Virus record (IMG/VR): IMGVR_UViG_3300005842_000010
Location: 1-64,000 of that record
Direction: 5' to 3' (one strand)
Length of the DNA stretch: 64,000 bases
Origin: a virus
Translations under genes and position numbers: made by a program
Notes under the pieces: generated by a model
Databases searched by the model: none
Told to the model about the DNA's origin: nothing
Seen by the model: the letters and a program-made list of their open reading frames with translations, nothing else
In this document: piece after piece, positions 1-64,000 of the stretch
Numbering within the stretch: the stretch's first letter is position 1
Layout of the letters: each line of letters begins with the position of its first letter

Positions 1-775
1 CCATTCCGCCGTCATCGAACCAGACGAGACCGCCGCGTTTCATGCCGCCAGCCATCGAGGAATACATTGAGGCGGCGCTCAGTATCGATGAATCAATCGT
101 GTCGGCGATATCCGCGAAAGTGTTCTTGTCCTTCTTGAGCCCGTAAAACTTGTTGGCCTGGTCGAGATTGGTAATGCCTGAAAGCTGTCCGATGTTGCGA
201 CCGCTGATTGCCGCTGCCGTGTTATACGGCACGAGCCCGTATGCAGCCAAAGCGTTCGAGAGCGATTCGCGCTGCCCGGTGAGCCCGAGCTGGTTCTGCG
301 TGAGATAGCCTAAGTCGGAACGTTCCTGATTCGCAGTATCGAGCGCTGCCTGGGTGCGGATGGGCAAAGTGGCACCGATTGCAAGTCGGCGATCGTACGA
401 ACTGGTACCACCCTGTTCGCCGAGCCTTGAACGATTCACGTTGGCCAAGGCCTGCTTTACGCCGACATCGGCAGCAGCGTTGACTGCGGCCGCCCGACGG
501 TTACGCAAGTCAGCCAGCTTGTTGGCCATCTCGCCGGTATAAAACTGGCCGATGGCGCCCTTCTCCTGCCCGACATTCTTTTCAAACTCTCCCTGTTGGC
601 CGAGATACTTCGTGATGTAATCGCCAAGCGCGACATCTTCACCGGCCGCATTGCCACGATAATTGGCGAGAGCTTCGTCGATTGCTGATTGAATCCCTTT
701 GTTCTTCGTCTTAGCTACGACATTGACGTCATCGCTCCCAATCGCACGTGCTATTCCGCCGCCTAAGCCTGGCAT
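1..775 (-). CDS. Partial internal-virion or tail protein (3' end outside window)
   Basis: The frame is open from an ATG at 775 to the window edge, about 258 codons, so the C-terminus is missing. The visible part is alanine-, asparagine- and glutamine-rich and helical, and ends in a glycine-rich stretch (MKRGGLVWFDDGGM) of a kind often seen in internal or tail proteins of podovirus-like phages. An AGAAGGAG sequence at the end of the upstream gene could act as RBS, 14 nt from the start. It is the last gene of the visible late operon and probably continues across the circular junction. No enzymatic motif was seen; the virion role is inferred from position. Confidence 0.6.
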   Translation of the reverse strand, partial: MPGLGGGIARAIGSDDVNVVAKTKNKGIQSAIDEALANYRGNAAGEDVALGDYITKYLGQQGEFEKNVGQEKGAIGQFYTGEMANKLADLRNRRAAAVNAAADVGVKQALANVNRSRLGEQGGTSSYDRRLAIGATLPIRTQAALDTANQERSDLGYLTQNQLGLTGQRESLSNALAAYGLVPYNTAAAISGRNIGQLSGITNLDQANKFYGLKKDKNTFADIADTIDSSILSAASMYSSMAGGMKRGGLVWFDDGGM

Positions 776-786
776 ATACGGCTGTC

Positions 787-1221
787 TTACTCCTTCTGGC
801 CGAGGATGCAAGCGATTTCGCCGAGCCACTGTGTTTCAGTGGGTCGTAATCCTCGCTTTGCGTAGTGCTTTCCGATGGTGTTCGCCGGCCAAAGACTCGA
901 AGGGTTAAAGTGTGTGCAACCTCTCTCAAGGCAGGCCTGCGCGAGCGCTTCGAATATCTTCATCTCGCGATGCCGCTCGAAATACCAGAACACCACGTAC
1001 GCCACCTTGGCTGATTTGTTGAATGGGAACGTGAAGAAGAAAGCCGCTGCGCAGGAGTTGTCACCGACCAGGCATGCGCCTTTCTGCATCACGTCCGCAA
1101 TCATCTCGAGGACAGATTCGTGATCCCACGGGATATGAAAGACATCACCGCTCTTGGCGTAGAACCGTCGGAGCATCCGAGCGATGCGCGGGGCATCGGT
1201 TAGGCTGGCATTTCGGAACAT
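787..1221 (-). CDS. GNAT-fold acetyltransferase-like virion-module protein
   Basis: The 144-residue protein has GNAT-like features: an N-terminal DAPRIARMLRRF helix, a central strand pair (ACLVGDN, AAAFFFTFPF), the segment AYVVFWYFERHREMKIFEAL in the place of the acyl-CoA binding turn and helix, and a C-terminal YAKRGLRPTET strand. Related GNAT-like proteins lie among the virion genes of many podoviruses, where their substrate is unknown. It overlaps the preceding gene by 22 nt. The canonical R/Q-x-x-G-x-G/A loop is poorly kept, so catalysis is uncertain. Confidence 0.6.
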   Translation of the reverse strand: MFRNASLTDAPRIARMLRRFYAKSGDVFHIPWDHESVLEMIADVMQKGACLVGDNSCAAAFFFTFPFNKSAKVAYVVFWYFERHREMKIFEALAQACLERGCTHFNPSSLWPANTIGKHYAKRGLRPTETQWLGEIACILGQKE

Positions 1222-1487
1222 TCAAAGATTACCGATCCTTTGTCGTCACAGAGTCGCACTCCGCGCTCAATCGAGATATTCCGTAATTCCCGCATTTGCC
1301 TGTCTGTTGGAGGTTGCCTTCGCTCATAAAATAAATCTGTGTCGGTGATTACACATCGAAGGTAGCCGTCTCGCATCAGGACCTCGCACGCCTCAGACGG
1401 AACATCTATCCCTATCATTGCGACGGCTTCTAGCCAGTGATGCTCTGCGGTAAGCACCATACCGCTTCGACTAATCCAGAATCTCAT
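1200..1487 (-). CDS. Hypothetical protein, 95 aa
   Basis: Not recognised. It has a hydrophobic N-terminal half and a charged C-terminal half (RQMRELRNISIERG, then LCDDKGSVIFECSE) that looks like a helix followed by strands. It starts by 4-nt ATGA overlap with the gene upstream and overlaps the GNAT gene by 22 nt, so it is probably translated as part of the late operon. Confidence 0.55.
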   Translation of the reverse strand: MRFWISRSGMVLTAEHHWLEAVAMIGIDVPSEACEVLMRDGYLRCVITDTDLFYERRQPPTDRQMRELRNISIERGVRLCDDKGSVIFECSEMPA

Positions 1488-1699
1488 GTCAGAGGGCCGG
1501 GCGGAACATCTTTGGCTTGTAACCGCTCGTTGAGAAGCTGCTCAAGAAGTTTTACCCATTCCATCATTTTCTCGTGATAGATCTGGTGCCCTCGTTTGAA
1601 ATCGGAATTGGAGATCAACTCTCCGAGGTTAGGTAGAGGCGGAAGCTTGAGCGTGCCCGGGGCAGATTTACTGACGTAACTGTCGAGAGGGCTAGCCAT
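1484..1699 (-). CDS. Hypothetical protein, 71 aa
   Basis: Small protein with a proline-containing N-terminus (KLPPLPNLGELI) and a helical C-terminal half (MMEWVKLLEQLLNERLQAK). It overlaps both neighbours by a few bases. Function unknown. Confidence 0.5.
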   Translation of the reverse strand: MASPLDSYVSKSAPGTLKLPPLPNLGELISNSDFKRGHQIYHEKMMEWVKLLEQLLNERLQAKDVPPGPLT

Positions 1700-2093
1700 G
1701 GGTTTCTTTTGTTTCTGGATTTCTCCATGCCGCCAGCGCTGATTTGAGTTCCATTAGCAGCCGAACAACCTCATCGGCGGTTTGCTGATTATCGCATTTA
1801 ATATCGATCTCCCAGTCGGCGGTAGGACCAGAGTGGGCACCAAGATAAGATTCGAGTTCGCTTGCGGCTCTGGCGATTGGACTTAAAACGCATACCTTTT
1901 CGTAAAGCTCCTCATTGACCTCTCGCCATGTGAGCGGGCGCATCAACTTGCCATCGTTCGGACACTTTTCGTTGAGCGGCGAGGTATCAGCGGACATTAA
2001 GCCGTCACCGACATACAGCACGTTCTTTTGAAGGACGAGCCCGCAACAGTCACACTTCCACGCTCCCGGCATTTCGGCATCAGGTCGGTTCAT
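1692..2093 (-). CDS. Hypothetical zinc-ribbon-like protein, 133 aa
   Basis: The first 50 residues hold two cysteine groups (CDCCGL and ECPNDG-like CPNDG), a possible metal-binding knuckle. The rest is helical, with conserved-looking DWEIDIKCDNQQTADEVVRLLMEL. It begins directly at the end of the next upstream gene (2094). The function is unknown; it may be an accessory gene carried in the late operon. Confidence 0.55.
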   Translation of the reverse strand: MNRPDAEMPGAWKCDCCGLVLQKNVLYVGDGLMSADTSPLNEKCPNDGKLMRPLTWREVNEELYEKVCVLSPIARAASELESYLGAHSGPTADWEIDIKCDNQQTADEVVRLLMELKSALAAWRNPETKETHG

Positions 2094-2414
2094 TTAACAG
2101 GAGACCAGCCTTCCGTTTGTTAAGAATCCGTGCCACTGGCCGGGCGCATTGATGCTGGGAGTTAGCGTAGGTTTATCCTCATTGCCGTCCCATCCCCAGA
2201 TCCGAGGACCGCCAGGAGAACCTTTTTGAACTTCAATGGCTGACCATCCTCCGCCATTTCCCGGCAACGCTAAATAAATAAAGTGTGTCAGCCTGTTTCG
2301 GTCGCCTTGTGTCTCGGGTGAATCAAAGTCCCAAGCAAAGTCACCCGGCAGGATCTTCACTTCACTTTCGACCGGCACTTTAATTCTGCGGCAATCAACG
2401 CTCTCGGTATTCAT
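2094..2414 (-). CDS. DUF6527-like protein, 106 aa
   Basis: It shows the DUF6527-type end pattern: a tryptophan-containing segment (RIWGWDGNEDKPTLTPSI) followed by WHGFLTNGRLVSC. Proteins of this family are common in phages and have often been misannotated as ammonia monooxygenase; their role is unknown. Here the expected N-terminal cysteine or histidine cluster is largely absent (only VDCRR). Confidence 0.6.
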   Translation of the reverse strand: MNTESVDCRRIKVPVESEVKILPGDFAWDFDSPETQGDRNRLTHFIYLALPGNGGGWSAIEVQKGSPGGPRIWGWDGNEDKPTLTPSINAPGQWHGFLTNGRLVSC

Positions 2415-2420
2415 TTTTAA

Positions 2421-4427
2421 TTAAAACCTTTCCGCTTCCATGGCTTTCACTAACCCCTCAAGCCCGGAGAAGTCAGCATCGCCGCCGGTACCTGAAATCT
2501 TTAGCTCAGCGCACAGCACCCGCCCTTTGCGCATTACTTTCCAGTGCGCGTACTTCGCAGGGATTGTCCCAGTTGCCGCGTGCTGCGCCGGAGTCTTGGC
2601 CGTGAGGCAAGCAATCGGTTTTAGGCTGTGCTGAAACCAGACAATGCAACATTCGTCCGTGTTCGGATCTGCCACCTGGGAAGCGATGCCGACGCGCAAC
2701 CCGATCTCGCTGTCCATCCTGGCCAGGAAATCGATTCGCAATTCGTCGAGCTGCAGTAGCATCTTTTTGGCATAAGCCGGAGCAATCCGGATGATCGAAT
2801 CATACCCGTCCAGAATATAGCTCCCGACGCTGGAGAGGTAGCCGACATCATTTGTCTCACCAACGCCCGTCGGATTCGCGCAACGCTCGCGATAGAACAC
2901 GTCGCCAATCTGCTTCAAACACCAGTCCTCGCTCGAAGCGCCCACCAGCATCGTCGCGCCCTCACACTTCCGGCAAAAATCATCAAGGCTCGTGGTGCCC
3001 AACAACGCGCAAAGCGAATCTGCATCCGCCTCGAGCTGCGTCCAGTCCTCCACCACCACGTCGCCAATCGTTTGCGGAGTGAGCGTGTAGATGCTCTGGG
3101 GCGTAAACGGCGCCGTTGCTGCAAGTGCTGGCGACGGCAGGCCTTCCCGATCGTACGGATATCCAGCAGCGTCCAATTGCTCCACGGTGCAAATATCATT
3201 CTCGACGATGAAATCGCGTATCGTAGGAGCCCGGAAACTGCGATAGTTACAAAAGGCCGTGAACCCGAAATCGATCTTATCAGCTACCCGGTAAGTCATC
3301 TGCGTCCGGAGCGTCCGATCGGGGCAATTGTTGGTCGCGCCTACGCTCGCCGTCGAAATAAGCAGCTCGTTCTTGTGATAGGCCGCAACGTGCACCTGGC
3401 AATTCTCAGTGTCGATGTTGTCCAGAATGATCGGCGTTGAGCGATGCAACCATTCCGCGCGCTCGGGCTGGCCGTAGTACGGGCTGAATATGTGCACGCC
3501 ATCCTCAGCCAGGTAAGCATGCGCGCTCGGCAGGCTCACCAGTGTATTCGGGTATTTGAGCACCGTCGCGCCAGGGTTATCATCACCATCATAGCGCCGC
3601 GCAAAGGCAAAGCTCTGGTCCCCGCCAACTGTCGCCATCTCCCAAATGCCGTGTGTCGTGTAGATAATGAATGAATTGCCCAGCGGACGCCCGGCGAGGA
3701 TCCGCTCGTGCGTATATAGATCCTTCGAACCGGTAATCGAGCCTACGTCGGCCGGATCGAATGCTGTCGGGTTATCGAAATCGCTCCAGATTAGCCGATA
3801 AGCAAACCGTTTCCCGTCCATCTCGACGTCCGCGAAAAATAGACAGTTGCGCCAGGCCCACACCACGCCGGCCCGAGACAGTCCAATTGTTGCCAGATCG
3901 GGAAATGGCTGTATCAATGGTGAGCCGGCCACACTGACATCTTCCAGTCGGTGATACATGGGGCTTTCGAAATCGTTGGTGAACGCAAGAAAGTCGCCCA
4001 CCTGGGCGCAATGAAACCGTGGGGCCGCGGCGCTGGTAGTCTGCTCGCCACCGTAACCGGTACCCAAAATACGCCAGTTGCCAGAGTATTCGTTCAGCTT
4101 GGCAATTGCGCCCTGCTTGGCCGCAATCAGGTTGCGCACCTTGCGCGTGCTCTCAGCCTCGAAGAGCAGTGTAATCGGTTGCCGTATCGACGTGAAGTCC
4201 TCGTCATTGGACAGGCTCAAAAGCTGGTCGTGGAAATCCTCGTTGTTGTAAGACGTGTTCGAAAGCAGCTTCTTCCAGCCGCAGCCTCGCCTCAGCTTGT
4301 TCTGGTCTAAACATTGAAAGTTTTGTCGGAAGCGAAGCGTGCCTGAAGCCATCGCATCAGGATTCGAGCGAACGTCGAGCACTCCCGTGAGCGGACTGAT
4401 GGGAACTCCTGTTAGATCAGGCTTCAA
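2421..4427 (-). CDS. Large virion protein, probable tail nozzle-type beta-propeller
   Basis: The 668-residue protein is strand-rich, with repeated tryptophan/aromatic strand motifs such as GVVWAWRNCLFFADV, FIIYTTHGIWEMATVGG and SAHAYLAEDGVHIFSP. This pattern suits a beta-propeller of the kind in podovirus tail-nozzle proteins. It lies next to the collar-domain gene (4-nt overlap) in the late operon, which supports a tail role. The C-terminal third has cysteine pairs (FCRKCEG, DECC) of unknown purpose. The exact family is not identified. Confidence 0.6.
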   Translation of the reverse strand: MKPDLTGVPISPLTGVLDVRSNPDAMASGTLRFRQNFQCLDQNKLRRGCGWKKLLSNTSYNNEDFHDQLLSLSNDEDFTSIRQPITLLFEAESTRKVRNLIAAKQGAIAKLNEYSGNWRILGTGYGGEQTTSAAAPRFHCAQVGDFLAFTNDFESPMYHRLEDVSVAGSPLIQPFPDLATIGLSRAGVVWAWRNCLFFADVEMDGKRFAYRLIWSDFDNPTAFDPADVGSITGSKDLYTHERILAGRPLGNSFIIYTTHGIWEMATVGGDQSFAFARRYDGDDNPGATVLKYPNTLVSLPSAHAYLAEDGVHIFSPYYGQPERAEWLHRSTPIILDNIDTENCQVHVAAYHKNELLISTASVGATNNCPDRTLRTQMTYRVADKIDFGFTAFCNYRSFRAPTIRDFIVENDICTVEQLDAAGYPYDREGLPSPALAATAPFTPQSIYTLTPQTIGDVVVEDWTQLEADADSLCALLGTTSLDDFCRKCEGATMLVGASSEDWCLKQIGDVFYRERCANPTGVGETNDVGYLSSVGSYILDGYDSIIRIAPAYAKKMLLQLDELRIDFLARMDSEIGLRVGIASQVADPNTDECCIVWFQHSLKPIACLTAKTPAQHAATGTIPAKYAHWKVMRKGRVLCAELKISGTGGDADFSGLEGLVKAMEAERF

Positions 4428-5116
4428 GTTTTGATCAGGTAATGGAGCGAAAGGAAAGGCGGAACGGTATCAACGGTCAATGTTTCACCAGCGTCATATT
4501 CCTGCTTCTCGGTGGCGATGATGTCAGAGGCGGGGGCCGGTGAAATATCTTCGTACGCCTGAACGTCATTAGTTGAACCTTCACCGCTTTCCTCCCTTGT
4601 CTGAGTCGCGCCCTGGATGGTGAGGTCGTTGTTAATAATCAAATACTTTTCATCACCGCCAGGATGATCGAATTGTCCAACAGCGTGCTTGTGATCCAGG
4701 CTCAGGGCGAAGTCCTCAGCACCGCCTGCTGTCGTTAGAGTATTTGTAGCGCTTGCCCCGCGCGCAAACTTGTCGCGTAAGTCAGGCACATTGAATGTCG
4801 TTGAACCGTTGCCGGCGCCGAACGTCTCGCCGATCGCTGAAAACAGATTGGCGTAAGTCGTCCGGCTCACCGCATCGCCATTGCATACCAGCCAGCCCGT
4901 AGGCGGTGACGCGAGACCAGAGAGCATGATGAGGCCGGAAGGCAGAATCTGGTTAACCACCTCGGGAGTAAAGTTTCCGTCATCGTCGAATAAATACGCA
5001 ACCAGATCGGCGACTAACACAGGCAATCGGAGAAGTGTGTTGATGAACTTGTCGCAGAGGGAACTTGTGACGTCGGCGATGAGGTCCTTGAAATCTTGGG
5101 GGACAAAAGGTGCCAT
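4424..5116 (-). CDS. Tail collar domain protein (fibre or collar)
   Basis: It holds a clear phage tail collar domain (PF07484) at about residues 60-115: PSGLIMLSGLASPPTGWLVC, then NGDAVSRTTYANLFSAIGET, then a FNVPDLRDKFARG segment. After this come histidine-containing repeats (DHKHAVGQFDHPGGDE) and a C-terminal VPPFLSLHYLIKT, which is typical of these proteins. The role is a structural part of the tail tip or fibre attachment. It overlaps the following gene by 4 nt. Confidence 0.88.
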   Translation of the reverse strand: MAPFVPQDFKDLIADVTSSLCDKFINTLLRLPVLVADLVAYLFDDDGNFTPEVVNQILPSGLIMLSGLASPPTGWLVCNGDAVSRTTYANLFSAIGETFGAGNGSTTFNVPDLRDKFARGASATNTLTTAGGAEDFALSLDHKHAVGQFDHPGGDEKYLIINNDLTIQGATQTREESGEGSTNDVQAYEDISPAPASDIIATEKQEYDAGETLTVDTVPPFLSLHYLIKT

Positions 5117-5125
5117 GGTTAGTCC

Positions 5126-5332
5126 TTAATAAAGGTTTGAATAATTTTCACGAGCATGCAGATTCCTGTAGTTATCCTCCTGCACAGCCGCCGTGGCAAA
5201 CGCATGCGCCGACTTGGCCAGTGCCGCCGGCGTGATGGTGGCTCGGTTGGCAAGTATGCCAGTTATCGCTGCGGCGACGAACTGATCATACCTCTCTGCT
5301 GGAATCTGAGGGTTGCGAATTGGCTCACTCAT
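5126..5332 (-). CDS. Hypothetical protein, 68 aa
   Basis: Small alanine-rich helical protein (YDQFVAAAITGILANRATIT, then AALAKSAHAFATAAV). It sits just upstream of the collar gene in the same operon and follows a 125-nt gap. Unknown function. Confidence 0.5.
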   Translation of the reverse strand: MSEPIRNPQIPAERYDQFVAAAITGILANRATITPAALAKSAHAFATAAVQEDNYRNLHARENYSNLY

Positions 5333-5457
5333 TGGGGCGTTGTAGCCCCCAAGAGAGTGTTTTGCAACCTAAAGTTAAAAGGGTCGCCAGCGAGCCACCT
5401 GTCAGGTAGCTCAATCGTGCGGATAACAGAGCAGAATCAGATGTAATCCCGATCTAT

Positions 5458-6075
5458 TCACGACTCGCGTGTTTGCGACTGGCAAAAGGTGATAGCCCAC
5501 ACCCACGGGTTACTTTTCCATGAGTGCTTTTTGCCGTTGATTGAATCCCAAAGTTGAGAGTAAGCCATTCGGTAGCTACTTAACTGGCCTTGAGCCGGGA
5601 AATTTACACCTTCAGCCCTGGCATCTTCCTCGCTTATATCCTGCAATCGCTCAACTCGAACCGACTGAATTGCAAGGCTGATTCGGCTCGCCCAGCGCGG
5701 CATGAAGATTGATGGACGCCACTCCTTTTGCTCGAACTCAGTTTCGTTGGCGCGATACTGGACGGCAGCTTTTGATTGCTGATACTCGTATTCACGGCCA
5801 CCGAAAACTCGCCAAGTTTCCTTAACGTAAAGTCGATCACCTTTTTGACCGTACGGACAATTCACACCGAAGCTCGGCATCCACAGCTTTGTTTTATCAC
5901 CCTTGCCAGTTTTTACAGGACCAACCAGATCGAACACTGCGCGGATATTTGAGGTCATGCCTCGGAAATTATAGTGGCTGAAATCTCCTTTAATGGCTCT
6001 ACGTGTTTGAGTCTTTCGACCTCCTAAAATCGCTAGAACCATCGGAGCCGAAAACAGTATCGGTCGCTCTTTCAA
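5458..6075 (-). CDS. ASCH/PUA-domain phage protein
   Basis: It begins with KERPILFSAPMVLAILGGRK, then TQTRR, the typical start of phage ASCH-superfamily proteins. This is followed by GDRLYVKETWRVF and a late VERLQDISEEDARAEG motif. ASCH domains are PUA-like beta-barrels thought to bind RNA or modified nucleotides. The size (205 aa) is typical. It is coupled by a 4-nt overlap with the small cysteine-rich gene upstream. Confidence 0.8.
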   Translation of the reverse strand: MKERPILFSAPMVLAILGGRKTQTRRAIKGDFSHYNFRGMTSNIRAVFDLVGPVKTGKGDKTKLWMPSFGVNCPYGQKGDRLYVKETWRVFGGREYEYQQSKAAVQYRANETEFEQKEWRPSIFMPRWASRISLAIQSVRVERLQDISEEDARAEGVNFPAQGQLSSYRMAYSQLWDSINGKKHSWKSNPWVWAITFCQSQTRES

Positions 6076-6284
6076 ATATCCTCCAATAGTGTTCTGCGAT
6101 CTCCAATATACTGATCGAGGGTCATTGGTTTGCAGAAATCGGGCATAGGTTCACCGCGCAGGCAATCAGCGCAGAGCATGATCCCGTAGCCAACGTAAGT
6201 CTGAGGATGCTTCGGCAGGCTGCATTGGTCGCACAGCCCGATACCAGGGCGGAGCGTACAGAGACTTTTTCTTTCTTTGCTCAC
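6072..6284 (-). CDS. Small zinc-knuckle protein, GTG start
   Basis: The start is set at the GTG at 6284, which overlaps the TGA of the upstream membrane peptide (GTGA); a longer ATG-started frame reaching 6422 would overlap two other genes. The 70-residue product has four cysteines in two pairs (CDQC, CADC), which suits a treble-clef or ribbon. Function unknown. Confidence 0.65.
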   Translation of the reverse strand: MSKERKSLCTLRPGIGLCDQCSLPKHPQTYVGYGIMLCADCLRGEPMPDFCKPMTLDQYIGDRRTLLEDI

Positions 6285-6367
6285 TTCGGTAGTTTGTTGA
6301 GCAGCGCTAAAACGATTCCAAAAGCCAGCGCAACCGAAATAAGGAGTGTGATAGTGGAAGCTTTCAT
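6281..6367 (-). CDS. Single-span membrane peptide, 28 aa
   Basis: The frame reads MKAST, then ITLLISVALAFGIVLALL, then NKLPK: one transmembrane helix with a positive end. Its ATG overlaps the stop of the DHH gene (ATGA) and its TGA overlaps the GTG of the next gene, so both junctions support translation. Role unknown; small membrane peptides of phages often act in lysis or superinfection exclusion. Confidence 0.6.
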   Translation of the reverse strand: MKASTITLLISVALAFGIVLALLNKLPK

Positions 6368-7278
6368 AGCGAAAATGGAAGGGTTCTAACTCTGAAACCG
6401 CAGGCCTGCTTATGTCCGCCACCTCCGTGTTTTACTGCAATCTTTGAAAGGTCAATATCAGGTTTTCCCGGCACGCCATACATCGACACTCGCCAATCCT
6501 TACCAGAGAACGTGAATCCAATTAGCCCATCGTGGTGAGGTTTTATACCGGCCTCAAACAAGTGACTGCGGATGTCTAATTCATGCGAGCAACAAGCGAG
6601 AAAGTTTAGACCCTCAAATTGCATGTCGAATCCCTGAGTCGTGATAACATCCCGATATTCATTTGACCGAGCGAATTCGAGAACTTTTCCGCCTTCCAAT
6701 AATTCAGCAACACAATGTTCGCCAGCAACTCGATCTTCGCCAAGAAGATATTTCCAAGTTATATCGTTTAGTTTTCGACTTCGAAGCCCATGCTGAAAAA
6801 GTTCGGCATCAGGATCTCGCTTGTCCCAAATGTCGTATTCGCCAGCGAGTCTAACAGCAAGTGGTTCGTTTACAGTTCGTTGTTTGTAGTCCTGAATCAT
6901 CGGCAACACACCAGCAGCACGAACCGAGTTGCCAACATTGCCGAACTTGGTATTGCCATCAACAATCTCAAACCATTGCCACGCCAACCGACATGCTGCC
7001 ACTCCATCTATGCGATAACCTGGAAGCGATGAGCCATATTTGTCGATTGCGCTCTTGTGGTGGTCGATCCATATCACATTGGAGTGGCAGCCATCTTCAA
7101 GACAATCTGGAGAAAGGTCGAGAATATAAGTTTGGCCATCCGGTATCGGAAGCTCCTTGTCTCCATAATCCCAACCAATTAGTTCAGCACTGGGTAGGAA
7201 CTTTCGCGCAATCTCTCGGCAAAAGATTCCATCAAAATCTGCGGAATGATAAATGACTGTAAGGTTTGCAACGTTCAT
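6364..7278 (-). CDS. DHH-DHHA1 family phosphoesterase
   Basis: The 304-residue protein has the family's ordered motifs: HSADFDG (residues 11-17), a YILDLSPD strand (about 51-58), the signature IDHHKS (71-76) and a C-terminal GGGGHKQACGF of the DHHA1 domain that binds substrate. Such enzymes use Mn2+ to hydrolyse short RNA, cyclic dinucleotides (GdpP, NrnA type) or pAp. No GGDEF or PAS domain is present, so it is a stand-alone cytosolic enzyme of near NrnA size. It starts at a copy of the repeated promoter/start element and the mRNA is predicted to be leaderless. The substrate cannot be told from sequence. Confidence 0.9.
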   Translation of the reverse strand: MNVANLTVIYHSADFDGIFCREIARKFLPSAELIGWDYGDKELPIPDGQTYILDLSPDCLEDGCHSNVIWIDHHKSAIDKYGSSLPGYRIDGVAACRLAWQWFEIVDGNTKFGNVGNSVRAAGVLPMIQDYKQRTVNEPLAVRLAGEYDIWDKRDPDAELFQHGLRSRKLNDITWKYLLGEDRVAGEHCVAELLEGGKVLEFARSNEYRDVITTQGFDMQFEGLNFLACCSHELDIRSHLFEAGIKPHHDGLIGFTFSGKDWRVSMYGVPGKPDIDLSKIAVKHGGGGHKQACGFRVRTLPFSL

Positions 7279-7316
7279 CGTGATGTGACTGTGGTGCGAC
7301 TGACGAAGATTGTCAA
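7266..7316 (-). promoter_or_regulatory. Promoter/start element, copy 1 (TTGACA to ATGAACGTTGCAA)
   Basis: On the minus strand TTGACA (7316-7311) lies 32 nt before the ATG at 7278, with CACAGT at a 17-nt spacing as a weak -10. The start region ATCACGATGAACGTTGCAA (7284-7266) recurs exactly at 37131-37149 and 45785-45803. The predicted transcript start is within a few bases of the ATG. Confidence 0.6.
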
Positions 7317-8563
7317 GCCCAGTTCAACACCACGTTCCCGGTATCTCCGCCGAAACCGTCAACGCGAATATAATACGTCGTTCCAATAGTGGCAGAAAAC
7401 ACGACCTGGCTTTGTGGCGAGATTGGCCCAGGTCCATCATCGTTTTTCACGATCAATGTAAGCGCGTTAACAGCCACACCGGTATAAACCGATAGCAACG
7501 TGTCAAAGTCGGAGCCGTCTGTATCAAATGTCACACTCCCACTTGCCGGTGCTACCCACTTGTACCAGATCGAAGTATTTCCACCGCCAGCAAAAGGGCC
7601 GAATGGAGGCTGCTCTCCGCTTTCAAGTGAGGCGTACTGATTGCTTCCACTGATAGTGCCGCTCGCTCCCGAGATCAAAATTGCATCTGCAAAGTCATCA
7701 TTCGCCGGACGATCTTCATAATGGAAAGGTGAAGGGATGGCGCTAATCACCGCACAGTCCTCGCCTGCTATCGTTAGATCAGGGGGTATCAATGGCCGAA
7801 TAGTTATTGTGGCGTCGATGCTGGCTGAGCCAAGTGTCGGATCACCTTCACTGATCACTGCAATTCTCAGCGGCCCCTGAGCCACTAACTGAGATGCCAG
7901 CACTGTAACGACGTAGCTTCCAGTTCCACTTACAAAGCGCTCATCTAAAACCGAAACGGGGTTCGTGAACAAAAGAGCCACTCTATTATCATTGCTGGTA
8001 CCCACCACGGAGGCATTGTAATTGACGGTTACTTCAACTGTGTAATCTGGAAACGGATTGCAAAAAGACGTGCTTTGAAAATAAACATAATTCGCGTTAG
8101 GCAGCGGAGGCGCCGGTGAGGTCGAGACAACGCTTGCGGTTAATGTCTGGGTGTCGTTGTCGATGGTGTACGACGATGGCCCCTCTATGGCGTAAAGGCT
8201 CCAAATCAAATCTTCAATCTGAGTCGATCCGGAAGGAGAACAGCACGGCCCCGCAGCAAGATTATGATCTGCAATGTAACGCATCCCGGCGTATTCGGCC
8301 ATATTATCAGCGTCGGCCTGGCTGATCGAAGACGTAAAGACACCAGCGTTCACCTTAACACAGGCAGGAACCCCGAACGTCGGCCCGCCATCACAATATA
8401 GATAAGAGGTAAATTCGTTATTAAGAAACGAATCAGGACCGGAAGAAACGACGAGATTAAACGGAGTTGCGCAGCCCACTGGTGTTCCCACCGTCACACC
8501 AACCTCCGTCGAGCATGACTTTGGGCCAGTAACCGTAAGCGAGACTGATTTCGCGCATATCAT
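7313..8563 (-). CDS. Strand-rich protein with C-terminal PPC domain
   Basis: The last 130 residues match the bacterial pre-peptidase C-terminal (PPC) domain in the verrucomicrobial style: RPANDDFADAILISGASG, then TSIWYKWVAPASGSVTFDTD, then FDTLLSVYTGVAV, then TTYYIRVDGFGGD and a terminal LNWA. The N-terminal region carries the missing last strand of an Ig-like fold (CAKSVSLTV) that continues the upstream gene. The middle is strand-rich and unassigned. It may be a tail adhesin, or a protein taken from the host surface repertoire. It starts by ATGA overlap with the gene upstream. Confidence 0.75.
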   Translation of the reverse strand: MICAKSVSLTVTGPKSCSTEVGVTVGTPVGCATPFNLVVSSGPDSFLNNEFTSYLYCDGGPTFGVPACVKVNAGVFTSSISQADADNMAEYAGMRYIADHNLAAGPCCSPSGSTQIEDLIWSLYAIEGPSSYTIDNDTQTLTASVVSTSPAPPLPNANYVYFQSTSFCNPFPDYTVEVTVNYNASVVGTSNDNRVALLFTNPVSVLDERFVSGTGSYVVTVLASQLVAQGPLRIAVISEGDPTLGSASIDATITIRPLIPPDLTIAGEDCAVISAIPSPFHYEDRPANDDFADAILISGASGTISGSNQYASLESGEQPPFGPFAGGGNTSIWYKWVAPASGSVTFDTDGSDFDTLLSVYTGVAVNALTLIVKNDDGPGPISPQSQVVFSATIGTTYYIRVDGFGGDTGNVVLNWA

Positions 8564-9012
8564 GTCGAGCTGTCAGTCACCGTTACGGTAATGCTGAAGG
8601 TGCCGTTCTCTGTCGGAGTGCCGTGCAGCAAGCCATCGCTATCGAGTGTGAGCCCGTCGGGAAGCGTCCCAGAGCTCAGCGTGAAAGTATATGGCGCGGT
8701 ACCGCCCTCGGCCTCAAATTGGAATTCGTAGGCCACCCCGCTCTGAGCGGCTGGAGGTGTCCCGCTGGTGATATGCGGTACCGCGGCATCGGCCAGTGCT
8801 TGGGCGGCCGCGAGCGCCTGGGCATCAACGTCTGCCTGTGCGGCGATGATTTCGTCCTCAGTCGGATTCTCCAGCTCGATCGTGTGCTCGCCAGCAGCTA
8901 CGCAGCGCTCGAACTCACCATCTTCGTCACATGTCGCCGTAGCGCATTGCCTCACGTTCGCGATGGTTTGAACGCAGGGCAGCTCGTTTATGGTTGGAAG
9001 CAAAAGGCTCAT
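8560..9012 (-). CDS. Protein with He_PIG (putative Ig) domain
   Basis: The C-terminal half (about residues 78-150) is a He_PIG domain: PHITSGTPPAAQSGVAYEF, then GGTAPYTFTLSSGTLPDGLT, then LHGTPTENGTFSITVTVTDS. It stops one strand short, and that strand is encoded in the next frame at the start of the downstream gene. The N-terminal part has several cysteines (CVQT, CATATCDEDG, RCVA) and an alanine-rich helix. It is probably a virion-decorating or adhesion protein. Confidence 0.75.
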   Translation of the reverse strand: MSLLLPTINELPCVQTIANVRQCATATCDEDGEFERCVAAGEHTIELENPTEDEIIAAQADVDAQALAAAQALADAAVPHITSGTPPAAQSGVAYEFQFEAEGGTAPYTFTLSSGTLPDGLTLDSDGLLHGTPTENGTFSITVTVTDSST

Positions 9013-9825
9013 TTAATATCCCAACAATAGCGCATTTAACCCGGTTGAGCACGGATCGCACATGAAAGTTTCGCGCACTTTCAATTTTTCTTCGCACGTC
9101 CACATTAGCTCAGCGAGTGCTTTATCGTAGCCACCGGTGCCCATCGGCAGGCCTGACTTGTAGTAAGCCGCTTTCTCTGGACTGCCATAGTCGCGCTCGT
9201 GCGCAAATTGGGTGTAAAGCTGTACGGCCAGCTTGTAATCCTGTTCCTCGTTCACCAAATCTTCATCAGCCCAGGACGTCTTGATACCGTCCCACTCAAT
9301 CAAGATCAATTCTGTGCTCTGGATATATGGCGCCACATAGATGTTGCCGCGGTGCTTGGCCCATACGCCGGTGAGCGATCTGCAATTGCCATCTGTTGCC
9401 GCCGTTGCCCTGGTGAAGCCTAAAGCGAGCTGGTCCTCGAGCGCTGGCATTTCTCCCACAGCAGCAATAGCCTCACGTCCGACGCATTCCGGTTCGGGCC
9501 ATTCAACTTCGCGATAGGTAATTGCCGAACAATAATCTCGGCCATCCTCATCCTCCACCACTGTCATCAACCGAAGGATTTTACCATTCGGCATCTTGAA
9601 CACCGTCATGCCGCACTTGAAAAAGGTATTACAAAATTTGATGACATCGACGATGTTCGTTTGCTCGCACCTAACCCATTTAGCGATGTCAGCCATTGCC
9701 TCTTGAAAGTGCTGATCGTGAGCGCTCAATACACCGGGCACGACGGCATCTCGAAGATTTTCCGGCTCGGTTTCGCCCCACACCTGCGCGCGCACCTCGT
9801 TTTTAAGTGTCAGGAAGGTTTTCAC
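9013..9825 (-). CDS. Virion-module protein, 270 aa, GTG start
   Basis: The start is placed at GTG 9825, which overlaps the upstream TGA (GTGA); the product then begins MKTFLTLKNEVRAQVWG. A longer frame starting at 9906 would overlap the upstream gene by 85 nt and is less likely. The protein is mixed alpha/beta, with a C-terminal segment rich in Cys, Lys and Glu (WTCEEKLKVRETFMCDPCST). Its length and location between capsid and tail genes suit an adaptor or tail tube A-type protein, but no family was recognised. Confidence 0.6.
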   Translation of the reverse strand: MKTFLTLKNEVRAQVWGETEPENLRDAVVPGVLSAHDQHFQEAMADIAKWVRCEQTNIVDVIKFCNTFFKCGMTVFKMPNGKILRLMTVVEDEDGRDYCSAITYREVEWPEPECVGREAIAAVGEMPALEDQLALGFTRATAATDGNCRSLTGVWAKHRGNIYVAPYIQSTELILIEWDGIKTSWADEDLVNEEQDYKLAVQLYTQFAHERDYGSPEKAAYYKSGLPMGTGGYDKALAELMWTCEEKLKVRETFMCDPCSTGLNALLLGY

Positions 9826-10034
9826 GAGAAGCTTACCGCATTCAGATCGACCATCGGCACGCCAGATGGAGTTGTGAGCCATCCCATTCGGTAGCCGCAA
9901 ACGCACGGAAAGAGCAGAAAATAAACCATGCCGCCGTTATGAACGGCCTCGGCATGCTGGCCGCGCACGACCTCTCCACAATGAAGGCAATTCAGCATGT
10001 GCACCAATGGAATGATGAGAAGCTTCGGGTTCAC
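9822..10034 (-). CDS. Small cysteine-rich protein, 70 aa
   Basis: The product has two cysteine pairs (CLHCG and CVCGY) spaced as in a zinc ribbon, with histidines between. Both ends overlap neighbours by 4 nt (ATGA upstream, GTGA downstream), which strongly supports translation. Function unknown. Confidence 0.65.
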   Translation of the reverse strand: MNPKLLIIPLVHMLNCLHCGEVVRGQHAEAVHNGGMVYFLLFPCVCGYRMGWLTTPSGVPMVDLNAVSFS

Positions 10035-10489
10035 GCAATACTTTTACCTTCAACACCGCGCGCCAGCCGATCCCGCGTTCTTTTTTGAAGCCACATGAGC
10101 GCATCCTCGCAATGGGTCAGCGCCACTGCATTTTCGCGACATCGGTATTGGCCTTCCTGAAATGAGCGAAGCCTATCAATTACGATGGCCAGCAATGATT
10201 CCTGTGATATCCCATTCACTCCAGATTCCAAGACGGGTCCGTTTTGAAATGAAATCAGGGTTGTGCTGCCGACGCTCACGGAACCATCGGGCATCATTGA
10301 TATTTTCGAACCGCTTGGGCCAGAGAGAATCTTCTCAAGTTCATCAATCGTCGGTCTTGGTCCTCGCCGGACTTCTCCCCAAGAAATTTGGTATTGATGA
10401 CAAGCTCCGCCCTGCCCCGGTTCGTCGAGCACGTCAATGTTCAGTGCATCGTTTAGTCCGTTGAGTTTATGATCGGTTAATGTTCTCAT
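10031..10489 (-). CDS. Acb2/Tad1 hairpin-family protein, putative anti-defence sponge
   Basis: Residues 1-32 (DHKLNGLNDALNIDVLDEPG then QGGACHQYQIS) and the C-terminal part (LISFQNGPVLESGVNGIS, then LLAIVIDRLRSFQ, then CRENAVALTHCEDALMWLQK and RTRDRLARGVEG) match, from memory, a large phage family now linked to the Acb2/Tad1 helical hairpin; older records call it ABC transporter ATPase. Known Acb2 binds cyclic di- and trinucleotides of CBASS and known Tad1 binds gcADPR of Thoeris. This copy has an extra insertion of about 40 residues between the two halves. Binding is inferred, not shown. It is coupled to both neighbours in the late operon. Confidence 0.7.
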   Translation of the reverse strand: MRTLTDHKLNGLNDALNIDVLDEPGQGGACHQYQISWGEVRRGPRPTIDELEKILSGPSGSKISMMPDGSVSVGSTTLISFQNGPVLESGVNGISQESLLAIVIDRLRSFQEGQYRCRENAVALTHCEDALMWLQKRTRDRLARGVEGKSIA

Positions 10490-10977
10490 GTCTTTGCTTT
10501 CTTCGGCATCTTGGCACGTTTCACGACCGGCGGTTTGAACTCGGTCGGCGCGGGCGGCGCGGTTGACTGAGCGGGTATCTCCGCGACTGTCGGAGTCGGC
10601 GGCGCGATTGGCTCATTAGGCGGAGGCGGGCTAGCCACCACAGCAGCGACGTCTCTTTGCGGGACGATCCGGGTGTCGGTGTCCGAGCTCATTCCCCCTC
10701 TCGGGTTTAACTGCTCCCGCCAGGGCCGATTTAATTGCTGCCCGCCCAGTGCTTTTTTTTTCTCAACAAAATCCCGGTTGAATTCTTCCTGAGTGATCTC
10801 GGTGATTCCTCCGCGACCCTCGGACATCATCTGTTCAAATTCACCATGGATGAACGGATTCTGAGTCGCGAAATAACCAACGCGATGATCTATTGTGGAA
10901 AAGACGACCTTCGCACCGTTGCTAAGCCAAATAGGAATTTCTGGACTAAACTTTTTGTAGCATTTCCAGTCAGCCAT
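10486..10977 (-). CDS. Hypothetical late protein with proline-rich tail
   Basis: The start is set at ATG 10977, eight bases after the stop of the HNH gene; an upstream ATG at 11031 would overlap that gene. The folded part reads MADWKCYKKFSPEIPIWLS, then GYFATQNPFIHGEFEQMMSE. Similar small proteins, as far as I recall, lie beside capsid genes in soil-phage contigs. The last 60 residues are a Pro/Ala-rich, then Lys-rich tail, probably disordered. Role unknown; minor capsid or head-closure is possible. Confidence 0.55.
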   Translation of the reverse strand: MADWKCYKKFSPEIPIWLSNGAKVVFSTIDHRVGYFATQNPFIHGEFEQMMSEGRGGITEITQEEFNRDFVEKKKALGGQQLNRPWREQLNPRGGMSSDTDTRIVPQRDVAAVVASPPPPNEPIAPPTPTVAEIPAQSTAPPAPTEFKPPVVKRAKMPKKAKT

Positions 10978-10984
10978 TCGCCAT

Positions 10985-11992
10985 TTATGACACAGGCGCG
11001 ACGGTTGGCAATGGGAAAGAGAGGCGGGCACCCTTCTTCAAATTTTGGACGGCCCACAGGGGTTGAAGGTTTTTGTATGAAAAACATTCTCGTTGCTGCG
11101 CCGGATCGCTCAAATCAAAAGAGCTAACAGGGCGCTTATGGTCAGCGTGCCAGCCATAGAAACCATATGTATCCCATGTCATTCCTGGCTGAAATTGAGA
11201 TTCGATGTGGGCGCGCAATTCGGCGGTAGTGCAGCCTATCAGCTCCATGCTCTTTCCACACTTGGTCGCCCCGGACAGTAAACGACCGACCATCGTGCGA
11301 ACGCTGGACAGCAGCCTCCAAAATGGATCTTTGGCTTTCTTGGCGCGGTATTTATTCCACGACGCTCGATCTGCTGCCTGGATTTCTTCCGGCGTGCGCT
11401 TCTTTCTTGGGCGGGCGAGAAGGCGTCGATATCGCTCCCTGTTTAGAATCCTCCACCTAGCACGGCGCTCAGGATCTTGATTGTATCGCTTCCTGCGTTC
11501 TCGGTGCTTTTCACGATAAATTCTGTCGTAGGCAGCACGGGCTTCGACCATTTTACGATACTCAGATCCATCACCAAGCTTCGCCGCAGCTTTTCTAGCT
11601 CGATGCCTTTCCCTTGTCCGAAATCGAAGTGTCTCTCTATGGCGTTCTCGATATCGTTTCTGGGCTGCGTCCGACTGTTGTTTTATTATTTCCGGTGTGC
11701 GAGTTCCCTTTTTCCTCACCTCTTTAACTGTGAAGCCAAGACTTTCTCGGTACGCCTTATATTGACTGTTCTCTTTCGCCCTAACGATCTCTGGATTGTT
11801 AGTGCGCTGATTCTTTCTTCTTGCGCTGATTGCCGCGCGATTTTTGCGATACCACGCCTTTGACCATTCGTTGTGCTTTGCCCTTTGGCCTGCCTCCGAG
11901 TTTTCCGTTTCTTCTGGAGGCGATTTGCTTTGCTCTGCTATTGGACTGTCCTCCAAGCCTACCAAGGGTAACTGCATATTTGTGGATTGCAT
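10985..11992 (-). CDS. Free-standing HNH endonuclease with long basic N-terminal region
   Basis: The C-terminal HNH module has HADHKRPVSSFDLSDPAQQ, then CFSYKNLQPLWAVQNLKKG, a type common in free-standing phage endonucleases. The first 230 residues are repeated Arg/Lys/Glu-rich helices (YRERHRETLRFRTRERHRAR) of the kind that bind DNA. The start is uncertain because the first 190 nt also encode a second plausible reading frame (11799-11999). It lies in the late operon between the capsid and small late genes and is likely a homing element. Confidence 0.75.
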   Translation of the reverse strand: MQSTNMQLPLVGLEDSPIAEQSKSPPEETENSEAGQRAKHNEWSKAWYRKNRAAISARRKNQRTNNPEIVRAKENSQYKAYRESLGFTVKEVRKKGTRTPEIIKQQSDAAQKRYRERHRETLRFRTRERHRARKAAAKLGDGSEYRKMVEARAAYDRIYREKHRERRKRYNQDPERRARWRILNRERYRRLLARPRKKRTPEEIQAADRASWNKYRAKKAKDPFWRLLSSVRTMVGRLLSGATKCGKSMELIGCTTAELRAHIESQFQPGMTWDTYGFYGWHADHKRPVSSFDLSDPAQQRECFSYKNLQPLWAVQNLKKGARLSFPLPTVAPVS

Positions 11993-11999
11993 TATTCAT
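11799..11999 (-). CDS. Alternative 66-aa ORF overlapping the HNH start
   Basis: The frame reads MNNAIHKYAVTLGRLGGQSN, then IASRRNGKLGGRPKG, which has the LGxLGGxxx...ASRxNGKLGGRP pattern found in many small bacterial and phage proteins. It is the first ATG after the promoter at 12005-12033. Either this is the true gene and the HNH protein starts further in, or the HNH insertion overlaps an older gene. Only one of the two starts is certain to be used. Confidence 0.4.
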   Translation of the reverse strand: MNNAIHKYAVTLGRLGGQSNSRAKQIASRRNGKLGGRPKGKAQRMVKGVVSQKSRGNQRKKKESAH

Positions 12000-12004
12000 T
12001 TACA

Positions 12005-12033
12005 CAAATAACCCAAGCGGTAAGGATTGTCAA
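12005..12033 (-). promoter_or_regulatory. Sigma70-like promoter
   Basis: Minus strand TTGACA (12033-12028), 17-nt spacer, TATTTG (12010-12005). The first ATG (11999) is 5 nt past the -10, so the transcript would be leaderless or nearly so. It lies between the capsid terminator and the next late genes, so it can restart transcription after that terminator. Confidence 0.5.
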
Positions 12034-12037
12034 AAGA

Positions 12038-12066
12038 AAAAGGGCCGCTTTTTAGGCGGCCCTTTA
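12038..12066 (-). terminator. Intrinsic terminator after the capsid gene
   Basis: A perfect GGGCCGC/GCGGCCC stem with a 7-nt loop is extended by A/T pairs and followed on the minus strand by TTTTTCTTTT. It lies 17 nt downstream of the capsid stop codon. Confidence 0.85.
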
Positions 12067-12082
12067 TGATTTCTAAAATGAC

Positions 12083-13975
12083 TTAATACAAATTTCCGTA
12101 GGTTGGATTTTCGGTCTTACCAGTTACGATAGGCACAGCCTCATTCAAACCTTCCAGCCACCCACTATCAGATGGGCAGCTTACTATTCCGGTTTGAGTT
12201 TGCGATACCAGTGATATGTCCTTCGTCACATTCGCCATCGTGCAAGCGAACGTAGGATCCAGTCTCGCCAACTCTTCGAGCTGGCCGAGCGTGCGCTGTT
12301 TCCGGTTGCTGGCGATCATGCCGGGATAGATCGAACCGCCACGAGGACCCGGCTTGCCGATATCCAGAGCGAGCAGGAACCGTCCGCTCGACTTGATGCC
12401 TTCGTAATCAGCCGCGCTCACGAGGTCATCAAAGAATTCGTGAGTGACGAGGTTGATCGTGACTCCGGACGGGAATTTCGGCTTGAACGAGCGCCAGCTA
12501 AACCCGAGGGCATTGCTGCCTTCGTCGATGACGATGCGGGCAATGTCGCCGAATTCCTGTCGGACGTAAGCGACGAACGCGCTTTCCATGTTGGCCGCAT
12601 AAACCGAGTCCGTGAACCAATCGATGGAATTGGCCATTTTACCCTGGCTCTTGCGCGAGCGATAGATGCGATAGTTCTCATCCAGCCACTCGTAGAAGTT
12701 GAGCGTGTTGTTTTGGAGGTCGCTCACCTGGCCGCAAGTGCGGAGCTGCTCGTAAACGCCAATCATGTTGGCTCGGTAAGCGACCACTTCGCCGCCAGTG
12801 CCGGGATCAGTGTTGGTTCCGGTAACCGTGAGGATCTGCTCAAGATTCTGCCATAGGGCCAAAGTCTGATTCGCGCTAATCGGTTTGCCGAAGAAGAAGC
12901 TCATCAGCCAACGGCGTTGAAACTCTTCCTCATCCTGGCGATTGCGCTCGGCAAGCGGGAGATCTCCGAACTGTTGGAAATACTTGTTGCTTTCCATCAG
13001 GCGAGCAAACACCTCTTTGTAAGTCGAGCTCACGCAGCGGGTTCGGCGCATGGTTTGCACCCAGTACGGCACGACATGGCGAGGATCGAGCGTCGGCCGG
13101 TTCTGGCACCAGCTTTCAAAGTCGTTCACGTTATTGCCCATGGCGATGAGCAGGCCTGACGTCGGAGCCGAATCAATAGGTGTGCTAGATCCTGAATTTT
13201 CGCTCGTTATTAGCACATCCACGTAGGACAAGTCGGCTGCTACTTCCGAGGCGAGCACCTTCCATACGCCACGGGTCGAGGCACCGTTCCCGGCACGGCC
13301 AAGAAGCAATACCCGGTCACGATCGAGGAACCATTGACGGTTCATGTCGAGGCCGTAGCGAGTTACAACCCGGATCACCCGGTCACCAGCCGCTCCCAGT
13401 GCTTTATCGGCTGCTGTCAGCGGTCCAGTTACCAGTGCGGTATAGGCGCTATTGGCCTGGCCGGCTGTGATAGCCCAATAATCCTTGTTGATGATGCTGT
13501 CCTGGCGCGCTTTGACGAATGGATAAAGCAAGCCCGGCCCCCTGTCGATCTTCTCCATGTGCATCAGCGAACCAACGTCCTTCTGGGAACTCATCACCCA
13601 GTCGTACATACCGTTGATCTTGGTACCACAGGCAGCCATTTCGAATTGGGTCTGGAACCAGGCATCCATGTCACCGAACAGCCCGTCGGGCCGAAACAGC
13701 GATTCAAGCTGGGCAGGTGTCAGGTGCGCTACGCTCGCCCGCGTGATGGTTCCGCACGTATCGTAGTTGTTGGCAACCACGACGTGGCAGGGAGTCTCTT
13801 GGAAGCGCGCGCTCGTGGAGGTGACGCCCATCAGGGCAAATACGAACGCCCCGCCGGCAATGGGTACCGCGTGGCTTAATATGCCCGGCAGCGCAAGCGC
13901 TACGAGGCCGGTGAGAATTAACACGCCCAGAATCAGGACGGTTAGCTTAAACGGGAAGGACCAGGTTTTTTTCAT
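12083..13975 (-). CDS. Major capsid protein candidate with hydrophobic N-terminal region
   Basis: The 630-residue product follows portal and scaffold genes and has its own terminator, as expected for the major capsid gene. No HK97 motif is recognisable by eye, so the call rests on synteny and size. The first 55 residues hold two hydrophobic segments (about 10-30, LTVLILGVLILTGLVALALP, and 36-52), unusual for a capsid protein. Residues about 70-130 (CGTITRASVAHLTPAQLESL, then FRPDGLFGDMDAWF, GMYDWVMSS) are shared with the separate gene at 18289-18681. The RBS GAGAG sits inside a stem-loop at 13978-14024. Confidence 0.65.
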   Translation of the reverse strand: MKKTWSFPFKLTVLILGVLILTGLVALALPGILSHAVPIAGGAFVFALMGVTSTSARFQETPCHVVVANNYDTCGTITRASVAHLTPAQLESLFRPDGLFGDMDAWFQTQFEMAACGTKINGMYDWVMSSQKDVGSLMHMEKIDRGPGLLYPFVKARQDSIINKDYWAITAGQANSAYTALVTGPLTAADKALGAAGDRVIRVVTRYGLDMNRQWFLDRDRVLLLGRAGNGASTRGVWKVLASEVAADLSYVDVLITSENSGSSTPIDSAPTSGLLIAMGNNVNDFESWCQNRPTLDPRHVVPYWVQTMRRTRCVSSTYKEVFARLMESNKYFQQFGDLPLAERNRQDEEEFQRRWLMSFFFGKPISANQTLALWQNLEQILTVTGTNTDPGTGGEVVAYRANMIGVYEQLRTCGQVSDLQNNTLNFYEWLDENYRIYRSRKSQGKMANSIDWFTDSVYAANMESAFVAYVRQEFGDIARIVIDEGSNALGFSWRSFKPKFPSGVTINLVTHEFFDDLVSAADYEGIKSSGRFLLALDIGKPGPRGGSIYPGMIASNRKQRTLGQLEELARLDPTFACTMANVTKDISLVSQTQTGIVSCPSDSGWLEGLNEAVPIVTGKTENPTYGNLY

Positions 13976-13977
13976 GT

Positions 13978-14024
13978 GCTCTCATTCGTGCGCCGGCGGT
14001 AGTGCCGGTTTTCACTATGAGAGC
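13978..14024 (-). promoter_or_regulatory. RNA stem-loop overlapping the capsid ribosome binding site
   Basis: On the mRNA the 8-nt arms GCTCTCAT and ATGAGAGC pair perfectly around an inner CCGGC-ACTACC-GCCGG hairpin. The 3' arm contains the only purine-rich RBS (GAGAG) and ends 2 nt before the capsid ATG at 13975. The structure could limit capsid translation until opened, or be a processing site. Confidence 0.6.
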
Positions 14025-14030
14025 CATTAT

Positions 14031-15560
14031 CTACTTCCAGAGGACGGCCACAGCCCCTTCACCGAAGCTTTTTGCAGGTCCGGCATCAGGTTTTCCACCA
14101 GTCAACATATCAGACCCACTCGAAAGCGATGGTGGGCGCGCCGGTTCCGTTGGCCGGGCTGCTGGTTCTGGCTGTGGCGCTGGCTGCGGTTCAGGCTCTG
14201 GTTGTCGCACATTTGGATCGGCAGCAGGCTTACCATTGCCATTTTTGACGTATTTCTTCTTCGCCAGGGTGTCGCGACGCGCAATTTCGCGCTTTGCCCT
14301 GTCGGTAATATCGCTCTGAATAATCTCTTTCAGATCGCTCGCCTGGAGACAAATGCGCGTAGCTTTGAGATCGTCAAGCTTTTGCTGTTTTTGTGCATCG
14401 GTGCCCGGACCATCATAAATCTGCCGTTTCATCCGCTGCATATCGGCTATCGAGGTGAATTGCTTGCCGTTAATGATCTGTTCCTCGGCTGGGCCGTTGA
14501 GGATTTCGTTCTCAGTGGCGTTTGAATAACGGAGAATCGCGGCATGCGCCCACCGTCTATCGGCATCGTTCGGATCATTGGGATCGTGCCGGTGTGGATT
14601 GATTTGATACCCGTCCAGCTCGTCAACCTTTTCCAGCTCAGTCCTGATGGCTACCAGCTCCGCGGCAGCAGTTTTTAGGATATCGCAGGCGACTGGATCT
14701 GTCTCATCCACCTTGCCGACTGCCTCATTGCTCAGGTCCGGGCGCCCGCCACTGTCACGCAGAAGCTTGCCGAGCGCAGGATCGACGGCATCCACCATCG
14801 TAACAACAGCCTGCTCCACTCGTGATTTGATGACCGGTGCCGCTCGCTCGAATGCCTTCTCTGCCTGCTGCTTCTGAATCATCGGCTGCATCCGCTTTTC
14901 CCACAGTTCCTCGGCGCGCATCTCGACCTTGGCCTCGTCCATCGCCGCTCTATCGATTGCTGGCGCGTTTGCCTCATACCACTTGGTATGCTCGGCGTTG
15001 TCCCAATCGAATGTTTCATCCGGATTCTTTTCAAGCCAGTCATCTTGATAGGCGTAGGCCTTTTTGGAGAAAGCGATAAACTTCTCTGGCATGTCGGCCA
15101 TTTTCGGATCGTTAGCTGCCATGTAGCGCAGGATCTTGAGATCGCGAGCATCATCGGCCGTCAATTCAGGTCCATCCGAAGGCGCAGGCGATGGCGGTGC
15201 CAGTCGATCGGCCACGGCATCAGCCGCAACCCTGGCCGTACGCTGAATAGTGTCCTCGAGGCTTACGCTGACTGGCCTCGGTGCCGGGGCGGGTTCTGGG
15301 GCTGGCGCGGGCGCGGGTCGCGTTGGTGCCGGAGCGGGAGCAGGTTCAACGACAACCGGAGGCTCTGCTGGAGCAATAGCTGCCGGCGGCGCTGCAGGCC
15401 TAACAGCAGGCCGCGTATCTTCTCCCCACAACGCGGAGACAGCGCTTTTGGCCAAATCTTTGAGCTGCTCCGGCGTTGGCGGCGGCTCATTGCTGGGCTC
15501 AGGTGTTGGAATCTGCGGTTTCACCGGTTCCGGTGCCGTCCTGTGAACGATTTCGATCAT
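14031..15560 (-). CDS. Scaffold-like protein, Pro/Ala-rich
   Basis: The 509-residue protein lies between portal and capsid genes, the usual scaffold position. It has long Pro/Ala/Glu-rich ends (residues about 8-95 and 440-495, low complexity), an acidic helical centre (KKAYAYQDDWLEKNPDETF, EMRAEELWEKRMQPMIQKQQ) and a terminal GEGAVAVLWK. No protease motif is evident. It overlaps the small gene upstream by 62 nt. Confidence 0.65.
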   Translation of the reverse strand: MIEIVHRTAPEPVKPQIPTPEPSNEPPPTPEQLKDLAKSAVSALWGEDTRPAVRPAAPPAAIAPAEPPVVVEPAPAPAPTRPAPAPAPEPAPAPRPVSVSLEDTIQRTARVAADAVADRLAPPSPAPSDGPELTADDARDLKILRYMAANDPKMADMPEKFIAFSKKAYAYQDDWLEKNPDETFDWDNAEHTKWYEANAPAIDRAAMDEAKVEMRAEELWEKRMQPMIQKQQAEKAFERAAPVIKSRVEQAVVTMVDAVDPALGKLLRDSGGRPDLSNEAVGKVDETDPVACDILKTAAAELVAIRTELEKVDELDGYQINPHRHDPNDPNDADRRWAHAAILRYSNATENEILNGPAEEQIINGKQFTSIADMQRMKRQIYDGPGTDAQKQQKLDDLKATRICLQASDLKEIIQSDITDRAKREIARRDTLAKKKYVKNGNGKPAADPNVRQPEPEPQPAPQPEPAARPTEPARPPSLSSGSDMLTGGKPDAGPAKSFGEGAVAVLWK

Positions 15561-15855
15561 ATTGTTTTGTTGCGTAAACTGGCTTTAGTTCAGATGCCGT
15601 AAAACTGTACTTCTCACTGTGCTGCGCCATCAACTCGGCGACGTCTTTGTAGAAAATGGCCTTTCTCAAACATTCCCGAGATTCATCGTGCTGCGTCTCA
15701 TCACCCGCCCCCAGGTTGGCAGACTTTGCCAGAGATTCAGCCGCCAGATCAAGCAAGTGCTGGCGGTAAAGCAGGGCCGGGGTTTGGCGCAGCCATTCGC
15801 GGATTTGCCGCTGCTGCTCCACCGCCATTAGTTTCGGCAAGAGCTGTATCATCAA
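15499..15855 (-). CDS. Small helical protein between portal and scaffold
   Basis: The core EQQRQIREWLRQTPALLYRQ, then HLLDLAAESLAKSANLG is helical. It overlaps the portal C-terminus by 107 nt and the scaffold start by 62 nt; a second ATG (MAVEQQ, 15828) would shorten the first overlap. Role unknown, perhaps head assembly. Confidence 0.6.
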   Translation of the reverse strand: MMIQLLPKLMAVEQQRQIREWLRQTPALLYRQHLLDLAAESLAKSANLGAGDETQHDESRECLRKAIFYKDVAELMAQHSEKYSFTASELKPVYATKQYDRNRSQDGTGTGETADSNT

Positions 15856-18286
15856 GTGTTGGTAGATTATTTACTTTGAAAAGGACATCAATCTCTCTCT
15901 GGGTTAGCACCGCCTGGGTTTGCAACGCCTTCGTCGCTTCGAGTAATGGAGTGATTTCCTTTTGCACTTCGCCGTGAACGATCTTCACGACCATCTCGAC
16001 CATAGCCTGCAGCTCTTGCTGCTTCTCGGCCGCCTGCTGTTCCGGGCTGGTATTGGGTGCCACATTCCTAAATTTGAAATCCTTTTCGATGCCGGCCAGC
16101 CGGCAAATGCGGTTCAGCCACTCGAGCGCCTGATCCGGGCCGATGGACTGCATCAGCATCGGCACACTAAGAGATTGCTGCAAAATTAAGGCCATTGCCT
16201 GGGCGGCTTTCGCGTTGTCCTGACGATCGTTGCCGTCGCGCGTGCTGATAAGCGACCAAATCGGCATGGCCGAGAGGTGCTTTTTGTTCACTTTATAGAG
16301 GCGCCACTGGTCCTTGGGAACGATCAATTCCTCCTTTTTATGAGCGAGGAATCCCAAGTCGTTAAGCTGCTGCTGCGTCAGCGGAACGTCGCTCGGCAAG
16401 TGAACCCAGAAATCTTCGTCGCCGTATTGCATCAGCCCGATATAAAGCTGCCGCTTCCAGGCATCGCGGGCGATATCAACCGGCGTGGCGGTAAATTGAA
16501 GCCTCGAGCTGGTGCTCTGTTCGATGTTTCGAACTTCATCCACTCTCAGCTCGTGCGAGGCTGCCTGGGCAATCTCCTGGCTGCTCATCACCAGCACGCG
16601 CTCGAGTATCTCAAGAATCGTCCGGAGCACGTTCGACATTTCGGCCACGTTGCCTCGAGGGAAATTGAAGCTTTGAACCACGTCGGGAATGCCTCGGTTA
16701 CCGACCTGCAGCTTGAGCGCTTTCTTGCTCGAATAGCCGAAGATGTTCAGGAACCGGTAAAACTTTTCGCCGAGGTTCCTGAGCTGATCGATTGTGTCAC
16801 GCGCACCATGCCGCTGGTTCGGGTCACCAGTCATTAGCTGGTCCTCGTCGATAAAAGTCAGGTTGGCCAGATTCTGCTTACACGTCAGAATGATCTGCGT
16901 GAGCATGTTGCTGAAATGATCTTGGAACGGGAGGATCTCCAGGCTGAGGCTTGCATTCTTCGTGCGGCTCTCATCGGCGTCGTAGCCGTAGTAGATGACG
17001 GGATCATACGGTACCGGCGCCGCGTAGAGGATAGTGCATCCATCCCCGGCCACCATGAATCGGAACCACACCGGACAATCATAATCGCCGAGTCCATTCT
17101 CCTTCGGGATCAGCCGCTCCCAATACTCTGTAATCAGCACGCCCTGGTCGTTGTAATCCGTGCCGTAGTACAGGCTGCCGATCGCCTTCTCACGATCAAC
17201 CGACGGACTGCCCACTGAAAGCTCTGCGCCAAGCACCGCCCCCTGTGGCATCTTCCGCACAGGCATGCACGTCAATTGGCACCCGGAATAGACTGAGGTG
17301 AAAAACAACCGGTTATCTGCGATCAAATCCGTGCTGCCTAGCGCTATCCGGTCCTTGTTCCAGTAGTTTCCACTCAAGATCTCGCGATAGCGAGCGATGC
17401 GCCAGTAGCCGGCAAACTCACATCCATAGCCGTAATTGAGCGTGAAGGGCGGGTGCGCCAGGTCGTAGAACATGCGCGATGGATGAGGCAGGTGATAATC
17501 GATACCCTCACGATCAGTCACTTTGATTTCATCATTCAGGTTTGCCGGGGTGCCGTCATCCTTCTTATGCCCGAGCGCCACGTCGATTTCATCGGCATAC
17601 TTGCGCTGATCTTCCCAGTGCCACTCGTGCTTTGGAAATTGCAGGCACATCGAGTAATGCAACATTTTCAGCACAGCCTGCTTCGTCACGTCGAAATAAC
17701 CGTACTGCGTTGAAATCACCTGGACGCGATCGGTAAGCGCCTTGCATTTCAAGTTGAGCACTGTCGTTTGATCAACTGGCTCGTATTTGAAAAAAGGGGT
17801 CAGGCGGCGATCGTTCATTATCTTCGCCCACCGGATCGTGACGTACGATCGTACGAGCGGAACAAACACGTTGAAGAACGTCGGGACATTGAGACACTTT
17901 TTTAGCTGCTGAGTTTTGGGATCCATGACCTCAGTGATCATGTTTGTCAGCCCCCAACTCTGGAACGCTTTGTAAACTGACTCATCATTCGGGTCTTGAT
18001 CGGCCAGTTGCTGCAGGAGGGTTTGCGTCACCTGGCGGAATGGAGTTTCCCAAGCGGTATCGAGCGCATGATAAACCCGGTAGTCAGCGAAATTGCGCTG
18101 CATGCCCTCTTGAATGCGGGAGCGTATTCGATTGATCAGTCTGCCGCGTCGGGCCGCGAGAGCTAGCGGGATATCTTGATTATTGACATCGCCTTCCGGA
18201 ACGGCGAGCGGATCGATGCCAAGCCACTTCTCTAAGTTTTCTGGCGTGAGGCCATACTTCTTTAAGCAATTTAAGTCGGCTGACAT
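15749..18286 (-). CDS. Portal protein (podovirus-type, 845 aa)
   Basis: Large size, a helical N-terminal region (RGRLINRIRSRIQEGMQRNF), a central wing and crown portion with YxLPHPSRMFYDLAHPP and YYGTDYNDQGVLITEYWERL, and a C-terminal stem region with an AQAMALILQQSLSVPMLMQS helix before a disordered Ala/Pro-rich tail. It precedes the scaffold and capsid genes and lies near the terminase gene. It forms the dodecameric DNA gate of the head. The family match is by overall pattern; no single signature motif exists. Confidence 0.8.
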   Translation of the reverse strand: MSADLNCLKKYGLTPENLEKWLGIDPLAVPEGDVNNQDIPLALAARRGRLINRIRSRIQEGMQRNFADYRVYHALDTAWETPFRQVTQTLLQQLADQDPNDESVYKAFQSWGLTNMITEVMDPKTQQLKKCLNVPTFFNVFVPLVRSYVTIRWAKIMNDRRLTPFFKYEPVDQTTVLNLKCKALTDRVQVISTQYGYFDVTKQAVLKMLHYSMCLQFPKHEWHWEDQRKYADEIDVALGHKKDDGTPANLNDEIKVTDREGIDYHLPHPSRMFYDLAHPPFTLNYGYGCEFAGYWRIARYREILSGNYWNKDRIALGSTDLIADNRLFFTSVYSGCQLTCMPVRKMPQGAVLGAELSVGSPSVDREKAIGSLYYGTDYNDQGVLITEYWERLIPKENGLGDYDCPVWFRFMVAGDGCTILYAAPVPYDPVIYYGYDADESRTKNASLSLEILPFQDHFSNMLTQIILTCKQNLANLTFIDEDQLMTGDPNQRHGARDTIDQLRNLGEKFYRFLNIFGYSSKKALKLQVGNRGIPDVVQSFNFPRGNVAEMSNVLRTILEILERVLVMSSQEIAQAASHELRVDEVRNIEQSTSSRLQFTATPVDIARDAWKRQLYIGLMQYGDEDFWVHLPSDVPLTQQQLNDLGFLAHKKEELIVPKDQWRLYKVNKKHLSAMPIWSLISTRDGNDRQDNAKAAQAMALILQQSLSVPMLMQSIGPDQALEWLNRICRLAGIEKDFKFRNVAPNTSPEQQAAEKQQELQAMVEMVVKIVHGEVQKEITPLLEATKALQTQAVLTQREIDVLFKVNNLPTLDDTALAETNGGGAAAANPRMAAPNPGPALPPALA

Positions 18287-18288
18287 AG

Positions 18289-18681
18289 CTATATGGCGCG
18301 CTCAAGGAGTGAGTGATCAACCATGTCCCCGATACGTTCACCGAGTTCGATGATTGGACGCTCTATCTTAGGAATGAGCCTATTGTTCGACTCCATTACC
18401 CAATCATACATGCCGCGCGTTTTCCCCTCGAGTGCTCTCATATCAAACGACGCGTGGAAAAAGGCATCCATGTCATCAAACAGTCCGCTGGGTCTAAATA
18501 GCATCTCGAGCTGCGCTGGAGTTAGCTGCGCAATTGACGCTTGAGTGATACTTCCGCAATCTGGCGTAAATCCAGGCGGAGTTATTACCTTCCAAACTAT
18601 TGGCTCAAACTTTGGAATGAAGATAAGCGGAGCTATCGCAAGGCTTAACTTCGTGAAAAATGAACGACGGCTCTGCATCAC
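18289..18681 (-). CDS. Paralogue of the capsid N-terminal region with Tat-like signal
   Basis: Residues about 38-105 (CGSITQASIAQLTPAQLEML, then FRPSGLFDDMDAFFHASFDM, then TRGMYDWVMESN) are clearly homologous to residues 70-135 of the capsid candidate, about half identical. The N-terminus has QSRRSFFTK, then LSLAIAPLIFIPKF, a twin-arginine-like hydrophobic leader. It sits 2 nt upstream of the portal gene. It may be a minor head protein or an assembly regulator, or a remnant of a gene duplication. Confidence 0.65.
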   Translation of the reverse strand: MMQSRRSFFTKLSLAIAPLIFIPKFEPIVWKVITPPGFTPDCGSITQASIAQLTPAQLEMLFRPSGLFDDMDAFFHASFDMRALEGKTRGMYDWVMESNNRLIPKIERPIIELGERIGDMVDHSLLERAI

Positions 18682-18971
18682 TTGCCCATCTCGCGACGTT
18701 GCTTGATCAGCTCGGCGGGAGTCCTGGCCTTTTTCTTCGGAGTGGGCTTCGGAGTCTCTTCACCTTCATCGCCGCCAGCCGCGTCCAGGCTCATCACATG
18801 AAACCGATGCTCAAGCGGAGGCGTTTGCGTGTCGCGCACCAAGCCGCCCATCGCCATCTTTTCATCGTCGGTGTCCTTTACCCGCTTCAGCTTGGCGCGC
18901 ACGTAATCGCCGCCTTTCGCAACCACTGGATGATGCGCCGGAAGCCTAACCTCGCAAATCGGGTCTGACAT
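18678..18971 (-). CDS. Hypothetical first gene of the late operon, 97 aa
   Basis: The start is set at ATG 18971, 7 nt after the -10 box, rather than an upstream ATG at 19019 that would include the promoter. The N-terminal half (ICEVRLPAHHPVVAKGGDYV) is strand-like and the C-terminal half is Lys/Pro-rich. Function unknown. It ends in an ATGA overlap. Confidence 0.6.
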   Translation of the reverse strand: MSDPICEVRLPAHHPVVAKGGDYVRAKLKRVKDTDDEKMAMGGLVRDTQTPPLEHRFHVMSLDAAGGDEGEETPKPTPKKKARTPAELIKQRREMGK

Positions 18972-18978
18972 ATAGCCC

Positions 18979-19007
18979 CTTATGCGCCTTGCGTGCGGCA
19001 CTGTCAA
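18979..19007 (-). promoter_or_regulatory. Late-operon promoter
   Basis: Minus strand TTGACA (19007-19002), 17-nt spacer, CATAAG (18984-18979; four of six to TATAAT). The ATG at 18971 is 7 nt further on, so the mRNA is predicted to be leaderless. The divergent gene starts at 19023, so the two control regions overlap. Confidence 0.6.
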
Positions 19008-19022
19008 CGGTAATCTCAATAC

Positions 19023-19313
19023 ATGAACATAACCAAAGTATTAGGAGATCGCGTACTCATCGAACCTCTACCCGTCGAACAGGTCAGCGCCGGCGGAATA
19101 GAACTGCCTCAATCCGTCCGTGGAAAACAGTCTGTCGGCATCGTGCGGATGGTTGGCGAAGGCACTGGCGACCCATCCATGCGTGCGCTCATGGCCGAAA
19201 TTGCAATCGGGCAGACTGTCAGGACAAATATCAATATGGGGAGCGTCGAGGTTACATTTAATGGCGCAGAGTGCCGGATTCACTCGGTTCGAGACGTTGA
19301 AATGATTCTGTGA
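19023..19313 (+). CDS. groES: GroES-like co-chaperonin
   Basis: The 96-residue protein has the co-chaperonin layout: KVLGDRVLIEPLPVEQVSAG, then GIELPQSVRGKQSVGIVRMV, then GEGTGD, with QTVRTN and a terminal VRDVEMIL. The mobile-loop region (about 20-33) is shorter than in bacterial GroES. Phage co-chaperonins such as T4 Gp31 replace host GroES to fold the large capsid protein inside GroEL. Its place next to the terminase gene and opposite the capsid operon suits that role. Confidence 0.88.
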   Translation: MNITKVLGDRVLIEPLPVEQVSAGGIELPQSVRGKQSVGIVRMVGEGTGDPSMRALMAEIAIGQTVRTNINMGSVEVTFNGAECRIHSVRDVEMIL

Positions 19314-19322
19314 GTTGACATC

Positions 19323-20903
19323 ATGCAAGATATTCACGGCAATTGGATACCCGACTCGACTCCAAAGCAACTGGAGGTATTCAACGACAGATCCCATGTG
19401 CTTCTGGTCTCAGGGCCGCGGGCGACAGGCAAAACACGAGGCTGTTTGAATAAAATCGTTAGGCATTTGTGGGAAACGGATAGGGCTCGCTGCATTATGT
19501 TCGCCCGCACTAAGACGCTTGCGAAAGATGCCGGAACTTGGAGCGTGCTTCATCAAAACACGCTCCCCGAATGGATAAATGCAAACATCGGCCTACGCTA
19601 TACCAGCTTCAACAATGGCATTCCTGGCGCAAAGGTTGATGGCACGACCAGAAGCCCCTACTTCAAAATAAGAAATCGGCACGGAAACGATTCTGAAATG
19701 TTTTTATTCAGCTTGGACAACGACGACGATGCTGAGACAAAAATGAAGAACCTCGAAGCCTCGATGTTTTATTTTAGTGAGCTGGATAATTTTGGCGACC
19801 GTCGGGTTTTAGTTGTCCCGCTGGCTGCCTTGCGTATTGGCACATTCGAAGAGCAGCAATGGATCGCCGATTGCAATCCGAGCGAAGAGGGCGAGCAAAG
19901 CTGGATCTACCAGATTTTTTTGAAGGAAAGATTGATGACGTTTGAGGATTTCAGCGCTCATCAAAAGCGATCCGATCTTCCGCCAATGACTGAGCAAGAG
20001 TTTAAGGATTTCTATGGCAATATGAACGTCATAGAGATGTTTCCGCAGGACAATTTATTCGCTGATCAGCGCCTTCTTTCAAATATAAAACTTTCTTGTG
20101 GCGCCGACGCCGGCCTCTACGCGCGCCACGTCGAGGGCAAGTGGGTATGGGGCGGCGGCGATGCCTCACGCCATTTCCGCAGCTACTTCAAATCTCATCA
20201 CATCATCGGCAAAGCTGATGGCCCAGAGGAAGACTGGGAAACGGCCGGGCTGACGGATGGCTGCTACGAGCTGGTCACCGGCTGGGACTTGGGCGAGGTG
20301 AACCATTCATTTCACATCATCGAAAAGACATTCCCGCGCACGCCGCTGTCCTTGGCCATGAAGATGAACATTCCATATTTCACGATCATCGACGAGCTGG
20401 TTCTGATAGGAAAAGAGGTTTCGCATGAAGAATTCGCGATGGCAGGCATGGAGATGATCGAAAAATTAGAGGAACTCTACGGAAAAACTTTCAACCTCGA
20501 AGGGATAGCCTGGTCCGATCAGAGCGCCATCACGAATTACAGCTCCATCGCGGATACCTTCCCTTATCAGCTCGTGGCGGCCGCGACCGGTGATCGCATC
20601 GTCCTCCGCGGCGTTCCGAAGGCGCACCATTCAGTGTTCGAGCGCGTGCGCCTGGTGAAGCAGCTTCTTAGTCAAAACCGGCTGGCCGTGTCGGCGCACT
20701 GCGAGCATACCCTGGCGATGTTCCGTGATTTGAAGAAGGGGAAGGACAAAATCAATTTCATCGAGCGCGACAAAAACAAGCACAAGCATCCGTTTGATTC
20801 AATGTCGTACGCGCTGCTGATGGAATGCGCTGAAGAGATCCAGGCCAACGCCTCGACTCCGAACACCGTCAAGCGATCGCTTGGGCTCGTGCAGGTGGGG
20901 TGA
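19323..20903 (+). CDS. terL: Terminase large subunit
   Basis: The 526-residue packaging motor has a Walker A-type loop (SGPRATGKTRG, residues 30-40), a Walker B (MFYFSELDNF, about 148-157) with the catalytic Glu, and a C-terminal RNase H-like nuclease with GWDLGEVNHSFHII, then a later DQSAITNY and a terminal HPFDSMSYALLME. It starts 9 nt after the co-chaperonin stop. No small subunit was recognised; the HTH gene that follows on the other strand is one candidate. Confidence 0.93.
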   Translation: MQDIHGNWIPDSTPKQLEVFNDRSHVLLVSGPRATGKTRGCLNKIVRHLWETDRARCIMFARTKTLAKDAGTWSVLHQNTLPEWINANIGLRYTSFNNGIPGAKVDGTTRSPYFKIRNRHGNDSEMFLFSLDNDDDAETKMKNLEASMFYFSELDNFGDRRVLVVPLAALRIGTFEEQQWIADCNPSEEGEQSWIYQIFLKERLMTFEDFSAHQKRSDLPPMTEQEFKDFYGNMNVIEMFPQDNLFADQRLLSNIKLSCGADAGLYARHVEGKWVWGGGDASRHFRSYFKSHHIIGKADGPEEDWETAGLTDGCYELVTGWDLGEVNHSFHIIEKTFPRTPLSLAMKMNIPYFTIIDELVLIGKEVSHEEFAMAGMEMIEKLEELYGKTFNLEGIAWSDQSAITNYSSIADTFPYQLVAAATGDRIVLRGVPKAHHSVFERVRLVKQLLSQNRLAVSAHCEHTLAMFRDLKKGKDKINFIERDKNKHKHPFDSMSYALLMECAEEIQANASTPNTVKRSLGLVQVG

Positions 20904-21225
20904 TGCCGGCCATCAGCTTCGCCAGCATCTTGCGCTGCGCGACGGTAGCCCGGTCGAGGTAAGAAAGATTTCGATGGCGCAGAAACCGGAGATGCTTCTT
21001 TGGCTGCAGGAGGTTCACACCACAGGCATGGCTGAAAGCTTCGATATCGGATAGCCTCAGCAACGACCAGCTCGCCATGTGGGAGATTTGAACTACCCGA
21101 ACCCGTGAGAGCCCGCTCCTTTCACAAATCTCCTCTTCCGTCATCAACCGTAACCCATTACTCGAACGGGCCAGCAATCGGCAAAGCCTTGGAGGGATTC
21201 GATCAAATCTGGCCGTGTACGTCAT
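20869..21225 (-). CDS. Helix-turn-helix protein, possible small terminase
   Basis: Residues about 29-75 form an HTH: MTEEEICERSGLSRVRVVQI, then SHMASWSLLRLSDIEAFSHA. The C-terminal part is basic (KKHLRFLRHRNLSY). It overlaps the 3' end of the terminase gene by 35 nt in convergent orientation. DNA-binding small terminase or regulator are both possible. Confidence 0.6.
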   Translation of the reverse strand: MTYTARFDRIPPRLCRLLARSSNGLRLMTEEEICERSGLSRVRVVQISHMASWSLLRLSDIEAFSHACGVNLLQPKKHLRFLRHRNLSYLDRATVAQRKMLAKLMAGITPPARAQAIA

Positions 21226-22130
21226 AGTGGCGTAATTACCGTGTTCGTTATGGCAATCCGATGCTGTGACATGGTGTAAAATCCATAAGCCTTGGTTGGG
21301 TCCAGCTCGATCTTCATGGTGTACACCCCGTCACTCAGGCCGGTGATATCAAACCACATACAGGGTTGAACATTGTACGCATCTCCCCATCCGGGCATGA
21401 GGTTGGGAGAATTGCAAGATCCGGGTTGTGGATCGGTGTTCCATCCCAGGTCCAGAACCTTACCAAAGTTGATAACACACCACCCCATCTTTCGGCTTGT
21501 GACTTGGGCGGTATCCCCGATCAAAGTGAACTTGCTGAAGTTCGTCAGGTGAAAGTGATGATGGCATGGATCGTAAAAGTAGTAAGGCCCGCTCGGGCCA
21601 TACCAGTAATTGGCATTGTTCGGATTCCATACCGTCACCGGGAAGCGCAACAGCTTGCGCGGGCCAGGTTCAGCGCACCCCTCGGCCACAGCACAATCAT
21701 TGGTACCGAACGTCAAAGTTTCAATCCACGCCGCTGCCCAATAAACGTGAGTAGCGGCAACCCCAAACCGATCATCATCCAGAATCGTGATCGTGTTAGT
21801 CGGTGGCTGTTCAATGCGATAGAAACAGTTGGGTTGAGTGATCGGGAATGACAAGAATGTATTGGTGACAGGACTGACCAGAACCGTCCACGGCCCTGTG
21901 CTGTTCGTGCTGCACCAAACTGTGTATGCGCTTGAGTTTGTCCCTGGACTCCAACTCAGGGTTATCGTGCCATTCGAGGCTGCGATGTTCGTGATCGAAA
22001 AGGTTGGGAGTGGAACGAAAGTGAGCCGCGCCGAAACCTTCATCGGCCTGCCAAGGCTCTCCACTTGCTCCTGGTGTTTGGGAGATCTGATGACTAGGCC
22101 CAGGACAGCCAGGGCCAGCAGTGTTCTCAC
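21222..22130 (-). CDS. Exported protein with Fn3-like and lysyl oxidase domains
   Basis: Residues 1-16 (MRTLLALAVLGLVIRS) are a likely signal peptide. Residues about 43-105 are an Fn3-like domain (TNIAASNGTITLSWSPGT). Residues about 150-297 match the lysyl oxidase fold: YYFYDPCHHHFHLTNFSKF with the copper-binding His cluster (His190-192, His194), then SRKMGWCVINF, then NLMPGWGDAYNVQPCMWFDI and DGVYTMKIELDP. Lysyl oxidases turn lysine side chains into aldehydes that cross-link proteins. In a phage this could stabilise virions or alter the host surface. The quinone cofactor residues cannot be confirmed by eye. Confidence 0.8.
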   Translation of the reverse strand: MRTLLALAVLGLVIRSPKHQEQVESLGRPMKVSARLTFVPLPTFSITNIAASNGTITLSWSPGTNSSAYTVWCSTNSTGPWTVLVSPVTNTFLSFPITQPNCFYRIEQPPTNTITILDDDRFGVAATHVYWAAAWIETLTFGTNDCAVAEGCAEPGPRKLLRFPVTVWNPNNANYWYGPSGPYYFYDPCHHHFHLTNFSKFTLIGDTAQVTSRKMGWCVINFGKVLDLGWNTDPQPGSCNSPNLMPGWGDAYNVQPCMWFDITGLSDGVYTMKIELDPTKAYGFYTMSQHRIAITNTVITPL

Positions 22131-22131
22131 G

Positions 22132-23757
22132 CTACTTATTAACCTTCATTATAAACGCATCGCTGTTTCCGTATGACGTGAGTGGAATGGTTCCGAACAT
22201 GACAGGTGTTGGCTGTTGGTTCGGAGTGTGGCTTGGGCTAAAGAACCCACAAACGACTGGATTTCCACTCAGATCACTGACCAATCCTTTGGCACTATCA
22301 ACGCCCGTTCCCCCAACCTCAAGCGGCCAACCGTCCTGCAACACAAGCGAGTTGTTGTATTTGGCGACAAAAGCGTCGTATTGATTTTCTGGTGTTACAG
22401 GCATTGACCTTCCACTAAAGTCGTAAACACCACTGCTGCCCAAATAACAGGTCATATAAACCTCGTTTTGAGATCCAAACATTACCGCCGTAGGGCCACA
22501 CGCATTTACTGGATTCATGTAAGTCGCGGCCATGTAATGTCCGTCAATGGCGGAGTACTTGGCAAGGAACCCGCTTGCGTCGGATGCAGTGCCATTTACA
22601 GTTCCACCACCCAAATCAGTCCTTATTGAAAAATATCCCGCAACCGCAATCGTGCTGTATTGAGGATCAATGCCAATACAAAGCCCAACAGTTCCCTTAA
22701 GGGGGTAGCCGTGTGGAAACGACCACGAGGATGCACCATACGATCCGTCAGGTGCGATTTTGGCCACATACATCCACTGCTGCTGGCCTCCCGACGTGTG
22801 TATAGCTGTCGATTCATCGCCAAGCTGCAAATAGCCAGTAAAATCGCCAGCGAGATAAATATTGTCCACAGAATCGAGAACAATATATACATTCGGTGGT
22901 CCACCTCCAGATTGGTACATTCTCGACCACAAATGATTGCCGTCATGCGAATATGAGGCCAGCACTATTGATGGTCCTTGGTAAGCATTAGTAACGGGGC
23001 TTCCGGGATGGCCTGGAGTTCCAAAATTTAATGTGGGAGGAAGAGGACCAGGCGCGAATCTTCCACCAACGATAACATTTCCGGCGCTGTTTATTTTAAT
23101 CGTGGTAAAGGCATCGTTTGTTCCTGTTGGAATACCGAAACTATAGGACCAACGATGTACCCCAGTTGAGGTATAGCTTGCGATCCATGCATGGCCACCA
23201 GGAAGATCACCCCCACCAAGATTTGCAGTTCCAGAAACTAGCCCGCAGAGATATATATTCCCACTGGAATCCACCGCTATTGCGATGGGCTGTAGGTCTC
23301 CCGACGATCCGCCGTAACTTACGGACCATACATGATTCCCCTCGTTGTCGTACTTCACGATAAAAATAGCAGACCTTCCTGTCGGCGATGTAAGGCCGGC
23401 TGCCGAAACCCCCGGCGTTCCAAAATTAGCCGTTCCCTTGAAATAGCCAGCCATGATAAATGAGCCGTCAGGGTTTCTGGCTATACAGGCTGCTGCATCA
23501 TTTAACGAACCCCCGCCCTTTCGCGCCCACGCCACGCTTCCCGACGGCTGATTCACCGGGCTCACCGGTCCAGCGATCGTTGACGGGATCTCTTGAGCGG
23601 TAAGTGTAATTCCTCTTACGCGATAATAAGCGCCGTTCGGAATTGGGTTTGCGAAAACGTGGGCTGGCGATGAGAGATGCGCGCTACTGCGTGATAACGG
23701 GGAAAAATTATTGTTCAACGATTCTTCAGCAACGTAATAGTCAATGTTGTCGCTCAT
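22132..23757 (-). CDS. SBBP-repeat beta-propeller protein
   Basis: The start is set at ATG 23757 (MSDNIDYYVAEES), after the upstream stop at 23774. Across 540 residues the SBBP-like unit recurs: GSFIMAGYFKGTANFG, GNIYLCGLVSGTANLGGG, DNIYLAGDFTGYLQLG, STIAVAGYFSIRTDLGGG and GNPVVCGFFSP, with intervening NHVWSVSYGGSSGD-like strands. This gives a surface propeller. It adjoins the Tat-leader Fn3 gene. Likely a secreted or virion adhesin. Confidence 0.75.
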   Translation of the reverse strand: MSDNIDYYVAEESLNNNFSPLSRSSAHLSSPAHVFANPIPNGAYYRVRGITLTAQEIPSTIAGPVSPVNQPSGSVAWARKGGGSLNDAAACIARNPDGSFIMAGYFKGTANFGTPGVSAAGLTSPTGRSAIFIVKYDNEGNHVWSVSYGGSSGDLQPIAIAVDSSGNIYLCGLVSGTANLGGGDLPGGHAWIASYTSTGVHRWSYSFGIPTGTNDAFTTIKINSAGNVIVGGRFAPGPLPPTLNFGTPGHPGSPVTNAYQGPSIVLASYSHDGNHLWSRMYQSGGGPPNVYIVLDSVDNIYLAGDFTGYLQLGDESTAIHTSGGQQQWMYVAKIAPDGSYGASSWSFPHGYPLKGTVGLCIGIDPQYSTIAVAGYFSIRTDLGGGTVNGTASDASGFLAKYSAIDGHYMAATYMNPVNACGPTAVMFGSQNEVYMTCYLGSSGVYDFSGRSMPVTPENQYDAFVAKYNNSLVLQDGWPLEVGGTGVDSAKGLVSDLSGNPVVCGFFSPSHTPNQQPTPVMFGTIPLTSYGNSDAFIMKVNK

Positions 23758-23773
23758 AAAAATGGATTTAATC

Positions 23774-24232
23774 CTAAAACTCTGGTGGTGTCCATGAAAG
23801 ATGAACTCCATCGGCTTGTACATCTGCCGTCAGCGGCATTGGCACCTGATCGTGGATACGAAAGTAGGCATCGTCGCCAAGCGCAGGCACCGAAATCGAT
23901 CTGGCCATCGTCGAATTGCCGATCGCCTGCCACGGCGAACTCAGTGAATCCTTGCGCTCAACGACAAATGGGCCTGTGCCACCCTGCCAGGTAATCGTAA
24001 TAATCCCACCAGCGACAGAAACCGATGCGACTGAAGCAGCTGGAGGCGCAGATGGGGCCGCGGCCAGTCTTTGCTTAGGTTGCACGACCTCTACAGAGAT
24101 TCGAACCTTCCTTAAACTGTCAACGAACTCGGTGTCCTTCGGGCTTCGAAGCGTCCGTCTCCATCCAGGGGGCATTGGCACAGCGGCCGCGACTGCGACA
24201 GACGAGGACAGAAATTTGCGTCGATTAAACAT
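23774..24232 (-). CDS. Tat-leader protein with Fn3-like domain, 152 aa
   Basis: The start FNRRKFLSSSVAVAAAVP is a textbook twin-arginine signal. The rest includes an Ala/Pro linker and an Fn3-like unit (GGIITITWQGGTGPFVVERK). It ends DVQADGVHLSWTPPEF, close to the end of the gene at 34212 (DGVHLSWV). Tat export would carry a folded protein to the periplasm. Confidence 0.65.
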   Translation of the reverse strand: MFNRRKFLSSSVAVAAAVPMPPGWRRTLRSPKDTEFVDSLRKVRISVEVVQPKQRLAAAPSAPPAASVASVSVAGGIITITWQGGTGPFVVERKDSLSSPWQAIGNSTMARSISVPALGDDAYFRIHDQVPMPLTADVQADGVHLSWTPPEF

Positions 24233-24399
24233 CAGAGTCCGCCCTTGCGCGCGCGGAAGCGTTTGACGCGGGATTTTCCCCAGGCTTCAAGAATATTAAG
24301 TGCTCGATTATCTGGATGCGTGATTAGCATGCGCTGAAGTTTTCGCATCCACACCTGCCGCTCCTCGCTCGCGCCTTTGTGTTCGGATTTCTTTGGCAT
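24232..24399 (-). CDS. Small basic protein, 55 aa
   Basis: The frame MPKKSEHKGASEERQVWMRK, then LQRMLITHPDNRALNILEAW is helical and basic. Its TGA overlaps the ATG of the next gene by one base, and its ATG is one base after the stop upstream. Function unknown. Confidence 0.55.
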   Translation of the reverse strand: MPKKSEHKGASEERQVWMRKLQRMLITHPDNRALNILEAWGKSRVKRFRARKGGL

Positions 24400-24400
24400 T

Positions 24401-24562
24401 TTAGTTGAATGGGTTGTGATGCCAAAATCCCAGGATGCCGATCAGGATTAAGATGACGAGGCGTGAGCCAGTTCCGGTCCACGCCCATTTTGGATCGTTG
24501 GGAACGAAACAGCCGAGCCCGCAGAGTAGAAGCAATATCCACCAAAAAACTTCGATTACCAT
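24401..24562 (-). CDS. Small two-span membrane protein, 53 aa
   Basis: Two hydrophobic helices, VFWWILLLLCGLGCFV and RLVILILIGILGFWHH, flank a short polar loop (PNDPKWAWTGTGS). It lies beside the papain-like peptidase and other membrane genes, so a holin-like role is possible. Confidence 0.55.
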   Translation of the reverse strand: MVIEVFWWILLLLCGLGCFVPNDPKWAWTGTGSRLVILILIGILGFWHHNPFN

Positions 24563-24587
24563 AATTTTCCTTTTTTTGTTGACCGAG

Positions 24588-25355
24588 TTAATTTTCCACC
24601 CGTGTAATTATCCATCTGTCATCTGCCAGCCCGGGATTAGCGGCATAGTCGAACGGAATATAAAAAAAGCCCCCAAACGGTCCCCACGCCGCGCCGTATG
24701 AATTCTTGATCTTGAACAGCCGTTTAATTCGGTCGTAACCAACACACTTCACGGCATGACCTCCAATCGGTGAACGCTCCGAGTCATCCGGCAACCGGAG
24801 TATTCCAGTGCTCTCCATCTCGGGAGTTTCAAAGAACCCAAAAACACTGAATCCAAAGACAAACGGACGTTTAACCAGAGCAAGGCATTGCATCATCTCT
24901 GTCTCGCTCGGAGCAATGCGCCGGTACTCTAGGGCCTGGTTTTTCTCCGCAGTCAGGTAAGTATCGAACGGAGGCTGCTCTGTGAACTTGGAAATGTCGT
25001 AGGGCCAATCAATCTCAGGGCACACCCCTTGTTTCACAACTGACCTGATCGTATCGCGCAGCGAAGCCCCGGAGTCGTAGTCAACTGTTCCCTCAATATC
25101 TCGCGTGTTGTAGTACAGGAACAATCTTGACGGGGTGATGAAACTTAAGCCCTGGGCCTTGCGCTCGAAATCAAAAGCGGATGCCACGGAATTGGCTGTG
25201 CAACTGCCAAGTTGGCCTTGGTTGTAAACTGGAGGGCATTGCGCAGACAGGTCAACCACGTCCGGCAACACGGCATGAGGCATCGAGAAAACCCTATCTT
25301 GGATCTGGGGCAAATCCCTGACCCACCCGTAGCGTTTTATCTGTCGATGCTTCAT
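24588..25355 (-). CDS. Papain-like (C1A) cysteine peptidase
   Basis: The catalytic centre is visible: QGQLGSCTANSVASAFDFE with Gln46 and Cys52, a late GGHAVKCVGYDR with the catalytic His, and IKNSYGAAWGPFGGFFYIP with the Asn. There is no signal peptide. The 255-residue length suits a bacterial or viral C1A enzyme with no propeptide. It is surrounded by small membrane genes and lipoproteins, so it may act in host lysis as an endolysin substitute, or in virion maturation. No canonical endolysin was seen in the window. Confidence 0.85.
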   Translation of the reverse strand: MKHRQIKRYGWVRDLPQIQDRVFSMPHAVLPDVVDLSAQCPPVYNQGQLGSCTANSVASAFDFERKAQGLSFITPSRLFLYYNTRDIEGTVDYDSGASLRDTIRSVVKQGVCPEIDWPYDISKFTEQPPFDTYLTAEKNQALEYRRIAPSETEMMQCLALVKRPFVFGFSVFGFFETPEMESTGILRLPDDSERSPIGGHAVKCVGYDRIKRLFKIKNSYGAAWGPFGGFFYIPFDYAANPGLADDRWIITRVEN

Positions 25356-25356
25356 T

Positions 25357-25470
25357 TCATTCCCAACTCGCTAAAGCCATGCTGACCATCAGGCCAGTAA
25401 CAAATGCCACCGTACCCCAGAACAGGACTGCTGCGATCCTGAAAGCTGTGTCTATGAATTCATCTTTCAT
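25357..25470 (-). CDS. Single-span membrane peptide, 37 aa
   Basis: MKDEFIDTAFRIAAVLFWGT, then VAFVTGLMVSMALASWE. Its ATG overlaps the stop of the lipoprotein gene upstream (ATGA) and its stop lies just before the peptidase ATG. Possible lysis accessory. Confidence 0.6.
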   Translation of the reverse strand: MKDEFIDTAFRIAAVLFWGTVAFVTGLMVSMALASWE

Positions 25471-25733
25471 TTGGGAATTGGAGGCAGAGTAGTTGTCGAA
25501 TCAGCAGCAGATTTTAGCCCTTCATACTCTACACTGCTGATAACCACGTTTCCATCCTCATTGATATACGGCGTCTGGTGCCTCGTGAAAGCCACGGCAT
25601 GATTGGATGGTTGCGTGATGCGCTTGGCCACGGTCACGGTTGGCGGGGTTGACTTGAATGGCTGGAAAGCAATCTGGATCTGGCAACCGCATAGCAGGAG
25701 TGGAATTAACAGCCAGAGAAGTCGAAGGTTCAT
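25467..25733 (-). CDS. Small lipoprotein, 88 aa, outer-spanin-like
   Basis: A lipoprotein signal is visible (NLRLLWLLIPLLLCGC, lipobox LCGC, Cys about 15-17). The mature part is short and proline/threonine-rich. Size and location in a lysis-like cluster resemble an outer-membrane spanin subunit, but no partner is proven. Confidence 0.6.
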   Translation of the reverse strand: MNLRLLWLLIPLLLCGCQIQIAFQPFKSTPPTVTVAKRITQPSNHAVAFTRHQTPYINEDGNVVISSVEYEGLKSAADSTTTLPPIPK

Positions 25734-26377
25734 CTCGGACCCTTTAATTTCATCACGCCCTGGAGTTTAATAGTCGCAGCCGTCTTTTCATTCCCCGCCT
25801 GAGTCGTGATTTCCTGCAAAGCACCGACTATTGTTCCTGCGCGATAGTACTCACCAATCTGTGTCATGCCCTGAGAAAGCGGATAATCTGCCGAACTGAG
25901 TGTGATCATGTTCTCCTGAATCTGAACCAGCTTAGTTTTCCGGTTCGCATCCATGGTCGCTATCAAGGCGGTAGTGGACTGTTGAAGGAAGAAGTTTTTA
26001 TCAACCGAAACCCTGCCTCCGGCCACGCCAGCCGAGATTGCCGCCAGGATTGATTTGGCGGCCTCGCCAGAAATCAATGTTCCCGCCCCGCCCAGTCCTA
26101 TAAGAGCCAAGTCCGTGATGGTGTCAAATGTTGCCCTACCTTGATACAGGCCGTTGATAAACTGATCGTAATTCAGATCAGTCAGGAATATCAGATCGTT
26201 CAAAACTTGATTGCGTTGAACTTCCGGCACCGGATCGTTCGGTATGCCACCGGGCTTGGCGTATTTTGCGATTAGGTTTGCTGCCAATGAATTTTCAAAG
26301 GCGACCTTCTTTGGTGATCCTTTAGGGACACCGGCGCAACCGCAAAGCACCACAAGAATTATCGGTAAAAGTTTCAT
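25730..26377 (-). CDS. Lipoprotein, 215 aa
   Basis: MKLLPIILVVLCGCAG is a lipoprotein signal. The mature region is mostly helical, with a glycine/alanine-rich central segment (DLALIGLGGAGTLISGEAAK, then AAISAGVAGGRVSVD) that could insert in a membrane. The 4-nt overlap with the next gene suggests joint translation. Function unknown. Confidence 0.6.
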   Translation of the reverse strand: MKLLPIILVVLCGCAGVPKGSPKKVAFENSLAANLIAKYAKPGGIPNDPVPEVQRNQVLNDLIFLTDLNYDQFINGLYQGRATFDTITDLALIGLGGAGTLISGEAAKSILAAISAGVAGGRVSVDKNFFLQQSTTALIATMDANRKTKLVQIQENMITLSSADYPLSQGMTQIGEYYRAGTIVGALQEITTQAGNEKTAATIKLQGVMKLKGPR

Positions 26378-26547
26378 GGTCCTATGAAATTCCTAATCTC
26401 GTTCGCCATAAACCACATTCCAGCGCGGTAGTGGACCTGAGCGCAGCCAGGATACGCTTTGTCCCACTCGTGCGCAGATCTGTCAGCCAGCTCCGCCTCT
26501 TTAGAGATATATTCCCTGAGCGCTTCAAATTTTTCCTCCGCTGTCAT
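26374..26547 (-). CDS. Small acidic helical protein, 57 aa
   Basis: TAEEKFEALREYISKEAELA, then DRSAHEWDKAYPGCAQVHYR. ATG at 26547 directly abuts the stop of the upstream gene and TGA overlaps the next ATG. Unknown role. Confidence 0.55.
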   Translation of the reverse strand: MTAEEKFEALREYISKEAELADRSAHEWDKAYPGCAQVHYRAGMWFMANEIRNFIGP

Positions 26548-27087
26548 TTAACGCAAATGCGGCGGCAGAGGCTTGGCCGCTTTTAACAAAGCGGGATTCC
26601 CTGGCGGCAAACCTGCCTGCATCCCATTGCATAAATCCTTTCCATAGAGCCGGATCTCAGTGTCATTCGTGCTGAGGCCGGAAACCACCACGTTGAGCAG
26701 CGAGAGGCTTCCATTGATAATCAGTCGAGCTGTAACGTTTGTTACATTTGCCGCCTCAAGCGCTTTGACGATTTCAGAAGGCGTAACGTTTGTTCCGTTT
26801 GCCACTGCGCATACCACCGGAACGGCAGCGCGGACATGCGGTGTGGCTTCGGGATGAGTCTCAAGGCCAATCTGCTCGCCGAGCGTGACAGCGGCAGTAA
26901 ACGCCGCATGGCTCATTGCTGGGTTACCAGCACAACCCACGAACATCAGGCACACGCCGGCCAGGACTGCCGCGAGCGCTACAGTCAGCAGGCACAGCTT
27001 TTTCTGACGTTCAGCTTTTTCGGTTTCGAGCATCAGTTCATATCGGGTTCGGAGTTTGATGATGTTATTCATAAGCAGGGGTATCAT
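26548..27087 (-). CDS. Membrane-anchored or lipoprotein-like protein, 179 aa
   Basis: A charged N-terminal helix (about 1-30) is followed by a hydrophobic span with a lipobox-like end (CLLTVALAAVLAGVCLMFVG then CAGNP). The rest is Ala/Val/Asn-rich. The layout (cytosolic helix, one span, periplasmic domain) would suit an inner-membrane spanin. ATGA overlap upstream. Confidence 0.5.
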   Translation of the reverse strand: MIPLLMNNIIKLRTRYELMLETEKAERQKKLCLLTVALAAVLAGVCLMFVGCAGNPAMSHAAFTAAVTLGEQIGLETHPEATPHVRAAVPVVCAVANGTNVTPSEIVKALEAANVTNVTARLIINGSLSLLNVVVSGLSTNDTEIRLYGKDLCNGMQAGLPPGNPALLKAAKPLPPHLR

Positions 27088-27290
27088 TTTGCCTCACCCT
27101 GCGCCTCTGGCTGGCGCGAGTCAACAGCTAATCGTAACCCGGACGAAACGAAGATATCCACCTCCCGGGCTGGCCGAACACAAATCCAGTTGCAACCTTC
27201 CACTCCGGCACCGACATAATGCTCCATCAACTCGGGTATTGTCCGGCCACAGTGCGGACAGAGTATCGCCTTACTCTTTTGAGCCATCAA
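27084..27290 (-). CDS. Zinc-ribbon-like small protein, 68 aa
   Basis: One CPHCG knuckle near the N-terminus and a later CNWIC pair could bind one zinc ion. It overlaps the holin-like gene by 20 nt. Unknown function. Confidence 0.5.
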   Translation of the reverse strand: MMAQKSKAILCPHCGRTIPELMEHYVGAGVEGCNWICVRPAREVDIFVSSGLRLAVDSRQPEAQGEAK

Positions 27291-27540
27291 ATTCCTTCTG
27301 AGCCTTTTTCAAAGCCAGATCATCTCCTGTTTGAGCGAGGGGAACGTTTCCGGCACCAGCAGCAGCCAAACCATAGGTCACTGCCACCCCTTCGATGATA
27401 TGGATCGTGGCGCGGATCTGCTGGGAATAAATCTGAAACCACACCTCGAATATCTCCAGGCCCGTTTTACAAAACAGATAAGTCAACGCTGCATATCTGG
27501 TGTGTTTATTGGCCCATAATGCGGCAAAGACGTTCTTCAT
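27271..27540 (-). CDS. Holin-like membrane protein, 89 aa
   Basis: Two moderately hydrophobic helices (YAALTYLFCKTGLEIFEVWF and HIIEGVAVTYGLAAAGAG) with a charged C-terminus suit a small class II holin. It is coupled by 4 nt to the coiled-coil membrane protein upstream. The assignment rests on topology and place. Confidence 0.5.
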   Translation of the reverse strand: MKNVFAALWANKHTRYAALTYLFCKTGLEIFEVWFQIYSQQIRATIHIIEGVAVTYGLAAAGAGNVPLAQTGDDLALKKAQKEFDGSKE

Positions 27541-27869
27541 TTTTTAATAAAGAAAAAGAGTAGCCCGATACCTACGCTGGCCGCAATAGCCCAGAGCACG
27601 ATGGTGATGCTGCTTTTCCCTCCTCCGGCAGCAATTGCGTCTCGGACAGTATCGCGCCATTCATTGGCTCCGACCTTGTATTCTTTCAAAGCTTGTTCAG
27701 TTTTCTCGCTGGCCTTTTCAGCAGACGCAAACGCGGCCTTGATAGCTTCTTTGTTTGCCGCGTTACGCTCATCCATGAGCTTCTCGAAAGCCAAACGAAG
27801 CTCCCGCTCAGCCTTGATTCGCTCAGCTATGACTTCGATTTTATGGCAGTTGGTTTCATCGTTGCTCAC
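27537..27869 (-). CDS. Coiled-coil protein with C-terminal membrane span
   Basis: Residues about 10-80 are a helical coiled coil (ERNAANKEAIKAAFASAEKA, then SEKTEQALKEYK) and the last 25 are hydrophobic (SITIVLWAIAASVGIGLLFF). It resembles a group of phage proteins found beside holins, of hemolysin XhlA-like layout. It is the first gene of this lysis-like cluster. Confidence 0.6.
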   Translation of the reverse strand: MSNDETNCHKIEVIAERIKAERELRLAFEKLMDERNAANKEAIKAAFASAEKASEKTEQALKEYKVGANEWRDTVRDAIAAGGGKSSITIVLWAIAASVGIGLLFFFIKK

Positions 27870-27924
27870 AAATACAAAACTACTTCGCCATCACCGGAAG
27901 TGCGAGAATGAAAAAATTTCCACA

Positions 27925-28650
27925 TTAGAAAGGCTTGAAACAGGCAGTCGGAGTGCCGATAGTAAACGTAATCGTGGCATATTCCCCGTTCTGCAAAAGC
28001 ACCGTGTTCTGTCCGATGGTGGAAAAAATAGTTCCTCCGTTTATGCCGACTGTGCCCGTCACAGAAATTCCATCAACATACACGACGCAATTAACCCCAA
28101 GCGTATTTGTCCAGTTTACCGGGCTTGCTCCGATAGTTATTGAAGTGCAGGCGACAAGATTGGAACGATAAGAAGCAAGGCCGTTAGTGGACGTGACAGC
28201 ACCTTTGAAAATAGCGTTCGTGCTGAAAAGCCAAGTTCCAGTGGTTGATCTTGAGTAGTAAGTTTCCATTGCACTGGCGACAGACGGATCGTTATTATTC
28301 CCATAACCAACCGTTGTCGATTGAGCCAGATACATCAATGCCTGAGCTAGAGAAAGCACGTAAGATGACCCTACTTGGAATGTTGGCCTGCTTCCAGTGT
28401 AAAGAATCCCATCTGTGGCGGATGCGGTAAATCCATAGCTGGGTGAGTTAAAAGCTCCGCTTCCTAGCTTGATTGTGGTGTTTGTGAATATTGGGGTATA
28501 TCCGTTTGTCACCACCCCCACTGGAAGGTTGGCCAGTCCGATGGAGCCTACGGTATCAGTCCCGCCAATCACTTGCCTGATTCCGTCTGCGGCATAGACG
28601 CCGAGAACGATGAGGCAACCAAGGGCGAGGATTAGAAGGGATTTGATCAT
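27925..28650 (-). CDS. Exported strand-rich protein, 241 aa
   Basis: A signal peptide (MIKSLLILALGCLIVLGVYA) is followed by ADGIRQVIGGTDTVGSI, a segment shared with the next gene upstream. The rest is Thr/Ser/Gly-rich beta structure with a VNCVVYVDGISVTGTVGING stretch. It may be a surface or virion fibre protein. Confidence 0.6.
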   Translation of the reverse strand: MIKSLLILALGCLIVLGVYAADGIRQVIGGTDTVGSIGLANLPVGVVTNGYTPIFTNTTIKLGSGAFNSPSYGFTASATDGILYTGSRPTFQVGSSYVLSLAQALMYLAQSTTVGYGNNNDPSVASAMETYYSRSTTGTWLFSTNAIFKGAVTSTNGLASYRSNLVACTSITIGASPVNWTNTLGVNCVVYVDGISVTGTVGINGGTIFSTIGQNTVLLQNGEYATITFTIGTPTACFKPF

Positions 28651-29072
28651 GGGAAAACCAGTATTTCAACGGGTGCGTTAATCAAAAGGTCATTCCCAAG
28701 GCCATCTCCATCAAAACTAATTTGCACAGTAAGAACATCTGAGCTAGTGCGCTGAATTGTTGCCTTGGCGAAGTTGTTTGCCGGACCACTATATTGAATC
28801 GTGGCCCATGTTTTGTTGGTCGTAAAAGCTCCCGTTAATGTAGCTGTATAATTTCCAGGGGCGCCGTACCCCCAAACAATAGCTCCAATTCCGTTAGCCA
28901 TAACTGTCGCTACTGGAGCCGCTGTTCCGGTTTGTGTTAGGGTTGCGCGATAAGATTTTACAACCGTATCGGTCCCGCCCACGACTTGGCGCACGCCATC
29001 AACTGCGTTCAACCCCAATCCAATTAGCGAACTGACACAGACTATTGCGATTAAGGTGATGAAGTTTTTCAT
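28647..29072 (-). CDS. Exported strand-rich protein sharing an N-terminal module, 141 aa
   Basis: The start is set at ATG 29072 (KNFITLIAIVCVSSLIGLG), not 29096. After the signal peptide comes AVDGVRQVVGGTDTVVKS, nearly the same as in the following gene, then beta-rich sequence (GAIVWGYGAPGNYTATLTG). It looks like duplication of an export-plus-anchor module. Confidence 0.6.
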   Translation of the reverse strand: MKNFITLIAIVCVSSLIGLGLNAVDGVRQVVGGTDTVVKSYRATLTQTGTAAPVATVMANGIGAIVWGYGAPGNYTATLTGAFTTNKTWATIQYSGPANNFAKATIQRTSSDVLTVQISFDGDGLGNDLLINAPVEILVFP

Positions 29073-29182
29073 AATGGCATTGTAACGTGACCCCATTCCT
29101 GATAAAGAATAGACGGCGAACGGACGGTTCTGGCCGTCTCGATCGCCTGAACACGGTCAACCTTGAAAAGAAAGGTCGAACA

Positions 29183-29710
29183 ATGTCTGAACAGATAATC
29201 GCAGAAGTGGAGGAATGGCGTCCAGTAAAAGGTTTTGAGGGATATTTCGTTAGCAACCTCGGAAGGATTAAAAGCTCTCCAAGAAGAACTCACAGGAAAG
29301 AAATTATACTCAAGGCATCTGGTAAAAGATATTTGCACGTCAGCCTGTACCGGAATGGTGTCGCCATTAATTGTGATGTCTACTTGGTTGTTCTTAAAGC
29401 ATTTCTTGAAAAGGACGACCCAGAAAGAGATTGGGGGAACCACAAGGATGGAAACAAAAAGAATAACAGATTGGAAAATCTTGAATGGAGCACTCCATCT
29501 GAAAATACCAACCATGCTCATCATGTGCTTGGCTATAAGCGGTGCGGAGAGCAATGCGCTTATTCGACATTTACAACGGCGCAAATAATTGAAATGAGGA
29601 AGGATTTCCGGGCTGGAGTAAGCACTGGAGAAATAGCCAAGAGGCTTGGAAGGAACAGGACTACTATATACGCTATTTGCTATAGAAAGAATTGGAAACA
29701 TATTCATTAA
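29183..29710 (+). CDS. NUMOD4-HNH homing endonuclease, antisense in the operon
   Basis: The start is chosen at ATG 29183 after an AAGAAAGG RBS. Residues about 10-40 are NUMOD4-like (EEWRPVKGFEGYFVSNLGRI), then HNH (HKDGNKKNNRLENLEWSTPS, then ENTNHAHH), then an HTH tail (TGEIAKRLGRNRTTIYAIC). It lies on the plus strand between two minus-strand genes with almost no spare sequence, a recent-looking insertion of a free-standing homing endonuclease. Confidence 0.88.
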   Translation: MSEQIIAEVEEWRPVKGFEGYFVSNLGRIKSSPRRTHRKEIILKASGKRYLHVSLYRNGVAINCDVYLVVLKAFLEKDDPERDWGNHKDGNKKNNRLENLEWSTPSENTNHAHHVLGYKRCGEQCAYSTFTTAQIIEMRKDFRAGVSTGEIAKRLGRNRTTIYAICYRKNWKHIH

Positions 29711-32700
29711 GGCCATGTAACCACGCAGACGCTATCGGAATCTAATTCCAACCGCAGCCCAATAAGCCGAGATGTTGTAGCTTGTATTGCTGAGGTGACA
29801 GAAGTTAGTTGAACCGAAACTGTCGTGCTGCTTACTGAGGTACTCCATGAGTTCACCACCGTTGCTGTAGTTCCCGGAATAGTAGAAATTAGTGATGCCT
29901 GAGAATTTGTCGCGGTCACTGTCCCGGACAGGTTTTTTGCGCTGATGGATATATCTTCTCGGCACGAGGTCAGATCGCTCCCGCTCTTAATTTCAGTTGT
30001 TGCTGATAGTTTTGCTCCAAAACAAGTAAGTGAAGTTGGCAACGTTATTGATACAACCGTCGTCGCAGAATTTGTAGTGAAAGTTTTAACCCCGCCTTGA
30101 ACAATCTGTCGATTCACCACATTCCCAGTTCCATTGTCAGTTGAGAGAGCGATCTGATTCGTTGCGACCTGTAAGCTCGGCTGAACATTCCAGCCTACAT
30201 TAAATGAGTTGGCTGTGTTGTTTGTGAATAATTTTCCATAGGCAAAACTGAAACCACCAGCCGCTTCATTTCTGATACTTTCTCCGAAAGTAACCGCACA
30301 CTGTCCTGTTGCGGTTAGCCAGCCGAAAACATTGGAAGAAACGCCGTGAACAAATGCCCCGTTTCCATGTGCCCAAATGGTGCCTATTCCGTTAGCATAG
30401 CCCGAAGCCGATCCACCTTTCTGAACATTTTGACCGGCAACAAGGTCACCAACTTTAATAACAGAATTGCTTTCTGCCTGTCCCCACGCTGTCGTTCCGT
30501 TTCCATAGGTGATAATCATACCATTGGTGCCGCCTATGTATCCCCTAGCCATAGACCCAGGCCCGTATGACTCAATAAGCCCACCATTCTCTGCATCTCC
30601 GTACGCCATGGTTCCAATATCGTGCGCAATGATTACACCGCCATTAGCCACACCAAATGCCAAGGTTCCACTTGCGTTAGCGGTTATATTGGCAGATCCG
30701 TTCAAAACCGCCTGACCAAATCCGAACGAACCAAATCCAGATGATAGAATACTGCCGCCATTAGAGGCACGGCCTGCCGCTATCGCCCCTTGGAGTGATG
30801 AGGTAATGGTCCCGCCAGTTATGGCGTCACCAAAAGCAAATGTTCCAGGTTGAGATGCCAGAATTGTGCTGCCTGAGGCATTGGCATGGCCCCACGCCAT
30901 CGCGCCTAACTCTGATGTTTTTATGGTTCCTGCCGCCTGAGCCTGCCCTCCAGCCAGCGATCCTTCACCGTCAGCGTAAATCAAACTGCTCGCACCAGAT
31001 GCAGATCCGAGTGCGAAAGAACCGACAGCATCCGCTAACATTATCGCGGTGGCATTAGTCTGACCCGCAACAAAGGTTCCAACTGCGCCAGCCGAGAATT
31101 TAGCCACCTCTTTTGTTGCTGGGTTGCTGTACATGATACCGCCCTCTGGAACATTTGTTACCCAGAAATTATTGGCAGTGGAAGAAACGCTACTCACATA
31201 GTTGCTTAACCCACCACCATTGGCCGGGCTAAATCTAATCACAGTACTGCTCGCGGCAGGCACCGACACCGTGAACGAATTGGTGTATGAGCCAAGCAGC
31301 GCATTGGTCCAAACTTCAGTCACCACCGCTGGATAATTACTGGCGAAATTAAGTTGGCCCCAGTTGACCGTGAGATTTGTTGCCGCGCTCGGATCTTCAT
31401 TACTGAAGAACACCGCAACATCACCGCCAATCAATGGTCGATAACAAATCTGGTTTGTCGGGCCAAAGTTGATAACTTTGAACCCGCTGTTGGCCCCGCG
31501 CAACTGATCCTGCCAAACTGAGATTTGACCAGCGTTCGTGACGGTTAGTCGAAATGAGGTGTTGGTGAGCACCCCGCCGCTCGCGCTACGTATCCATTCA
31601 TCACCACCAGTGATGGCCATGACACTCAGCAGATCCTTGCAGTCAGCATAGTTCCATGAACCGTCATATAGAAGATTATCGGTTTGAGGTATCCAATGAA
31701 TTGTGCCCGCTTCCCAATTAGTGAGAGAATGGATGGATGATCGAAGTGCTCCGATGGCCAGTCTCAAGACTCCTGAACTTCCTGGTTCGTTTACGACCAC
31801 CCCAGACTCCAGGGCCACACCGTTTGCCTCTCTCTGAAATGACACTGGGAATGGAGGGTAAAACCAAAGATAATTCAGGATCAGTCCATGGGTCCGGTTT
31901 GTGTAGTAGTGAAACCAATCCGAACTCGCCGATACTCCGGGATACGCTAGTGACCCAGGCCATGTCGCAGATCCTCCATATCCGCGCATTAGCTGTTGGG
32001 CAGAACCAGGTGTGCCGGCAAAGGCCGTTGTCGTGTCCTGAAATGTAACCCCACCAACACCCCACTGGTAAAACGTGGTGATGTCCAAATGCTTCGAGCT
32101 TGGCGTAACCATAGGCTGCATCAGACCACCTCCAGGGATTCCGTTCGGGCCATTGGGATACATCCAAAATGTTGCGCCGGTGAACGCATCCACATCAAAC
32201 TCAGTGTTGTTCGTCTGAACCGGGCGAGTGTCTCCGTAGAGCGTTAACCAACCCTCGAAATAATTTGTGCCAAGATAGTAGAATAAATTGGTTCGGCTCA
32301 CCGTCTGCATCGGCCATGAATTGGTATTCCAGGCGAGCACACCGTTGGCATCACGGTGGTTGGTTAGGAAGTAATTCTCGATACCGAATGCCCGGATGAA
32401 ATCGTAGTTTGTCAATGTGCCGTAGCCATACGCAAAGAAGTTGCTGATGGCCACCCGCATAGTGGCCTCGCTGGTCACACCGTTCACCCCGGACGCTATA
32501 ATGAAAGCCGGGTTTCGCTGGTTCGAGTTAATGTCATTCCCGGGAAGGTCTTTCATGCCCGAGGCAGATCCACCGTTCAAATCGTTATACCACGAAAAGC
32601 TATAACCATCCTCCGTCTTGCTCATGTTACTGTACGTGCGGCCTATCGGCTCGCGTCCTGCGTCATAGTTATTCCATCCGAGCGTGAGCAAGTAGCCTTC

Positions 32701-33186
32701 ATGATTATGAAAAAATAGACCCATGGTGGACGGCCAACTATACCGCGCCCCAATCCCAGCAAATGCTGATACGTCCGGGTATGGAGAGGAAAGACCTTCA
32801 CCGAATCCGAGCTTATCTCCACCGCCTTGATCGATTAACAGTTTTGAGTTGATGAGAACCTCGCCGGGATACTTGTTGCTGATCGATGAGGCGGCCGCCT
32901 GATTCGTTTTCCAAAAATCATTTGTTGAGCTGACTTGGAAAATTATGTTACTGAGCCCGGTCCCATTCGTGTTGATAGAGAGAGAAAGGCCATTGCTCAA
33001 AAAAGAGTTCGTGTCGAACTGGCTGAATGCTGGGAATTTATTTGTTTTAACGCCAACAAAAAATGGCGACGGGAAATTCGTACTGAAGTCAGTTGTTAAA
33101 AGCGACCTGTAATCAACAAACCCAGCTCCGAGGCATCCAGTGGCCGAAAGGAGTGAAATAATAATCAGTTTTAGCTTGTTGCTCAT
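29707..33186 (-). CDS. Giant spike: GH27-like domain plus YadA-like head repeats
   Basis: The 1159-residue protein has a signal-like N-terminus (MSNKLKLIIISLLSATGCLG). Residues about 150-650 look like a GH27 alpha-galactosidase: a barrel region with WPMQTVSRTNLFYYLGTNYF, FYQWGVGGVTFQDTT (possible Asp nucleophile), and a beta-sandwich end (SVWQDQLRGANSGF, GGDVAVFFSNED, LLGSYTNSFTVSVPA). Residues about 690-970 are some ten repeats of a G-S-x-A-x-G-x-A unit (AVGSFALGSASG, ELGAMAWGHANASG, QPGTFAFGDAITGG) as in YadA-type beta-rolls. The C-terminus is beta-rich. It is a likely trimeric tailspike or adhesin that binds or cuts host glycans. Confidence 0.65.
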   Translation of the reverse strand: MSNKLKLIIISLLSATGCLGAGFVDYRSLLTTDFSTNFPSPFFVGVKTNKFPAFSQFDTNSFLSNGLSLSINTNGTGLSNIIFQVSSTNDFWKTNQAAASSISNKYPGEVLINSKLLIDQGGGDKLGFGEGLSSPYPDVSAFAGIGARYSWPSTMGLFFHNHEGYLLTLGWNNYDAGREPIGRTYSNMSKTEDGYSFSWYNDLNGGSASGMKDLPGNDINSNQRNPAFIIASGVNGVTSEATMRVAISNFFAYGYGTLTNYDFIRAFGIENYFLTNHRDANGVLAWNTNSWPMQTVSRTNLFYYLGTNYFEGWLTLYGDTRPVQTNNTEFDVDAFTGATFWMYPNGPNGIPGGGLMQPMVTPSSKHLDITTFYQWGVGGVTFQDTTTAFAGTPGSAQQLMRGYGGSATWPGSLAYPGVSASSDWFHYYTNRTHGLILNYLWFYPPFPVSFQREANGVALESGVVVNEPGSSGVLRLAIGALRSSIHSLTNWEAGTIHWIPQTDNLLYDGSWNYADCKDLLSVMAITGGDEWIRSASGGVLTNTSFRLTVTNAGQISVWQDQLRGANSGFKVINFGPTNQICYRPLIGGDVAVFFSNEDPSAATNLTVNWGQLNFASNYPAVVTEVWTNALLGSYTNSFTVSVPAASSTVIRFSPANGGGLSNYVSSVSSTANNFWVTNVPEGGIMYSNPATKEVAKFSAGAVGTFVAGQTNATAIMLADAVGSFALGSASGASSLIYADGEGSLAGGQAQAAGTIKTSELGAMAWGHANASGSTILASQPGTFAFGDAITGGTITSSLQGAIAAGRASNGGSILSSGFGSFGFGQAVLNGSANITANASGTLAFGVANGGVIIAHDIGTMAYGDAENGGLIESYGPGSMARGYIGGTNGMIITYGNGTTAWGQAESNSVIKVGDLVAGQNVQKGGSASGYANGIGTIWAHGNGAFVHGVSSNVFGWLTATGQCAVTFGESIRNEAAGGFSFAYGKLFTNNTANSFNVGWNVQPSLQVATNQIALSTDNGTGNVVNRQIVQGGVKTFTTNSATTVVSITLPTSLTCFGAKLSATTEIKSGSDLTSCREDISISAKNLSGTVTATNSQASLISTIPGTTATVVNSWSTSVSSTTVSVQLTSVTSAIQATTSRLIGLRLELDSDSVCVVTWP

Positions 33187-33210
33187 ACGGTTTATTGGAT
33201 AGATAAGAAG

Positions 33211-33242
33211 GCTCCCGCGTCACCTGCGAAGCGACGGGGAGC
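33211..33242 (-). terminator. Stem-loop before the spike gene, possible terminator or attenuator
   Basis: Minus strand GCTCCC-CGTC, 11-nt loop, GACG-CG-GGGAGC, followed by CTTCTTATC. It lies 24 nt before the spike ATG. The short U-run makes full termination uncertain. Confidence 0.4.
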
Positions 33243-33263
33243 AAAGACACAATCAAACATTAC

Positions 33264-33776
33264 TTGATTATGGCAAGACCACACATTGCACAAGACCCCA
33301 CGCTTCCTCAAGGATTTTCCATCACGTTTAGAGAACGATTTTGGTCCAAGGTGACCATAGGTGATGGGTGTTGGATTTGGACTGGAAGGCCGATGACGAA
33401 CGGGTACGGATCCATCGAAATCGGTGGAAGAGGATACCGAAAGGAAACGTCGCACAGAGCCTCTTGGATCTTGCATCATGGCCAAATCCCCGACGGGCTT
33501 TGGGTTCTTCACAATTGTGATGTTCGGCTTTGTGTAAGACCAGATCACCTTTTTCTCGGAACTCAAACCGATAATAATAAGGATGCCGCGAACAAGGGGC
33601 GAGTAGCTCAAGGTGTAGGCCATTACGCGCACAAACTTACAGAAGATGACGTGAAGGACGTACGAAATCGGCATATTCCTTACGTTGTAACATGCCGCAT
33701 GCTTGCTGCCGAAAAAGGCGTAACGCCAGCCGCTATAAGCGCCATAATAATTCGAAGAAATTGGAAGCGATGTTAG
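33264..33776 (+). CDS. HNH endonuclease, antisense in the operon
   Basis: Clear HNH pattern: CWIWTGRPMTNGYG, HRASWILHHGQIPDGLWVLH, then NCDVRLCVRPDHLFLGTQTD and NNKDAANKGR, with a C-terminal HTH (RMLAAEKGVTPAAISAII). A second ATG at 33270 is also possible. It reads against the surrounding minus-strand operon and its end overlaps the neighbouring gene by 4 nt. Confidence 0.88.
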   Translation: MIMARPHIAQDPTLPQGFSITFRERFWSKVTIGDGCWIWTGRPMTNGYGSIEIGGRGYRKETSHRASWILHHGQIPDGLWVLHNCDVRLCVRPDHLFLGTQTDNNKDAANKGRVAQGVGHYAHKLTEDDVKDVRNRHIPYVVTCRMLAAEKGVTPAAISAIIIRRNWKRC

Positions 33777-34120
33777 GTCCATACACCTTCACTCCAGATC
33801 CAAGTTTCGAATGGTGCATCAAGATCCATCGCGATCGCCACGCTGGCAGTCGGAGTAAATGGCGGTGCGCCCTGTGCGTAATGTCCGGAAAAGACCTGCG
33901 TGCTACCTCCGCCACCAAAAACTGTCCACGTTCCGTTTTGGAACTGGTAGCCTATTTCAGTGAGTGAATCGATGTAAACATCTCCCTCGCCCGCATCCGT
34001 GCTTGTCGGCACACCTTCACCAAAAGTCACACAGCCGCAACGCGGCACGACGTATTTCGGACCTTGCGCAGGTGGCACATACGGATCTGCCACAATCCCC
34101 CAAGTACCAAGCTCGTTCAT
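33773..34120 (-). CDS. Small beta-rich fibre-module protein, 115 aa
   Basis: Strand-rich with CGCVTFGEGVPTSTDAGEGD then VYIDSLTEIGYQFQNGTW, and a Trp-rich end (FETWIWSEGVWT). The GEGDVYIDS segment resembles the GDGDLAxD segments of the two genes upstream, so this may be a related receptor-binding or chaperone-like unit. Confidence 0.55.
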   Translation of the reverse strand: MNELGTWGIVADPYVPPAQGPKYVVPRCGCVTFGEGVPTSTDAGEGDVYIDSLTEIGYQFQNGTWTVFGGGGSTQVFSGHYAQGAPPFTPTASVAIAMDLDAPFETWIWSEGVWT

Positions 34121-34211
34121 AGTGAGCGCACTTTGCGCCCATCAGTCGGCATTGCAAGCTTTTTCCTACCGGCGGGAGGATGGGAATTTTGGAAACACTG
34201 CCGGTGGTGTA

Positions 34212-34997
34212 CTACACCCAGGAAAGATGCACACCGTCAACCTGGCTCGATGCTGTCAGCACGTACGGCTTTTTGACTGTCACTACGTTCCAATCGACTT
34301 CCCATTTTTTGCTATCCAAATTCGAATGAAACAGAATGATCAACCGATAATTGAAGATATGATCTGGGGCGTCAGTGTCAGTGTATGTGGCCAATAACGA
34401 CGGGGCGACTAAAGGATAATGCGTTGGATAAAGACCTAGCCCTTGCAGAACAACAGGAGCCGGTGTTTGATTTAGGAGCGTCGTCCAGGCTGCATCTGGT
34501 GCCATAGTGGAATATGCCACCTCGGACGGAAAACCATCAGCAGGCCCATCACCGGTTGCGGACTGCGGCGTAGCCCTTGTTGTGGTCGATCTTTGAAGGA
34601 TGACTTGATCAATTATTATATGACTTGGAGGACTTCCCGTGGGCTCTCCGTACCCTGGCATCAGATTCAACTGCGGCCACGTCCAGGTGAGAACAGTTGG
34701 GCCATAATCTGGAGGACCGGGGTTTGTGGCGCTCAATAAGTAGCCACGCGAACTCAGAATCCCGCCGAAAAATATAGGATCTTGCTCCGCGATATCCACA
34801 TCATCACCACTGCTGGGAATAAACAACCGCTGAAACCCTTGCCTTTTGAACGCCCATCCCGCAGCACTTTTAGCGTAAAGTTTTCCTGTCGTTGGATCGG
34901 TCGCCAAATCTCCATCACGCCCAACTCTGAGATCCGGAATGCCGCGCGTGCCGAAAACGCTTCGAATGCCGCCAGCAGGGGATGGAGGAAAATTCAT
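34212..34997 (-). CDS. Tail or fibre-module protein with GDLATDPxTGKLY motif
   Basis: Residues about 25-52 (GRDGDLATDPTTGKLYAKSA) match the short segment often seen at the start of phage fibre or host-specificity proteins. The middle is beta-rich and the end reads TASSQVDGVHLSWV, as in the Tat-leader protein at 23774. It overlaps the 59-residue gene upstream by 4 nt. Likely part of the tail fibre complex. Confidence 0.6.
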   Translation of the reverse strand: MNFPPSPAGGIRSVFGTRGIPDLRVGRDGDLATDPTTGKLYAKSAAGWAFKRQGFQRLFIPSSGDDVDIAEQDPIFFGGILSSRGYLLSATNPGPPDYGPTVLTWTWPQLNLMPGYGEPTGSPPSHIIIDQVILQRSTTTRATPQSATGDGPADGFPSEVAYSTMAPDAAWTTLLNQTPAPVVLQGLGLYPTHYPLVAPSLLATYTDTDAPDHIFNYRLIILFHSNLDSKKWEVDWNVVTVKKPYVLTASSQVDGVHLSWV

Positions 34998-35173
34998 ACT
35001 TCAGTGCCAGTGCCCAGGAACAACCAGCCATCCACAGATTTGATGTAGAGCGAGCCCTCGTCTGGGTCCACGGCCAGATCACCATCAGCGCCAACATTCT
35101 GCGGGGGTTGACCAACGGTGCCAAGAACGGCGTTAACTCCGTATCTTGGATCAGGAGGATAATTGACGTTCAT
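34994..35173 (-). CDS. Small protein with GDLAVDP motif, 59 aa
   Basis: The frame MNVNYPPDPRYGVNAVLG ends with GADGDLAVDPDEGSLYIKSV and DGWLFLGTG, the same module as in the following gene. ATG at 35173 and an ATGA-type overlap at its end support it. Probably a fibre-assembly or duplicated attachment module. Confidence 0.65.
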   Translation of the reverse strand: MNVNYPPDPRYGVNAVLGTVGQPPQNVGADGDLAVDPDEGSLYIKSVDGWLFLGTGTEV

Positions 35174-35181
35174 TTTCGCAA

Positions 35182-35715
35182 CTATGCTCCGTTCGTCTTA
35201 CTTGGCAACTCTTTTTTTGCTTCGTGGACGTGCACTTGTTGGGCAGCTATCACTGTCCCGGTGCCAAATCCCTGATTCAGTGGCCGATCAACCTCATCGG
35301 GTCGGCCAGTCGGAGCGGCCGCCTTTTCCAGCTCGAGCGCCAGATGTTGCGTGTTTGTCATCGTTTGGGTAAGCCCACTAATTTCGTGAGCCAGCCCGCG
35401 GATCATCGAAACCCGAGCCTTGGCGCCCCTGGCCTGCTCTTTTGCCAGCCGATCGATCAGAATTCGAATCGTGTCCTCGAGGCGCTCTTGTGAAATCAAC
35501 ACCCGGCCGCGCTGTGTCCGGAGGATGCCGAGCCCGCGAGCGTAAATCCCGAGCTGCGCAAGACTCCTCACCTGATCCTGGCGCAAGTTTGAAACACCTG
35601 TCAGATTGCGCAGGATTCCGACTGCAGCCTCGTCGTCTAAAATGCGCTCATCTATCCCGACGTCCATTATCGGCATCGGCTCGTCCATTTTTTGAAGCTT
35701 ATTGTCCATCGCCAT
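35182..35715 (-). CDS. Hypothetical helical protein, 177 aa
   Basis: Helical throughout (QVRSLAQLGIYARGLGILRT, then LEDTIRILIDRLAKEQARGA, then LTQTMTNTQHLALELEKA). Such a coil-rich protein near fibre genes could be structural. It overlaps the gene upstream by 17 nt. No family recognised. Confidence 0.55.
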   Translation of the reverse strand: MAMDNKLQKMDEPMPIMDVGIDERILDDEAAVGILRNLTGVSNLRQDQVRSLAQLGIYARGLGILRTQRGRVLISQERLEDTIRILIDRLAKEQARGAKARVSMIRGLAHEISGLTQTMTNTQHLALELEKAAAPTGRPDEVDRPLNQGFGTGTVIAAQQVHVHEAKKELPSKTNGA

Positions 35716-36070
35716 TTATTTCTTTTGACCATCCGCCCAAGTCGCGCTCACGAAGCCAGCAGGTCGCGTATTTGTCTCGAGCGAGTTCGTCCATTTGGCA
35801 AAAACAGCCGGCCTCTGGCATTTCGCGATCAAGCGGACTTCCGCATGTCCTCAAGCCCCATCGTCGGAAAAAGATAGGACAGTCCTCGCAGGTTAGCAAT
35901 CGCCGCTGGTAAACCGAATCGCTCACTTCCTCGCTGGGTGGAAAAAACCACGTATGGATTGCCCAGGACCCTTTGCGCCACGTCTTGAGAGAAAATACAT
36001 TGCTGCCCAGCGCGCCAACCACAATCGCCGCAGCATGCCTAAGTTTGTGCTGGAATGAACGCTTCACCAT
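35699..36070 (-). CDS. Cysteine-rich protein, 123 aa
   Basis: The C-terminal half has CEDCPIFFRRWGLRTCGSPL and AGCFCQMD, then ATCW, a zinc-binding pattern seen in many phage hypothetical proteins. The N-terminal part is basic and hydrophobic (HAAAIVVGALGSNVF). Unknown role. Confidence 0.6.
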   Translation of the reverse strand: MVKRSFQHKLRHAAAIVVGALGSNVFSLKTWRKGSWAIHTWFFPPSEEVSDSVYQRRLLTCEDCPIFFRRWGLRTCGSPLDREMPEAGCFCQMDELARDKYATCWLRERDLGGWSKEINGDGQ

Positions 36071-37070
36071 TTGGACTCGTTCCTGCTTGGTTAAATTTTC
36101 CGGTTACTGGATCTCTAAGAATGAACCGCCTGGCCTTTTGCAACGCTTCCGGCCATCGCCTACGTCGCTTCATCGCCCGCATTTTGTAGGCCTTCACAAT
36201 CTGTATTCTGCCAAGCGCTTGCTTCTTCTCGAGCTGCTTTTGCCGTTCCGCCTGGGGTATCTTTGGCTGAGGCGGTACCAGTTTCGACCTTACAAATCTC
36301 CCTTTTACCTTCTCGGGAGGCATCCGAAGTTTTGAATAGATCATGTAATCCCGATGAAGTCGTCTTGACGCTTCCCTTACTCGCTTTATCCAGGCGCGGT
36401 ACCGTAGCGCATAGCCATGGTCGCCGAGCATCTCTATCCGATCAGCCTCGGCACGCCGCGCAATACGTGTCCAAGTCGGGCAAATCTCCAACTCGATCCC
36501 GCGCATGCACGCCGTTCCGTCCCATGCCAGGAGTTTGAAAGCGCTGTACTTGTGCAGCAATTTCATCTCCCTGGATACTTCGTGCCAATTACGCCGGAAC
36601 GGGCTCGGGTGCAGCTTGAAGAAATACAAATCGATCGGCGTCTCTTTGTTGATGAGGTGCCAAAGGAAAGCGTTGCAGAACTGATTCAGCCAGTATTCGA
36701 GCTCTGCCTCACTCCGCCCCACCCCGTTGAGATACATCAGGCTCAGAAACTCATTTCTCTCGGCTCGGCTCTTTCGCTTAATCCCTATTTTGATCCGGCG
36801 CCGGCGCTCCCACACGAATTGATCCTCAGGCTCTGCTGTGATGTCTTTCACGCGCTGGCCGATGCGTCGGAGTTGGCCGAAGGAAATCTTCAGCCCGTCG
36901 TTTGCAATCTTTGGAAGTGTCCCCAGACGGCTACTGAGCGCCGCCTGTTGAAACGGTGTCAGCGCCATCGCACGCCAGATATGCGCGATTGCTCCGTGCT
37001 TCTCTACCCAGAACGGGATCGCCCAGGTCACCGGAGAGGTTCCGGTCACTGTCCACAATTCCTTTTCCAT
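36039..37070 (-). CDS. Large basic protein of unknown function, 343 aa
   Basis: It is rich in Arg, Lys and aromatic residues (ERRRRIKIGIKRKSRAERNE, then FFKLHPSPFRRNWHEVSREM), all-helical, with a basic C-terminal region. It is the first gene of the minus-strand operon that diverges from the early region at about 37.1 kb. It may bind DNA or RNA. No motif recognised. Confidence 0.55.
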   Translation of the reverse strand: MEKELWTVTGTSPVTWAIPFWVEKHGAIAHIWRAMALTPFQQAALSSRLGTLPKIANDGLKISFGQLRRIGQRVKDITAEPEDQFVWERRRRIKIGIKRKSRAERNEFLSLMYLNGVGRSEAELEYWLNQFCNAFLWHLINKETPIDLYFFKLHPSPFRRNWHEVSREMKLLHKYSAFKLLAWDGTACMRGIELEICPTWTRIARRAEADRIEMLGDHGYALRYRAWIKRVREASRRLHRDYMIYSKLRMPPEKVKGRFVRSKLVPPQPKIPQAERQKQLEKKQALGRIQIVKAYKMRAMKRRRRWPEALQKARRFILRDPVTGKFNQAGTSPNGEAFIPAQT

Positions 37071-37099
37071 CTATTTTGAGATTATCACGCGAAAAATCT

Positions 37100-37149
37100 T
37101 TGACAACCTCGGGCTTTGTAGCACAATGCAATCACGATGAACGTTGCAA
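37100..37149 (+). promoter_or_regulatory. Promoter/start element, copy 2 (early rightward promoter)
   Basis: TTGACA (37100-37105), then CACAAT (37122-37127) at 16-nt spacing, then ATCACGATGAACGTTGCAA at 37131-37149. The ATG at 37137 opens only a seven-codon frame (MNVATQE), so the conserved bases act as DNA or RNA signal rather than protein. The first true gene starts at 37176. Confidence 0.65.
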
Positions 37150-37175
37150 CGCAGGAATAATTCCACTTCCCACTT

Positions 37176-37967
37176 ATGAAAGACAAACCGCAAGACGCAG
37201 AAATTGTACACGAACACGCCGTAGCTCGAATTGACTCCGACAAACCCGTCCTCAGCGTAGCTGGCATGATGCAGGCAGTCATAGACAAAGGAATAAGTGC
37301 TGAAAATGTCGGGGTGATGGAGAAGTTAGTTGGACTCTTCGAGCGCATGGAGGCCAAGAAATCAGAGCAGCTCTTTAACGAGGCCTTCGTTTCACTTCAA
37401 AAGGAGATGCCTCGGATCCAAGCCAAACAGGCTGTCCCGAACAACGACGGCACGACGCGATACGTCTTTGCACCTTATGAATCGATTATGGAACAGGTTC
37501 AGCCGTTTCTCGTGAAGCACGGATTCACTGTTTCGTTCTCCACTCGTTTCGACGGGCCGCGCATTGTCAAAATCTGCACCCTGCGGCACTCGGCGGGCCA
37601 TTCCGTCTCAAACGAATTTGCGGCCAGGATTGGCGCGGGCCCGCCCAAGGCCAGTGAGGCTCAGGCAGACGGAGCGGCCGGGACCTATGCCAAGCGCTTT
37701 GCGCTGTGCGATGCTCTCAATATCGTCGTCGAAGCAGATAGTGATGCCAGGGCGGAAGGAGGCCCGGTCTCTAATTCGCTGGCCGTGGCGTTGCGTAAGC
37801 GCGTTCTCCAAACTGGAAGCGATGAAAAAGCCTTTTTGCGTTATGCCAAATCCCCAGTGTCCGACAACGCAACCGAGGCTGAAATCGTAGCCGCTTACCA
37901 GAACATACCAAGCGGAATGTATGACGCTCTTGATCAGAATCTACAAAGAAAGGAAAAAGTGAAGTGA
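37176..37967 (+). CDS. ERF-family single-strand annealing protein
   Basis: ERF features: FNEAFVSLQKEMPRIQAKQ, YVFAPYESIMEQVQPFLVKH, then ICTLRHSAGHSVSNEF, and AAGTYAKRFALCDALNIVVE, then DSDAR. ERF proteins bind single-stranded DNA and anneal complementary strands in phage recombination. It is followed by a nuclease (YqaJ) and an SbcC-like ATPase, a usual recombination module. Confidence 0.88.
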   Translation: MKDKPQDAEIVHEHAVARIDSDKPVLSVAGMMQAVIDKGISAENVGVMEKLVGLFERMEAKKSEQLFNEAFVSLQKEMPRIQAKQAVPNNDGTTRYVFAPYESIMEQVQPFLVKHGFTVSFSTRFDGPRIVKICTLRHSAGHSVSNEFAARIGAGPPKASEAQADGAAGTYAKRFALCDALNIVVEADSDARAEGGPVSNSLAVALRKRVLQTGSDEKAFLRYAKSPVSDNATEAEIVAAYQNIPSGMYDALDQNLQRKEKVK

Positions 37968-38416
37968 ATTGTGCAATTTCAAAGTGGTCCCCGGTTCACG
38001 TTCGGCTTTCGTCAAAAACCACCAAAAGCCCGAATGGATGCTGGATTTGGGGCGGTAAAACAAATCCAAACGGCTACGGAATAATGCAAATCAATAAGAC
38101 CCAAGTTGGGGTTCATGTTGTGGCGTTCGAATTGGCAAATGGAAAGCTAGGGCCGGGCAAAATTGTCTGCCACTCGTGCGACGTTAGGAACTGCGTCAAT
38201 CCAGATCATTTATTTTCTGGAACGCACGCAGATAACATGGCCGATATGGTGCGCAAGAACAGGACAGCACCTCCAGGAAAGAAGCTTTGCCCATCATCGG
38301 CCATGGAGATACGCAGGTCAAATCTTTCTGCCAAGCAAATATCAAAATTATTCAACATCACAACTCAACACGCACTGCAAGTAAAGAAAGGAATAGCATG
38401 GGCCGCAATTGTTTGA
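37964..38416 (+). CDS. HNH endonuclease, GTG start
   Basis: GTG at 37964 overlaps the upstream TGA (GTGA). Pattern: GCWIWGGKTNPNGYGIMQIN, then IVCHSCDVRNCVNPDHLFSG and THADNMADMVRKN, with a short C-terminal HTH-like end. The operon overlaps at both ends show a neat fit into the recombination cluster. Confidence 0.87.
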   Translation: MNCAISKWSPVHVRLSSKTTKSPNGCWIWGGKTNPNGYGIMQINKTQVGVHVVAFELANGKLGPGKIVCHSCDVRNCVNPDHLFSGTHADNMADMVRKNRTAPPGKKLCPSSAMEIRRSNLSAKQISKLFNITTQHALQVKKGIAWAAIV

Positions 38417-39003
38417 TCTACGACATCGAAATCATCAAGGCAGTGCCAGATCGCAAGTTTCCAAGGGAAGATGGCATCGAATACTGCTCGGGCTGGGAAG
38501 ATCACGCCAACATGGGAATCTCAGTAATCGGCTGCTACGATTACTCCGACGGGCGATATCGCGTTTTTTGCAAGGACAACTTCGTAGATTTCGTGCTGCT
38601 ATGTCACGACAAACAGCTTGTGTCATTCAATGGAATCGGATTCGACAATCGCGTGCTCAAGGCGTGCGGCGTAACGGATTTGATGGAAGGCACCAAGGAT
38701 GAGAAGCATTACGACATTCTGCGCGAGTTGTGGGTAGCTGACGGGCTCGGGCCTGATTTTGTTTACCCATCACACATCGGATTCGGATTGGATGCCGTTG
38801 GATCGGCCAACTTCGGACAACGCAAGACCGGACATGGCGCGCTCGCTCCGGTGGATTGGCAGCGTGGTAAAATCGGTTCAGTAATCGACTACTGCCTGAA
38901 TGACATCGCGATGACCAAGCGCTGCTTTGACCGAATCAGAGCCGCCGGCGGATTGCGCGATCCTCGCGACCCATCACGATTCATTCAAATGCGAACGCCA
39001 TGA
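38398..39003 (+). CDS. DnaQ/RNase H-like 3'-5' exonuclease
   Basis: The start is set at ATG 38398 (MGRNCLIYDIEI), 19 nt inside the HNH gene end. Exonuclease motifs: IYDIEI (Exo I), VSFNGIGFDNRVLKACG (Exo II), VIDYCLNDIAMTKRC (Exo III, YxxxD). It resembles stand-alone PolB-type exonuclease domains of phage replication or recombination modules. Length 201 aa. Confidence 0.8.
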   Translation: MGRNCLIYDIEIIKAVPDRKFPREDGIEYCSGWEDHANMGISVIGCYDYSDGRYRVFCKDNFVDFVLLCHDKQLVSFNGIGFDNRVLKACGVTDLMEGTKDEKHYDILRELWVADGLGPDFVYPSHIGFGLDAVGSANFGQRKTGHGALAPVDWQRGKIGSVIDYCLNDIAMTKRCFDRIRAAGGLRDPRDPSRFIQMRTP

Positions 39004-39695
39004 AACGATTCGACTGCGTACAAGGCTCGGCAGAATGGTTGAGCCTCAGATCGTGTATTCCCACCGCCTCAGAGTTCGATAACATCATCAGTCCAACTTT
39101 CGAGATCAGGAAAGGGCAAACCCCGGCAACTTATCTTTCACAAAAGCTGGCCGAAATCTGGCTTGGTGGCCCACTGCTCTCGTTCGGCGCATGGGCCACC
39201 GATCAGGGCACCATACTGCAGGACGAGGCGATACCATGGTTTGAATTCGAGTATGGATGCAAGGTTGATCGCGTCGGGTTCATTACAAACGATGCCGGAA
39301 CTGTTGGCTGCTCACCTGACGGACTGCTAGACGCCGAGACCGGGCTCGAAATTAAATGTTTACAGCCCGTGCATCATGTTTCCGTTCTCTTGAACGGCGA
39401 ACTCCCAAAAGACTTCTCGGCCCAGGTTCACGGGAGCATGTACGTCACCGGTTTTCCGAAATGGAAACTCTGCTGTTACCGGCGCCGATTTCCTCCGTTG
39501 ATTATCACTGTCCATCGCGATGAGGAGATCATTTCCAAAATCGATGAGGCTGTGGTGCTGTTCCTCGACAAGCTAAAGCGCAGTATGGATTACCTGATCG
39601 AACTGAACGGCGGAGAGCCTCCGCGTAAACCCGAGCAATCTCCGGGCAAAGTCAAATTCTCCTGGGAGAGCGATCCTGATGACGTCCCCCATTAA
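39000..39695 (+). CDS. YqaJ-type viral recombinase exonuclease
   Basis: FDCVQGSAEWLSLRSCIPTA, then SEFDNIIS, then GTVGCSPDGLLDAETGLEIK with the D-x(n)-ExK metal site, and SAQVHGSMYVTG. It is a 5'-3' alkaline exonuclease of the lambda-Exo/PD-(D/E)XK type and pairs with the ERF annealing protein. Starts by ATGA overlap. Confidence 0.88.
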   Translation: MKRFDCVQGSAEWLSLRSCIPTASEFDNIISPTFEIRKGQTPATYLSQKLAEIWLGGPLLSFGAWATDQGTILQDEAIPWFEFEYGCKVDRVGFITNDAGTVGCSPDGLLDAETGLEIKCLQPVHHVSVLLNGELPKDFSAQVHGSMYVTGFPKWKLCCYRRRFPPLIITVHRDEEIISKIDEAVVLFLDKLKRSMDYLIELNGGEPPRKPEQSPGKVKFSWESDPDDVPH

Positions 39696-39737
39696 ATCCC
39701 AAAACTAAAACTAAACGCACACAAATAACTAAAACGT

Positions 39738-40022
39738 ATGATCGAAAAGACACACGCCTTTCGTGTAGGCGATTTAACCTTCGGCACTCTAATTGAGGCC
39801 CAGGAGCACGAAATCACTTGCATCATCTCGGCTGTTCCTGGTTGGAACGACAAAGAGCAGCAGAAGCAGGTCGCGTCGGTAATCGTCGCGGCAAGCGTAA
39901 AAATCGTGGACGTTCTAAAAACTGGTCCACGCAGTCATGTGCGTGCTCGCAAGATAAACGGCGGAACTCGCAAGGCCCGAGCGCCTAAACCAGTTGTCGA
40001 ATCTGGAAAGGTGGCGGCATGA
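39738..40022 (+). CDS. Hypothetical protein, 94 aa
   Basis: Helical centre (EQQKQVASVIVAASVKIVDV) and a basic C-terminal tail (RKINGGTRKARAPKP). It overlaps the SbcC-like gene by 4 nt and may be an accessory of the recombination module. Not recognised. Confidence 0.55.
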   Translation: MIEKTHAFRVGDLTFGTLIEAQEHEITCIISAVPGWNDKEQQKQVASVIVAASVKIVDVLKTGPRSHVRARKINGGTRKARAPKPVVESGKVAA

Positions 40023-41377
40023 AGATCCTCTCGCTTTCCTCGGAAAATATAAAACGTTTAAGTTGTATCGAGTTAACCCTCGGCGACAAAGGCAATCTCG
40101 TCATCGTCTCCGGAAACAACGAACAAGGAAAATCGTCGCTTTTAGATTCGATTGAGATGACTTTGCATGGTGGCGCGAGCATCCCGCCCAAACCCGTTCG
40201 TCGGGGCCAAGACAAGGCAACAGTCGAAATGACTCTCGGCAACATCGGTTTGCCTGAGTTGACGGTTAAGCGCGTCATCACGGCGACCGGCGGCGGCTCT
40301 TTGGTCGTCACGAACAAGGACGGCACGCGCATGAGCTCGCCCCAGTCGGTTCTTGATGCGCTCGTCGGCAAGCTTAGCTTCGATCCGCTCGCATTCGCGA
40401 AGATGAAGCCGGCGGAGCGTTCGGAAACCATCCGCCAACTGCTCGGGTTGAATTTCACCCAACAAGACAAAGATCACGAAGCACTGTTCAACCAGCGCAC
40501 TGAGGTAAATCGTCGCGTGAAGGCGAAACAGGCGATGCTGGCTTCCAATCCGCGCCACCAGGGCGTTCCGAAAGAGGAACAATCCACGGCTGTAATCCTG
40601 GCAGAGCAGGAGAAGGCGACAAAAGTGAATAATGCCAACGATCAGGTTCGTAGGCGCGTTTCTGAGTTGAAAATCGCATCCCAACATCATGCGAACATGG
40701 CAAAGGACCATAAGTCCGCCATTGAACAGACAGCCGTTGAGATTGCACGACTCAAGGAAAAGCTAAATCGCCAGAATGAGGCATTCGATATGTGCGTGAC
40801 AAATGCCGAGAAGGAACTTGAGGCTTCGAAAACCGCGCAGGCTGAGGCTGACGCCTTAATCGACATTGACACCTCAGTTTTTCGCACGCTCATCAATGAG
40901 GCTGAGGCTACCAATTCCAAGATCCGAAAAAACAAGGAGATCGACAAAATCGAGTCCGAATTCAAAGAGGCTTCGAAAGAGGCGGACTCTCTCACGCGCA
41001 AGCTGGATGCAATCGATCGTTTCAAACGTGATGCCATCGCGGCCGCCAATTTCCCCGTGCCAGGCATGGGCCTCGGCTATGCTGGCGAGGTGTTGATCGA
41101 CGGGCTTCCGTTCGAGCAGGCCTCCACGAAGGGCCAGCTCATGGCCTCGCTCGCGATGGGTGCCGCGCTCAATCCGAAGCTGCGCGTGATGCTTGTCCGG
41201 AGCGGGAACGATCTGGACGATAAGGCTCTCGTCGTCCTGGCTGACTGGGCCAAGGACAAAGATTATCAAATCTGGTTGGAAAAAATTCATGGCGGAGGTA
41301 AGGCTGCGATTATCATAGAAGACGGGCACGCAGTTGAGCCTGTTATCGAACAAACGCCAGAGTTAATCCCGCAGTAA
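40019..41377 (+). CDS. SbcC/RecF-type ATPase
   Basis: Walker A GNNEQGKSSLLDSIEM (residues 32-47), a long coiled coil (about 150-340), and a C-terminal ATPase half with STKGQLMASLAMGAALNPK, then RVMLVRSGNDLDDKALVVLA in the Walker B place. Walker B has Ser-Gly-Asn where Asp-Glu is usual, as in other short phage SMC-like proteins. It probably works with the exonuclease genes upstream. Confidence 0.85.
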   Translation: MKILSLSSENIKRLSCIELTLGDKGNLVIVSGNNEQGKSSLLDSIEMTLHGGASIPPKPVRRGQDKATVEMTLGNIGLPELTVKRVITATGGGSLVVTNKDGTRMSSPQSVLDALVGKLSFDPLAFAKMKPAERSETIRQLLGLNFTQQDKDHEALFNQRTEVNRRVKAKQAMLASNPRHQGVPKEEQSTAVILAEQEKATKVNNANDQVRRRVSELKIASQHHANMAKDHKSAIEQTAVEIARLKEKLNRQNEAFDMCVTNAEKELEASKTAQAEADALIDIDTSVFRTLINEAEATNSKIRKNKEIDKIESEFKEASKEADSLTRKLDAIDRFKRDAIAAANFPVPGMGLGYAGEVLIDGLPFEQASTKGQLMASLAMGAALNPKLRVMLVRSGNDLDDKALVVLADWAKDKDYQIWLEKIHGGGKAAIIIEDGHAVEPVIEQTPELIPQ

Positions 41378-41401
41378 ACCCAAAACGAAAAGGAATCAAA
41401 A

Positions 41402-41680
41402 ATGGCAAAAATCCCATGGAACAAAGTCAAAGAACTCGCACTCGAACTCTCAGGCAACCTCTGGGACGATCAGGAAAAGGAAATTCGACGCATCGTTGAA
41501 GCTGCTCCGGCTGACGAAAAGCAAATCGTCGTCTCTTTCGCCCACACCATTGACTGCAATGGCGACTCCCCAACGATTAAGACCAAAGTATCGTTTTCTG
41601 AGAAATTCAGCGAGACCGCGACAGGTTCAGTTGACGATCCCGCGCAAATGACTCTCGAAGAGGCTGGAAAGAAAGCCTGA
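41402..41680 (+). CDS. Hypothetical protein, 92 aa
   Basis: Begins AKIPWNKVKELALELSGNLW, with a beta-rich middle (VVSFAHTIDCNGDSPTIKTK). Preceded by a purine-rich RBS (AAAAGGAATC). It lies between the ATPase and the nucleotidyltransferase. Unknown role; conserved-looking small phage protein. Confidence 0.55.
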   Translation: MAKIPWNKVKELALELSGNLWDDQEKEIRRIVEAAPADEKQIVVSFAHTIDCNGDSPTIKTKVSFSEKFSETATGSVDDPAQMTLEEAGKKA

Positions 41681-41682
41681 TT

Positions 41683-42249
41683 TTGAGCGACAAACCGAAG
41701 TTTCCGCGAGACCAGGCCATGAGCGTAGCAAATGCGCTCGTGGCCTTGCTCCGTCCGTACGTCACTCAGATCGAGATTGCTGGAAGCCTGCGCCGCGGCA
41801 AGCCAGAAGTCTCAGACATCGAGATCCTTTTTGTGCCGGCCACACAAACCTCGCCCGACGGACTTTTCGACACACTCACCGTTGATCTGGCCGACGCCTA
41901 CATCGAATCGCTCTATAAAAGCGGCTTGATCGGCAAGCGGTTCAATTCCGCCGGCTACATCGCCGCCTGGGGACCTAAGAACAAGCTCGGAATCCATATT
42001 CCGAGCGGCATCCCAGTAGATTTCTTCGCGACAACAGCCGACAACTGGGCCGTCAGCCTCGTGATTCGCACCGGTTCACTCGAGACGAATCTCAAACTTA
42101 CTACCGGCGCACACAAGATGGGCCGCAGCCTTCACGCGTACGGTTCGGGCGTATCAATTCATGCGACGGGTGAGCAAATTAAATGCAACAGTGAGGAAGA
42201 TGTATTTCGGTGTTGCAATGTTCCATATTTACCACCAGAATTACGCTAA
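41683..42249 (+). CDS. Pol-beta-type nucleotidyltransferase (DNA polymerase X-like)
   Basis: The nucleotidyltransferase signature IEIAGSLRRGKPEVSDIEIL (residues 31-50) gives GSLRR and the metal site D-x-E. A later IPVDFFATTADNWAVSLVIR supplies the third acid. The start is TTG 41683 or ATG 41719. Such small phage enzymes may add or fill nucleotides in repair. Length 188 aa, far below cellular PolX, so only the palm-like domain is present. Confidence 0.8.
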   Translation: MSDKPKFPRDQAMSVANALVALLRPYVTQIEIAGSLRRGKPEVSDIEILFVPATQTSPDGLFDTLTVDLADAYIESLYKSGLIGKRFNSAGYIAAWGPKNKLGIHIPSGIPVDFFATTADNWAVSLVIRTGSLETNLKLTTGAHKMGRSLHAYGSGVSIHATGEQIKCNSEEDVFRCCNVPYLPPELR

Positions 42250-42893
42250 TGAAGCCCGTTAAATCAAGGTATGGCATGATGCTGGTTCTTCGCATTTTTA
42301 CTGTTAATGGGGAGAGGTGGTGCGCCTGTTGCTGTGATTGCGGAACCGAGAAAAGCGTAAGGTTGAGTGACCTTCGAACGCAAAGAATAGTTTCCTGTGG
42401 GTGTTATGGTAGGAAAAGGAGACATGAAAGAACTCGAACTCATGGGTATGCCGGATCTGGAAAATCCCGAACAACCGAATATCGCAGTTGGGCGATGATG
42501 AAGTCGAGGTGTTCAAACAAAAAGCTCAATACATGGAAGCACTACGGTGGACGTGGAATAAAGGTTTGTGATCGATGGATGAGATTTGAAAACTTCATCT
42601 CAGATATGGGGCCAAAACCCAGCCAGAAACATTGTATCGAAAGAAAGAATAACGACGGCGATTACACTCCAGACAATTGCCGGTGGGCTACAATGTTGGA
42701 ACAGTCACATAACACACGCCGCACACTTACTATCGATCACTGTGGCAGGACAATGACTGTCGCTGAATGGGCCAGGGAAACTGGAATCACAGTCCGAACT
42801 TTATATGACCGATATCACAAGGGGCTCCCATTATTCTCGAAATTAAACCTTTGCACCACCAGGTCACCAAGGAATATCCAAATTTGCAAATAG
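42249..42893 (+). CDS. Homing endonuclease-like protein with HTH
   Basis: The start is placed at ATG 42249 (TAATG overlap with the stop upstream). It has a C-x-x-C pair region (CACCCDCGTEKSVRLSDL, SCGCYG), then RTTEYRSWAMMKSRCSNKK, HYGGRGIKVCDRWMRFENF, and HCIERKNNDGDYTPDNCRWA, then an HTH (WARETGITVRTLYDRYHKG). This is the small phage HNH-like family with a DMGPKP..IERKNNDG..YTPDNCRWA core. Confidence 0.8.
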   Translation: MKPVKSRYGMMLVLRIFTVNGERWCACCCDCGTEKSVRLSDLRTQRIVSCGCYGRKRRHERTRTHGYAGSGKSRTTEYRSWAMMKSRCSNKKLNTWKHYGGRGIKVCDRWMRFENFISDMGPKPSQKHCIERKNNDGDYTPDNCRWATMLEQSHNTRRTLTIDHCGRTMTVAEWARETGITVRTLYDRYHKGLPLFSKLNLCTTRSPRNIQICK

Positions 42894-42906
42894 TTTGAAA
42901 TAACCT

Positions 42907-42934
42907 TTGACGCCTCTCGCAGTCGTGGTAAAAC
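42907..42934 (+). promoter_or_regulatory. Probable promoter of the replication genes
   Basis: TTGACG (42907-42912), 16-nt spacer, TAAAAC (42929-42934). A small hairpin TAGCGG-9 nt-CCGCTA follows at 42939-42959. It sits in the 180-nt gap before the initiator gene. Confidence 0.5.
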
Positions 42935-42964
42935 ACCCTAGCGGATTGAAACACCGCTAAAACT

Positions 42965-43108
42965 ATGTCACACTCTTTTGGCCTGCCGCTGAACGTGCGC
43001 GAATGCGTAGCGGCCTGGTTCTCCACCTGGCTTTGTTTCAGCGGGAGGCGGCGGGCCTTTTCTCTTCCCAACAATGAGCATCCGGATAATGTCGCAGGTA
43101 TGGTCTGA
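42965..43108 (+). CDS. Possible small ORF, 47 aa
   Basis: ATG at 42965 gives MSHSFGLPLNVRECVAAWFS, then TWLCFSGRRRAFSLPNNEHP. It overlaps the initiator start by 35 nt. It could be a leader peptide or chance. Confidence 0.25.
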   Translation: MSHSFGLPLNVRECVAAWFSTWLCFSGRRRAFSLPNNEHPDNVAGMV

Positions 43109-43766
43109 CTCAACAATTACCAAACAAGGTGAGCTGTTGGTAATGCTCGCTATAGCAGACTTCGCAAACGATCAAGGTGAGGCTTGGCCATCTGTTTCAA
43201 AACTGGCCGAAAAATCACGGTTAAGCGAGCGTGGAGTCCAATACATTCTATCTAAACTAAAGTCGTCCAGGCATTTATCTATTGAAGTAGGAGGTTCAGG
43301 ACCGAAAGATTCTAGCTTATATCGGGTAAGGGTGAAAGATTTGCACCCTAATCTCACTAAGGGTGAAAACTGTGACACGCTAAGGGTGCAATCTGAGGCG
43401 GTTAAGGGTGCAAACGGCGACAAAAAAGGGTGCAAAAGCTTTGCACCCGATCCGTCAGTACCCGTACAAGAGATCCGTCATAAAGATCCACCACTGGATT
43501 TGTCCGTGGAATTTCCTCCTGGATTTCCAAAGTCTGATAAAGAAGCACAGGCTTCGGCGTGTACTATCGGATGCCCTGCTGATTTTGTTTCGGCAACGTG
43601 GAACCATGCAGCGGGAAGGGGTGGTAGGGATAGTAAAGACGTTCCGATCAGGTCATGGAGACACCATCTTCAAGCGGCCTGGCAATTTCAGCGCGGGAGG
43701 GACGGTGCGGGAAAAACTCCAGAAAAAAACCAACTTCAGGAAAGAATTGAGGTTAAAAGCCTATGA
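43074..43766 (+). CDS. Replication initiator (O-like, HTH_36)
   Basis: Residues about 17-65 form a winged helix of the HTH_36 type: TKQGELLVMLAIADFANDQG, then EAWPSVSKLAEKSRLSERGV, then QYILSKLK. The middle is encoded by an iteron array, as in lambda O where the origin lies in the initiator gene. The C-terminal part ends SWRHHLQAAWQFQRGR, typical of phage replication proteins that contact the loader. A second ATG at 43089 is possible. The helicase loader gene follows by 4-nt overlap. Confidence 0.82.
   Translation: MSIRIMSQVWSDSTITKQGELLVMLAIADFANDQGEAWPSVSKLAEKSRLSERGVQYILSKLKSSRHLSIEVGGSGPKDSSLYRVRVKDLHPNLTKGENCDTLRVQSEAVKGANGDKKGCKSFAPDPSVPVQEIRHKDPPLDLSVEFPPGFPKSDKEAQASACTIGCPADFVSATWNHAAGRGGRDSKDVPIRSWRHHLQAAWQFQRGRDGAGKTPEKNQLQERIEVKSL
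43327..43448 (+). repeat. Iteron array, putative replication origin
   Basis: Seven copies of TAAGGGTGMAA: direct at 43327, 43358, 43381, 43403 and 43425, and inverted at 43341-43351 and 43440-43448. Three successive spacings are 23, 22 and 22 nt, two helical turns. The last direct and inverted copies form a perfect palindrome with 9-nt arms (GGGTGCAAA-AGC-TTTGCACCC). The array lies inside the initiator gene. Confidence 0.85.
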
Positions 43767-44401
43767 CGGAAGAGTTTCAAGAGCGAGAATTCAAAATTAA
43801 GACCATTTCAAACGAAGAGTATGATCGCAGGGAGGCTGAGAGAAAAGCAATAGACGATAAGTTTGAAATTGACGAAATCCGAAGGAAATGGAACTGCCCA
43901 CTGAGACAGGTTTCTTGTAAGCCGATAGCATCAGGAGAATGGGGAGAAAAGCTTGAAGTTCTAAAATCAAAGCTTGGGACTGGAATGATCGTTGCGCTTA
44001 CCGGCGGAAGAGGCAATGGAAAGACACAGCTCGGAGTAGAGATTATGAAGATAGTCTCAGCCTCCTTAGAGAAGTGTTATTTTTTCACCGCTACCGAGTT
44101 CTTCATGCTGATAAAATCGACCTATAAGAATGATGCAACTAGAAATGAGGCTCAGATATTGAGCGATCTTCGAAAATTCAAACTGCTGGTGATTGATGAA
44201 ATCGGGAAAAGATCAGAAAGCCAGTGGGAAAATAACCTTCTATTTGAATTGATAAATAAACGGTACGGCGACATGACGGACACTCTCATAATCGACAACC
44301 GGCAAAAAACTGACTTCATTGCGACTATTGGGCCGTCTCTCGCGAGCAGAATTAGCGAGACTGGAGGTATCATTGAATGCGGATGGGCATCTTTTCGATG
44401 A
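43763..44401 (+). CDS. DnaC-like helicase loader (AAA+)
   Basis: Walker A GGRGNGKTQ (residues 81-89), Walker B KLLVIDEIGKRSE (about 137-149), and sensor/arginine finger region SLASRISETGGIIECG, the normal DnaC/IstB layout. It would load the host replicative helicase at the origin recognised by the initiator; no helicase gene is present in the window. Confidence 0.88.
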   Translation: MTEEFQEREFKIKTISNEEYDRREAERKAIDDKFEIDEIRRKWNCPLRQVSCKPIASGEWGEKLEVLKSKLGTGMIVALTGGRGNGKTQLGVEIMKIVSASLEKCYFFTATEFFMLIKSTYKNDATRNEAQILSDLRKFKLLVIDEIGKRSESQWENNLLFELINKRYGDMTDTLIIDNRQKTDFIATIGPSLASRISETGGIIECGWASFR

Positions 44402-44653
44402 ACGCTCCACTATTCGAATCCAGGCCCAGGTTCAAAGGGTGTCCGCCTATTTGCCTTAAAGAAAACCTGGCCGTCGTTCGAAACCGAGGCTGCGGCTCAT
44501 CGCTGGCGTACCGCTCCGAAAGATGGGAACCCGCTATACGAGCCTAATTCGATTACTAAAATGTGGCGGTGTGAAACTTGCCGGTGCTGGCACTTTTTAA
44601 CTAAGCCTCGACCTCCTGCTGGCGCGACATCTGGAAGTTCAAGAACCCGATAA
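44398..44653 (+). pseudogene. Small cysteine-pair gene split by a frameshift
   Basis: ATG 44398 (ATGA overlap) opens MNAPLFESRPRFKG in one frame, which stops at 44547. The next frame, without a start, encodes LFALKKTWPSFETEAAAHRW, RTAPKDGNPLYEPNSITKM and WRCETCRCWHF up to 44653, and looks like real protein. Removing one base in TTCAAAGGGTGT (about 44433-44439) joins both into one protein of about 84 residues. It may be a sequencing error, a mutation or recoding. Confidence 0.5.
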
Positions 44654-44657
44654 CTGT

Positions 44658-45032
44658 ATGAAGATAATTGGCCTTACACTCACTCCAAACCTTCAGTCCA
44701 TTGAGGCTGCTTTTGGAGATTTATTTCATTCAATTCTTTGGTTCAGAACAGCCGACCGGGAAGCGACTGGGGTTGACGATGGTTATGTCTGTGAAGTGCT
44801 GTCAAAACAAAACCCTGACATGGTGCTGGCTTTTGGAAGAATAGTTTTTGATGTCGTTTCAAGGCACGGCGTGATGACGATGCAGGGGCCATCACTAACC
44901 GCGCTTAACGCTGACGAGTTATTGAGAGGGTTCGCTGATAATGTCAGGTCTGCAATCAATCGCGGGATTCCAAAAGAAGAATTAAGGGTGATGGGATACG
45001 GACCCGTCGGACAAATGGAGATGGAACCATGA
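44658..45032 (+). CDS. Hypothetical protein, 124 aa
   Basis: Alpha/beta pattern (MKIIGLTLTPNLQSIEAAFG, then PDMVLAFGRIVFDVVS, then ALNADELLRGFADNVRSAIN). The PDMVLAFG strand and turn recall a uracil-glycosylase-like fold, but the catalytic motifs are missing. Overlaps the next gene by ATGA. Confidence 0.55.
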   Translation: MKIIGLTLTPNLQSIEAAFGDLFHSILWFRTADREATGVDDGYVCEVLSKQNPDMVLAFGRIVFDVVSRHGVMTMQGPSLTALNADELLRGFADNVRSAINRGIPKEELRVMGYGPVGQMEMEP

Positions 45033-45187
45033 AAGAGATTCTCTTCAAGGAATGGATGACCGCGCAAGCTAAACACTTCGGAATTTCATGGCATGGAGCC
45101 TATTGCAAGTGGAGAAAAGGCCAAATAAAAAGCCCGCCGATGAGAAAAGTAAACAGCCGAGTTATTTGGGTTAAAGTAGAAAACTAA
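45029..45187 (+). CDS. Small protein, 52 aa
   Basis: MKEILFKEWMTAQAKHFGIS, then WHGAYCKWRKGQIKSPPMRK. ATGA overlap at the start; ends next to a hairpin shared with the convergent gene. The helix and basic strand could be DNA-binding. Unknown. Confidence 0.6.
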   Translation: MKEILFKEWMTAQAKHFGISWHGAYCKWRKGQIKSPPMRKVNSRVIWVKVEN

Positions 45188-45188
45188 A

Positions 45189-45218
45189 AACGCCCGCCCT
45201 CTTTCGAGAGCGGGCGTT
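45189..45218 (-). terminator. Intrinsic terminator of the convergent minus-strand gene
   Basis: A 13-nt stem (AACGCCCGCCCTC with GAGAGCGGGCGTT, one mismatch), followed on the minus strand by TTTTTAGTTTTC. It is placed 15 nt after the stop of the Ig-like gene. Confidence 0.8.
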
Positions 45219-45232
45219 GAGGGGAGAGTTAA

Positions 45233-45736
45233 TTAAACCGTGGGCTTGTTCGTCGGAGTGCCGACGGTGATGCCGAGGTTCTTCGCGTTCTCGCCGGCAA
45301 CAGTCAGCTCGATCGTTTCCTGCAAGTCCTCGACGCCTTCGCCGAGATCCGCGTCCGCGTCCACAAGGAACACAGTTACGCCAGGTTCGTCAGAGGAGAT
45401 CAGATCGGCGGACAGCCCGTCTGCGGCTGGAACGACCGTTGAAGTTCCACTGATAACGCTCCACACGGGAACGCCGTCGAGTTTGGCAGGTTTGCCTGAG
45501 TCTGTTTTTGGAGTGAGGGTCACATTGACCTGTTGTGCGTTTGTAATTTTTGCTGCTACCATGGTATTTACTTTCTTTTTTTGGATTACGAGGCCGAATG
45601 CTACGTCGAAATGGCCTCTTGGTTTACTGCATTCTGGCTTTAGCTCGCCTATAGACCGAGCCACAGCCAAAAGTCCTTCTCGGATCGCGCAGGCGATCTC
45701 GTCGTGCTGATGCGGCTTGCTCATGGGCATCAACAT
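45233..45736 (-). CDS. Ig-like domain protein on the opposite strand
   Basis: The C-terminal 109 residues, from MVAAKITNAQQVNVTLTPKT, then KLDGVPVWSVISGTSTVVPA, ADGLSADLISSDEPGVTVFL and a final GITVGTPT, form a BIG/Ig-like domain found in many phage contigs. An internal ATG at 45562 is preceded by AAAGAAAG and may be the real start; the N-terminal 58 residues (HDEIACAIREGLLAVARSIG) would then be a leader region. It has its own terminator. Possibly a capsid decoration or secreted protein. Confidence 0.65.
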   Translation of the reverse strand: MLMPMSKPHQHDEIACAIREGLLAVARSIGELKPECSKPRGHFDVAFGLVIQKKKVNTMVAAKITNAQQVNVTLTPKTDSGKPAKLDGVPVWSVISGTSTVVPAADGLSADLISSDEPGVTVFLVDADADLGEGVEDLQETIELTVAGENAKNLGITVGTPTNKPTV

Positions 45737-45751
45737 TACACCCGATCACCC

Positions 45752-45803
45752 TTGACAGCTATCAATTATTCAATTACAGGTTTCATCACGATGAACGTTG
45801 CAA
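45752..45803 (+). promoter_or_regulatory. Promoter/start element, copy 3
   Basis: TTGACA (45752-45757), a weak -10 TACAGG at 17-nt spacing, then ATCACGATGAACGTTGCAA (45785-45803) with the ATG at 45791. Same layout as at 7.3 and 37.1 kb. Confidence 0.6.
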
Positions 45804-46084
45804 CTGGTATGACACGTCAAAGGGCCACGGAACTACTTCCAGTAATTCAAGCTTTTGCTAGAGGAGAATCTGTTCAGGTGTCGATTTCATTCCCACCATC
45901 CGATTGGGAAGATTACGACGGAAATTGCGCAGATTTTCAAAATGAAAATTGGATTTGGAGGATCAAGCCAAAGCCTCGCGAGTGGTGGATAGATGAACAA
46001 GGCGTGGCTAGGCACTATAAAGAAGACGCCATCCGCAATAGTGGAAAGTTTAGACCGATCCATGTGGTGGAAGTGTTCGATTGA
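45791..46084 (+). CDS. Hypothetical protein, 97 aa, predicted leaderless
   Basis: The start is placed at ATG 45791 in the repeated element instead of 45704, which lies upstream of the promoter. It reads NVATGMTRQRATELLPVIQA, then a Trp-rich end (ENWIWRIKPKPREWWIDEQG). Small phage proteins with this RATELLPVIQAFARGE start are common; function unknown. Confidence 0.65.
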   Translation: MNVATGMTRQRATELLPVIQAFARGESVQVSISFPPSDWEDYDGNCADFQNENWIWRIKPKPREWWIDEQGVARHYKEDAIRNSGKFRPIHVVEVFD

Positions 46085-46623
46085 TAAAAAGCAAAATGAC
46101 ACAAGAACTGTTAGCTAAGAATATAATTTTGTTGCTCAAAGGCATTTGTTGGCATAACGACGCTCGATCCACCTGGGATCCGTTCGACGGCCGGCTGCGC
46201 ATTACGTTCTCACCTCACCCAGGCGATCTCCGATTTCTCATGGGCGAGGGCGGGCGCTGCATCAAAGGCCTGCAGCACGTCGCCGCAGAGATTGGCCGGC
46301 GCAATGACTACTCAGTCAGCATCAGTCTTATGCAAGCGTATCAAGGCAATGCCGAGAAGGAAGATCGCCGGTTCGAACAGAACGTCACTTTCGATCACGA
46401 CGAGATCGTCCGAATCGCCAGTGGTTTGCTGGCCTCAGCGCTGGGGCGCCAGGTTGATTTGAAAGTGATTCGGAAAAACGATAGGCTCGATCTCAAGACT
46501 GAGGTTTTGACCGTTCAAGAGGACCGCGTAATCACCGCGCTCAATGAACCGCTTTACGCCTACGGTTTTCGCCAAGGCTGCATCATCAAGCTTTCAACAC
46601 TCAACTCCACAGTCGTAGTATGA
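46081..46623 (+). CDS. KH-domain-like RNA-binding protein, 180 aa
   Basis: The KH core GxxG is visible: LRFLMGEGGRCIKGLQHVAA, then EIGRRNDYSVSISLM, as in KhpA-type proteins. N-terminal helix and C-terminal strands are extra. The start is TTG 46081 or ATG 46096. Single KH proteins in bacteria bind small RNAs; a phage copy could bind the phage or host transcripts. Confidence 0.6.
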   Translation: MIKSKMTQELLAKNIILLLKGICWHNDARSTWDPFDGRLRITFSPHPGDLRFLMGEGGRCIKGLQHVAAEIGRRNDYSVSISLMQAYQGNAEKEDRRFEQNVTFDHDEIVRIASGLLASALGRQVDLKVIRKNDRLDLKTEVLTVQEDRVITALNEPLYAYGFRQGCIIKLSTLNSTVVV

Positions 46624-46946
46624 GCGAAGAAAAACGAATCCGTCCAGTGATAATCCTTCCAGAAAACATGATGAGCAAAAAGGATATTGCTCAACTTCGA
46701 AGGAACATGCTTTGCGTTGTCGAGTGCAAAGACCCTTCCATGGTGCGTTTTTGCGAGCCGCCGCCGAATGGGTATTCGGAGCAGGAGAAGGCCGCGATCC
46801 AGTTGTGTAGGCACGTTATGACTCAACATTCCGACGTGAGCTGGACAAAGCGGCAACTTGCTGAACGGTTGGCTGATTTCTTCATTAGCGGATCGCCGCT
46901 TCAAGCACCGGCGCGGGTGCCATCCGTTCCAACGACAAAGAAATGA
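46620..46946 (+). CDS. Hypothetical protein, 108 aa
   Basis: Helical C-terminal half (WTKRQLAERLADFFISGSPL) and a Pro-rich end. ATGA overlaps on both sides. Not recognised. Confidence 0.55.
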   Translation: MSEEKRIRPVIILPENMMSKKDIAQLRRNMLCVVECKDPSMVRFCEPPPNGYSEQEKAAIQLCRHVMTQHSDVSWTKRQLAERLADFFISGSPLQAPARVPSVPTTKK

Positions 46947-47347
46947 CCGAGGATGAACTCTCCATCTCCATGCGGGCAAATGGAATGCTTCCAGACGGAA
47001 AAGGAGGCTGGTTCAAACCAAAACGAAAACAAACCTCGACCGGAACTGATATTCAGCGCGGAAGTGGATGGAAGGTTGCCGAGCTGGAACGAGCTATTAG
47101 GCATGGAACACTGGTCGCGGCATCAGCTAAAAAAGGCGCTCCAAGAAACGTTCTTGTCCGGGTTACGTCAGTCCGGAGGTTCCTGCTCGATGACGATAAT
47201 CTTTGCGAAAAGTTCCATGTCGATTGCTGCCGATACGCTGCAATCATTCATGGAGACAGCCCGGCTACGACGCGAATTGAAGTTGCTCAAGTTAAAGCTG
47301 GGCCTGACAAAAGAGAGTACGTCAAAATCGAAATCTACCAGTTATAA
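46943..47347 (+). CDS. RusA-like resolvase, C-terminal part in this frame
   Basis: Frame starting at ATG 46943 (ATGA overlap). The last 65 residues carry a RusA-like core: VTSVRRFLLDDDNLCEKFHV, then DCCRYAAIIHGDSPATTRIE and VAQVKAG, with the acidic DDDN cluster. The first 30 residues (SISMRANGMLPDGKGGWFKP) also look real, but residues 35-68 do not; the expected N-terminal RusA part is in the overlapping +1 frame. RusA cuts Holliday junctions. Confidence 0.7.
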   Translation: MTEDELSISMRANGMLPDGKGGWFKPKRKQTSTGTDIQRGSGWKVAELERAIRHGTLVAASAKKGAPRNVLVRVTSVRRFLLDDDNLCEKFHVDCCRYAAIIHGDSPATTRIEVAQVKAGPDKREYVKIEIYQL

Positions 47348-47375
47348 AGCGCCACCAGGCGATCCGCCTTTCTAA
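46953..47375 (+). CDS. Overlapping frame with RusA-like N-terminal part
   Basis: Residues about 30-68 in this frame (PELIFSAEVDGRLPSWNELL, then GMEHWSRHQLKKALQ) match the start of the same RusA-like family. After residue 68 the sequence becomes Ser/Lys-rich and unlike a fold. A -1 shift at the A-AAA-AAG heptamer (47129-47135) would join it to the resolvase core in the other frame. Confidence 0.5.
   Translation: MNSPSPCGQMECFQTEKEAGSNQNENKPRPELIFSAEVDGRLPSWNELLGMEHWSRHQLKKALQETFLSGLRQSGGSCSMTIIFAKSSMSIAADTLQSFMETARLRRELKLLKLKLGLTKESTSKSKSTSYKAPPGDPPF
47129..47135 (+). other. Slippery heptamer A-AAA-AAG
   Basis: In the frame of the 46953 ORF the codons read CTA AAA AAG, so A-AAA-AAG is in the exact phase used by dnaX-type -1 frameshifting. 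A small hairpin AAGAA-ACG-TTCTT follows within 6 nt, and TCCGG...CCGGA further on. Confidence 0.5.
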
Positions 47376-47376
47376 A

Positions 47377-47610
47377 ATGACTATCTCAGACGAAGAACAA
47401 AAATCCATTGAGCAAAACGTTTCTAAGCTGATGGAACACTACGATTCGGTTAGGATCTTTGTCACACGACACGACGGTGAGAAGGACACAACCGAATCTT
47501 TTCACACCGGCGGCGGAAACTTTTACGCGCAGCTTGGGCAGGTTCGTGAATGGCTCGTTGTTCAAGATAGGCTCGCTCAAAGGCATGCCGACGAAGAGGA
47601 GGAAGATTAA
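47377..47610 (+). CDS. Hypothetical protein, 77 aa
   Basis: ISDEEQKSIEQNVSKLMEHY, then VRIFVTRHDGEKDTTESFHT and an acidic end. Strand-helix fold seen in small phage proteins. Unknown. Confidence 0.55.
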   Translation: MTISDEEQKSIEQNVSKLMEHYDSVRIFVTRHDGEKDTTESFHTGGGNFYAQLGQVREWLVVQDRLAQRHADEEEED

Positions 47611-47611
47611 A

Positions 47612-48130
47612 ATGGAATTCTACAGAAGCCAGATGGCTGAACCGAAGGGGCCGCGTGTGTCCAGTGGTAAGGACTCCCGACAGACGTACGAAACTCCAAA
47701 AGATTTCCTCGATGCCGTCGTTCGAGACTGGTGCCACGGCGAGGCGTTCTCCTGGGACCTGGCCGCGAGCGCGGAAAACTCCAAAGCGCCGCAGTTCATT
47801 AGTTCCGGACAGAACTCTCTACTTTATAACTGGAGATCGTTAAACGGTTTACTTTGGCTCAACTGTCCATTCAACTTCATCACCCCCTGGGCCAAGAAGT
47901 GCGCTGAGGAATCAGCTTACGGCGCGCGTATCGCGATGCTCGTGCCTGCCTCAGTCGATGCCAACTGGTGGGCGCAGTATGTGCACAAGAAGGCGGCTGT
48001 GCGCTTCGTTTCGCCGCGGATCTCGTTCGACGGTGTAGCGCCGTATCCGAAAGCGATTTCACTGCTGTTGTACGGCGATTGGATGATTCCCAATTTCGAA
48101 TGGTACGAGCCGTGGAGGTGGAAAAAGTGA
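47612..48130 (+). CDS. Phage DNA N6-adenine methyltransferase (Dam type, PF05869)
   Basis: The start is set at ATG 47612. Pattern: SRQTYETPKDFLDAVVRDW, then FSWDLAASAENSKAPQFIS, then LLWLNCPFNFITPWAKKCAE and ARIAMLVPASVDANWWAQYV. The methyltransferase motif IV reads NCPF where NPPY or NPPF is usual. It may protect phage DNA from host restriction. The length of 172 aa is normal. Confidence 0.82.
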   Translation: MEFYRSQMAEPKGPRVSSGKDSRQTYETPKDFLDAVVRDWCHGEAFSWDLAASAENSKAPQFISSGQNSLLYNWRSLNGLLWLNCPFNFITPWAKKCAEESAYGARIAMLVPASVDANWWAQYVHKKAAVRFVSPRISFDGVAPYPKAISLLLYGDWMIPNFEWYEPWRWKK

Positions 48131-48393
48131 ATATGGGAATTAAGCTGTCAATTAAACATAGGGCATGGGACATACTCAAATCTCGCGGTGAAATGAGAGG
48201 TTCGGATCTGGGCTGGGAATTGTGGGGAGAAACCACAGATTGCGCCAATCGTGGAACGGGCTCTCACAGACACAATAAATTCTGCCGTGCAGCCGGTAAA
48301 ATTTTGAGGCACCTGGAAAAACAAGGTCGAGTTATTAGTGTTCCAAGAAAAAGGCACACAGTGTGGAGAGCGGTTGGAAATAATCCGCCATGA
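48127..48393 (+). CDS. Winged-helix-like small protein, GTG start, 88 aa
   Basis: GTG 48127 overlaps the TGA upstream (GTGA). Helices then wing: IKHRAWDILKSRGEMRGSDL, then CRAAGKILRHLEKQGRVISV and PRKRHTVW, which suits a small DNA-binding regulator. Confidence 0.55.
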   Translation: MNMGIKLSIKHRAWDILKSRGEMRGSDLGWELWGETTDCANRGTGSHRHNKFCRAAGKILRHLEKQGRVISVPRKRHTVWRAVGNNPP

Positions 48394-48587
48394 GCGCCGC
48401 CGGCAAACTTCACAATTGCGAGTGCGGCAAACCGCGCACGTACTCGTACGCCTTCGATGCGTTCTACTGCGAGGCTTGCGATCAGTTCTTGGACAAAGTG
48501 TGTGAAAATAGAATCTGCATCTTCTGCAAGGGCAGGAAAGAAAAGCCCAGCCAAAACAATTTGTGCAAGGCGAAAGGACAGAGGTGA
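48390..48587 (+). CDS. Zinc-ribbon protein, 65 aa
   Basis: Four cysteine pairs (CECG, CEAC, CENRICIFC) suggest two zinc sites. ATGA overlap upstream and GTGA downstream. Unknown role. Confidence 0.6.
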   Translation: MSAAGKLHNCECGKPRTYSYAFDAFYCEACDQFLDKVCENRICIFCKGRKEKPSQNNLCKAKGQR

Positions 48588-48775
48588 AACTGGATCACAT
48601 CGAGATTACTAACTGGTTCGAACCCGGCCACGAGTACTGGAAATCCGTGCAGGCCAAGCCATCCGAGCCGCTCATCCAGGCGACTATCTCAATGACTCTC
48701 TCTTGGAACGAATACCACGAGCTTATCAAGCGGGACGAAGAGAAGATTAAGTTCGTCGAGAAATTGCCGGAATGA
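48584..48775 (+). CDS. Hypothetical protein, GTG start, 63 aa
   Basis: GTG 48584 overlaps the stop of the zinc ribbon; the frame reads KLDHIEITNWFEPGHEYWKS, then TISMTLSWNEYHELIK, a strand-helix fold. Function unknown. Confidence 0.55.
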   Translation: MKLDHIEITNWFEPGHEYWKSVQAKPSEPLIQATISMTLSWNEYHELIKRDEEKIKFVEKLPE

Positions 48776-48785
48776 ACCTCGCCTT

Positions 48786-48977
48786 ATGGGACCGCAGCAC
48801 GAATCTGATTACGCTCCCGGATGGTACAAGAGCCGGAACAAGTTTCGGCGTAAAAGCCCGAACCGGTTTCACTGGCAATGGTCGCGCTTCAGTCGCAGGA
48901 CGCACGATCACCTCGTTCATTGCCTGGAGTTGTCGCGCAGGTGCCCGTCGAGGCCGGGGCGAGGAAAGGTTGCATGA
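48786..48977 (+). CDS. Small basic aromatic protein, 63 aa
   Basis: The frame is Arg/Trp/His-rich: ESDYAPGWYKSRNKFRRKSP, then NRFHWQWSRFSRRTHDHLVH. The overlapping ORF at 48772 is low-quality and rejected. It ends in an ATGA overlap with the next gene. Confidence 0.5.
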   Translation: MGPQHESDYAPGWYKSRNKFRRKSPNRFHWQWSRFSRRTHDHLVHCLELSRRCPSRPGRGKVA

Positions 48978-49165
48978 CCTGTTACGCAGTCCAATACGAA
49001 GACGGAATCTGGCGCGGCAAGGTTGTCGATAACGACGGAACCGCACTGGCAGTAATCGGTTCTCAGGACGGATCTTTGAACCGGGACGATGCTGACAGGG
49101 CGGCAAGAGAAGTAGCTGGTAGCCTTCGTTTCAATCTGGATTCGTTCGTTAGGAAGTTCTCCTGA
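48974..49165 (+). CDS. Hypothetical protein, 63 aa
   Basis: MTCYAVQYEDGIWRGKVVDN, then DGTALAVIGSQDGSLNRDDA. Small alpha/beta protein; start set by the ATGA overlap. Last gene of the early operon before a terminator-like hairpin. Confidence 0.6.
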   Translation: MTCYAVQYEDGIWRGKVVDNDGTALAVIGSQDGSLNRDDADRAAREVAGSLRFNLDSFVRKFS

Positions 49166-49238
49166 TAAAAATAATCTATTGACAGGATCGGGGGAGATGT
49201 GCGAAAAGTGCGCAATGATGTTATCGACCATCAGTGAA

Positions 49239-49300
49239 TCGCCCGTTCTGGGCGGGGGAGCCCGACTCCCGTCGATACCGTCCAGAACAGGCGATTTTGA
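49239..49300 (+). terminator. Long hairpin with U-rich end, early-operon terminator
   Basis: A 13-nt stem (TCGCCCGTTCTGG at 49239-49251 with CCAGAACAGGCGA at 49282-49294, one G-T pair) encloses an inner GGGAG-CCCGA-CTCCC hairpin and is followed by TTTTGATTT. It ends 3 nt before the tRNA. Confidence 0.6.
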
Positions 49301-49302
49301 TT

Positions 49303-49374
49303 TGCGGAGTAGAGCATCGGTAGCTCGCTTGGCTCATAACCATGAGGTAGCAGGTTCGATTCCTGCCTCCGCTA
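49303..49374 (+). tRNA. tRNA-Met (CAT), initiator-like
   Basis: 72-nt cloverleaf: acceptor TGCGGAG/CTCCGCT, D-arm GAGC-ATCGGTA-GCTC, anticodon arm CTTGG-CTCATAA-CCATG with anticodon CAT, and T-arm GCAGG-TTCGATT-CCTGC. The 1-72 pair is a T-T mismatch, a feature of initiator tRNAs, but the GGG/CCC anticodon-stem signature is only partly kept (TGG/CCA, and one T-T mismatch). CCA is not encoded. Confidence 0.85.
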
Positions 49375-49708
49375 TCCCTTTCTTCGGGTCGAAGCCTAAC
49401 GGTTATCTTGAACGTACTCCGTCGGGCACTCTCTTATCCGAAGATTTCTGCTCTCCCGCAGTGGTCGATGCACCACGGAGCCCGAGTGATATCCCGGGAA
49501 CACCAGAACGATCGTTTAGCCGATCGGAGAGCACCAATTTTTATGAGACCTCCGGGTCTGGATCACTGCAAATCCTGGGGTTAGCGGCCTGTCACCGCGC
49601 CGTCGGGAGGACACAGCCAGATGCCAACCACCGTACGGGGGAAGACCGGGACGACAGCCCGGTGAGGTCTCGCCCTTTTCAAGAAATTCCCATAACTGAG
49701 CCGAGGCT
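49375..49708 (+). other. Non-coding, structured stretch after the tRNA
   Basis: No convincing coding frame. Several hairpins can be drawn: GTGGT-CGATGC-ACCAC, CGATCG-TTTAGC-CGATCG, AGACC-TCCG-GGTCT and CCGGG-ACGACAG-CCCGG. GAGACC and GGTCTC could pair at long range. It may be part of a large structured RNA or intron. A long plus-strand frame through this region also crosses the tRNA and is not a gene. Confidence 0.35.
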
Positions 49709-50101
49709 ATGCAGACGAACTACTTCAAAATCTGGCGTTCAAGAAACATCGACGATGCCGCAAGAGAGAGACACGCCAGAAAAGCGTGGGCCTACAGGCA
49801 ACGAGTTAGGGCTGAGGTTATTGCGTCAATGGGTGGAAAGTGTGTCAAATGTGGATTTTCAGACCCAAGGGCGCTTCAAATCGATCACATCCATGGCGGA
49901 GGCTCCCAGGAAGAACAGGGCGGAAGCCGTTATGCTTTATTTGCCAGGCTGTCAAAACATCCAGATCCTATTAAGTTTCAATTGCTTTGCGCGAATTGTA
50001 ACACCATTAAGCGAGAAGAAAACGGAGAACAGACAAAGTGCAGAAAATACCAGGCACCAGACATTGCGCCAATGTGGGAGCCAGCCGTGTTTGATTTTTA
50101 A
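49709..50101 (+). CDS. HNH endonuclease in the RNA island
   Basis: Classical HNH with Cys ligands: CVKCGFSDPRALQIDHIHGG, then FQLLCANCNTIKREENG. A basic N-terminal helix precedes it. It is flanked on both sides by structured non-coding sequence, as for intron or intergenic homing endonucleases. Confidence 0.88.
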   Translation: MQTNYFKIWRSRNIDDAARERHARKAWAYRQRVRAEVIASMGGKCVKCGFSDPRALQIDHIHGGGSQEEQGGSRYALFARLSKHPDPIKFQLLCANCNTIKREENGEQTKCRKYQAPDIAPMWEPAVFDF

Positions 50102-50419
50102 TGGCACCGACAGGGATATTGCCAGCGACACTTTCGGTCGCGCGCTGATTCTCGCGCGGCCCAGGCGAAGCTCACCGACAGATATGGCCTGCCGGGTCTT
50201 CGCCTTCAATTTACGGCTGCAACAACGTGACTCGGAGCGCGTTAGCCCTGCTGGTGGTTCACCGTTTCCACTCAACCGCGCCGCCGTAAACTGTTCTATG
50301 CTGATGGCGCTAAAGCGGGCATCCGATTTCAACGCAAGCGTATCCGCAAGGATTAGGGGCAGTTGCTACCCACGGGTGAAGCCTCCTTTGATAAATGCAA
50401 CCGCTTGCGCCAATTTTCC
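50102..50419 (+). other. Non-coding, structured spacer between two HNH genes
   Basis: No frame with protein-like character. Hairpins GCGAC-ACTTTC-GGTCGC and CGCGC-TGATTCT-CGCGCG near 50128-50158 resemble RNA elements. Function unknown. Confidence 0.3.
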
Positions 50420-50788
50420 ATGAACCAGCAAAAACAGTTCAAAGTGCTTAGTCAAAAGCTTTTAGAACTGGGATTTGCGTCATACAAAGAATATCTTCTT
50501 TCACCTCACTGGTCCGCACTCAGAAGGCGATTTTTCAATAAACACCGATCGCCGCCCTGTTCCGGCTGTTGGAAAACGACCGTTCCGCTTCAACTCCATC
50601 ACAGAAATTACAACCGAATCGGCCGGGAAAGGTTGTCAGACCTTGTTGCGCTCTGCGGTAATTGCCATCGTAAAACTCACGATTTTTGCCGCGCCAACAC
50701 TCAATATGATTTTCATTCAGCCCATCGCCAATCACGACGCTGGGCGGGTTCTTTGACAGCAGGACAAATCAGCAAGGGCGCTACTTAG
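50420..50788 (+). CDS. HNH endonuclease, second in the island
   Basis: The start is set at ATG 50420. ERLSDLVALCGNCHRKTHDF and PCSGCWKTTVPLQLHHRNYN give the HNH zinc form. N-terminal helix LSQKLLELGFASYKEYLLSP, then HWSALRRRFF. Likely another mobile homing gene. Confidence 0.82.
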   Translation: MNQQKQFKVLSQKLLELGFASYKEYLLSPHWSALRRRFFNKHRSPPCSGCWKTTVPLQLHHRNYNRIGRERLSDLVALCGNCHRKTHDFCRANTQYDFHSAHRQSRRWAGSLTAGQISKGAT

Positions 50789-51714
50789 AAGGTAGTGCCA
50801 GCAGCAGCCACGGCACCCCGGAGCGGGGCGTGGCCTGAGTCTAAAACCTCACGTTTGGGAGGAATGCCCGCTGCCCTCTGTGCCAGTGACGTTCTGGGAA
50901 CTATGCCTCAATCTGACCAGCCGTCCCGCCGGCAAGCTTACAAGCCCATCGGCGACAAGCGCACAGCCAAAAGACCTGTAAGCACAGTGAAGATTGCCCC
51001 GAAAGGTGCACCGTTCCATGGTTGCTTGCGACGGAACCATTCACTGCCACGGCGACCTAACCAGCCGCACATCCTGCCCGCAAAGCTGTCATCGATCATC
51101 AAACAGTCTGACGACACCGGGGACGACAATCCCGGGAATGTCTTGGAAACAATCAGGCTGAAAACCCATCAAGGGCCACTACAAACCTTGATTGGGATGC
51201 TTCATGTCCACACTCAATGTTCCACGTGGAACTTTCACCCTCAAAGGCGCCAGCAAAAGAGGTTCTCGAAAAACACCCTCAAATCCCGGCAAAAAATTTC
51301 TGGCGGCCTATCACATTTTCAGCCACGTCCAGAGCATCATCTGAAAAACTTTGAGTCCAGCAGAAGCGTATACGACACCCGCGCCGACCCATACCCCCGT
51401 ACACCGGCATGACGGCGGGCCGGCAGCGTCCAAAAGGGCCGAACCCGAGGTCGGAACCAGGTGATTCTCGAAAACTGGCCTTGCAAACGACTGCAAATCA
51501 GGCTTGTTTCACTATCTGGGAAGGAGAGTACGCTATTTTTCGATACCTAAGCGTTTCACTTAGGATTAGGCATGTTGAAACCGATTACAAACGGCATTCA
51601 CGTTTTCTTGCTCGGTTCACCATACTTGGCACGTTTCTTGAATTGTCTGGGGTGAATGCGGGAGGTTGGCGTCCGTACTTTCCGGGCGCGGCGGTCGTCC
51701 CCGAAAGCCAAAGG
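50789..51714 (+). other. Gene-poor segment with hairpins and parS-like site
   Basis: No frame looks like a protein. It holds a strong hairpin GCCACG-GCA-CCCCG-GAG-CGGGG-CGTGGC (50807-50834), CCGGGGA-CGACAA-TCCCGG (about 51119-51137), CCTAAG-CGTTTCA-CTTAGG (51546-51564), and the palindrome at 51218-51233. It may belong to a large structured RNA or a control region. Confidence 0.35.
51218..51233. promoter_or_regulatory. parS-like palindrome TGTTCCACGTGGAACT
   Basis: The 14-nt core GTTCCACGTGGAAC is a perfect palindrome and matches the bacterial chromosomal parS consensus (TGTTNCACGTGAAACA) in all but the outer bases, equal to the form used in pseudomonads. No ParB gene is visible here. Confidence 0.6.
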
Positions 51715-51743
51715 TTGACAGTCAGGCGGTGACGCTGTATACT
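51715..51743 (+). promoter_or_regulatory. Strong sigma70 promoter with no gene downstream
   Basis: TTGACA (51715-51720), 17-nt spacer, TATACT (51738-51743), the best promoter match in the window. No plus-strand protein gene follows for over 1.5 kb; only a hairpin region lies ahead. Confidence 0.75.
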
Positions 51744-51749
51744 GGCGCC

Positions 51750-51811
51750 TCATAGATTCAGGTGTGTTTAGGGCAGTGCGAGCCGGGTGGATTTCCCATC
51801 CGGCTCGCTGC
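51750..51811 (+). ncRNA. Candidate small RNA with long 3' hairpin
   Basis: The predicted transcript from the promoter above would start near 51750 and form a stem GCAG(TG)CGAGCCGGGTGG with CCATCCGGCTCGCTGC (51773-51811). A weak U-run follows (CTTTG). Length about 60 nt. Hypothetical. Confidence 0.4.
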
Positions 51812-51932
51812 TTTGCGGGGTGGCGGCGGCGAGCGTCGGACTCAACGTCCCGTCTATGCGCTCGGCTGATTCCGATGCGTCCTGGGGCATTCTAGCGCGG
51901 TGGTTTGTTCTCGAAATTGGCATTTGGGCATG

Positions 51933-51959
51933 AAAAGGCCCCGATTGGCTGTCTCGGGG
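51933..51959 (-). terminator. Terminator of the small minus-strand operon
   Basis: Minus strand CCCCGA-GACAGCCAA-TCGGGG followed by CCTTTTCATG. It lies 19 nt after the stop of the last small gene of the operon. Confidence 0.75.
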
Positions 51960-51977
51960 TTGTTTTGAGGGGTTGTT

Positions 51978-52136
51978 CTAACGCCCGCAACAAGGGCAGG
52001 GACGCTTTGGTTTTGGTGGTTCCATAAATCCGTTTTTGTCGGGGCAGTCCCGAGATCCAATGACGGTGGCTCCCATTGCTCGACATTCCTCAAACAACGT
52101 TTCGCAGATTGGCGCAGTCAGTCCCTTTGCGTTCAT
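51978..52136 (-). CDS. Small protein with C-terminal CPCCGR, 52 aa
   Basis: ATG 52136 follows the stop of the previous small gene by 5 nt. MNAKGLTAPICETLFEECRA, then GSRDCPDKNGFMEPPKPKRP and CPCCGR, a cysteine-rich protein with a ribbon-like end. Unknown. Confidence 0.5.
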   Translation of the reverse strand: MNAKGLTAPICETLFEECRAMGATVIGSRDCPDKNGFMEPPKPKRPCPCCGR

Positions 52137-52141
52137 TCCAG

Positions 52142-52249
52142 TTATTGCGTCAATGAGGTCCTGGGCTTCGTTGGTATATCCAAACGCTCCGCCCGCGCCA
52201 AGGTGATTGTCCCGAGCGCGAGCCCGAGCCAGATGGTGAGCAGGTTCAT
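52142..52249 (-). CDS. Small membrane or secreted peptide, 35 aa
   Basis: MNLLTIWLGLALGTITLARA starts by ATGA overlap with the gene upstream. A signal peptide or single span is followed by a short polar tail. Unknown role. Confidence 0.45.
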   Translation of the reverse strand: MNLLTIWLGLALGTITLARAERLDIPTKPRTSLTQ

Positions 52250-52638
52250 GGCTTCACAAGCGTTGCAGTCACCTCGTAGTTGCCCTCGATGTGCACCAGG
52301 CGATAACCCTGGGAGAGTTTGCCGGCGAGGTAAGGCGCCAAGTTGTTCGTGCCCGTGAGCTGGTAAGGGCTCGGCAGGGCAGGGTTCTCGTAACCGTCGA
52401 TGAGGCGCGACTGATCCACGTTCTGGATCTCGTACCCGCCCCAGTTGTAGGTATTGGGGAGTGGTGTGCCGTCATCGCTGGTATATTTCCACGTCCAATA
52501 GAACGGGACGGCGTGCACAATGATGACATCGACTGCGCCAGGCGGTGGCGGTTGAGGTTTGTGCTGTTCGGGCTGGTTTACGGCCGCCACTGCGACGAGT
52601 GACGCCACTGCTAAGGTTAGGATTACATGCGTTTTCAT
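52246..52638 (-). CDS. Exported protein, 130 aa
   Basis: Signal peptide KTHVILTLAVASLVAVAAV, a Pro-rich linker (KPQPPPPGAVDV) and a beta-rich domain with YWTWKYTSDDGTPLPNTYNW, then GYRLVHIEGNYEVTATLV. Probably periplasmic or secreted, and possibly expressed in lysogeny from its own minus-strand promoter. Confidence 0.6.
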   Translation of the reverse strand: MKTHVILTLAVASLVAVAAVNQPEQHKPQPPPPGAVDVIIVHAVPFYWTWKYTSDDGTPLPNTYNWGGYEIQNVDQSRLIDGYENPALPSPYQLTGTNNLAPYLAGKLSQGYRLVHIEGNYEVTATLVKP

Positions 52639-52643
52639 AGGAT

Positions 52644-52847
52644 TTACTTAGTTTTTATGGGTGTTTGATTGCAAGCGGCCTCGAATGACCCCTTGCCTTT
52701 GAGATAGTTTGCCTCGGCGCGCGCCTGCCGCTCTTCGCGGCCGTATTCGTCACGCAGCGCAATGTAAATTTCCGACCAGCTAACGCGCTTGGCCGCTTTC
52801 TTGGCGTCCTCGAGGTTGCCGTTGATGTAGTTTTCGATGCAGTTCAT
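52644..52847 (-). CDS. Hypothetical helical protein, 67 aa
   Basis: NLEDAKKAAKRVSWSEIYIA, then LRDEYGREERQARAEANYLK. ATGA overlap upstream. Unknown. Confidence 0.55.
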   Translation of the reverse strand: MNCIENYINGNLEDAKKAAKRVSWSEIYIALRDEYGREERQARAEANYLKGKGSFEAACNQTPIKTK

Positions 52848-53065
52848 AGTGCCTGTTCCTCCTCTTCGTAAGAGGTCGTTTCCTCGCGGTAGTGCATCAT
52901 GCCCCGCTCTGTCTCGATCTCAATCTTCTGCCCGTGCCTATCGCACCAGTGAGCCAGATACAACCGTCCAGGCACAGCGATGATCGCTTCGGCCTCTGCG
53001 CCATCAATGCACTCCATCGTGGCAGCATTGCGGATGGTTAATGTGTGAAACGTTTCGTATCCCAT
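52844..53065 (-). CDS. Hypothetical protein, about 73 aa
   Basis: The start is probably ATG 53065 (MGYETFHTLTIRN); an upstream ATG at 53080 adds five residues. Strand-rich, with DGAEAEAIIAVPGRLYLAHW and an acidic C-terminus. First gene of the small minus-strand operon. Confidence 0.5.
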   Translation of the reverse strand: MGYETFHTLTIRNAATMECIDGAEAEAIIAVPGRLYLAHWCDRHGQKIEIETERGMMHYREETTSYEEEEQAL

Positions 53066-53193
53066 AAGTGTTTTCCTCAAAGCCGCCGCCCCGCGCGGTG
53101 ATGCTCACAAGCTGAGGTAGCGAGTGAATTTCGCGCGAGAACGGCGGCCAAACCGTTGGTGTTTATTGTATGTCGCATCACTGACATGCGAGC

Positions 53194-53221
53194 AATTTAG
53201 CAGAGTGGAAAGCTCTGTCAA
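53194..53221 (-). promoter_or_regulatory. Promoter of the small minus-strand operon
   Basis: Minus strand TTGACA (53221-53216), 16-nt spacer, TAAATT (53199-53194). Unlike the others it leaves a leader of about 110-120 nt before the first ATG. Confidence 0.55.
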
Positions 53222-53291
53222 TTACTTTCTGCAAAATAATTCACATAATTTACTTGCATTCCTTTTTGGCGTGTGAGATTGTGCGGGCGCA

Positions 53292-53510
53292 ATGCCAATT
53301 ACCAAAACAAAGAATCTCACAAGTGCGGAGCTGGCAAAGATGGTTGCGGCCCTCAAGCCAGGCGGTTCATTTACCGTCACGAATAAAACCGAGCGCGGAG
53401 TTGCAAGCGCCATTGCAAAGAATCTCCGAAACGTTGGCGCGATAGATTATATCGTGGCCAGTCGGGAGAATGAGGCGGGAGAATTTGTCTTTTTTATTGT
53501 TCCGTCATGA
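53292..53510 (+). CDS. Hypothetical protein, 72 aa
   Basis: TSAELAKMVAALKPGGSFTV, then TERGVASAIAKNLRNVGAID. A weak TTGCAT/GATTGT promoter (53254-53282) ends 9 nt before the ATG. Strand-helix fold. Unknown. Confidence 0.55.
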   Translation: MPITKTKNLTSAELAKMVAALKPGGSFTVTNKTERGVASAIAKNLRNVGAIDYIVASRENEAGEFVFFIVPS

Positions 53511-53884
53511 TCATCGTTTATCCAGAAACCAAGGCGGAAATGGTCCGATGCAATGCTCTTGTGTCTCAGGCTGTGAAAAATGGGGTGCTCGTACGCCCAA
53601 AGAAATGCACAGCTTGTAATAAAGGACGAAGAAAGATTTTTGGCCACCACCGAGATTATTACAAACCGCTTGAAGTGGTGTGGATTTGTGCAAAGTGCCA
53701 CTGCAAGGAGCACAGAGAAAGTAACCACACCCCGTTCATAACGATTTATCCCGAGAATTGGCGCAAACTCAAAAGGTTTGCGCGACTAGACCCGCTCAAA
53801 CGCAGCATCGATGAGTTAGTAAACCTCATTATTGCCAACTGGGACGGGAGTTTATTCAGCAACAAACCCCAGGCGAAAGCCTGA
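53507..53884 (+). CDS. HNH-like zinc protein, 125 aa
   Basis: CTACNKGRRKIFGHHRDYYK, then PLEVVWICAKCHCKEH: the zinc-bound histidine region of small phage HNH-like proteins that carry GHHxDYxxP...WxCxxCHxxxH. The C-terminal part is helical. Nuclease activity is uncertain. Confidence 0.6.
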   Translation: MIIVYPETKAEMVRCNALVSQAVKNGVLVRPKKCTACNKGRRKIFGHHRDYYKPLEVVWICAKCHCKEHRESNHTPFITIYPENWRKLKRFARLDPLKRSIDELVNLIIANWDGSLFSNKPQAKA

Positions 53885-53905
53885 TCAACCAAAACGGATC
53901 GTACG

Positions 53906-54517
53906 ATGCAAACACAAGACCCTATCAACTTAGAAATTCTGCGAGTCAGAATGGACGCCTTCAACGCAGTCACCGGCCCGAGAGTCGGTGACTTTCTGGA
54001 ACTACCGCGGCCAGATCCGCGGTGCCCGACACATACGCGCCTTACTCACGACTGGGGCGATACGCTTCAAACCGGCGGGTGCGGTGGCTCGTATTATCTC
54101 CAAGGCCGCTGCTTGAGTTACTCCGGCGGGCTGGACCCTGGACTTTCGGTTGTCGATCTGGTTCCGACACCAGAATTGAAAACGGGGAGCGTCTGGTTCT
54201 TCGATAGGGATATTTCCGGCGCTGGGCGTGGCGTTTATTTCAACGTGCCCATGCGCGTTTTCAAACCACGCCCGGGCGCTAATCTCGACGGCGTTGAGGA
54301 AGTGAAGTGTCCTTTCTGGGTTTCATTTCTGGATGAGGAACGGCACAAGCATACGTGCGGCTACTGGTTCACCATCACAAAGAACGCGATGGCTCATACC
54401 GCTTTTCGATTACGCTCCGAACTGGACGAATGGCTGAAACGTGAAAAGCTGCACCTGCAACGCGACCTTGTTACTCCCGGCAGTGCTCGGCTTGACTGGG
54501 GGTGCGCATGCCAATAA
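53906..54517 (+). CDS. Hypothetical protein, 203 aa
   Basis: HTRLTHDWGDTLQTGGCGGS, then YYLQGRCLSYSGGLDPGLSV, then SGAGRGVYFNVPMRVFKP. Similar Trp/Gly-rich proteins lie in many soil-phage contigs, function unknown. Probably beta-rich and cytosolic. Preceded by a purine-rich RBS. Confidence 0.55.
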   Translation: MQTQDPINLEILRVRMDAFNAVTGPRVGDFLELPRPDPRCPTHTRLTHDWGDTLQTGGCGGSYYLQGRCLSYSGGLDPGLSVVDLVPTPELKTGSVWFFDRDISGAGRGVYFNVPMRVFKPRPGANLDGVEEVKCPFWVSFLDEERHKHTCGYWFTITKNAMAHTAFRLRSELDEWLKREKLHLQRDLVTPGSARLDWGCACQ

Positions 54518-54840
54518 CTAATCAGACCACTTGGGATGGATGGGTTGCAAACAATACCGATCCCTACGGGAAATGTTGTATTGATGTCGCAAGAGAAGTG
54601 ATGCGACTGCTTGACGAGCGGAGTGAGTTCGATCCAGACAGCTTAATCACGGAAGCCGATCGTAAGATTGATTGCGGTGGAATAACTGGCTTTATGGCTG
54701 GCTGTGTCGCGCAGATGGTGACGAAATGCCATTCAAGGGGCGAAGAGTTCCGTGAAAAATGGAATAAGTCCTACTGTAGCGATTCCAAAACTGGCGTGGT
54801 CAATCCTGCAATCATCACCATCGGAGTTAAACAACCATGA
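54508..54840 (+). CDS. Hypothetical protein, 110 aa
   Basis: The start is ATG 54508 (overlapping the upstream stop). DVAREVMRLLDERSEFDPDS, then DCGGITGFMAGCVAQMVTKC. Similar to small phage proteins with a GITGFMAG core. Unknown. Confidence 0.55.
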   Translation: MPITNQTTWDGWVANNTDPYGKCCIDVAREVMRLLDERSEFDPDSLITEADRKIDCGGITGFMAGCVAQMVTKCHSRGEEFREKWNKSYCSDSKTGVVNPAIITIGVKQP

Positions 54841-55034
54841 ACGCTACCCAAACCGAGATCCACGCCAGCAATGAAGCGCTGGTTGCGGTTCAAACGATTC
54901 GACGCACGTTGATCGTACGCGATGTCGTCCGAGAGAGACAGGAAACCCAGGCACGCGGCATTCGTTGCGCGCTGCATCTGATTAAGTTTAACCGCGTCAC
55001 TGAGGCTGTGCGCGTGCTGGAGAGCATAGGATGA
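54837..55034 (+). CDS. Hypothetical protein, 65 aa
   Basis: Helical: NEALVAVQTIRRTLIVRDVV, then RERQETQARGIRCALHLIKF. ATGA overlaps on both sides. Unknown. Confidence 0.5.
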   Translation: MNATQTEIHASNEALVAVQTIRRTLIVRDVVRERQETQARGIRCALHLIKFNRVTEAVRVLESIG

Positions 55035-55228
55035 AAGTATTCGCCTCCACCATCCAGCGGGCGCTACACGAGGCTATAAAAACGGCTGCGTATTACGATC
55101 CAAAGATTGAGTCGCCTTGCTCACAATCCAAGCCAGTAATAAAAATGCGCCTCAAGTCAAATGTGAGCGTTGGCCGTGCCCTTATTCGCCTGATTCCATT
55201 GGTTAGAAGCGATTACAAAAATAAATGA
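55031..55228 (+). CDS. Hypothetical protein, 65 aa
   Basis: KVFASTIQRALHEAIKTAAY, then basic strands (VIKMRLKSNVSVGRALIRLI). ATGA overlap at the start and end. Unknown. Confidence 0.5.
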   Translation: MKVFASTIQRALHEAIKTAAYYDPKIESPCSQSKPVIKMRLKSNVSVGRALIRLIPLVRSDYKNK

Positions 55229-55293
55229 AGAAAGTTTGCGAAAGTGAAAGCGGTTCGCTGGATACAAGCGGTGTTCTTATACAACCCCTATGA
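55225..55293 (+). CDS. Tiny ORF, 22 aa
   Basis: MKKVCESESGSLDTSGVLIQ, then PL, with 4-nt overlap to the genes on both sides. It may only serve to couple translation of the glycosyltransferase gene. Confidence 0.4.
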   Translation: MKKVCESESGSLDTSGVLIQPL

Positions 55294-56105
55294 TTTTACC
55301 TGCTTCGTTCGCTTATTTACCGCCGCATGGCCAATTTTGCAGCGATGCCTTTTGGCAGAATCTCAGAGACAATCCGCCACGTCACAAAATGATTTTGTAT
55401 TCCGATGACGACTGGGGGAAGGACGTCATTCGCATAAAGTCACCGGAGTTTCTAAAGGGCGCCACGTTCGACGATGGCCCGCACAGGGGTAAACCTAACC
55501 CCTTTGCAATTCACAATGCCTTGTTCCTCGCTGGGCTCAAGATGTGCAAGGAGCACGGAGCTACGCATGCTTGCTACGTCGAACAGGATTGCCGGGTAGG
55601 GCGACCAGGCTGGGATGATGTGATCTTCGATGAGTATTTCAACCTGGGGCGACCGTGCATAGTCGCCGGCACTTGCTCAGTTTACAATCCGGCCAGCCCT
55701 GGCATCGACGGGCTACGCCGATTCTACAAGCACTTCAGCACACCACCGAAGCACGGTATTCCTACTGCGGCATTCGGCTGGCTCGGAGCCTCAACGCTCG
55801 GACCGAGCTGCATCGTGCCCAATGGCGCGCTGGCTGTTTATGACATGGCCTGGATTACGGGCATGTTCGATGTCGAAAGACAGGCGGACATGGCCACACA
55901 GAATACGGCTTACGACCTCGCTATCGGGACCAAGATCTGGGATTTGTTTTCCGAAGACGCGTACGATGTTATCGGCAGCCTCGGCTCGATCTACTCCGGC
56001 TACGCAAACATCGTGACGAGCGAAGAGGTCCGCCGCGAGCTACTGACTAGCGGCAAGGTGGTGGCCTACCATCAGGAAAAGACAAACTATATCCCAAAGC
56101 CATGA
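55290..56105 (+). CDS. Glycosyltransferase-like protein 1, 271 aa
   Basis: HKMILYSDDDWGKDVIRIKS, then CKEHGATHACYVEQDCRVGR, where the strand and following acidic residues suggest a GT-A metal site (EQD). No signal peptide. First of three related-looking enzymes; it precedes the integrase. Likely sugar transfer to a host or virion glycan. Confidence 0.6.
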   Translation: MILPASFAYLPPHGQFCSDAFWQNLRDNPPRHKMILYSDDDWGKDVIRIKSPEFLKGATFDDGPHRGKPNPFAIHNALFLAGLKMCKEHGATHACYVEQDCRVGRPGWDDVIFDEYFNLGRPCIVAGTCSVYNPASPGIDGLRRFYKHFSTPPKHGIPTAAFGWLGASTLGPSCIVPNGALAVYDMAWITGMFDVERQADMATQNTAYDLAIGTKIWDLFSEDAYDVIGSLGSIYSGYANIVTSEEVRRELLTSGKVVAYHQEKTNYIPKP

Positions 56106-56308
56106 ACGTCGATCATTTACAACTTTGGAAAAGCGAAACCGGCATAACGTTTCGCGCCTACATTGCTGTCAAAGCGATGGCTGGATTACTTGCAAACCCG
56201 CATTGTCCGCGCGTTGACGGTGATCGTAGCGCAATCAACGGTCCTGTTGTTGCCGAGATCTCCGTGAAGCTCGCGGATCAACTCATTGCCGAACTTGAAA
56301 AGCAATGA
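56102..56308 (+). CDS. Hypothetical protein, 68 aa
   Basis: FRAYIAVKAMAGLLANPHCP, then VAEISVKLADQLIAELEKQ. Common short phage protein type with an AxKAMxGLLAxP segment. Unknown. Confidence 0.55.
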   Translation: MNVDHLQLWKSETGITFRAYIAVKAMAGLLANPHCPRVDGDRSAINGPVVAEISVKLADQLIAELEKQ

Positions 56309-56637
56309 ACGACCAAGAGTTAAACTACCAAACAGAGCGGGCCTCGAAGTATCGCGAATTGTCCAAGGTGCGTAATGAGATTTACGCAGCCATAAAAACC
56401 ATAACCGCCGAGGACAAAACCGGACCATGCGGCCAAGGTCCCTTCACAGGAAACGCCAGCGAGTCAAGACAGGTCGCATACATGCGGATAGGATTCTCCT
56501 GTACGCGCGGAGGTGCCGATCCAGTCGAAATATACATTGCGGATCTTCACATTGAGGCATGGGATCTTGGGCGTGCGCTGGAAAGCATGTTGAGAGCTGC
56601 CCTTGTTCCGGTTAACGAGGCGATTGAGAAGCTATGA
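56305..56637 (+). CDS. Hypothetical protein, 110 aa
   Basis: Helix-strand-helix: RASKYRELSKVRNEIYAAIK, then SRQVAYMRIGFSCTRGGADP and EAWDLGRALESMLRAALV. ATGA overlaps upstream and downstream. Unknown. Confidence 0.55.
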   Translation: MNDQELNYQTERASKYRELSKVRNEIYAAIKTITAEDKTGPCGQGPFTGNASESRQVAYMRIGFSCTRGGADPVEIYIADLHIEAWDLGRALESMLRAALVPVNEAIEKL

Positions 56638-57533
56638 AAGCCAAGGACGCATTCGCCCAGTTCCTAAAAGTGCGGCAATCGATCTGCACGCAAACCACCC
56701 TCGACATCTATCGGTGGATGCTGGTTGATTTTTTCAAGCACATTGACCCAAAGACGCTCGTGACCGAGATCGATCAGGGAATGATCGCTGGCTGGATTCA
56801 GAAGCTCCGCGAGGACGGTATCAATCCGAACACCATTCGCAAAAAGCTGGGCATCCTGGGTGTATTCTTTGGCTGGTGCCGTAACAGTGACCTGCTCGAC
56901 GTGCAGAGCGATCCGCTTGTGGGCGTGCCAGTTGTCCGAAAGGCGGACACTCAGAAAGTGCCGTTCACCTGGGAACAGTTCCAGGCTGTGCTCACGTTCG
57001 CAAAAGCCAACCGCACGCGCCGTAGCTATGATTGGGAACACATTTGCACGCTCGCCTGGCATACCGGACTGCGATTGTCCGATTGCTGCTGCCTCCAATG
57101 GTCGCAAGTTGACTTTATCAGTGACGTGATAATGGCCCGTCCCAAAAAGCTCGAATTCAAACGGCAAGAGCTGGTGATCCCGATGCACCCAGATCTGCGA
57201 GCCCACTTATTGACGAGGTATAGCGCACGCACAAACGAGGAATGGGTTACGCCCGAGTTGAGGATTGTTTACTTGTCCCGTGCGTACAACATAAAGAAAG
57301 CCTTTCGGGCACTCTGCGATAAGCTGGGGTATCGGCAGTACAGCATGCACTCATTTCGCCACGGGTTCATAACTCGCCTACTTAATGCGGGAGCGAGCGC
57401 AGAAGTGGTTAGGCAAATGACAGGCCAGTCTTTGGCAACATTGTCCACCTATGCCCACATTTCAGTTGATGCTAAAAGAGCAGCTCTTGAAATGGCCGAT
57501 CAGCCATCACAATCCAAACGTATCACCGCATGA
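56634..57533 (+). CDS. int: Tyrosine recombinase (integrase)
   Basis: The 299-residue protein has an N-terminal SAM-like arm domain (residues 1-100, DAFAQFLKVRQ...) and a catalytic domain with the full set: Arg147 (HTGLRLSD), Lys171-172 (ARPKKLEFKRQEL), His239 and Arg242 (HSFRHGF), His/Trp-position region, and Tyr273 (STYAHI). It suggests integration or circularisation. No attachment site was seen nearby. Confidence 0.9.
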   Translation: MKAKDAFAQFLKVRQSICTQTTLDIYRWMLVDFFKHIDPKTLVTEIDQGMIAGWIQKLREDGINPNTIRKKLGILGVFFGWCRNSDLLDVQSDPLVGVPVVRKADTQKVPFTWEQFQAVLTFAKANRTRRSYDWEHICTLAWHTGLRLSDCCCLQWSQVDFISDVIMARPKKLEFKRQELVIPMHPDLRAHLLTRYSARTNEEWVTPELRIVYLSRAYNIKKAFRALCDKLGYRQYSMHSFRHGFITRLLNAGASAEVVRQMTGQSLATLSTYAHISVDAKRAALEMADQPSQSKRITA

Positions 57534-58243
57534 AAAGTGATGGTTTAACCAATCGCGTGAGATCTTATCGGAAGCATAGAGTAAGAATTCTTTACGAATT
57601 GGCCCAAAAAAGAAAAGCGAATCTCGAAAAAGCTCGCATGCGAGATCGGGCCTACTATCAGAAGCACAAGGCGAAAGACAATGCTGCCTGCGCTCGTTAT
57701 TTAGAAAAACATAGGGAAGAAATCAACGCCAGGAAGCGACGCCATTATAAAGCGAATAGGGATCGTATTTTGGCCGAACATGCCGCGAAGTGGCGCAAAG
57801 ATATTGAAGCGTCACGAAAAAAGGCTCGCGAACAAAATCAGAAGCATAAGATTAAAAACAATGCGAGAGGGCGCGAGAAATACCGGAACAATCGGGAATA
57901 TCACATTGGGCGTGTTAAGGCGTATTTTCAAAACCATCCCGAGGTAGCGCAAGCATTAAGGGCGAAGAGGCGCGCAAGAAAGATTGGCTCTGTAATAAAC
58001 CCGGATGCTGTATTGCAGTACGAGAAATCGATCAGAGCAAAAAAATCAGCCGTTTGCTACTGGTGTAAGGGGCGATTTCCGATCTCCGAGATTCACATTG
58101 ATCATATTGTTGCCTTAGCCCTTGGAGGCCCGCACGCCCTATCAAATTTGTGCGTTAGTTGTGAGACGTGCAATTTGAAGAAAAACGCAAAACCGCTAAG
58201 CACATGGGCGCCGTTACTTTCAGAGCCCACATTGCCACTTTAA
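57530..58243 (+). CDS. HNH endonuclease with long basic coiled region
   Basis: About 150 residues of Lys/Arg/Glu repeats (KARMRDRAYYQKHKAKDNAA, then RRHYKANRDRILAEH), followed by HNH: CYWCKGRFPISEIHIDHIVA, then LALGGPHALSNLCVSCETCN. The layout is like the HNH gene at 11 kb. ATGA overlap with the integrase. A homing endonuclease. Confidence 0.85.
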   Translation: MKSDGLTNRVRSYRKHRVRILYELAQKRKANLEKARMRDRAYYQKHKAKDNAACARYLEKHREEINARKRRHYKANRDRILAEHAAKWRKDIEASRKKAREQNQKHKIKNNARGREKYRNNREYHIGRVKAYFQNHPEVAQALRAKRRARKIGSVINPDAVLQYEKSIRAKKSAVCYWCKGRFPISEIHIDHIVALALGGPHALSNLCVSCETCNLKKNAKPLSTWAPLLSEPTLPL

Positions 58244-58248
58244 TTTTT

Positions 58249-58917
58249 ATGCCCACGATATACGGCTACCATGCCGACGTTCCCGATCTGGTTCGAATGG
58301 ACGAGTTAAAGTTAGTAACCCTCTTTCGTCATCGATGGGAGGACGCTGGCTGGACTCCTTTTATTCTCAATGAATGGATCGCTATGAAGCATCCATATTT
58401 TGAAGAATACAATCGGGCGATATCAGCGCTGCCTTCAGTTAATCCAGACGGTTACGAAAGGGCCTGTTGGATGCGCCACCTAGCCCTCGCCCAGGTTGGC
58501 GGAGGATACATGGCCGATACCGATCTTATCCATTACCCTGTAAAGGAAGAAATCACACTCGCCGAAATGGAAGCGCCTCGCTTACAAATGTTCGACTTGC
58601 ATACGCCATCACTGATCTACGCCAGCAAAGAGGTTGCCGAGAAGCTTTGCCGCGAGTTCGCTAGTGGAAAATGGGGCAAGCGTGATATCGGCGGCCGTGA
58701 GCATTATTCCGACATGTACGCCCTGGAGGATCTGGGCGCTATCGAGAATGATGGCACCATGGCTGATCCAGAGCGCTACTTGATCGAACATCACGATCTT
58801 GTGCGCAACTACGGCACCGAGGGATGGGAAACGGCGCCGTTCGTGCACTACTCGAAAGATGCGATGGCGCGAGCCGACAAGCTGCCCAAGTGGAGGCACA
58901 TTCCGAAGCTGAGATAA
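58249..58917 (+). CDS. Glycosyltransferase-like protein 2 (DxD), 222 aa
   Basis: The start is set at ATG 58249. WMRHLALAQVGGGYMADTDL carries the GT-A DxD site as in GT32-like enzymes, and a PTIYGYHADVPDLVRMDELK start with WEDAGWTPFILNE suits the nucleotide-binding side. The substrate is unknown. Confidence 0.7.
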   Translation: MPTIYGYHADVPDLVRMDELKLVTLFRHRWEDAGWTPFILNEWIAMKHPYFEEYNRAISALPSVNPDGYERACWMRHLALAQVGGGYMADTDLIHYPVKEEITLAEMEAPRLQMFDLHTPSLIYASKEVAEKLCREFASGKWGKRDIGGREHYSDMYALEDLGAIENDGTMADPERYLIEHHDLVRNYGTEGWETAPFVHYSKDAMARADKLPKWRHIPKLR

Positions 58918-58975
58918 CAATGCGCTAATTATTCCCCATATAGCCGCATGGGAGCGCAGAGATGGCGGCCAGTAT

Positions 58976-59185
58976 ATGCGAAAGAAAAATCATGCACCGT
59001 CAGTCAGAATCACAATCACGGTCCCGACGCAAGTTCGAGATTATCTCGGACAACTCGTCAGCATCGGGCTTCATGGCTCAACCGTGGCCGATGTTGCCGC
59101 GCAACTCATCTTCGAGCAGCTTCGTGTTGATCTAAAACATCGCCGCGTGAAACTGATTGAACAATCCGCACCGAGAGAGGAATGA
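58976..59185 (+). CDS. Ribbon-helix-helix-like protein, 69 aa
   Basis: VRITITVPTQVRDYLGQLVS, then IGLHGSTVADVAAQLIFEQL: one strand and two helices in Arc/CopG order. Likely DNA-binding regulator of the accessory operon. Confidence 0.6.
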   Translation: MRKKNHAPSVRITITVPTQVRDYLGQLVSIGLHGSTVADVAAQLIFEQLRVDLKHRRVKLIEQSAPREE

Positions 59186-59496
59186 GCACTCCAATCGAAA
59201 TGCTTTCCCATGACGGTCGCAAGATCCCGATCTCGCACTGTCCAACCTGCAAATATCCAATGGACTGCGGAACGTCCACAAACGGGCCGGAAACTAAACG
59301 TCCTGGTCCTGGTGACTTCTCGCTTTGCCTGAGATGTGGCGAGGTTCTTATTTACGATGCTGAAATGCGGCTTGTCATTCCTACGGTTCAAAACCTGCTT
59401 GATCTCGGAGAATCGAATCGCACATGGCTGGAGTACGTTCAGTTGAAAATTAGGAGAGAGAGGCCGCTCGCAGGCAAACCGGAACCGATTGAATGA
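59182..59496 (+). CDS. Zinc-ribbon protein, 104 aa
   Basis: Two cysteine pairs, CPTCKYPMDCG and CLRCGEVL, about 27 residues apart. ATGA overlaps. Unknown function; common in phages. Confidence 0.6.
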   Translation: MSTPIEMLSHDGRKIPISHCPTCKYPMDCGTSTNGPETKRPGPGDFSLCLRCGEVLIYDAEMRLVIPTVQNLLDLGESNRTWLEYVQLKIRRERPLAGKPEPIE

Positions 59497-60272
59497 AAAC
59501 CCTCATGCTCGTAATTACGCACCCGGAGGCACAGGCGACCTTGCTCCAAAACGCCGCGACGTGGGCCGTGGCAAATTGCGACGTTTACGGTGTAGAGCAC
59601 GAGGACCGCCCGCCGATGCAGTGGCCGGCGGAAACAAAGAGCGTGCTGCGTATCGGAACAGGGCTCGCACGCGCGTACGGTCCGGGCAATCCGCTTCTCA
59701 CAAGATTCCTAAAAGTGTTCAAGTGGTGCGCCAGTAATGCGGAGGCGCTCGACTACAACGTTTTTTGTATTTCTGAGGCTGATGTTATTTTTGTTCGCCC
59801 AGTGCCAGAATGGCCGATGCTTCCACTTGGAACGCGGGCAGGCGGTAAGAGTGAAGGGTTTCTTGGAAGCAGTTACTTTCATCCGCCATGGCTAATTTCA
59901 TGGGAAGATATGTGCGCCATCGTTCGATACAGCGAGCGATTACTGAGTGTCGGCTTGGATGAGCGCGGGTTTCCAGATCGGTTCATTGGACTGCTTTCAG
60001 ATTTGTATCCAGACGTTGGGTTTCAGGACTCTGGCAACTACTCCCAGAACACGCTCGATCAGCCGCACTACATGGCCGAAGCGATTGCGGCAGTGAAGCG
60101 ACCTACAACATGGGCTTGTCATGGTTGCAAAACAAAATCTCAATACGATGCGTTGATTGAAGCTTTGGCACCGATGACTTTAACAACAACCGGAAAGTGC
60201 AAGGCATGCGGAACGACTATCAGCCCGCATGTTGAGTTTTGCCTTAACTGCACGGGAGAAAACGAGCGATGA
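59493..60272 (+). CDS. Glycosyltransferase-like protein 3 with zinc ribbon, 259 aa
   Basis: GT-A-like: LMLVITHPEAQATLLQNAAT, then YNVFCISEADVIFVRPVP, an acidic D-x-D-like metal region. The last 40 residues form a zinc ribbon (CKACGTTISPHVEFCLNC), unusual for a glycosyltransferase. Coupled upstream and downstream by ATGA. Confidence 0.55.
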   Translation: MKTLMLVITHPEAQATLLQNAATWAVANCDVYGVEHEDRPPMQWPAETKSVLRIGTGLARAYGPGNPLLTRFLKVFKWCASNAEALDYNVFCISEADVIFVRPVPEWPMLPLGTRAGGKSEGFLGSSYFHPPWLISWEDMCAIVRYSERLLSVGLDERGFPDRFIGLLSDLYPDVGFQDSGNYSQNTLDQPHYMAEAIAAVKRPTTWACHGCKTKSQYDALIEALAPMTLTTTGKCKACGTTISPHVEFCLNCTGENER

Positions 60273-60479
60273 TTATTTGGGTAATATACAATCGTCCAGA
60301 AGATTTTCCGGATCACTTTGTCGTGCGACGGCAAGAATGCGAAGGAGGAAAAACCTCTTACGGAATGGCTCACACGTTTAATACCCTGGCGGATGCCCGC
60401 GCTCATGTACCCCCCTGGTTATTTTTGCGTTGCCCGCTCTCCCGAAGATGTTCCGTGCATTGTAGAAACGTGGATATGA
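60269..60479 (+). pseudogene. Small protein gene split at a C6 run
   Basis: Frame 0 starts MIIWVIYNRPEDFPDHFVVR; after the C6 run at 60410-60415 the +1 frame gives GYFCVARSPEDVPCIVETWI and a TGA that overlaps the next ATG. Five Cs instead of six would give one intact protein of about 69 residues of a family common in phages. Without the shift the frame fuses into the next gene. Confidence 0.65.
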
Positions 60480-61345
60480 AGAAATTGCTAGTGAGTTACT
60501 CAAATTGCCAAGGTTCTGGAATTTGTCATTTTCTCAAGCGAACACCCCTCGCCGACGAGTTCGAGTGGACTCATTGGAACAATTACCAACTGATCCTGCT
60601 CGAACAGGATCGCGCCGCGTGCTTCGAGTCGCTTAAGGCTGCGGACGTAGTTTTGTTTCAGCCCACCAGCGATCTCCACTGCATCGACGGGTTCACAATT
60701 CCTGACTCAGACACACTGTTTGCGAGTTTGCTGCGACCGAACGCGATCAAGATCAGCTATTGCTACCAATTCAATCATGGCTTCTTCCCCATCGTTCGCC
60801 TCGGCCCCGGCTTCGATGGTTGGGTGACGAGCGAGCAGGTTCGTCAGCTCGTGAAACATAATCATCCATGGATCAACTTTGAAACCGATCGCCCAACGTT
60901 CAGCCTGCTGCATCCTCAAAACGTTTCCTTCGACTGCGCTCGCCGCTTTTGTGAAAATTTAGCTGAGCAGTCTCGCCGTGAGCAATCAGTTGATATTCGT
61001 ATGACCGATTTCATCCTGGCTAATTTCCAGACACGGCGGCTTTTCCTCACGCAGAATCATCCTTCGAGTGTGATGTTCGCTGAATTGGCGCGGCGAATTA
61101 TATCCTATCTAGTCGAACCATTTGGTCTTTGGGGCATGGTGCGGCCTTACGAAAAGGACAGCCCGTCGATAGAGGAACGCATCGCGCCAATTCAGTGGAC
61201 CGACATCAACGAGTCCAACCTCCCCGGCATGCTGCCCGTTCACCCTGCTGTGGTTAGGGAATTGAATCTCAAATACCCAGCGGACACCGATTGCAGCGTC
61301 TATCGCACGTGGCTCGAACAAATGATCTCGGAGGCGGCGCAATGA
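60476..61345 (+). CDS. WcbI-like polysaccharide acetyltransferase
   Basis: Start ATG 60476 in ATGA overlap. KLLVSYSNCQGSGICHFLKR has the N-C-Q-G catalytic start of WcbI proteins (capsule acetyltransferase family PF18588). Later HNHPWINFETDRPTFSLLHP, then QNHPSSVMFAELARRIISYL. It probably modifies a capsular or cell-surface glycan with the neighbouring glycosyltransferases. Confidence 0.7.
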   Translation: MKKLLVSYSNCQGSGICHFLKRTPLADEFEWTHWNNYQLILLEQDRAACFESLKAADVVLFQPTSDLHCIDGFTIPDSDTLFASLLRPNAIKISYCYQFNHGFFPIVRLGPGFDGWVTSEQVRQLVKHNHPWINFETDRPTFSLLHPQNVSFDCARRFCENLAEQSRREQSVDIRMTDFILANFQTRRLFLTQNHPSSVMFAELARRIISYLVEPFGLWGMVRPYEKDSPSIEERIAPIQWTDINESNLPGMLPVHPAVVRELNLKYPADTDCSVYRTWLEQMISEAAQ

Positions 61346-61578
61346 CTGTGCGTTTTTGGAAGAAGGGCTCGCGAAAGGACGTGAAAGACCGAATGCTTTG
61401 CAAGCGTGAATTAAACTTCATCCCGTCAAATGGTGACCAGGTGTTTATTGATACTGATAACTTCAAAGGAACAACTCTAGTTGCCCATCGCACCTTTTCG
61501 TTTCGAGAGATTCCATTCAGCACATCGTCTGCTGCACAAAATCACGATACCGTGGACATTTACCTTTCACTTGTATGA
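61342..61578 (+). CDS. Hypothetical protein, 78 aa
   Basis: Start set at ATG 61342 in ATGA overlap. Beta-rich: NFIPSNGDQVFIDTDNFKGT, then LVAHRTFSFREIPFST. Unknown. Confidence 0.55.
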   Translation: MTVRFWKKGSRKDVKDRMLCKRELNFIPSNGDQVFIDTDNFKGTTLVAHRTFSFREIPFSTSSAAQNHDTVDIYLSLV

Positions 61579-62015
61579 GCGAGATCCATCACCAGGGCGG
61601 AGCGCCCGAGCCTGAGTCAGTCAAAGCTCTCTCACGGAAGCTTGCCGCTCTCAACAATGGCGACCTGTCAGATCCTGAGAAAGTGCTCAAGATCTACGGC
61701 GATTTCCGCTGGAATCTGAAAAAGGCTTCGATGATCGGCGATGTTACCTATCGCGACATCGACGTGATGCTCGACGCCGTGATCAAGCGGATCGAGAAGC
61801 AGATCAAAAACGAAACGGTCCGGGCGGCCGCGCTTCTGAAATTCACCCAGGCGAAAACCAAGCTGTCTGAGTTCATGGAGGATGAGGATATGCGTGCGAC
61901 AATATGTCACATCCATGAATTACCTTTTTTCCTTTGTCCGTGCCCCAAAGACCCATTACCGGAGAAGCCCGGGCCCTCGCCGGACCCTGGGGACTCGGGC
62001 AGCGCCAAGCCTTAA
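61575..62015 (+). CDS. Hypothetical helical protein with Pro-rich tail
   Basis: Helical core (LMLDAVIKRIEKQIKNET-like DVMLDAVIKRIEKQIKNE, then AAALLKFTQAKTKLSEFMED), then a Cys/Pro-rich end (CPCPKDPLPEKPGPSPDPGD). It overlaps the convergent virion gene by 60 nt in a GC-rich segment. Possible small terminase by size and coil, but unproven. Confidence 0.5.
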   Translation: MSEIHHQGGAPEPESVKALSRKLAALNNGDLSDPEKVLKIYGDFRWNLKKASMIGDVTYRDIDVMLDAVIKRIEKQIKNETVRAAALLKFTQAKTKLSEFMEDEDMRATICHIHELPFFLCPCPKDPLPEKPGPSPDPGDSGSAKP

Positions 62016-64000
62016 CCCGCGCCCTACACGCAACGTCGGTCCCCGACGGCCAGTTCCCACCCGCGGACGCCTCGGCGCCAGGGTTCGGCGACCTGAAAGC
62101 GCTTGGCTGCGCGGGGAAAACGTTCTAGGACGAGTTGACCCACCATATCCACCCACCCCAGCCGATCCGGCTTGCGTAGCGCCCTGGCGCGCCTCACCGC
62201 TGGCGGCTGTGGCGCGAGACGGAGTATCCACTCCGATATCTGACAAAGCCTGCTTATTAGCCCGTTTGTAGGCTGACTGAGCCTCTTTGGCTGTGGCTTC
62301 CGGACCAAGATCGGCTAATTCCTGCTTGAGATATTGCCCACGAGCCACTGTGTAGCTCTGCAACTCCTTATCAGTCATCGGCCTAAACTTGCCGTCGATG
62401 GCATAGCCACGGTTAGGATCGATGGAAGGCGGGCGCCAGCCGTTGGCGAAGAGCGCCTGGTAAGCCGCCGCGCCTTCCCGGGCCTTATCGTTAATCGGCA
62501 CGAGGTTATTGCCGCCGGTAAGGATTTCCGTCACTCGCTGAACGGCGTTACCGCTACCGACCGGATCGCCAAGGAAGTTGACCTGAGCCGACCCGCTGGA
62601 CTTGAGCGGCATGAAATAGTCCCAAACCGAGGCTGTTCGGGTATCCAGCACCACACCGTTTGCCATCCTTAGAACCTCCTGTATTCCAGGCTGGTACGGA
62701 GACAGCGCGCTGGCTATTGATGAAATGGACTTCTCTACATGAAATGTACCCTGCTCCGAGAACGCGCTAAGCAATCCGGAGATAGTTCTGCCGCTGGTTA
62801 ATGCCCGCCAAGCTGCACTCATGGCCGCGGCAAGATAATCACCAGTGCTTCGCTCACGTATCTTTCCGGGTTCAATCCCAAGCTTTTCAGCCTCGGCATT
62901 CAGCTTGTCCTGGGCCTTCTTCTCATTGGCGCCGAGGTCGTGAATTGCCGCGCCAGCGCTCAGCCCTGGCGCAAACATGGCCGCCCAACCGACATTCAGG
63001 CTCAATCGGATATGTTTGCCGTCTCCGGTAGGGATATCCACCTGCCCAGGCTTCCAGCCCATACGGTCCCACAGTTGCCGTTCTTCTTTGTCCTTCGGCC
63101 AAGCTAGGCGAACGATAATGAATCCGGCGGCAACCAATAGATACATTGCAATTTGCCCAAGTATTCCAATGCCAGCCTCGACTTTGCGCTGTTTGCGCTG
63201 CTCGGGATACTTGTAGAACGGGGATCCTCCCTTAGCTATGCCATCTTCACCAAGCTCTCGCTCGTCAACACCGAACCAGCCGGGCTTGAATCCGAGCCCA
63301 ACCCAAGTCAGCTTGCGATTGAGCATGATCCCGATGGCGTTGCCAAATCGCGTCATGGCCGTTATGCCGATACCGATCGGCAACCCAGCTATACCTGCAC
63401 CTGAAATGTTGCGCCCCAACTTTGAGACATCGCGCATAATGCTTGCTGCTGTGCCACCAACCCCGCCCTCTTCGCGCTCATTCCAGGCGTTCGTTTCGAG
63501 CATGAACATGTTGCGATTCCGGTAATCGTCAGCATCCATCCCAATCGTTCTCATGCGCTCGTATGCTTTGGCCTCCGCAATCCTCCAGGCGGCATGACTA
63601 ACGGCCCGCTTGGTCGTTTCCTTGCCAGCCCCTTCAAGGAATAGCTTCGCCATCTCTGTCGCCAATACCGCTTCGAGCTTCGGGTCTCCAACGACGAAAT
63701 CCGCCTTTGCTTCCGCCTCTAACTCAGTCATTCCATTGGCGCGCATTGCACGCACGACCTGTTGATGCATCTCTTGATGAACCAGCGGCACGCCCTGAAA
63801 CTGATCGAGTGATTGGGCAATCACGTAGCCAATCTTGTGAAATGTCGCAAACTTGAGCAGAAAGGCTTTTGCGTGCTCACCCTTGGCGTCGAGTTCATCC
63901 GCCCGCTGCATCATTTTGTCATAGATGCTTACCCGTTGCATGATCGCAGCGACGTTCCGGCCCTGATTGGCGCCGGTAACCACCGCGCCAGCGGCACTCA
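61956..64000 (-). CDS. Giant internal virion/ejection protein, C-terminal part
   Basis: The frame is open to the right edge, so the N-terminus is missing; over 680 codons are visible. It is helical with AFLLKFATFHKIGYVIAQSL, a large hydrophobic segment (GILGQIAMYLLVAAGFIIVR) followed by WPKDKEERQLWDRMGWKPGQ, and RALTSGRTISGLLSAFSEQG, then SPYQPGIQEVLRMANGVVLD. This is typical of large internal/ejection proteins of podovirus-like phages. The last 60 residues are Arg/Pro/Gly-rich and read through the convergent gene overlap. It belongs to the same late operon as the left edge. Confidence 0.7.
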   Translation of the reverse strand, partial: SAAGAVVTGANQGRNVAAIMQRVSIYDKMMQRADELDAKGEHAKAFLLKFATFHKIGYVIAQSLDQFQGVPLVHQEMHQQVVRAMRANGMTELEAEAKADFVVGDPKLEAVLATEMAKLFLEGAGKETTKRAVSHAAWRIAEAKAYERMRTIGMDADDYRNRNMFMLETNAWNEREEGGVGGTAASIMRDVSKLGRNISGAGIAGLPIGIGITAMTRFGNAIGIMLNRKLTWVGLGFKPGWFGVDERELGEDGIAKGGSPFYKYPEQRKQRKVEAGIGILGQIAMYLLVAAGFIIVRLAWPKDKEERQLWDRMGWKPGQVDIPTGDGKHIRLSLNVGWAAMFAPGLSAGAAIHDLGANEKKAQDKLNAEAEKLGIEPGKIRERSTGDYLAAAMSAAWRALTSGRTISGLLSAFSEQGTFHVEKSISSIASALSPYQPGIQEVLRMANGVVLDTRTASVWDYFMPLKSSGSAQVNFLGDPVGSGNAVQRVTEILTGGNNLVPINDKAREGAAAYQALFANGWRPPSIDPNRGYAIDGKFRPMTDKELQSYTVARGQYLKQELADLGPEATAKEAQSAYKRANKQALSDIGVDTPSRATAASGEARQGATQAGSAGVGGYGGSTRPRTFSPRSQALSGRRTLAPRRPRVGTGRRGPTLRVGRGLRLGAARVPRVRRGPGLLR

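Follow-up and report, generated by a model that had tools for sequence, protein, structure and literature searches.

A Tad1 homolog carrying a recurring phage module in its extended loop, encoded near a candidate capsid gene of an IMG/VR virus

The tad1 locus and its neighbours

The window examined here is a 64,000-nucleotide stretch of viral DNA (positions 1 to 64,000 of the 79,434-base record IMGVR_UViG_3300005842_000010), in which a minus-strand open reading frame (ORF) with an ATG start and the boundaries given in the original prediction encodes a homolog of Thoeris anti-defence 1 (Table 1). The gene belongs to a minus-strand block, extending from 0.8 to 18.7 kb, that also encodes Ig-domain, tail-collar and virion structural proteins. 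The product of the candidate major capsid gene had no family match and none in the PDB or among cultured phages, and relatives of it are encoded in three further contigs (L098, L100 and L101; L numbers denote the loci compared). The 70-aa ORF at the end of tad1 likewise gave no family match. When the virus record was searched with the Pfam model PF24729, tad1 was the single match, at 24.6 bits, under the curated cut-off. A protein identical to the window Tad1 is encoded in a 29-kb viral contig, IMGVR_UViG_3300026035_000398; since the 16,456 bases compared are 99.994% identical to the window, this contig comes from the same phage or a very near one and provides neither an independent lineage nor independent support.

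Table 1. Features of the tad1 region, in window coordinates
Feature	Position	Strand	Basis or remark
tad1 (Thoeris anti-defence 1 homolog), 152 aa	10031..10489	-	sequence and predicted fold
Tad1 N-terminal beta region, residues 1-40, GxGGAxHxY	10370..10489	-	model strands 2-4, 16-20, 32-40
PTI-ELE-PDGS module, residues 45-74	10268..10357	-	loop between strands 32-40 and 71-81
Acb2/Tad1 helical hairpin, residues 95-146	10052..10207	-	model helices; PF24729 23.7 bits (cut-off 27)
181-aa gene directly upstream of tad1	10486..11031	-	stop/start overlap ATGA (4 bases)
70-aa ORF, GTG start, 4-base overlap with tad1 end	9822..10034	-	
297-aa gene downstream	9013..9906	-	directly after the 10486-11031 homolog in L098, L100
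Candidate major capsid protein	12083..13975	-	position after portal-like and scaffold-like genes only
Portal-like gene	15749..18286	-	weak SU10_portal match, 15.8 bits, below cut-off
Terminator-like hairpin	12039..12065	.	between capsid candidate and tad1 cluster; consensus match only

Comparison with the related contigs bears on how tad1 came to lie at this site. In L098 and L100, a homolog of the 181-aa gene is conserved after the capsid candidate, and the homologs of the two tad1-flanking genes are adjacent, with neither tad1 nor the 70-aa ORF between them. No Tad1 was found in the L098, L100 and L101 records (0 of 3, L098 and L100 being fragments), and homologs of the tad1-flanking genes were not found in L101. 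Distant homologs of both flanking genes also occur in L022, a 78-kb record, where they enclose another ORF and a tad1 gene lies about 4 kb further on, in the same direction. Because the flanking homologs adjoin each other in L098 and L100 and the tad1 of L022 is displaced, the window gene looks like inserted cargo at a variable site.

Several other features were recorded in this block. An Endonuclease VII-like gene, possibly mobile, lies between the capsid candidate and tad1 (10985-11992, minus strand; phrog_1035, E = 3.4e-6), and a 66-aa ORF (11799-11999, minus strand) overlaps its start. The gene at 6364-7278 (minus strand), within the tad1 block, encodes a DHH-type phosphoesterase (phrog_4771, E = 9.6e-20) in which the motifs DHH and GGGGHKQACG are found. 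It is possibly a second enzyme that acts on signalling nucleotides, and L100, a record without tad1, has a homolog of it (43%). Residues 42-98 of a 130-aa ORF at 18289-18681 (minus strand) resemble a portion of the capsid candidate (67% over 57 residues), so that this ORF is perhaps a partial duplicate of it. Just past the capsid candidate, positions 12039-12065 form a near-perfect inverted repeat with a T-rich flank that is terminator-like in both directions.

Family assignment, predicted fold and conserved residues

The original prediction placed the product in the superfamily of Acb2/Tad1 sponges, and sequence comparison bears this out, specifically for Tad1. With phmmer, the C-terminal half of the window protein matches the solved CmTad1 (8kbb) with E = 7.1e-22, by sequence far past chance level, and CbTad1 (7uav) with E = 2.8e-17. 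A profile was built from 78 homologs, namely the window protein and 77 other distinct fetched proteins, leaving out the phage-database proteins L010 and L012-L016 and the near-duplicate L080; it matches CbTad1 with E = 1.2e-29 (positions 15-128 of 128) and the Tad1 domain of gp184 from the jumbo phage phiKZ (8y6v_I) with E = 1.1e-22 over profile positions 14-126. Of the motifs named originally, CRENAVALTHCEDALMWLQKRT, ARGVEG and FQNGPVLESGVNG are present, and the one given as EEALMWLQKRT reads EDALMWLQKRT. The PF24729 search suggested alongside that prediction fell short, at 23.7 bits (E = 5.6e-5) against a cut-off of 27 bits, and NCBIfam gave no match. Since the homologous Tad1 of L018 scores 36 bits, the PF24729 model is at its detection limit for the window protein, which is filed as Tad1 by sequence and fold and not by this model.

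The fold was predicted with AlphaFold2, as a monomer only, from the 78-sequence alignment (mean pLDDT 89.8); a model from the single sequence (pLDDT 43.7) was set aside. Foldseek placed CbTad1 with gcADPR at rank 1 (E = 1.8e-9); its top 20 chains are all Tad1, and no other chain fell below E = 0.1. VIA-align superimposed 121 residues of the model, within residues 1-152, on CbTad1-gcADPR (7uaw_A) with a Z-score of 12.8 and an rmsd of 2.2, the best row other than Tad1 reaching a Z-score of 5.8, and neither list contained another convincing fold. The model consists of beta strands at residues 2-4, 16-20, 32-40 and 71-81 and of two helices, 96-112 and 118-144, which form the hairpin expected in the original prediction. 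The same N-terminal beta domain and C-terminal helical hairpin make up the known Tad1 proteins (CbTad1 7uav/7uaw, CmTad1 8kbb and SBSphiJ7 Tad1), with which the window protein has the motifs FQ-G, NG, CRENA, RT-R and VEG in common. Acb2 is a short protein built from one short helix and a helical hairpin. It shares the hairpin with the window protein and, according to PMC12043709, lacks the beta domain; with that domain present in the model, Acb2 was ruled out as the family of the window protein.

Conservation at the residue level is compatible with an ordinary core. The alignment of the 78 homologs has 46 columns with conservation of 90% or more; the window protein agrees with the consensus in 45 of them, the sole departure being I86V, and G25, G27, A29 and Y33 are invariant. 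The CbTad1 residues reported to contact gcADPR (F82 and N92) and cyclic trinucleotides (R109 and R113) align with F110, N120, R137 and R141 of the window protein, and at each of these positions 77 or all 78 homologs have the same residue. The window ORF is a complete, real Tad1. The Tad1 hexamer, a trimer of dimers, has six pockets for gcADPR or cyclic dinucleotides and two sites for cyclic trinucleotides. A review (PMC12043709) describes a hexamer of three dimers that binds gcADPR and cyclic dinucleotides in common pockets and cyclic trinucleotides at separate sites. By analogy with the reviewed Tad1s, the window protein may bind gcADPR and cyclic di- and trinucleotides, and a sponge function is likely.

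The extended loop and its module

An insertion of about 40 residues between the two parts of the protein had been proposed. The loop is indeed long, and its size needs revision: 47 residues lie between Tyr33 and Phe81, as compared with a median of 24 (range 12-65) for the same loop across the 78 homologs, an excess of 23, and loops of more than 36 residues were otherwise seen only in L018 (45) and L036 (65). The insertion is a length-variable loop, which here houses a recurring module with the pattern R-PTI-(D/A)-ELE-x-IL...PDGS; in the model, the module forms a helix (residues 48-55) and a strand (62-65), and the long strand 71-81 comes next. This loop with its helix-strand module distinguishes the window protein from the known Tad1s, as does the location of its gene downstream of a capsid candidate.

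Among the 78 Tad1s, the module is carried only by the window protein and L018. The two loops align with a BLOSUM62 score of 57, matched by 0 of 2000 shuffles; by profile alone L018 is a weak and partial match (E = 0.0027), and its membership relies on this pairwise test. In a tree built without the loop, L018 and seven other proteins form a clade of eight (support 0.958) to which the window protein does not belong, and the loops of the other seven measure 12-29 residues; given this short-looped clade, the two Tad1s carry one insert on different backbones. The still longer loop of the L036 Tad1 (L036:6001-6510) is unrelated to the module, its score being equalled by 359 of 2000 shuffles, and the comparison with the L083 loop (140 of 2000) was not convincing either. 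The insert alone found nothing in PHROGs or Pfam at E up to 10, the unrelated L036 loop having one PHROGs match at E = 0.006; among cultured phages, the insert had two chance-level matches (E = 6) and, in a repeat search at E up to 1, none.

The module is not confined to Tad1. When viral contigs were scanned with the two inserts, 14 of 64 pattern matches were confirmed, and when ten module sequences were used in a second scan, 19 of 36; in bacterial genomes, 2 of 24 were confirmed, both small free-standing ORFs. The scan pattern favours ORFs with the PTI-ELE half and does not include the PDGS half, which lies about 15 residues further on. A module profile run over 30,610 ORFs from the window and the loci retrieved 21 distinct ORFs at E < 1e-8, comprising the two Tad1s and 19 non-Tad1 reading frames. 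A leave-out profile matched the window module with E = 3.3e-12 among the same ORFs, and a profile free of any sponge matched the window protein with E = 1.7e-12, four Acb2-type ORFs with 2.6e-13 or better and L018 with only 0.0025; the best of 3,900 shuffled Tad1 sequences reached E = 3.9. Together with the shuffle test on L018, the match of the sponge-free profile rules out a random, lineage-specific insertion at residues 45-74.

Five of the 19 non-Tad1 frames are, or directly follow, Acb2-type sponges. The three that were tested with Pfam, L132, L133 and L138, score 44.8, 42.1 and 45.0 bits with PF24729, all above the cut-off, and carry as a C-terminal tail the module that is internal to the window Tad1; L132 had no match among solved chains at E up to 1 and is filed as Acb2-type by its PF24729 score. 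L137, at the end of a contig, is a partial ORF, and its residues match the tail of L132; in L147 the module follows an Acb2-type frame, named by eye, in a different reading frame (L148 is the same ORF). This split, near 2690-3099 in the identical ORFs of L147 and L148, may be due to an indel or a frameshift, or to an assembly error common to both contigs. Other carriers include members of families of unknown function (L155 and L158), small free-standing ORFs such as L156, L160 and L161, and an L141 protein that also matches phrog_419 and has a weak match to PGDYG, below the cut-off. In this last protein (L141:2662-3096) the module is C-terminal. By eye, the L141 protein resembles the product of L022:981-1319, both being small proteins of the type HGWIDTLEG...CPGDW.ITGVKGE; the L022 ORF is the one enclosed by homologs of the two window genes on either side of tad1. 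An integrase in L140 matched in its PTIDELEKL stretch alone (E = 0.0018) and was not counted as a carrier. We conclude that this structured insert is a recurring phage module common to Tad1 and Acb2. The sharing between the two families appears to be new. The peptide strings of the module had no occurrence in the literature searched, which did not extend to subscription papers.

Setting among head genes and possible roles

The late-operon position of tad1 was originally thought to be unusual, a view that the other loci do not uphold. Two of the closest relatives encode it among head genes: in L004 (core identity 0.78), the genes on either side of tad1 encode a head-tail adaptor (phrog_332, E = 6.5e-106) and a major head protein (phrog_3437, E = 2.2e-50); in L005 (0.72), they encode a terminase (E = 1.6e-11) and, again, a major head protein (E = 7.6e-32). 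For L003 (0.80) and L023 (0.71), the family matches of the neighbours give no assignment of the setting. The surroundings in L018, L020 and L036 look like replication-type regions by reading only, and the annotations of OLIVR5 and BSTP3 place tad1 near topoisomerase, SbcCD-type, polymerase or recombinase genes; both head-gene and replication-type settings occur. The neighbour survey comprised 218 ORFs of at least 100 aa at 78 loci, seven loci having been omitted beforehand, and 119 co-directional ORFs were compared with PHROGs; the tally covers the first 25 of 121 PHROGs families, and no head-gene fraction was derived from it. In phiKZ, moreover, gp184 is annotated as a structural protein and validated as an injected protein (PMC10449902), and a review describes it as a Tad1 that is injected and blocks both CBASS and Thoeris (PMC13282480).

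Taken together, these data fit a scheme that we consider, as a whole, quite probable. By homology, the window Tad1 would assemble as a hexamer of dimers and would hold the gcADPR of Thoeris and the cyclic di- and trinucleotides of CBASS without cleaving them, a sequestration that would keep effectors such as ThsA, CapV or NucC off. The gene would have been gained as cargo, downstream of the capsid candidate and between a pair of conserved genes. The trigger of staphylococcal Thoeris is the major capsid protein (PMC11312562), and a sponge made with the head genes would therefore arrive alongside the trigger; the location of tad1 among head genes would thus supply the sponge as capsid protein builds up. 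The hairpin at 12039-12065, and a search near tad1 that found no sigma-70-like promoter on the same strand, count against shared late transcription. The extra loop, finally, would carry a shuffled 30-residue helix-strand module outside the ligand pocket. As sponges are not its only carriers, the module most likely serves docking, assembly or stability instead of contributing to the pocket. More specifically, it could be a mobile docking domain grafted onto counter-defence or accessory proteins that meet a common phage or host partner, an idea we put forward tentatively and consider rather doubtful.

The head-gene setting of the window, L004 and L005 could also be read as a sign that Tad1 is a late product that is packaged in the capsid and enters the host along with the injected DNA to act at the start of infection, as described above for gp184, a full-length Tad1 homolog. 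We regard this as unlikely: in gp184, the Tad1 domain is preceded by about 112 residues (match from residue 113), a long N-terminal extension that the window protein does not have, and the window phage, with its 79,434-base record, is not a jumbo phage. The two proteins also differ in the module, which was not seen on reading the gp184 sequence. A different role for the module is suggested by Tad2, in which, according to the review cited above (PMC12043709), cyclic dinucleotides are bound by way of an insertion located between strands beta2 and beta5. The window insertion is structured and lies between two strands of the beta domain in the model, and it might similarly alter the signals bound, through an extra site or a narrower pocket. 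This seems improbable to us, since the module occurs also at the C-terminus of Acb2, on proteins not known to be sponges and as free-standing small ORFs, which points to a general role, and Tad1 loops vary greatly in length. That the gene is a decayed or repurposed Tad1 that has lost nucleotide binding, as its sub-threshold PF24729 score might suggest, is highly improbable, the ORF being intact, tightly overlapping its neighbours and retaining all but one of the conserved positions. The reading we prefer remains that of a Tad1 sponge acquired as cargo, supplied in time with the capsid and fitted with a shuffled docking, assembly or stability module.

Tad1 and Acb2 are usually treated as simple, free sponges. 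The occurrence of one module inside a Tad1, at the end of Acb2 and on unrelated small phage proteins suggests that counter-defence proteins are built from interchangeable pieces, and if the docking reading is true, such sponges would be localised or assembled via the module instead of floating free. The module also gives a means of searching uncultured phages for further counter-defence genes. Finally, the recurrent placement of tad1 among head genes makes it testable whether a sponge is timed or packaged to meet Thoeris and CBASS signalling that is triggered by the capsid.

Follow-up and report, generated by a model that had tools for sequence, protein, structure and literature searches.

Tailed phages are usually taken to make soluble, cytoplasmic major capsid proteins, and the N-terminus of proteins with the HK97 fold generally faces the inside of the shell. 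Membrane contact is known for the T4 portal: the prohead of this phage is described (PMC9958956) as beginning on a gp20 portal that is bound to the inner membrane, and gp23 loses 65 residues from its N-terminus. T4 head assembly offers in this way a precedent for an inner-membrane prohead and for N-terminal removal from a capsid protein; the attachment described there is of the portal and not of the capsid protein, whereas in the virus analysed here, which belongs to a family of uncultured tailed phages, a membrane-like leader is found on the capsid protein itself. In the open-access literature, covered in part through titles and abstracts, no description was found of a tailed phage whose major capsid protein begins with a membrane-like leader.

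A hairpin placed at the start codon constitutes the coat-protein operator of MS2-type phages. In T4, hairpins shape the start site of genes 25 and 38, whose ribosome-binding sites are split (PMC3014915).

The window is the whole stretch of DNA analysed, 64,000 nucleotides long (bases 1-64000 of the 79,434 bases of IMG/VR virus record IMGVR_UViG_3300005842_000010). The genes around the capsid gene are arranged as follows:

12083..13975 (-): predicted major capsid protein of 630 aa, with the HK97 fold and a hydrophobic leader
14031..15560 (-): putative scaffold gene, 509 aa, in the interval between portal and capsid, from position and composition
15749..18286 (-): portal protein of 845 aa, matching SU10_portal weakly, under the gathering cut-off
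18289..18678 (-): paralogue of 129 aa, a free-standing duplicate of the capsid N-arm immediately ahead of the portal
18678..18971 (-): small gene that shares a TGATG overlap with the start of the paralogue, with a relative in L011
19323..20903 (+): terminase large subunit, from a profile match

The portal call is supported by the co-conservation of this gene with the capsid and terminase genes, and the capsid gene, near both of them, occupies the place expected for an HK97-fold major capsid protein. The 509-aa product is proline-rich, gave no Pfam or PHROG match and is probably a scaffold, as judged by its position. No tblastn match to the capsid or the portal was obtained among the named phages of INPHARED, and a pattern scan of GTDB genomes, made for host assignment, found no prophage relatives. 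A GroES-like co-chaperonin gene (19023-19313 (+), PHROG 3188, E 1.3e-7), with relatives in L009 and L020, adjoins the terminase gene; gp31 of T4 is a comparable capsid-folding co-chaperonin. Immediately downstream of the capsid gene lies an endonuclease VII-like gene (10985-11992 (-), PHROG 1035, E 3.4e-6).

Within the capsid gene the following parts could be distinguished:

12134..13528 (-): HK97-fold core, residues 150-614, from Foldseek and VIA-align
13580..13762 (-): N-arm segment common to the capsid protein and its 129-residue paralogue
13811..13975 (-): hydrophobic leader, residues 1-55, missing from leaderless relatives
13889..13945 (-): residues 11-29, the first span, strongly membrane-like (crude biological-scale sum -3.8)
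13814..13870 (-): residues 36-54, the second and less hydrophobic span (crude sum about +4)
13829..13831 (-): ATG inside the frame (M49) that might serve as a second start, close to the start position of leaderless relatives

The protein gave no Pfam or PHROG match at E <= 0.1. The well-predicted part of its AlphaFold2 model (built with 30 relatives, pTM 0.60) matched the capsid proteins of phicrAss001 (E 1.4e-7) and Vibrio phage VP1 (E 4.5e-7) in Foldseek, and residues ~157-612 were aligned by VIA-align with VP1 (Z 10.8) and phicrAss001 (Z 10.7), the structural matches covering 235-254 residues at 9-14% identity. Because of these matches the 630-residue protein is, judging by its model, an HK97-fold capsid protein; structure prediction, which the initial annotation had proposed as a check on its capsid candidate, has borne that candidate out in the core. 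The core fold and the terminase/portal neighbourhood are like those of the HK97-fold capsids of phicrAss001, VP1 and SU10, from which the window protein differs in its longer N-arm and its hydrophobic leader. The segment shared with the paralogue belongs to the N-arm ahead of the core, where the model shows three short helices at low confidence. About 40 loci of capsid relatives were found in IMG/VR, and more could be reached via the N-arm alone.

The open reading frame begins with MKKTWSFPFKLTVLILGVLILTGLVALALPGILSHAVPIAGGAFVFALMGVTSTSARFQETPC, and no other candidate ORF of the window has an N-terminal Kyte-Doolittle peak as high as its 2.96 over 17 residues. Two N-terminal hydrophobic spans had been claimed from the first inspection of the DNA; the first is clearly membrane-like, while the second is just moderately so and ends in the VTST motif common to most other leaders. 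Across members the leader is built on one plan, with a short basic start, a strong span and a weaker span over ~40-60 residues, and in most of them it finishes in a PFLAVTST-like ending. By eye, an AxA-like site is present in some leaders only, and no consistent site could be seen at the leader end.

A comparable leader is found, by sequence comparison, in about ten different viruses (that of the window, L011/L020, L014/L015, L016, L017, L018, L019, L021, L023 and L054/L060), and its distribution is patchy. The leaderless relatives (L003, L006/L025, L005/L024, L048 and distant groups) lack this segment and have their start at the conserved core (MADRFxETPC and similar), at the point where the leader stops. 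Since some of these have capsids 56-69% identical to that of the window and start directly at the core, the leader is an accessory module that has come or gone more than once. On the capsid tree the presence and absence of the leader need four changes, of which at least two are forced by starred branches, and the leader-bearing L023 adjoins the leaderless L024. In the closest pairs the leader gave dN/dS values of 0.2-0.4 against 0.04-0.08 for the core, the 40-codon estimates being noisy and more distant pairs near saturation; this segment, which is translated, appears to be under purifying selection. An assembly artefact was ruled out, as contigs of several metagenomes carry the leader, and the idea that leaderless relatives encode it as a separate small membrane gene was rejected when no consistent neighbour was found. 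The repeated gain or loss at a single joint provides natural comparisons (L023 with L024, the window with L003), and comparing leader-bearing with leaderless capsids could show what membrane attachment does in head assembly.

An RNA hairpin, which the initial annotation had not remarked on, fills the gap behind the preceding, putative scaffold gene and lies directly before the capsid AUG:

13976..14027 (-): RNA hairpin, from the stop of the upstream gene to the capsid AUG, z about -5 to -6
14024-14017 (GCTCTCAT) and 13985-13978 (ATGAGAGC) (-): outer arms of the hairpin

It is the strongest of the 37 gene starts tested in the window (mean z of the others -0.2). In 28 of 29 genomes the first letter of the upstream stop lies 47-74 nt ahead of the AUG, the value of -8 in L046 being taken as a frame error. 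Among 42 diverged capsid genes z was below -2 at the capsid start in 35, and the last pair lay 6 nt or less from the AUG in 39. The arms vary in sequence yet fit their own partner (-12.6 kcal/mol, against -6.9 kcal/mol when swapped), and none of 20000 permutations reached the observed mean over the 42 sequences. This alignment-free test of covariation, which replaced a covariance model whose sequence-based alignment kept just the inner stem, is conservative, because close relatives are included and swapped arms therefore pair better. No match was found with the Rfam covariance models. The hairpin precedes the leader ATG in leader-bearing members and the core ATG in leaderless relatives, which gives independent support for the capsid start codon and indicates that the leader was inserted or removed between the AUG and the core.

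As in T4 genes 25 and 38, a hairpin forms between the upstream sequence and the AUG and ends near the AUG. The hairpin seen here differs in standing at a capsid gene, in its larger size (~45-55 nt) and in spanning the gap after a gene; moreover, the anti-SD duplex scan found no consistent Shine-Dalgarno site before the hairpins of the window group. The likeness to MS2-type operators consists in a start-codon hairpin whose loop letters are conserved within one subgroup (GGCAAUNANGCC), but in most members the hairpin stands before the AUG and does not contain it. The hairpin may couple capsid translation to that of the preceding gene, or may act as an operator for a protein; this covarying element, which has no family in Rfam, is a candidate for controlling how much of the upstream protein is made relative to the capsid.

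The initial annotation had also described 65 capsid residues recurring in a 130-residue gene before the portal, with a twin-arginine-like hydrophobic leader of its own:

18565..18678 (-): paralogue leader, weakly hydrophobic, loosely twin-arginine-like (MQSRRSFFTKLSLAIAPLIFIP)

The recurrence is real, but it comprises 61 residues (capsid residues 72-132, 62% identity), and it is not due to chance given the E value of 7.4e-23 in the genome record. Translation could start at ATG 18678 (129 aa) or 18681 (130 aa), the former being the likeliest because of the TGATG overlap with the preceding gene, and the stop is placed 2 nt before the portal ATG. The description of the leader needs correction: hydrophobicity is weak (Kyte-Doolittle 1.62, crude sum +7.6), and SRRSFFTK is just loosely alike to a twin-arginine motif, with the lysine one place late, a weak core and no AxA seen. 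A 152-aa protein encoded elsewhere in the window (23774-24232 (-)) has a better twin-arginine-like start (MFNRRKFLSSSVAVAAAVPMPPG). The search for the shared segment in other phages, likewise proposed at the outset, showed that the capsid copy recurs: 12 other virus records hold that copy only, and among 39 N-arm loci no stand-alone copy was found outside the window virus, for which two further contigs carry the paralogue (IMG/VR 3300026035_000398 and 3300009176_000829).

Synonymous divergence between the paralogue and the capsid is saturated (p 0.78) and nonsynonymous divergence is 0.27, which points to an old copy kept as a protein. The contrary view, that the paralogue is a decaying, functionless by-product of a partial duplication, seems to us somewhat unlikely. 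Its confinement to the window virus, the loss of the Ala-Cys-Gly that is invariant in the capsid N-arm, and a GC3 lower than that of the capsid N-arm and the portal would agree with decay; the frame is nevertheless open and tightly packed against both neighbours, and nonsynonymous changes stay far under synonymous ones in spite of the age of the copy. The comparison of GC by codon position leaves aside the rows for the capsid core and g113, which were out of frame. The C-terminal tail of the paralogue is its own, and its predicted structure was poor (pLDDT 52, pTM 0.25) and was excluded from use.

The initial annotation had read the leader as touching lipid, as serving a membrane-linked step of head assembly, or as being cut off, which is plausible. 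Our preferred reading, with a probability of roughly 0.4, is that the leader would anchor capsid subunits to the membrane while the head is assembled, and would later be removed or buried; it is suggested by the strongly membrane-like first span and, by analogy, by the T4 precedent of a membrane-attached gp20 portal and the N-terminal removal from gp23. In this scenario a separate, dispensable leader, placed ahead of the N-arm of an HK97-fold protein, would act as a signal-anchor or a hairpin and keep new capsid subunits at the inner face of the cytoplasmic membrane, where the prohead would form while they are membrane-held, in the manner of the T4 prohead on its membrane-bound portal, and removal or burial would come upon head maturation. 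With the capsid AUG directly after it, the RNA hairpin would probably couple the translation of the putative scaffold and the capsid. In the window virus alone, the duplicated N-arm with its own leader would be translated together with the portal and would probably become part of the initiation complex or of the shell that surrounds the portal. Against membrane anchoring stand the weak second span, the leaderless capsids of relatives at 56-69% identity and the barely hydrophobic leader of the paralogue. The generally internal N-terminus of the HK97 fold is awkward for a membrane lying outside the shell, and a retained anchor would consequently need lipid within the head, or few anchored subunits. 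No prohead protease was recognisable among the subset of ORFs whose proteins were scanned. The further-reaching version, in which the capsid subunits would be membrane proteins, the shell as a whole would be built on or around the host membrane with lipid in the prohead or virion, and the N-arm paralogue would be a membrane-bound starter at the portal vertex, is improbable.

The main rival to membrane anchoring, possible if tentative, takes the leader to serve assembly inside the head without any role at the membrane; its spans would pack mutually or on the scaffold in the prohead, and it would be a small, variable counterpart of the N-terminal delta domain of HK97 or of the 65-residue pro-region of T4 gp23. 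The position of the N-arm before an HK97 core, in capsids whose N-termini are generally internal, is consistent with this, as are the variable length and sequence of a leader that comes and goes and, in the account of T4 cited above, the loss of the gp23 N-terminus; a first span that is a typical membrane segment with a basic start argues for the membrane instead, and the presence of a separate putative scaffold gene also speaks against this rival. The internal ATG of the window, together with a GTG at the matching leader-core border (VTST motif) in L020 and L015, a few residues later than the window ATG, would allow two capsid forms, a minor membrane-bound one from the hairpin-marked AUG and a major short one from the internal start. 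This arrangement is clearly unlikely, as the internal start showed neither a hairpin nor a convincing ribosome site, and L016, L017 and L021 have neither ATG nor GTG at the border, so that the leader could not be skipped there by such a start.

Export of the capsid by a leader acting as a genuine, cleaved signal peptide is very improbable: the leader looks tripartite, and several other genes of the window phage have signal-peptide-like or lipobox-like starts, but by eye no consistent AxA site is seen at the leader ends and export would take the capsid out of the compartment where tailed-phage heads form. Least credible of all is a misread start with an untranslated leader, which the initial annotation had itself named as a way for its view to fail. 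The window does have an internal ATG; the protein with its leader is conserved in about ten viruses, however, dN/dS stays below 0.5 in the closest pairs, and the hairpin marks the same AUG, and on these grounds this explanation was rejected.

Some minor observations concern other hydrophobic termini. The capsid of L011/L020 carries an extra 19-residue hydrophobic C-terminal tail (QLPWAFLIAASLAIGGLLC; L011:16050-16109, L020:9840-9899), whereas its closest relatives stop after NLY. Signal-peptide-like or lipobox-like N-termini occur on several proteins predicted in 25467-33186 (-) of the window, including one of 1159 aa whose C-terminal domain is a melibiase and two similar small proteins (27925-28650 and 28647-29096). 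A papain-family cysteine peptidase (24588-25355 (-), PF00112 E 3.3e-8, PHROG 16701) adjoins two lipoprotein-like genes.

Follow-up and report, generated by a model that had tools for sequence, protein, structure and literature searches.

A lysyl oxidase family gene with intact predicted catalytic residues in a tailed phage

RESULTS

A lysyl oxidase gene in a virus record

The window analysed here comprises positions 1 to 64,000 (64,000 nucleotides) of the 79,434-base virus record IMGVR_UViG_3300005842_000010. On its minus strand, at 21222..22130, an ORF with a GTG start encodes a protein of 302 aa, at the place given by the original prediction, which had described it as a phage-encoded lysyl oxidase (LOX) domain. 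Among 24,736 Pfam models, PF01186 (Lysyl_oxidase) is the single family above cut-off in this ORF, with E=1.1e-8 and 35.4 bits for a curated cut-off of 20.4 bits; the match covers residues 156-280 (21291..21665, minus strand) and profile positions 50-176 of 204. No significant match of the protein was obtained in PHROGs and NCBIfam. In the PDB, human LOXL2 (5ze3) was its top match by sequence (E=2.9e-4) and the sole entry matched by a 24-sequence profile (E=9.8e-25).

The two sequence pieces quoted in the original prediction, CHHHFHLTNFSKF and PGWGD...WFDITGLSDGVYTMKIELDP, are both found in the ORF. The HHHFH cluster is present as well, but HHHFH and CHHHFH are a single motif (residues 189-194) and not separate ones. 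The three LOX motifs did not occur in order in any of 100,000 shuffled versions of the sequence, in a test whose motif was composed after the alignment had been viewed. A chance occurrence of the motif was rejected on this result together with the PF01186 E-value.

Predicted catalytic residues and fold

The CHHHFH site (21549..21566, minus strand), located by alignment and motif search, is predicted to bind copper through H190, H192 and H194. Two residues absent from the original prediction are also present on this strand, K214 in RKMGWC (21489..21491) and Y252 in GWGDAY (21375..21377); they align with the LTQ positions of LOXL2 in the PDB sequence alignment and are the predicted cofactor lysine and tyrosine, respectively. 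In an alignment of 25 rows, made of the window LOX, 22 bacterial loci and two copies from another phage, H190, H192, H194, K214, C218, G247, D250, Y252, G268 and Y270 were invariant (25/25). The assignment of copper His and LTQ Lys/Tyr for LOX generally is given in section 7 of PMC4448552; according to the same section, a further His found N-terminally in the animal type is also absent from bacterial LOX. This His, two residues before the Cys in the pattern WHxCHxHxH, is missing from the window protein, where FYDPCHHHFH has Asp at that position. Eight cysteines are found in the protein.

The whole-chain AlphaFold2 model (25 rows) was weak, with a mean pLDDT of 56.4, but blocks within residues 131-220 averaged 62-92. 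Foldseek ranked LOXL2 top for this model (E 6.4e-7), and VIA-align gave 5ze3 a Z of 13.9 with an rmsd of 3.2 over 169 aligned residues, the runner-up reaching Z 6.5. The low-confidence model had no match at E<=0.001 in the viral structure library. As judged by these comparisons, the model presents the LOX catalytic fold. The original prediction had named absence of the fold, or loss of the conserved His residues in all relatives, as what would speak against it; instead, the fold was recovered by prediction, and none of the 25 aligned sequences has lost any of the three His. Family search, fold and conserved catalytic residues thus all back the claim, and the ORF is confirmed as a LOX family protein with intact predicted catalytic residues.

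N-terminal half of the protein

A hydropathy scan revealed a hydrophobic segment at residues 2-15 (22086..22127, minus strand), a putative signal peptide or anchor. This crude scan, which gave an 11-residue mean of 3.19 with R2 in front, supports the export signal originally proposed. No obvious signal-peptidase site was seen by eye in the N-terminus, which might serve as an anchor or, with lower probability, be cytoplasmic.

The Fn3-like domain of the original prediction was recovered at residues 33-115 (21786..22034, minus strand). Folded with one paralogue, this region gave a six-strand sandwich (AF2 mean pLDDT 74.4); the VIA rows had mostly fibronectin type III domains at the top (best Z 8.0; 7.6 for 3mpc), and 3mpc was also matched by sequence with E=0.0063. 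Since Foldseek returned no match at E<=0.001 for these residues, we grade the modelled domain as likely Fn3-like, not proven. In addition, LOX residues 14-108 are similar to residues 28-128 of ORF 23774-24232, which lies two genes upstream (BLASTP E 4e-5), with a score of 99 compared to 61 for the best of 500 shuffles. Judging from this resemblance, the two proteins appear to have in common a front half for export with a sandwich domain, followed by different functional ends.

Gene neighbourhood

LOX is the middle member of a tightly coupled gene trio on the minus strand. The upstream gene (22132..23823), encoding an SBBP beta-propeller protein (PF06739, 29.7 bits; phrog_8401), has a stop codon separated by 1 nt from the start of LOX, and the start of a 118-aa gene (20869..21225) overlaps the LOX stop (ATGA). 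The ORF resembling the LOX N-terminal half, identified by BLASTP and shuffles (23774..24232, minus strand), carries a twin-arginine-signal-like start and an Fn3-like region and changes frame into the beta-propeller ORF near TTT-TAG; this junction may reflect disruption of a gene or, alternatively, a signal for frameshifting. The same gene string includes a papain-family cysteine protease (24588..25355, minus strand; PF00112; PDB 3ois, E 5.2e-52). On the plus strand, a GroES-like co-chaperonin (19023-19313; PF00166, 41.7 bits) lies just before the terminase large subunit (19323..20903; phrog_2, E 5.5e-17), and a tyrosine-type integrase is encoded at 56634..57533 (phrog_1, E 1.2e-46; PF00589).

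Signal-like N-termini were found for 6/14 proteins of the minus-strand cluster 21222-33186 and 6/71 elsewhere (Fisher p 0.0036, for a cluster chosen post hoc and a crude N-terminus score). Two adjacent exported-type proteins of the minus strand, 27925-28650 and 28647-29096, have a similar front (DGxRQVxGGTDTV) and different rests. The minus-strand ORFs 12083-13975 and 18289-18681 each have a hydrophobic or twin-arginine-like front, as judged by the hydropathy scan. The 18289-18681 protein contains CGSITQASIAQLTP; that of 12083-13975 is strongly conserved in related phages (63-69% in L094 and L095), and its L095 homologue contains CGTITRASIAHLTP.

The phage, its assemblies and its relatives

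From its terminase and integrase genes, the record is identified as a tailed phage, which is probably temperate; an SU10-like portal was matched weakly (15.8 bits, below the cut-off of 30). The host may be a member of the Verrucomicrobiota, a guess from the style of the proteins. Terminase matches in genomes of three phyla amounted to 0/298, 1/282 and 1/297, both matches being weak and short. Elsewhere in the record, L005:1956-14075 (record 61956-74075, minus strand) holds a 4039-aa open frame with, by eye, methyltransferase-, helicase- and peptidase-like motifs, resembling a phage polyvalent protein.

A separate record of 29,143 bases, which begins 71 bases before the window, is identical over the compared parts (window 11264-29072 and the first 329 bases). 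LOX and terminase are contiguous in it, and their junction is therefore present in two assemblies. A third record of 6,693 bases spans window 14034-20726 only. GC and GC3 of the LOX gene agree with those of its neighbours.

A portal scan retrieved seven records, two identical ones and five relatives with portal identities of 35-70%. PF01186 was found in 0/5 of these relatives by a search that detected it in both positive controls, the window's record and the second LOX phage described below. Two of the five (L093 and L094) span the LOX site and have other genes there. L094, a 78,136-base record, has kept the 118-aa gene beside the terminase (31%, E 1.9e-18), and the gene directly preceding it encodes 183 aa and is no LOX gene; the L093 site holds a small lipoprotein-like gene. 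Large signal-bearing proteins are encoded in the same block of both, one with weak pectinesterase and Ig-like matches. At L093:1015-6003, two large spike-like proteins have signal-like N-termini, which is unusual among tail proteins. Because no relative carries LOX and other genes fill its site, the gene is, from these genome comparisons, accessory cargo of the phage, found in one phage and absent at the same site in relatives, as a moron would be.

A second LOX phage and the bacterial background

A scan with a 24-row alignment found IMGVR_UViG_3300043313_001192 (176,996 bases), in which two tandem LOX genes encode proteins of 484 and 362 aa (PF01186, 46.4 and 42.7 bits). Both keep all catalytic residues, with an HNHWH motif, and Pfam finds PF01186 only. 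Terminase, tape measure and Sak4-like genes indicate that this record is a tailed phage too. Beside the LOX pair are UDP-glucose dehydrogenase, two polysaccharide deacetylases, a family 2 glycosyltransferase, LamG-type proteins and DNA polymerase A. The dehydrogenase, the deacetylases and the glycosyltransferase, which is chitin-synthase-like, were seen at L034:223-3819 and 6077-8065. Collagen repeats above the PF01391 cut-off lie within a 4419-aa frame. The viral scans with LOX queries, run with narrow patterns, thus give a lower bound of at least two distinct phages carrying LOX.

In the tree, the LOX pair groups with Jiangella LOX (99/84), and the window LOX remains unplaced at the tip of a long branch (3.29); its highest identity is about 30%. 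Fragments or duplicates (L014, L023, L077, L079, L082, L084, L085) were left out beforehand, as were L067 (at the position of L007) and L002, along with repeats of both phages. An AU test did not reject a single clade of the three phage LOX genes (p 0.134), and independent acquisition by the two phages is only suggested by the tree.

PF01186 was found in 55/235 genomes of Myxococcota (the phylum to which the tree tool assigns L007, the nearest bacterial locus), 6/247 of Acidobacteriota (phylum of L010) and 18/149 of Actinomycetota (phylum of L027), so that bacterial donors are plentiful. By eye, the DCAVAEGC and C-x-W pattern of the window LOX is closest to the Myxococcota set.

DISCUSSION

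A proposed role outside the cytoplasm

Animal lysyl oxidase is a copper enzyme that cross-links collagen and matrix. The phage protein belongs to this known family, in a setting that we did not find in print (open-licence literature), and has a front domain in common with its neighbour. We give about an even chance to the reading that this accessory gene of a tailed, probably temperate phage encodes an exported copper amine oxidase of the LOX family that modifies the host surface. Copper, oxygen and disulfides favour an enzyme outside the cytoplasm, and the export-like front and the eight cysteines agree with this.

The following scheme starts from the family, the LOX fold, the copper and cofactor residues, the Fn3-like domain, the gene coupling and the absence from the closest relatives found; from export onward, we infer each of its steps. 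The N-terminus would export the protein, which outside the cytoplasm would bind copper and itself join K214 and Y252 into the lysine-tyrosyl quinone. It would then oxidise primary amines, for the most part those of lysines in envelope or matrix proteins, to aldehydes, which would cross-link, with release of H2O2. The Fn3-like domain, common to the beta-propeller neighbour, would place the enzyme on the surface, and the host surface could be changed in lysogeny or late infection (superinfection exclusion, matrix stiffening). Envelope or matrix proteins are most likely what such an exported amine oxidase would act on; the substrate itself cannot be inferred from a protein as divergent as this one.

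Alternative explanations

The position of the gene also allows a virion role to be argued, since the string that contains LOX also includes lysis-like and tail-like (fibre- and spike-like) genes and adjoins the terminase. The beta-propeller neighbour weakly matches phrog_8510 'virion structural protein', and weak tail-fibre matches are present in the fold lists of the LOX model. Fibres or spikes of the phage itself would then carry the enzyme or be its target, and would become cross-linked mutually or to the host surface at adsorption. We consider this rather unlikely, yet serious, because both the gene position and the collagen-bearing second phage point there. Against it, the export-like segment and the eight cysteines fit an oxidising place and not the cytoplasm, where tails assemble, and no Gly-X-Y run of at least 6 was found in the window and L005. 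The original prediction had raised cross-linking of virion or host surface proteins, or lysogenic conversion, as conceivable roles; the evidence as read from the sequence leans towards an exported enzyme outside the cytoplasm and against cross-linking in cytoplasmic virion assembly. In a bolder, decidedly improbable version, phages would use collagen-type LOX chemistry for covalent extracellular structures, cross-linking lysines of phage fibres, host envelope or matrix. The LOX pair of the second phage, together with its collagen-repeat proteins, its glycan-synthase-like enzyme and its pair of polysaccharide deacetylases, would then amount to a matrix-making kit encoded by a virus.

A further alternative is a metabolic or protective enzyme that, to gain nitrogen or for defence, would deaminate small amines, polyamines or amine antibiotics in the surroundings of the host, any cross-linking being a side effect. 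The archaeal LOX is in line with this, as its substrates include many primary amines as well as aminoglycosides and polymyxin (PMC6452851). However, no gene for amine uptake or for an aldehyde dehydrogenase was noticed in the neighbours searched, and both the Fn3-like domain and the adjacent propeller protein point to a target on a surface, making this explanation unlikely. An acquired gene that is inactive or neutral, without a role for the phage, would account for the absence of LOX from the closest relatives found, its long branch and the broken frame of its neighbour; we hold it to be very unlikely, as the LOX frame is open, all catalytic residues are kept despite about 30% identity, and the gene is coupled to its neighbours by the 1-nt gap and the ATGA overlap. 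Finally, LOX is common in some bacteria (55/235 genomes of one phylum), as would suit host DNA or an assembly error beside a phage. This origin is extremely improbable: LOX and terminase are contiguous and identical in two records, GC and GC3 match the neighbours, and host contamination was rejected as largely refuted on these grounds.

Should the enzyme be exported to the host surface as we favour, some phages may be able to alter extracellular surfaces by chemical means, and LOX would suggest a covalent route for a phage to alter its host. The function of prokaryotic LOX is called enigmatic in PMC6452851, and a phage gene offers a simple, testable setting for it. Phages are also a possible vehicle for the horizontal transfer of LOX genes inferred in the literature (PMC4448552).

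Comparison with known systems

No paper on a phage LOX was found in the open-licence literature, and named phages gave no match to three LOX queries. The words virus and phage are absent from PMC4448552 and PMC6452851, and no LOX was found in mimivirus according to PMC9546862. Like phage morons or lysogenic conversion genes, the window LOX is an accessory gene at a variable site of an integrase-bearing phage; it differs in being embedded in a gene string.

With bacterial and archaeal LOX (PF01186; PMC4448552; HTU-LOX, PMC6452851), it has in common the three-His copper motif, the LTQ Lys and Tyr, the conserved Cys, GWxDxY and, putatively, an export-type N-terminus. A purified archaeal LOX shows amine oxidase activity on lysine-containing polypeptides, according to PMC6452851. 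In contrast to these proteins, the window LOX is phage-carried, has an Fn3-like domain in front and shows about 30% identity to its best relative; it also lacks the E-x-N-Y-x-N-N end found in most aligned bacterial members. Human LOXL2 (PDB 5ze3) is the sole LOX among solved structures matched by both sequence and fold, whereas the window protein has the Fn3-like domain in place of the animal front domains and is without the extra N-terminal copper-site His. The closest parallel in setting is the LOX pair of IMGVR_UViG_3300043313_001192, which is likewise phage-borne with catalytic residues kept; unlike the window LOX, this pair groups with Jiangella, carries HNHWH, has only PF01186 by Pfam and lies beside polysaccharide genes.
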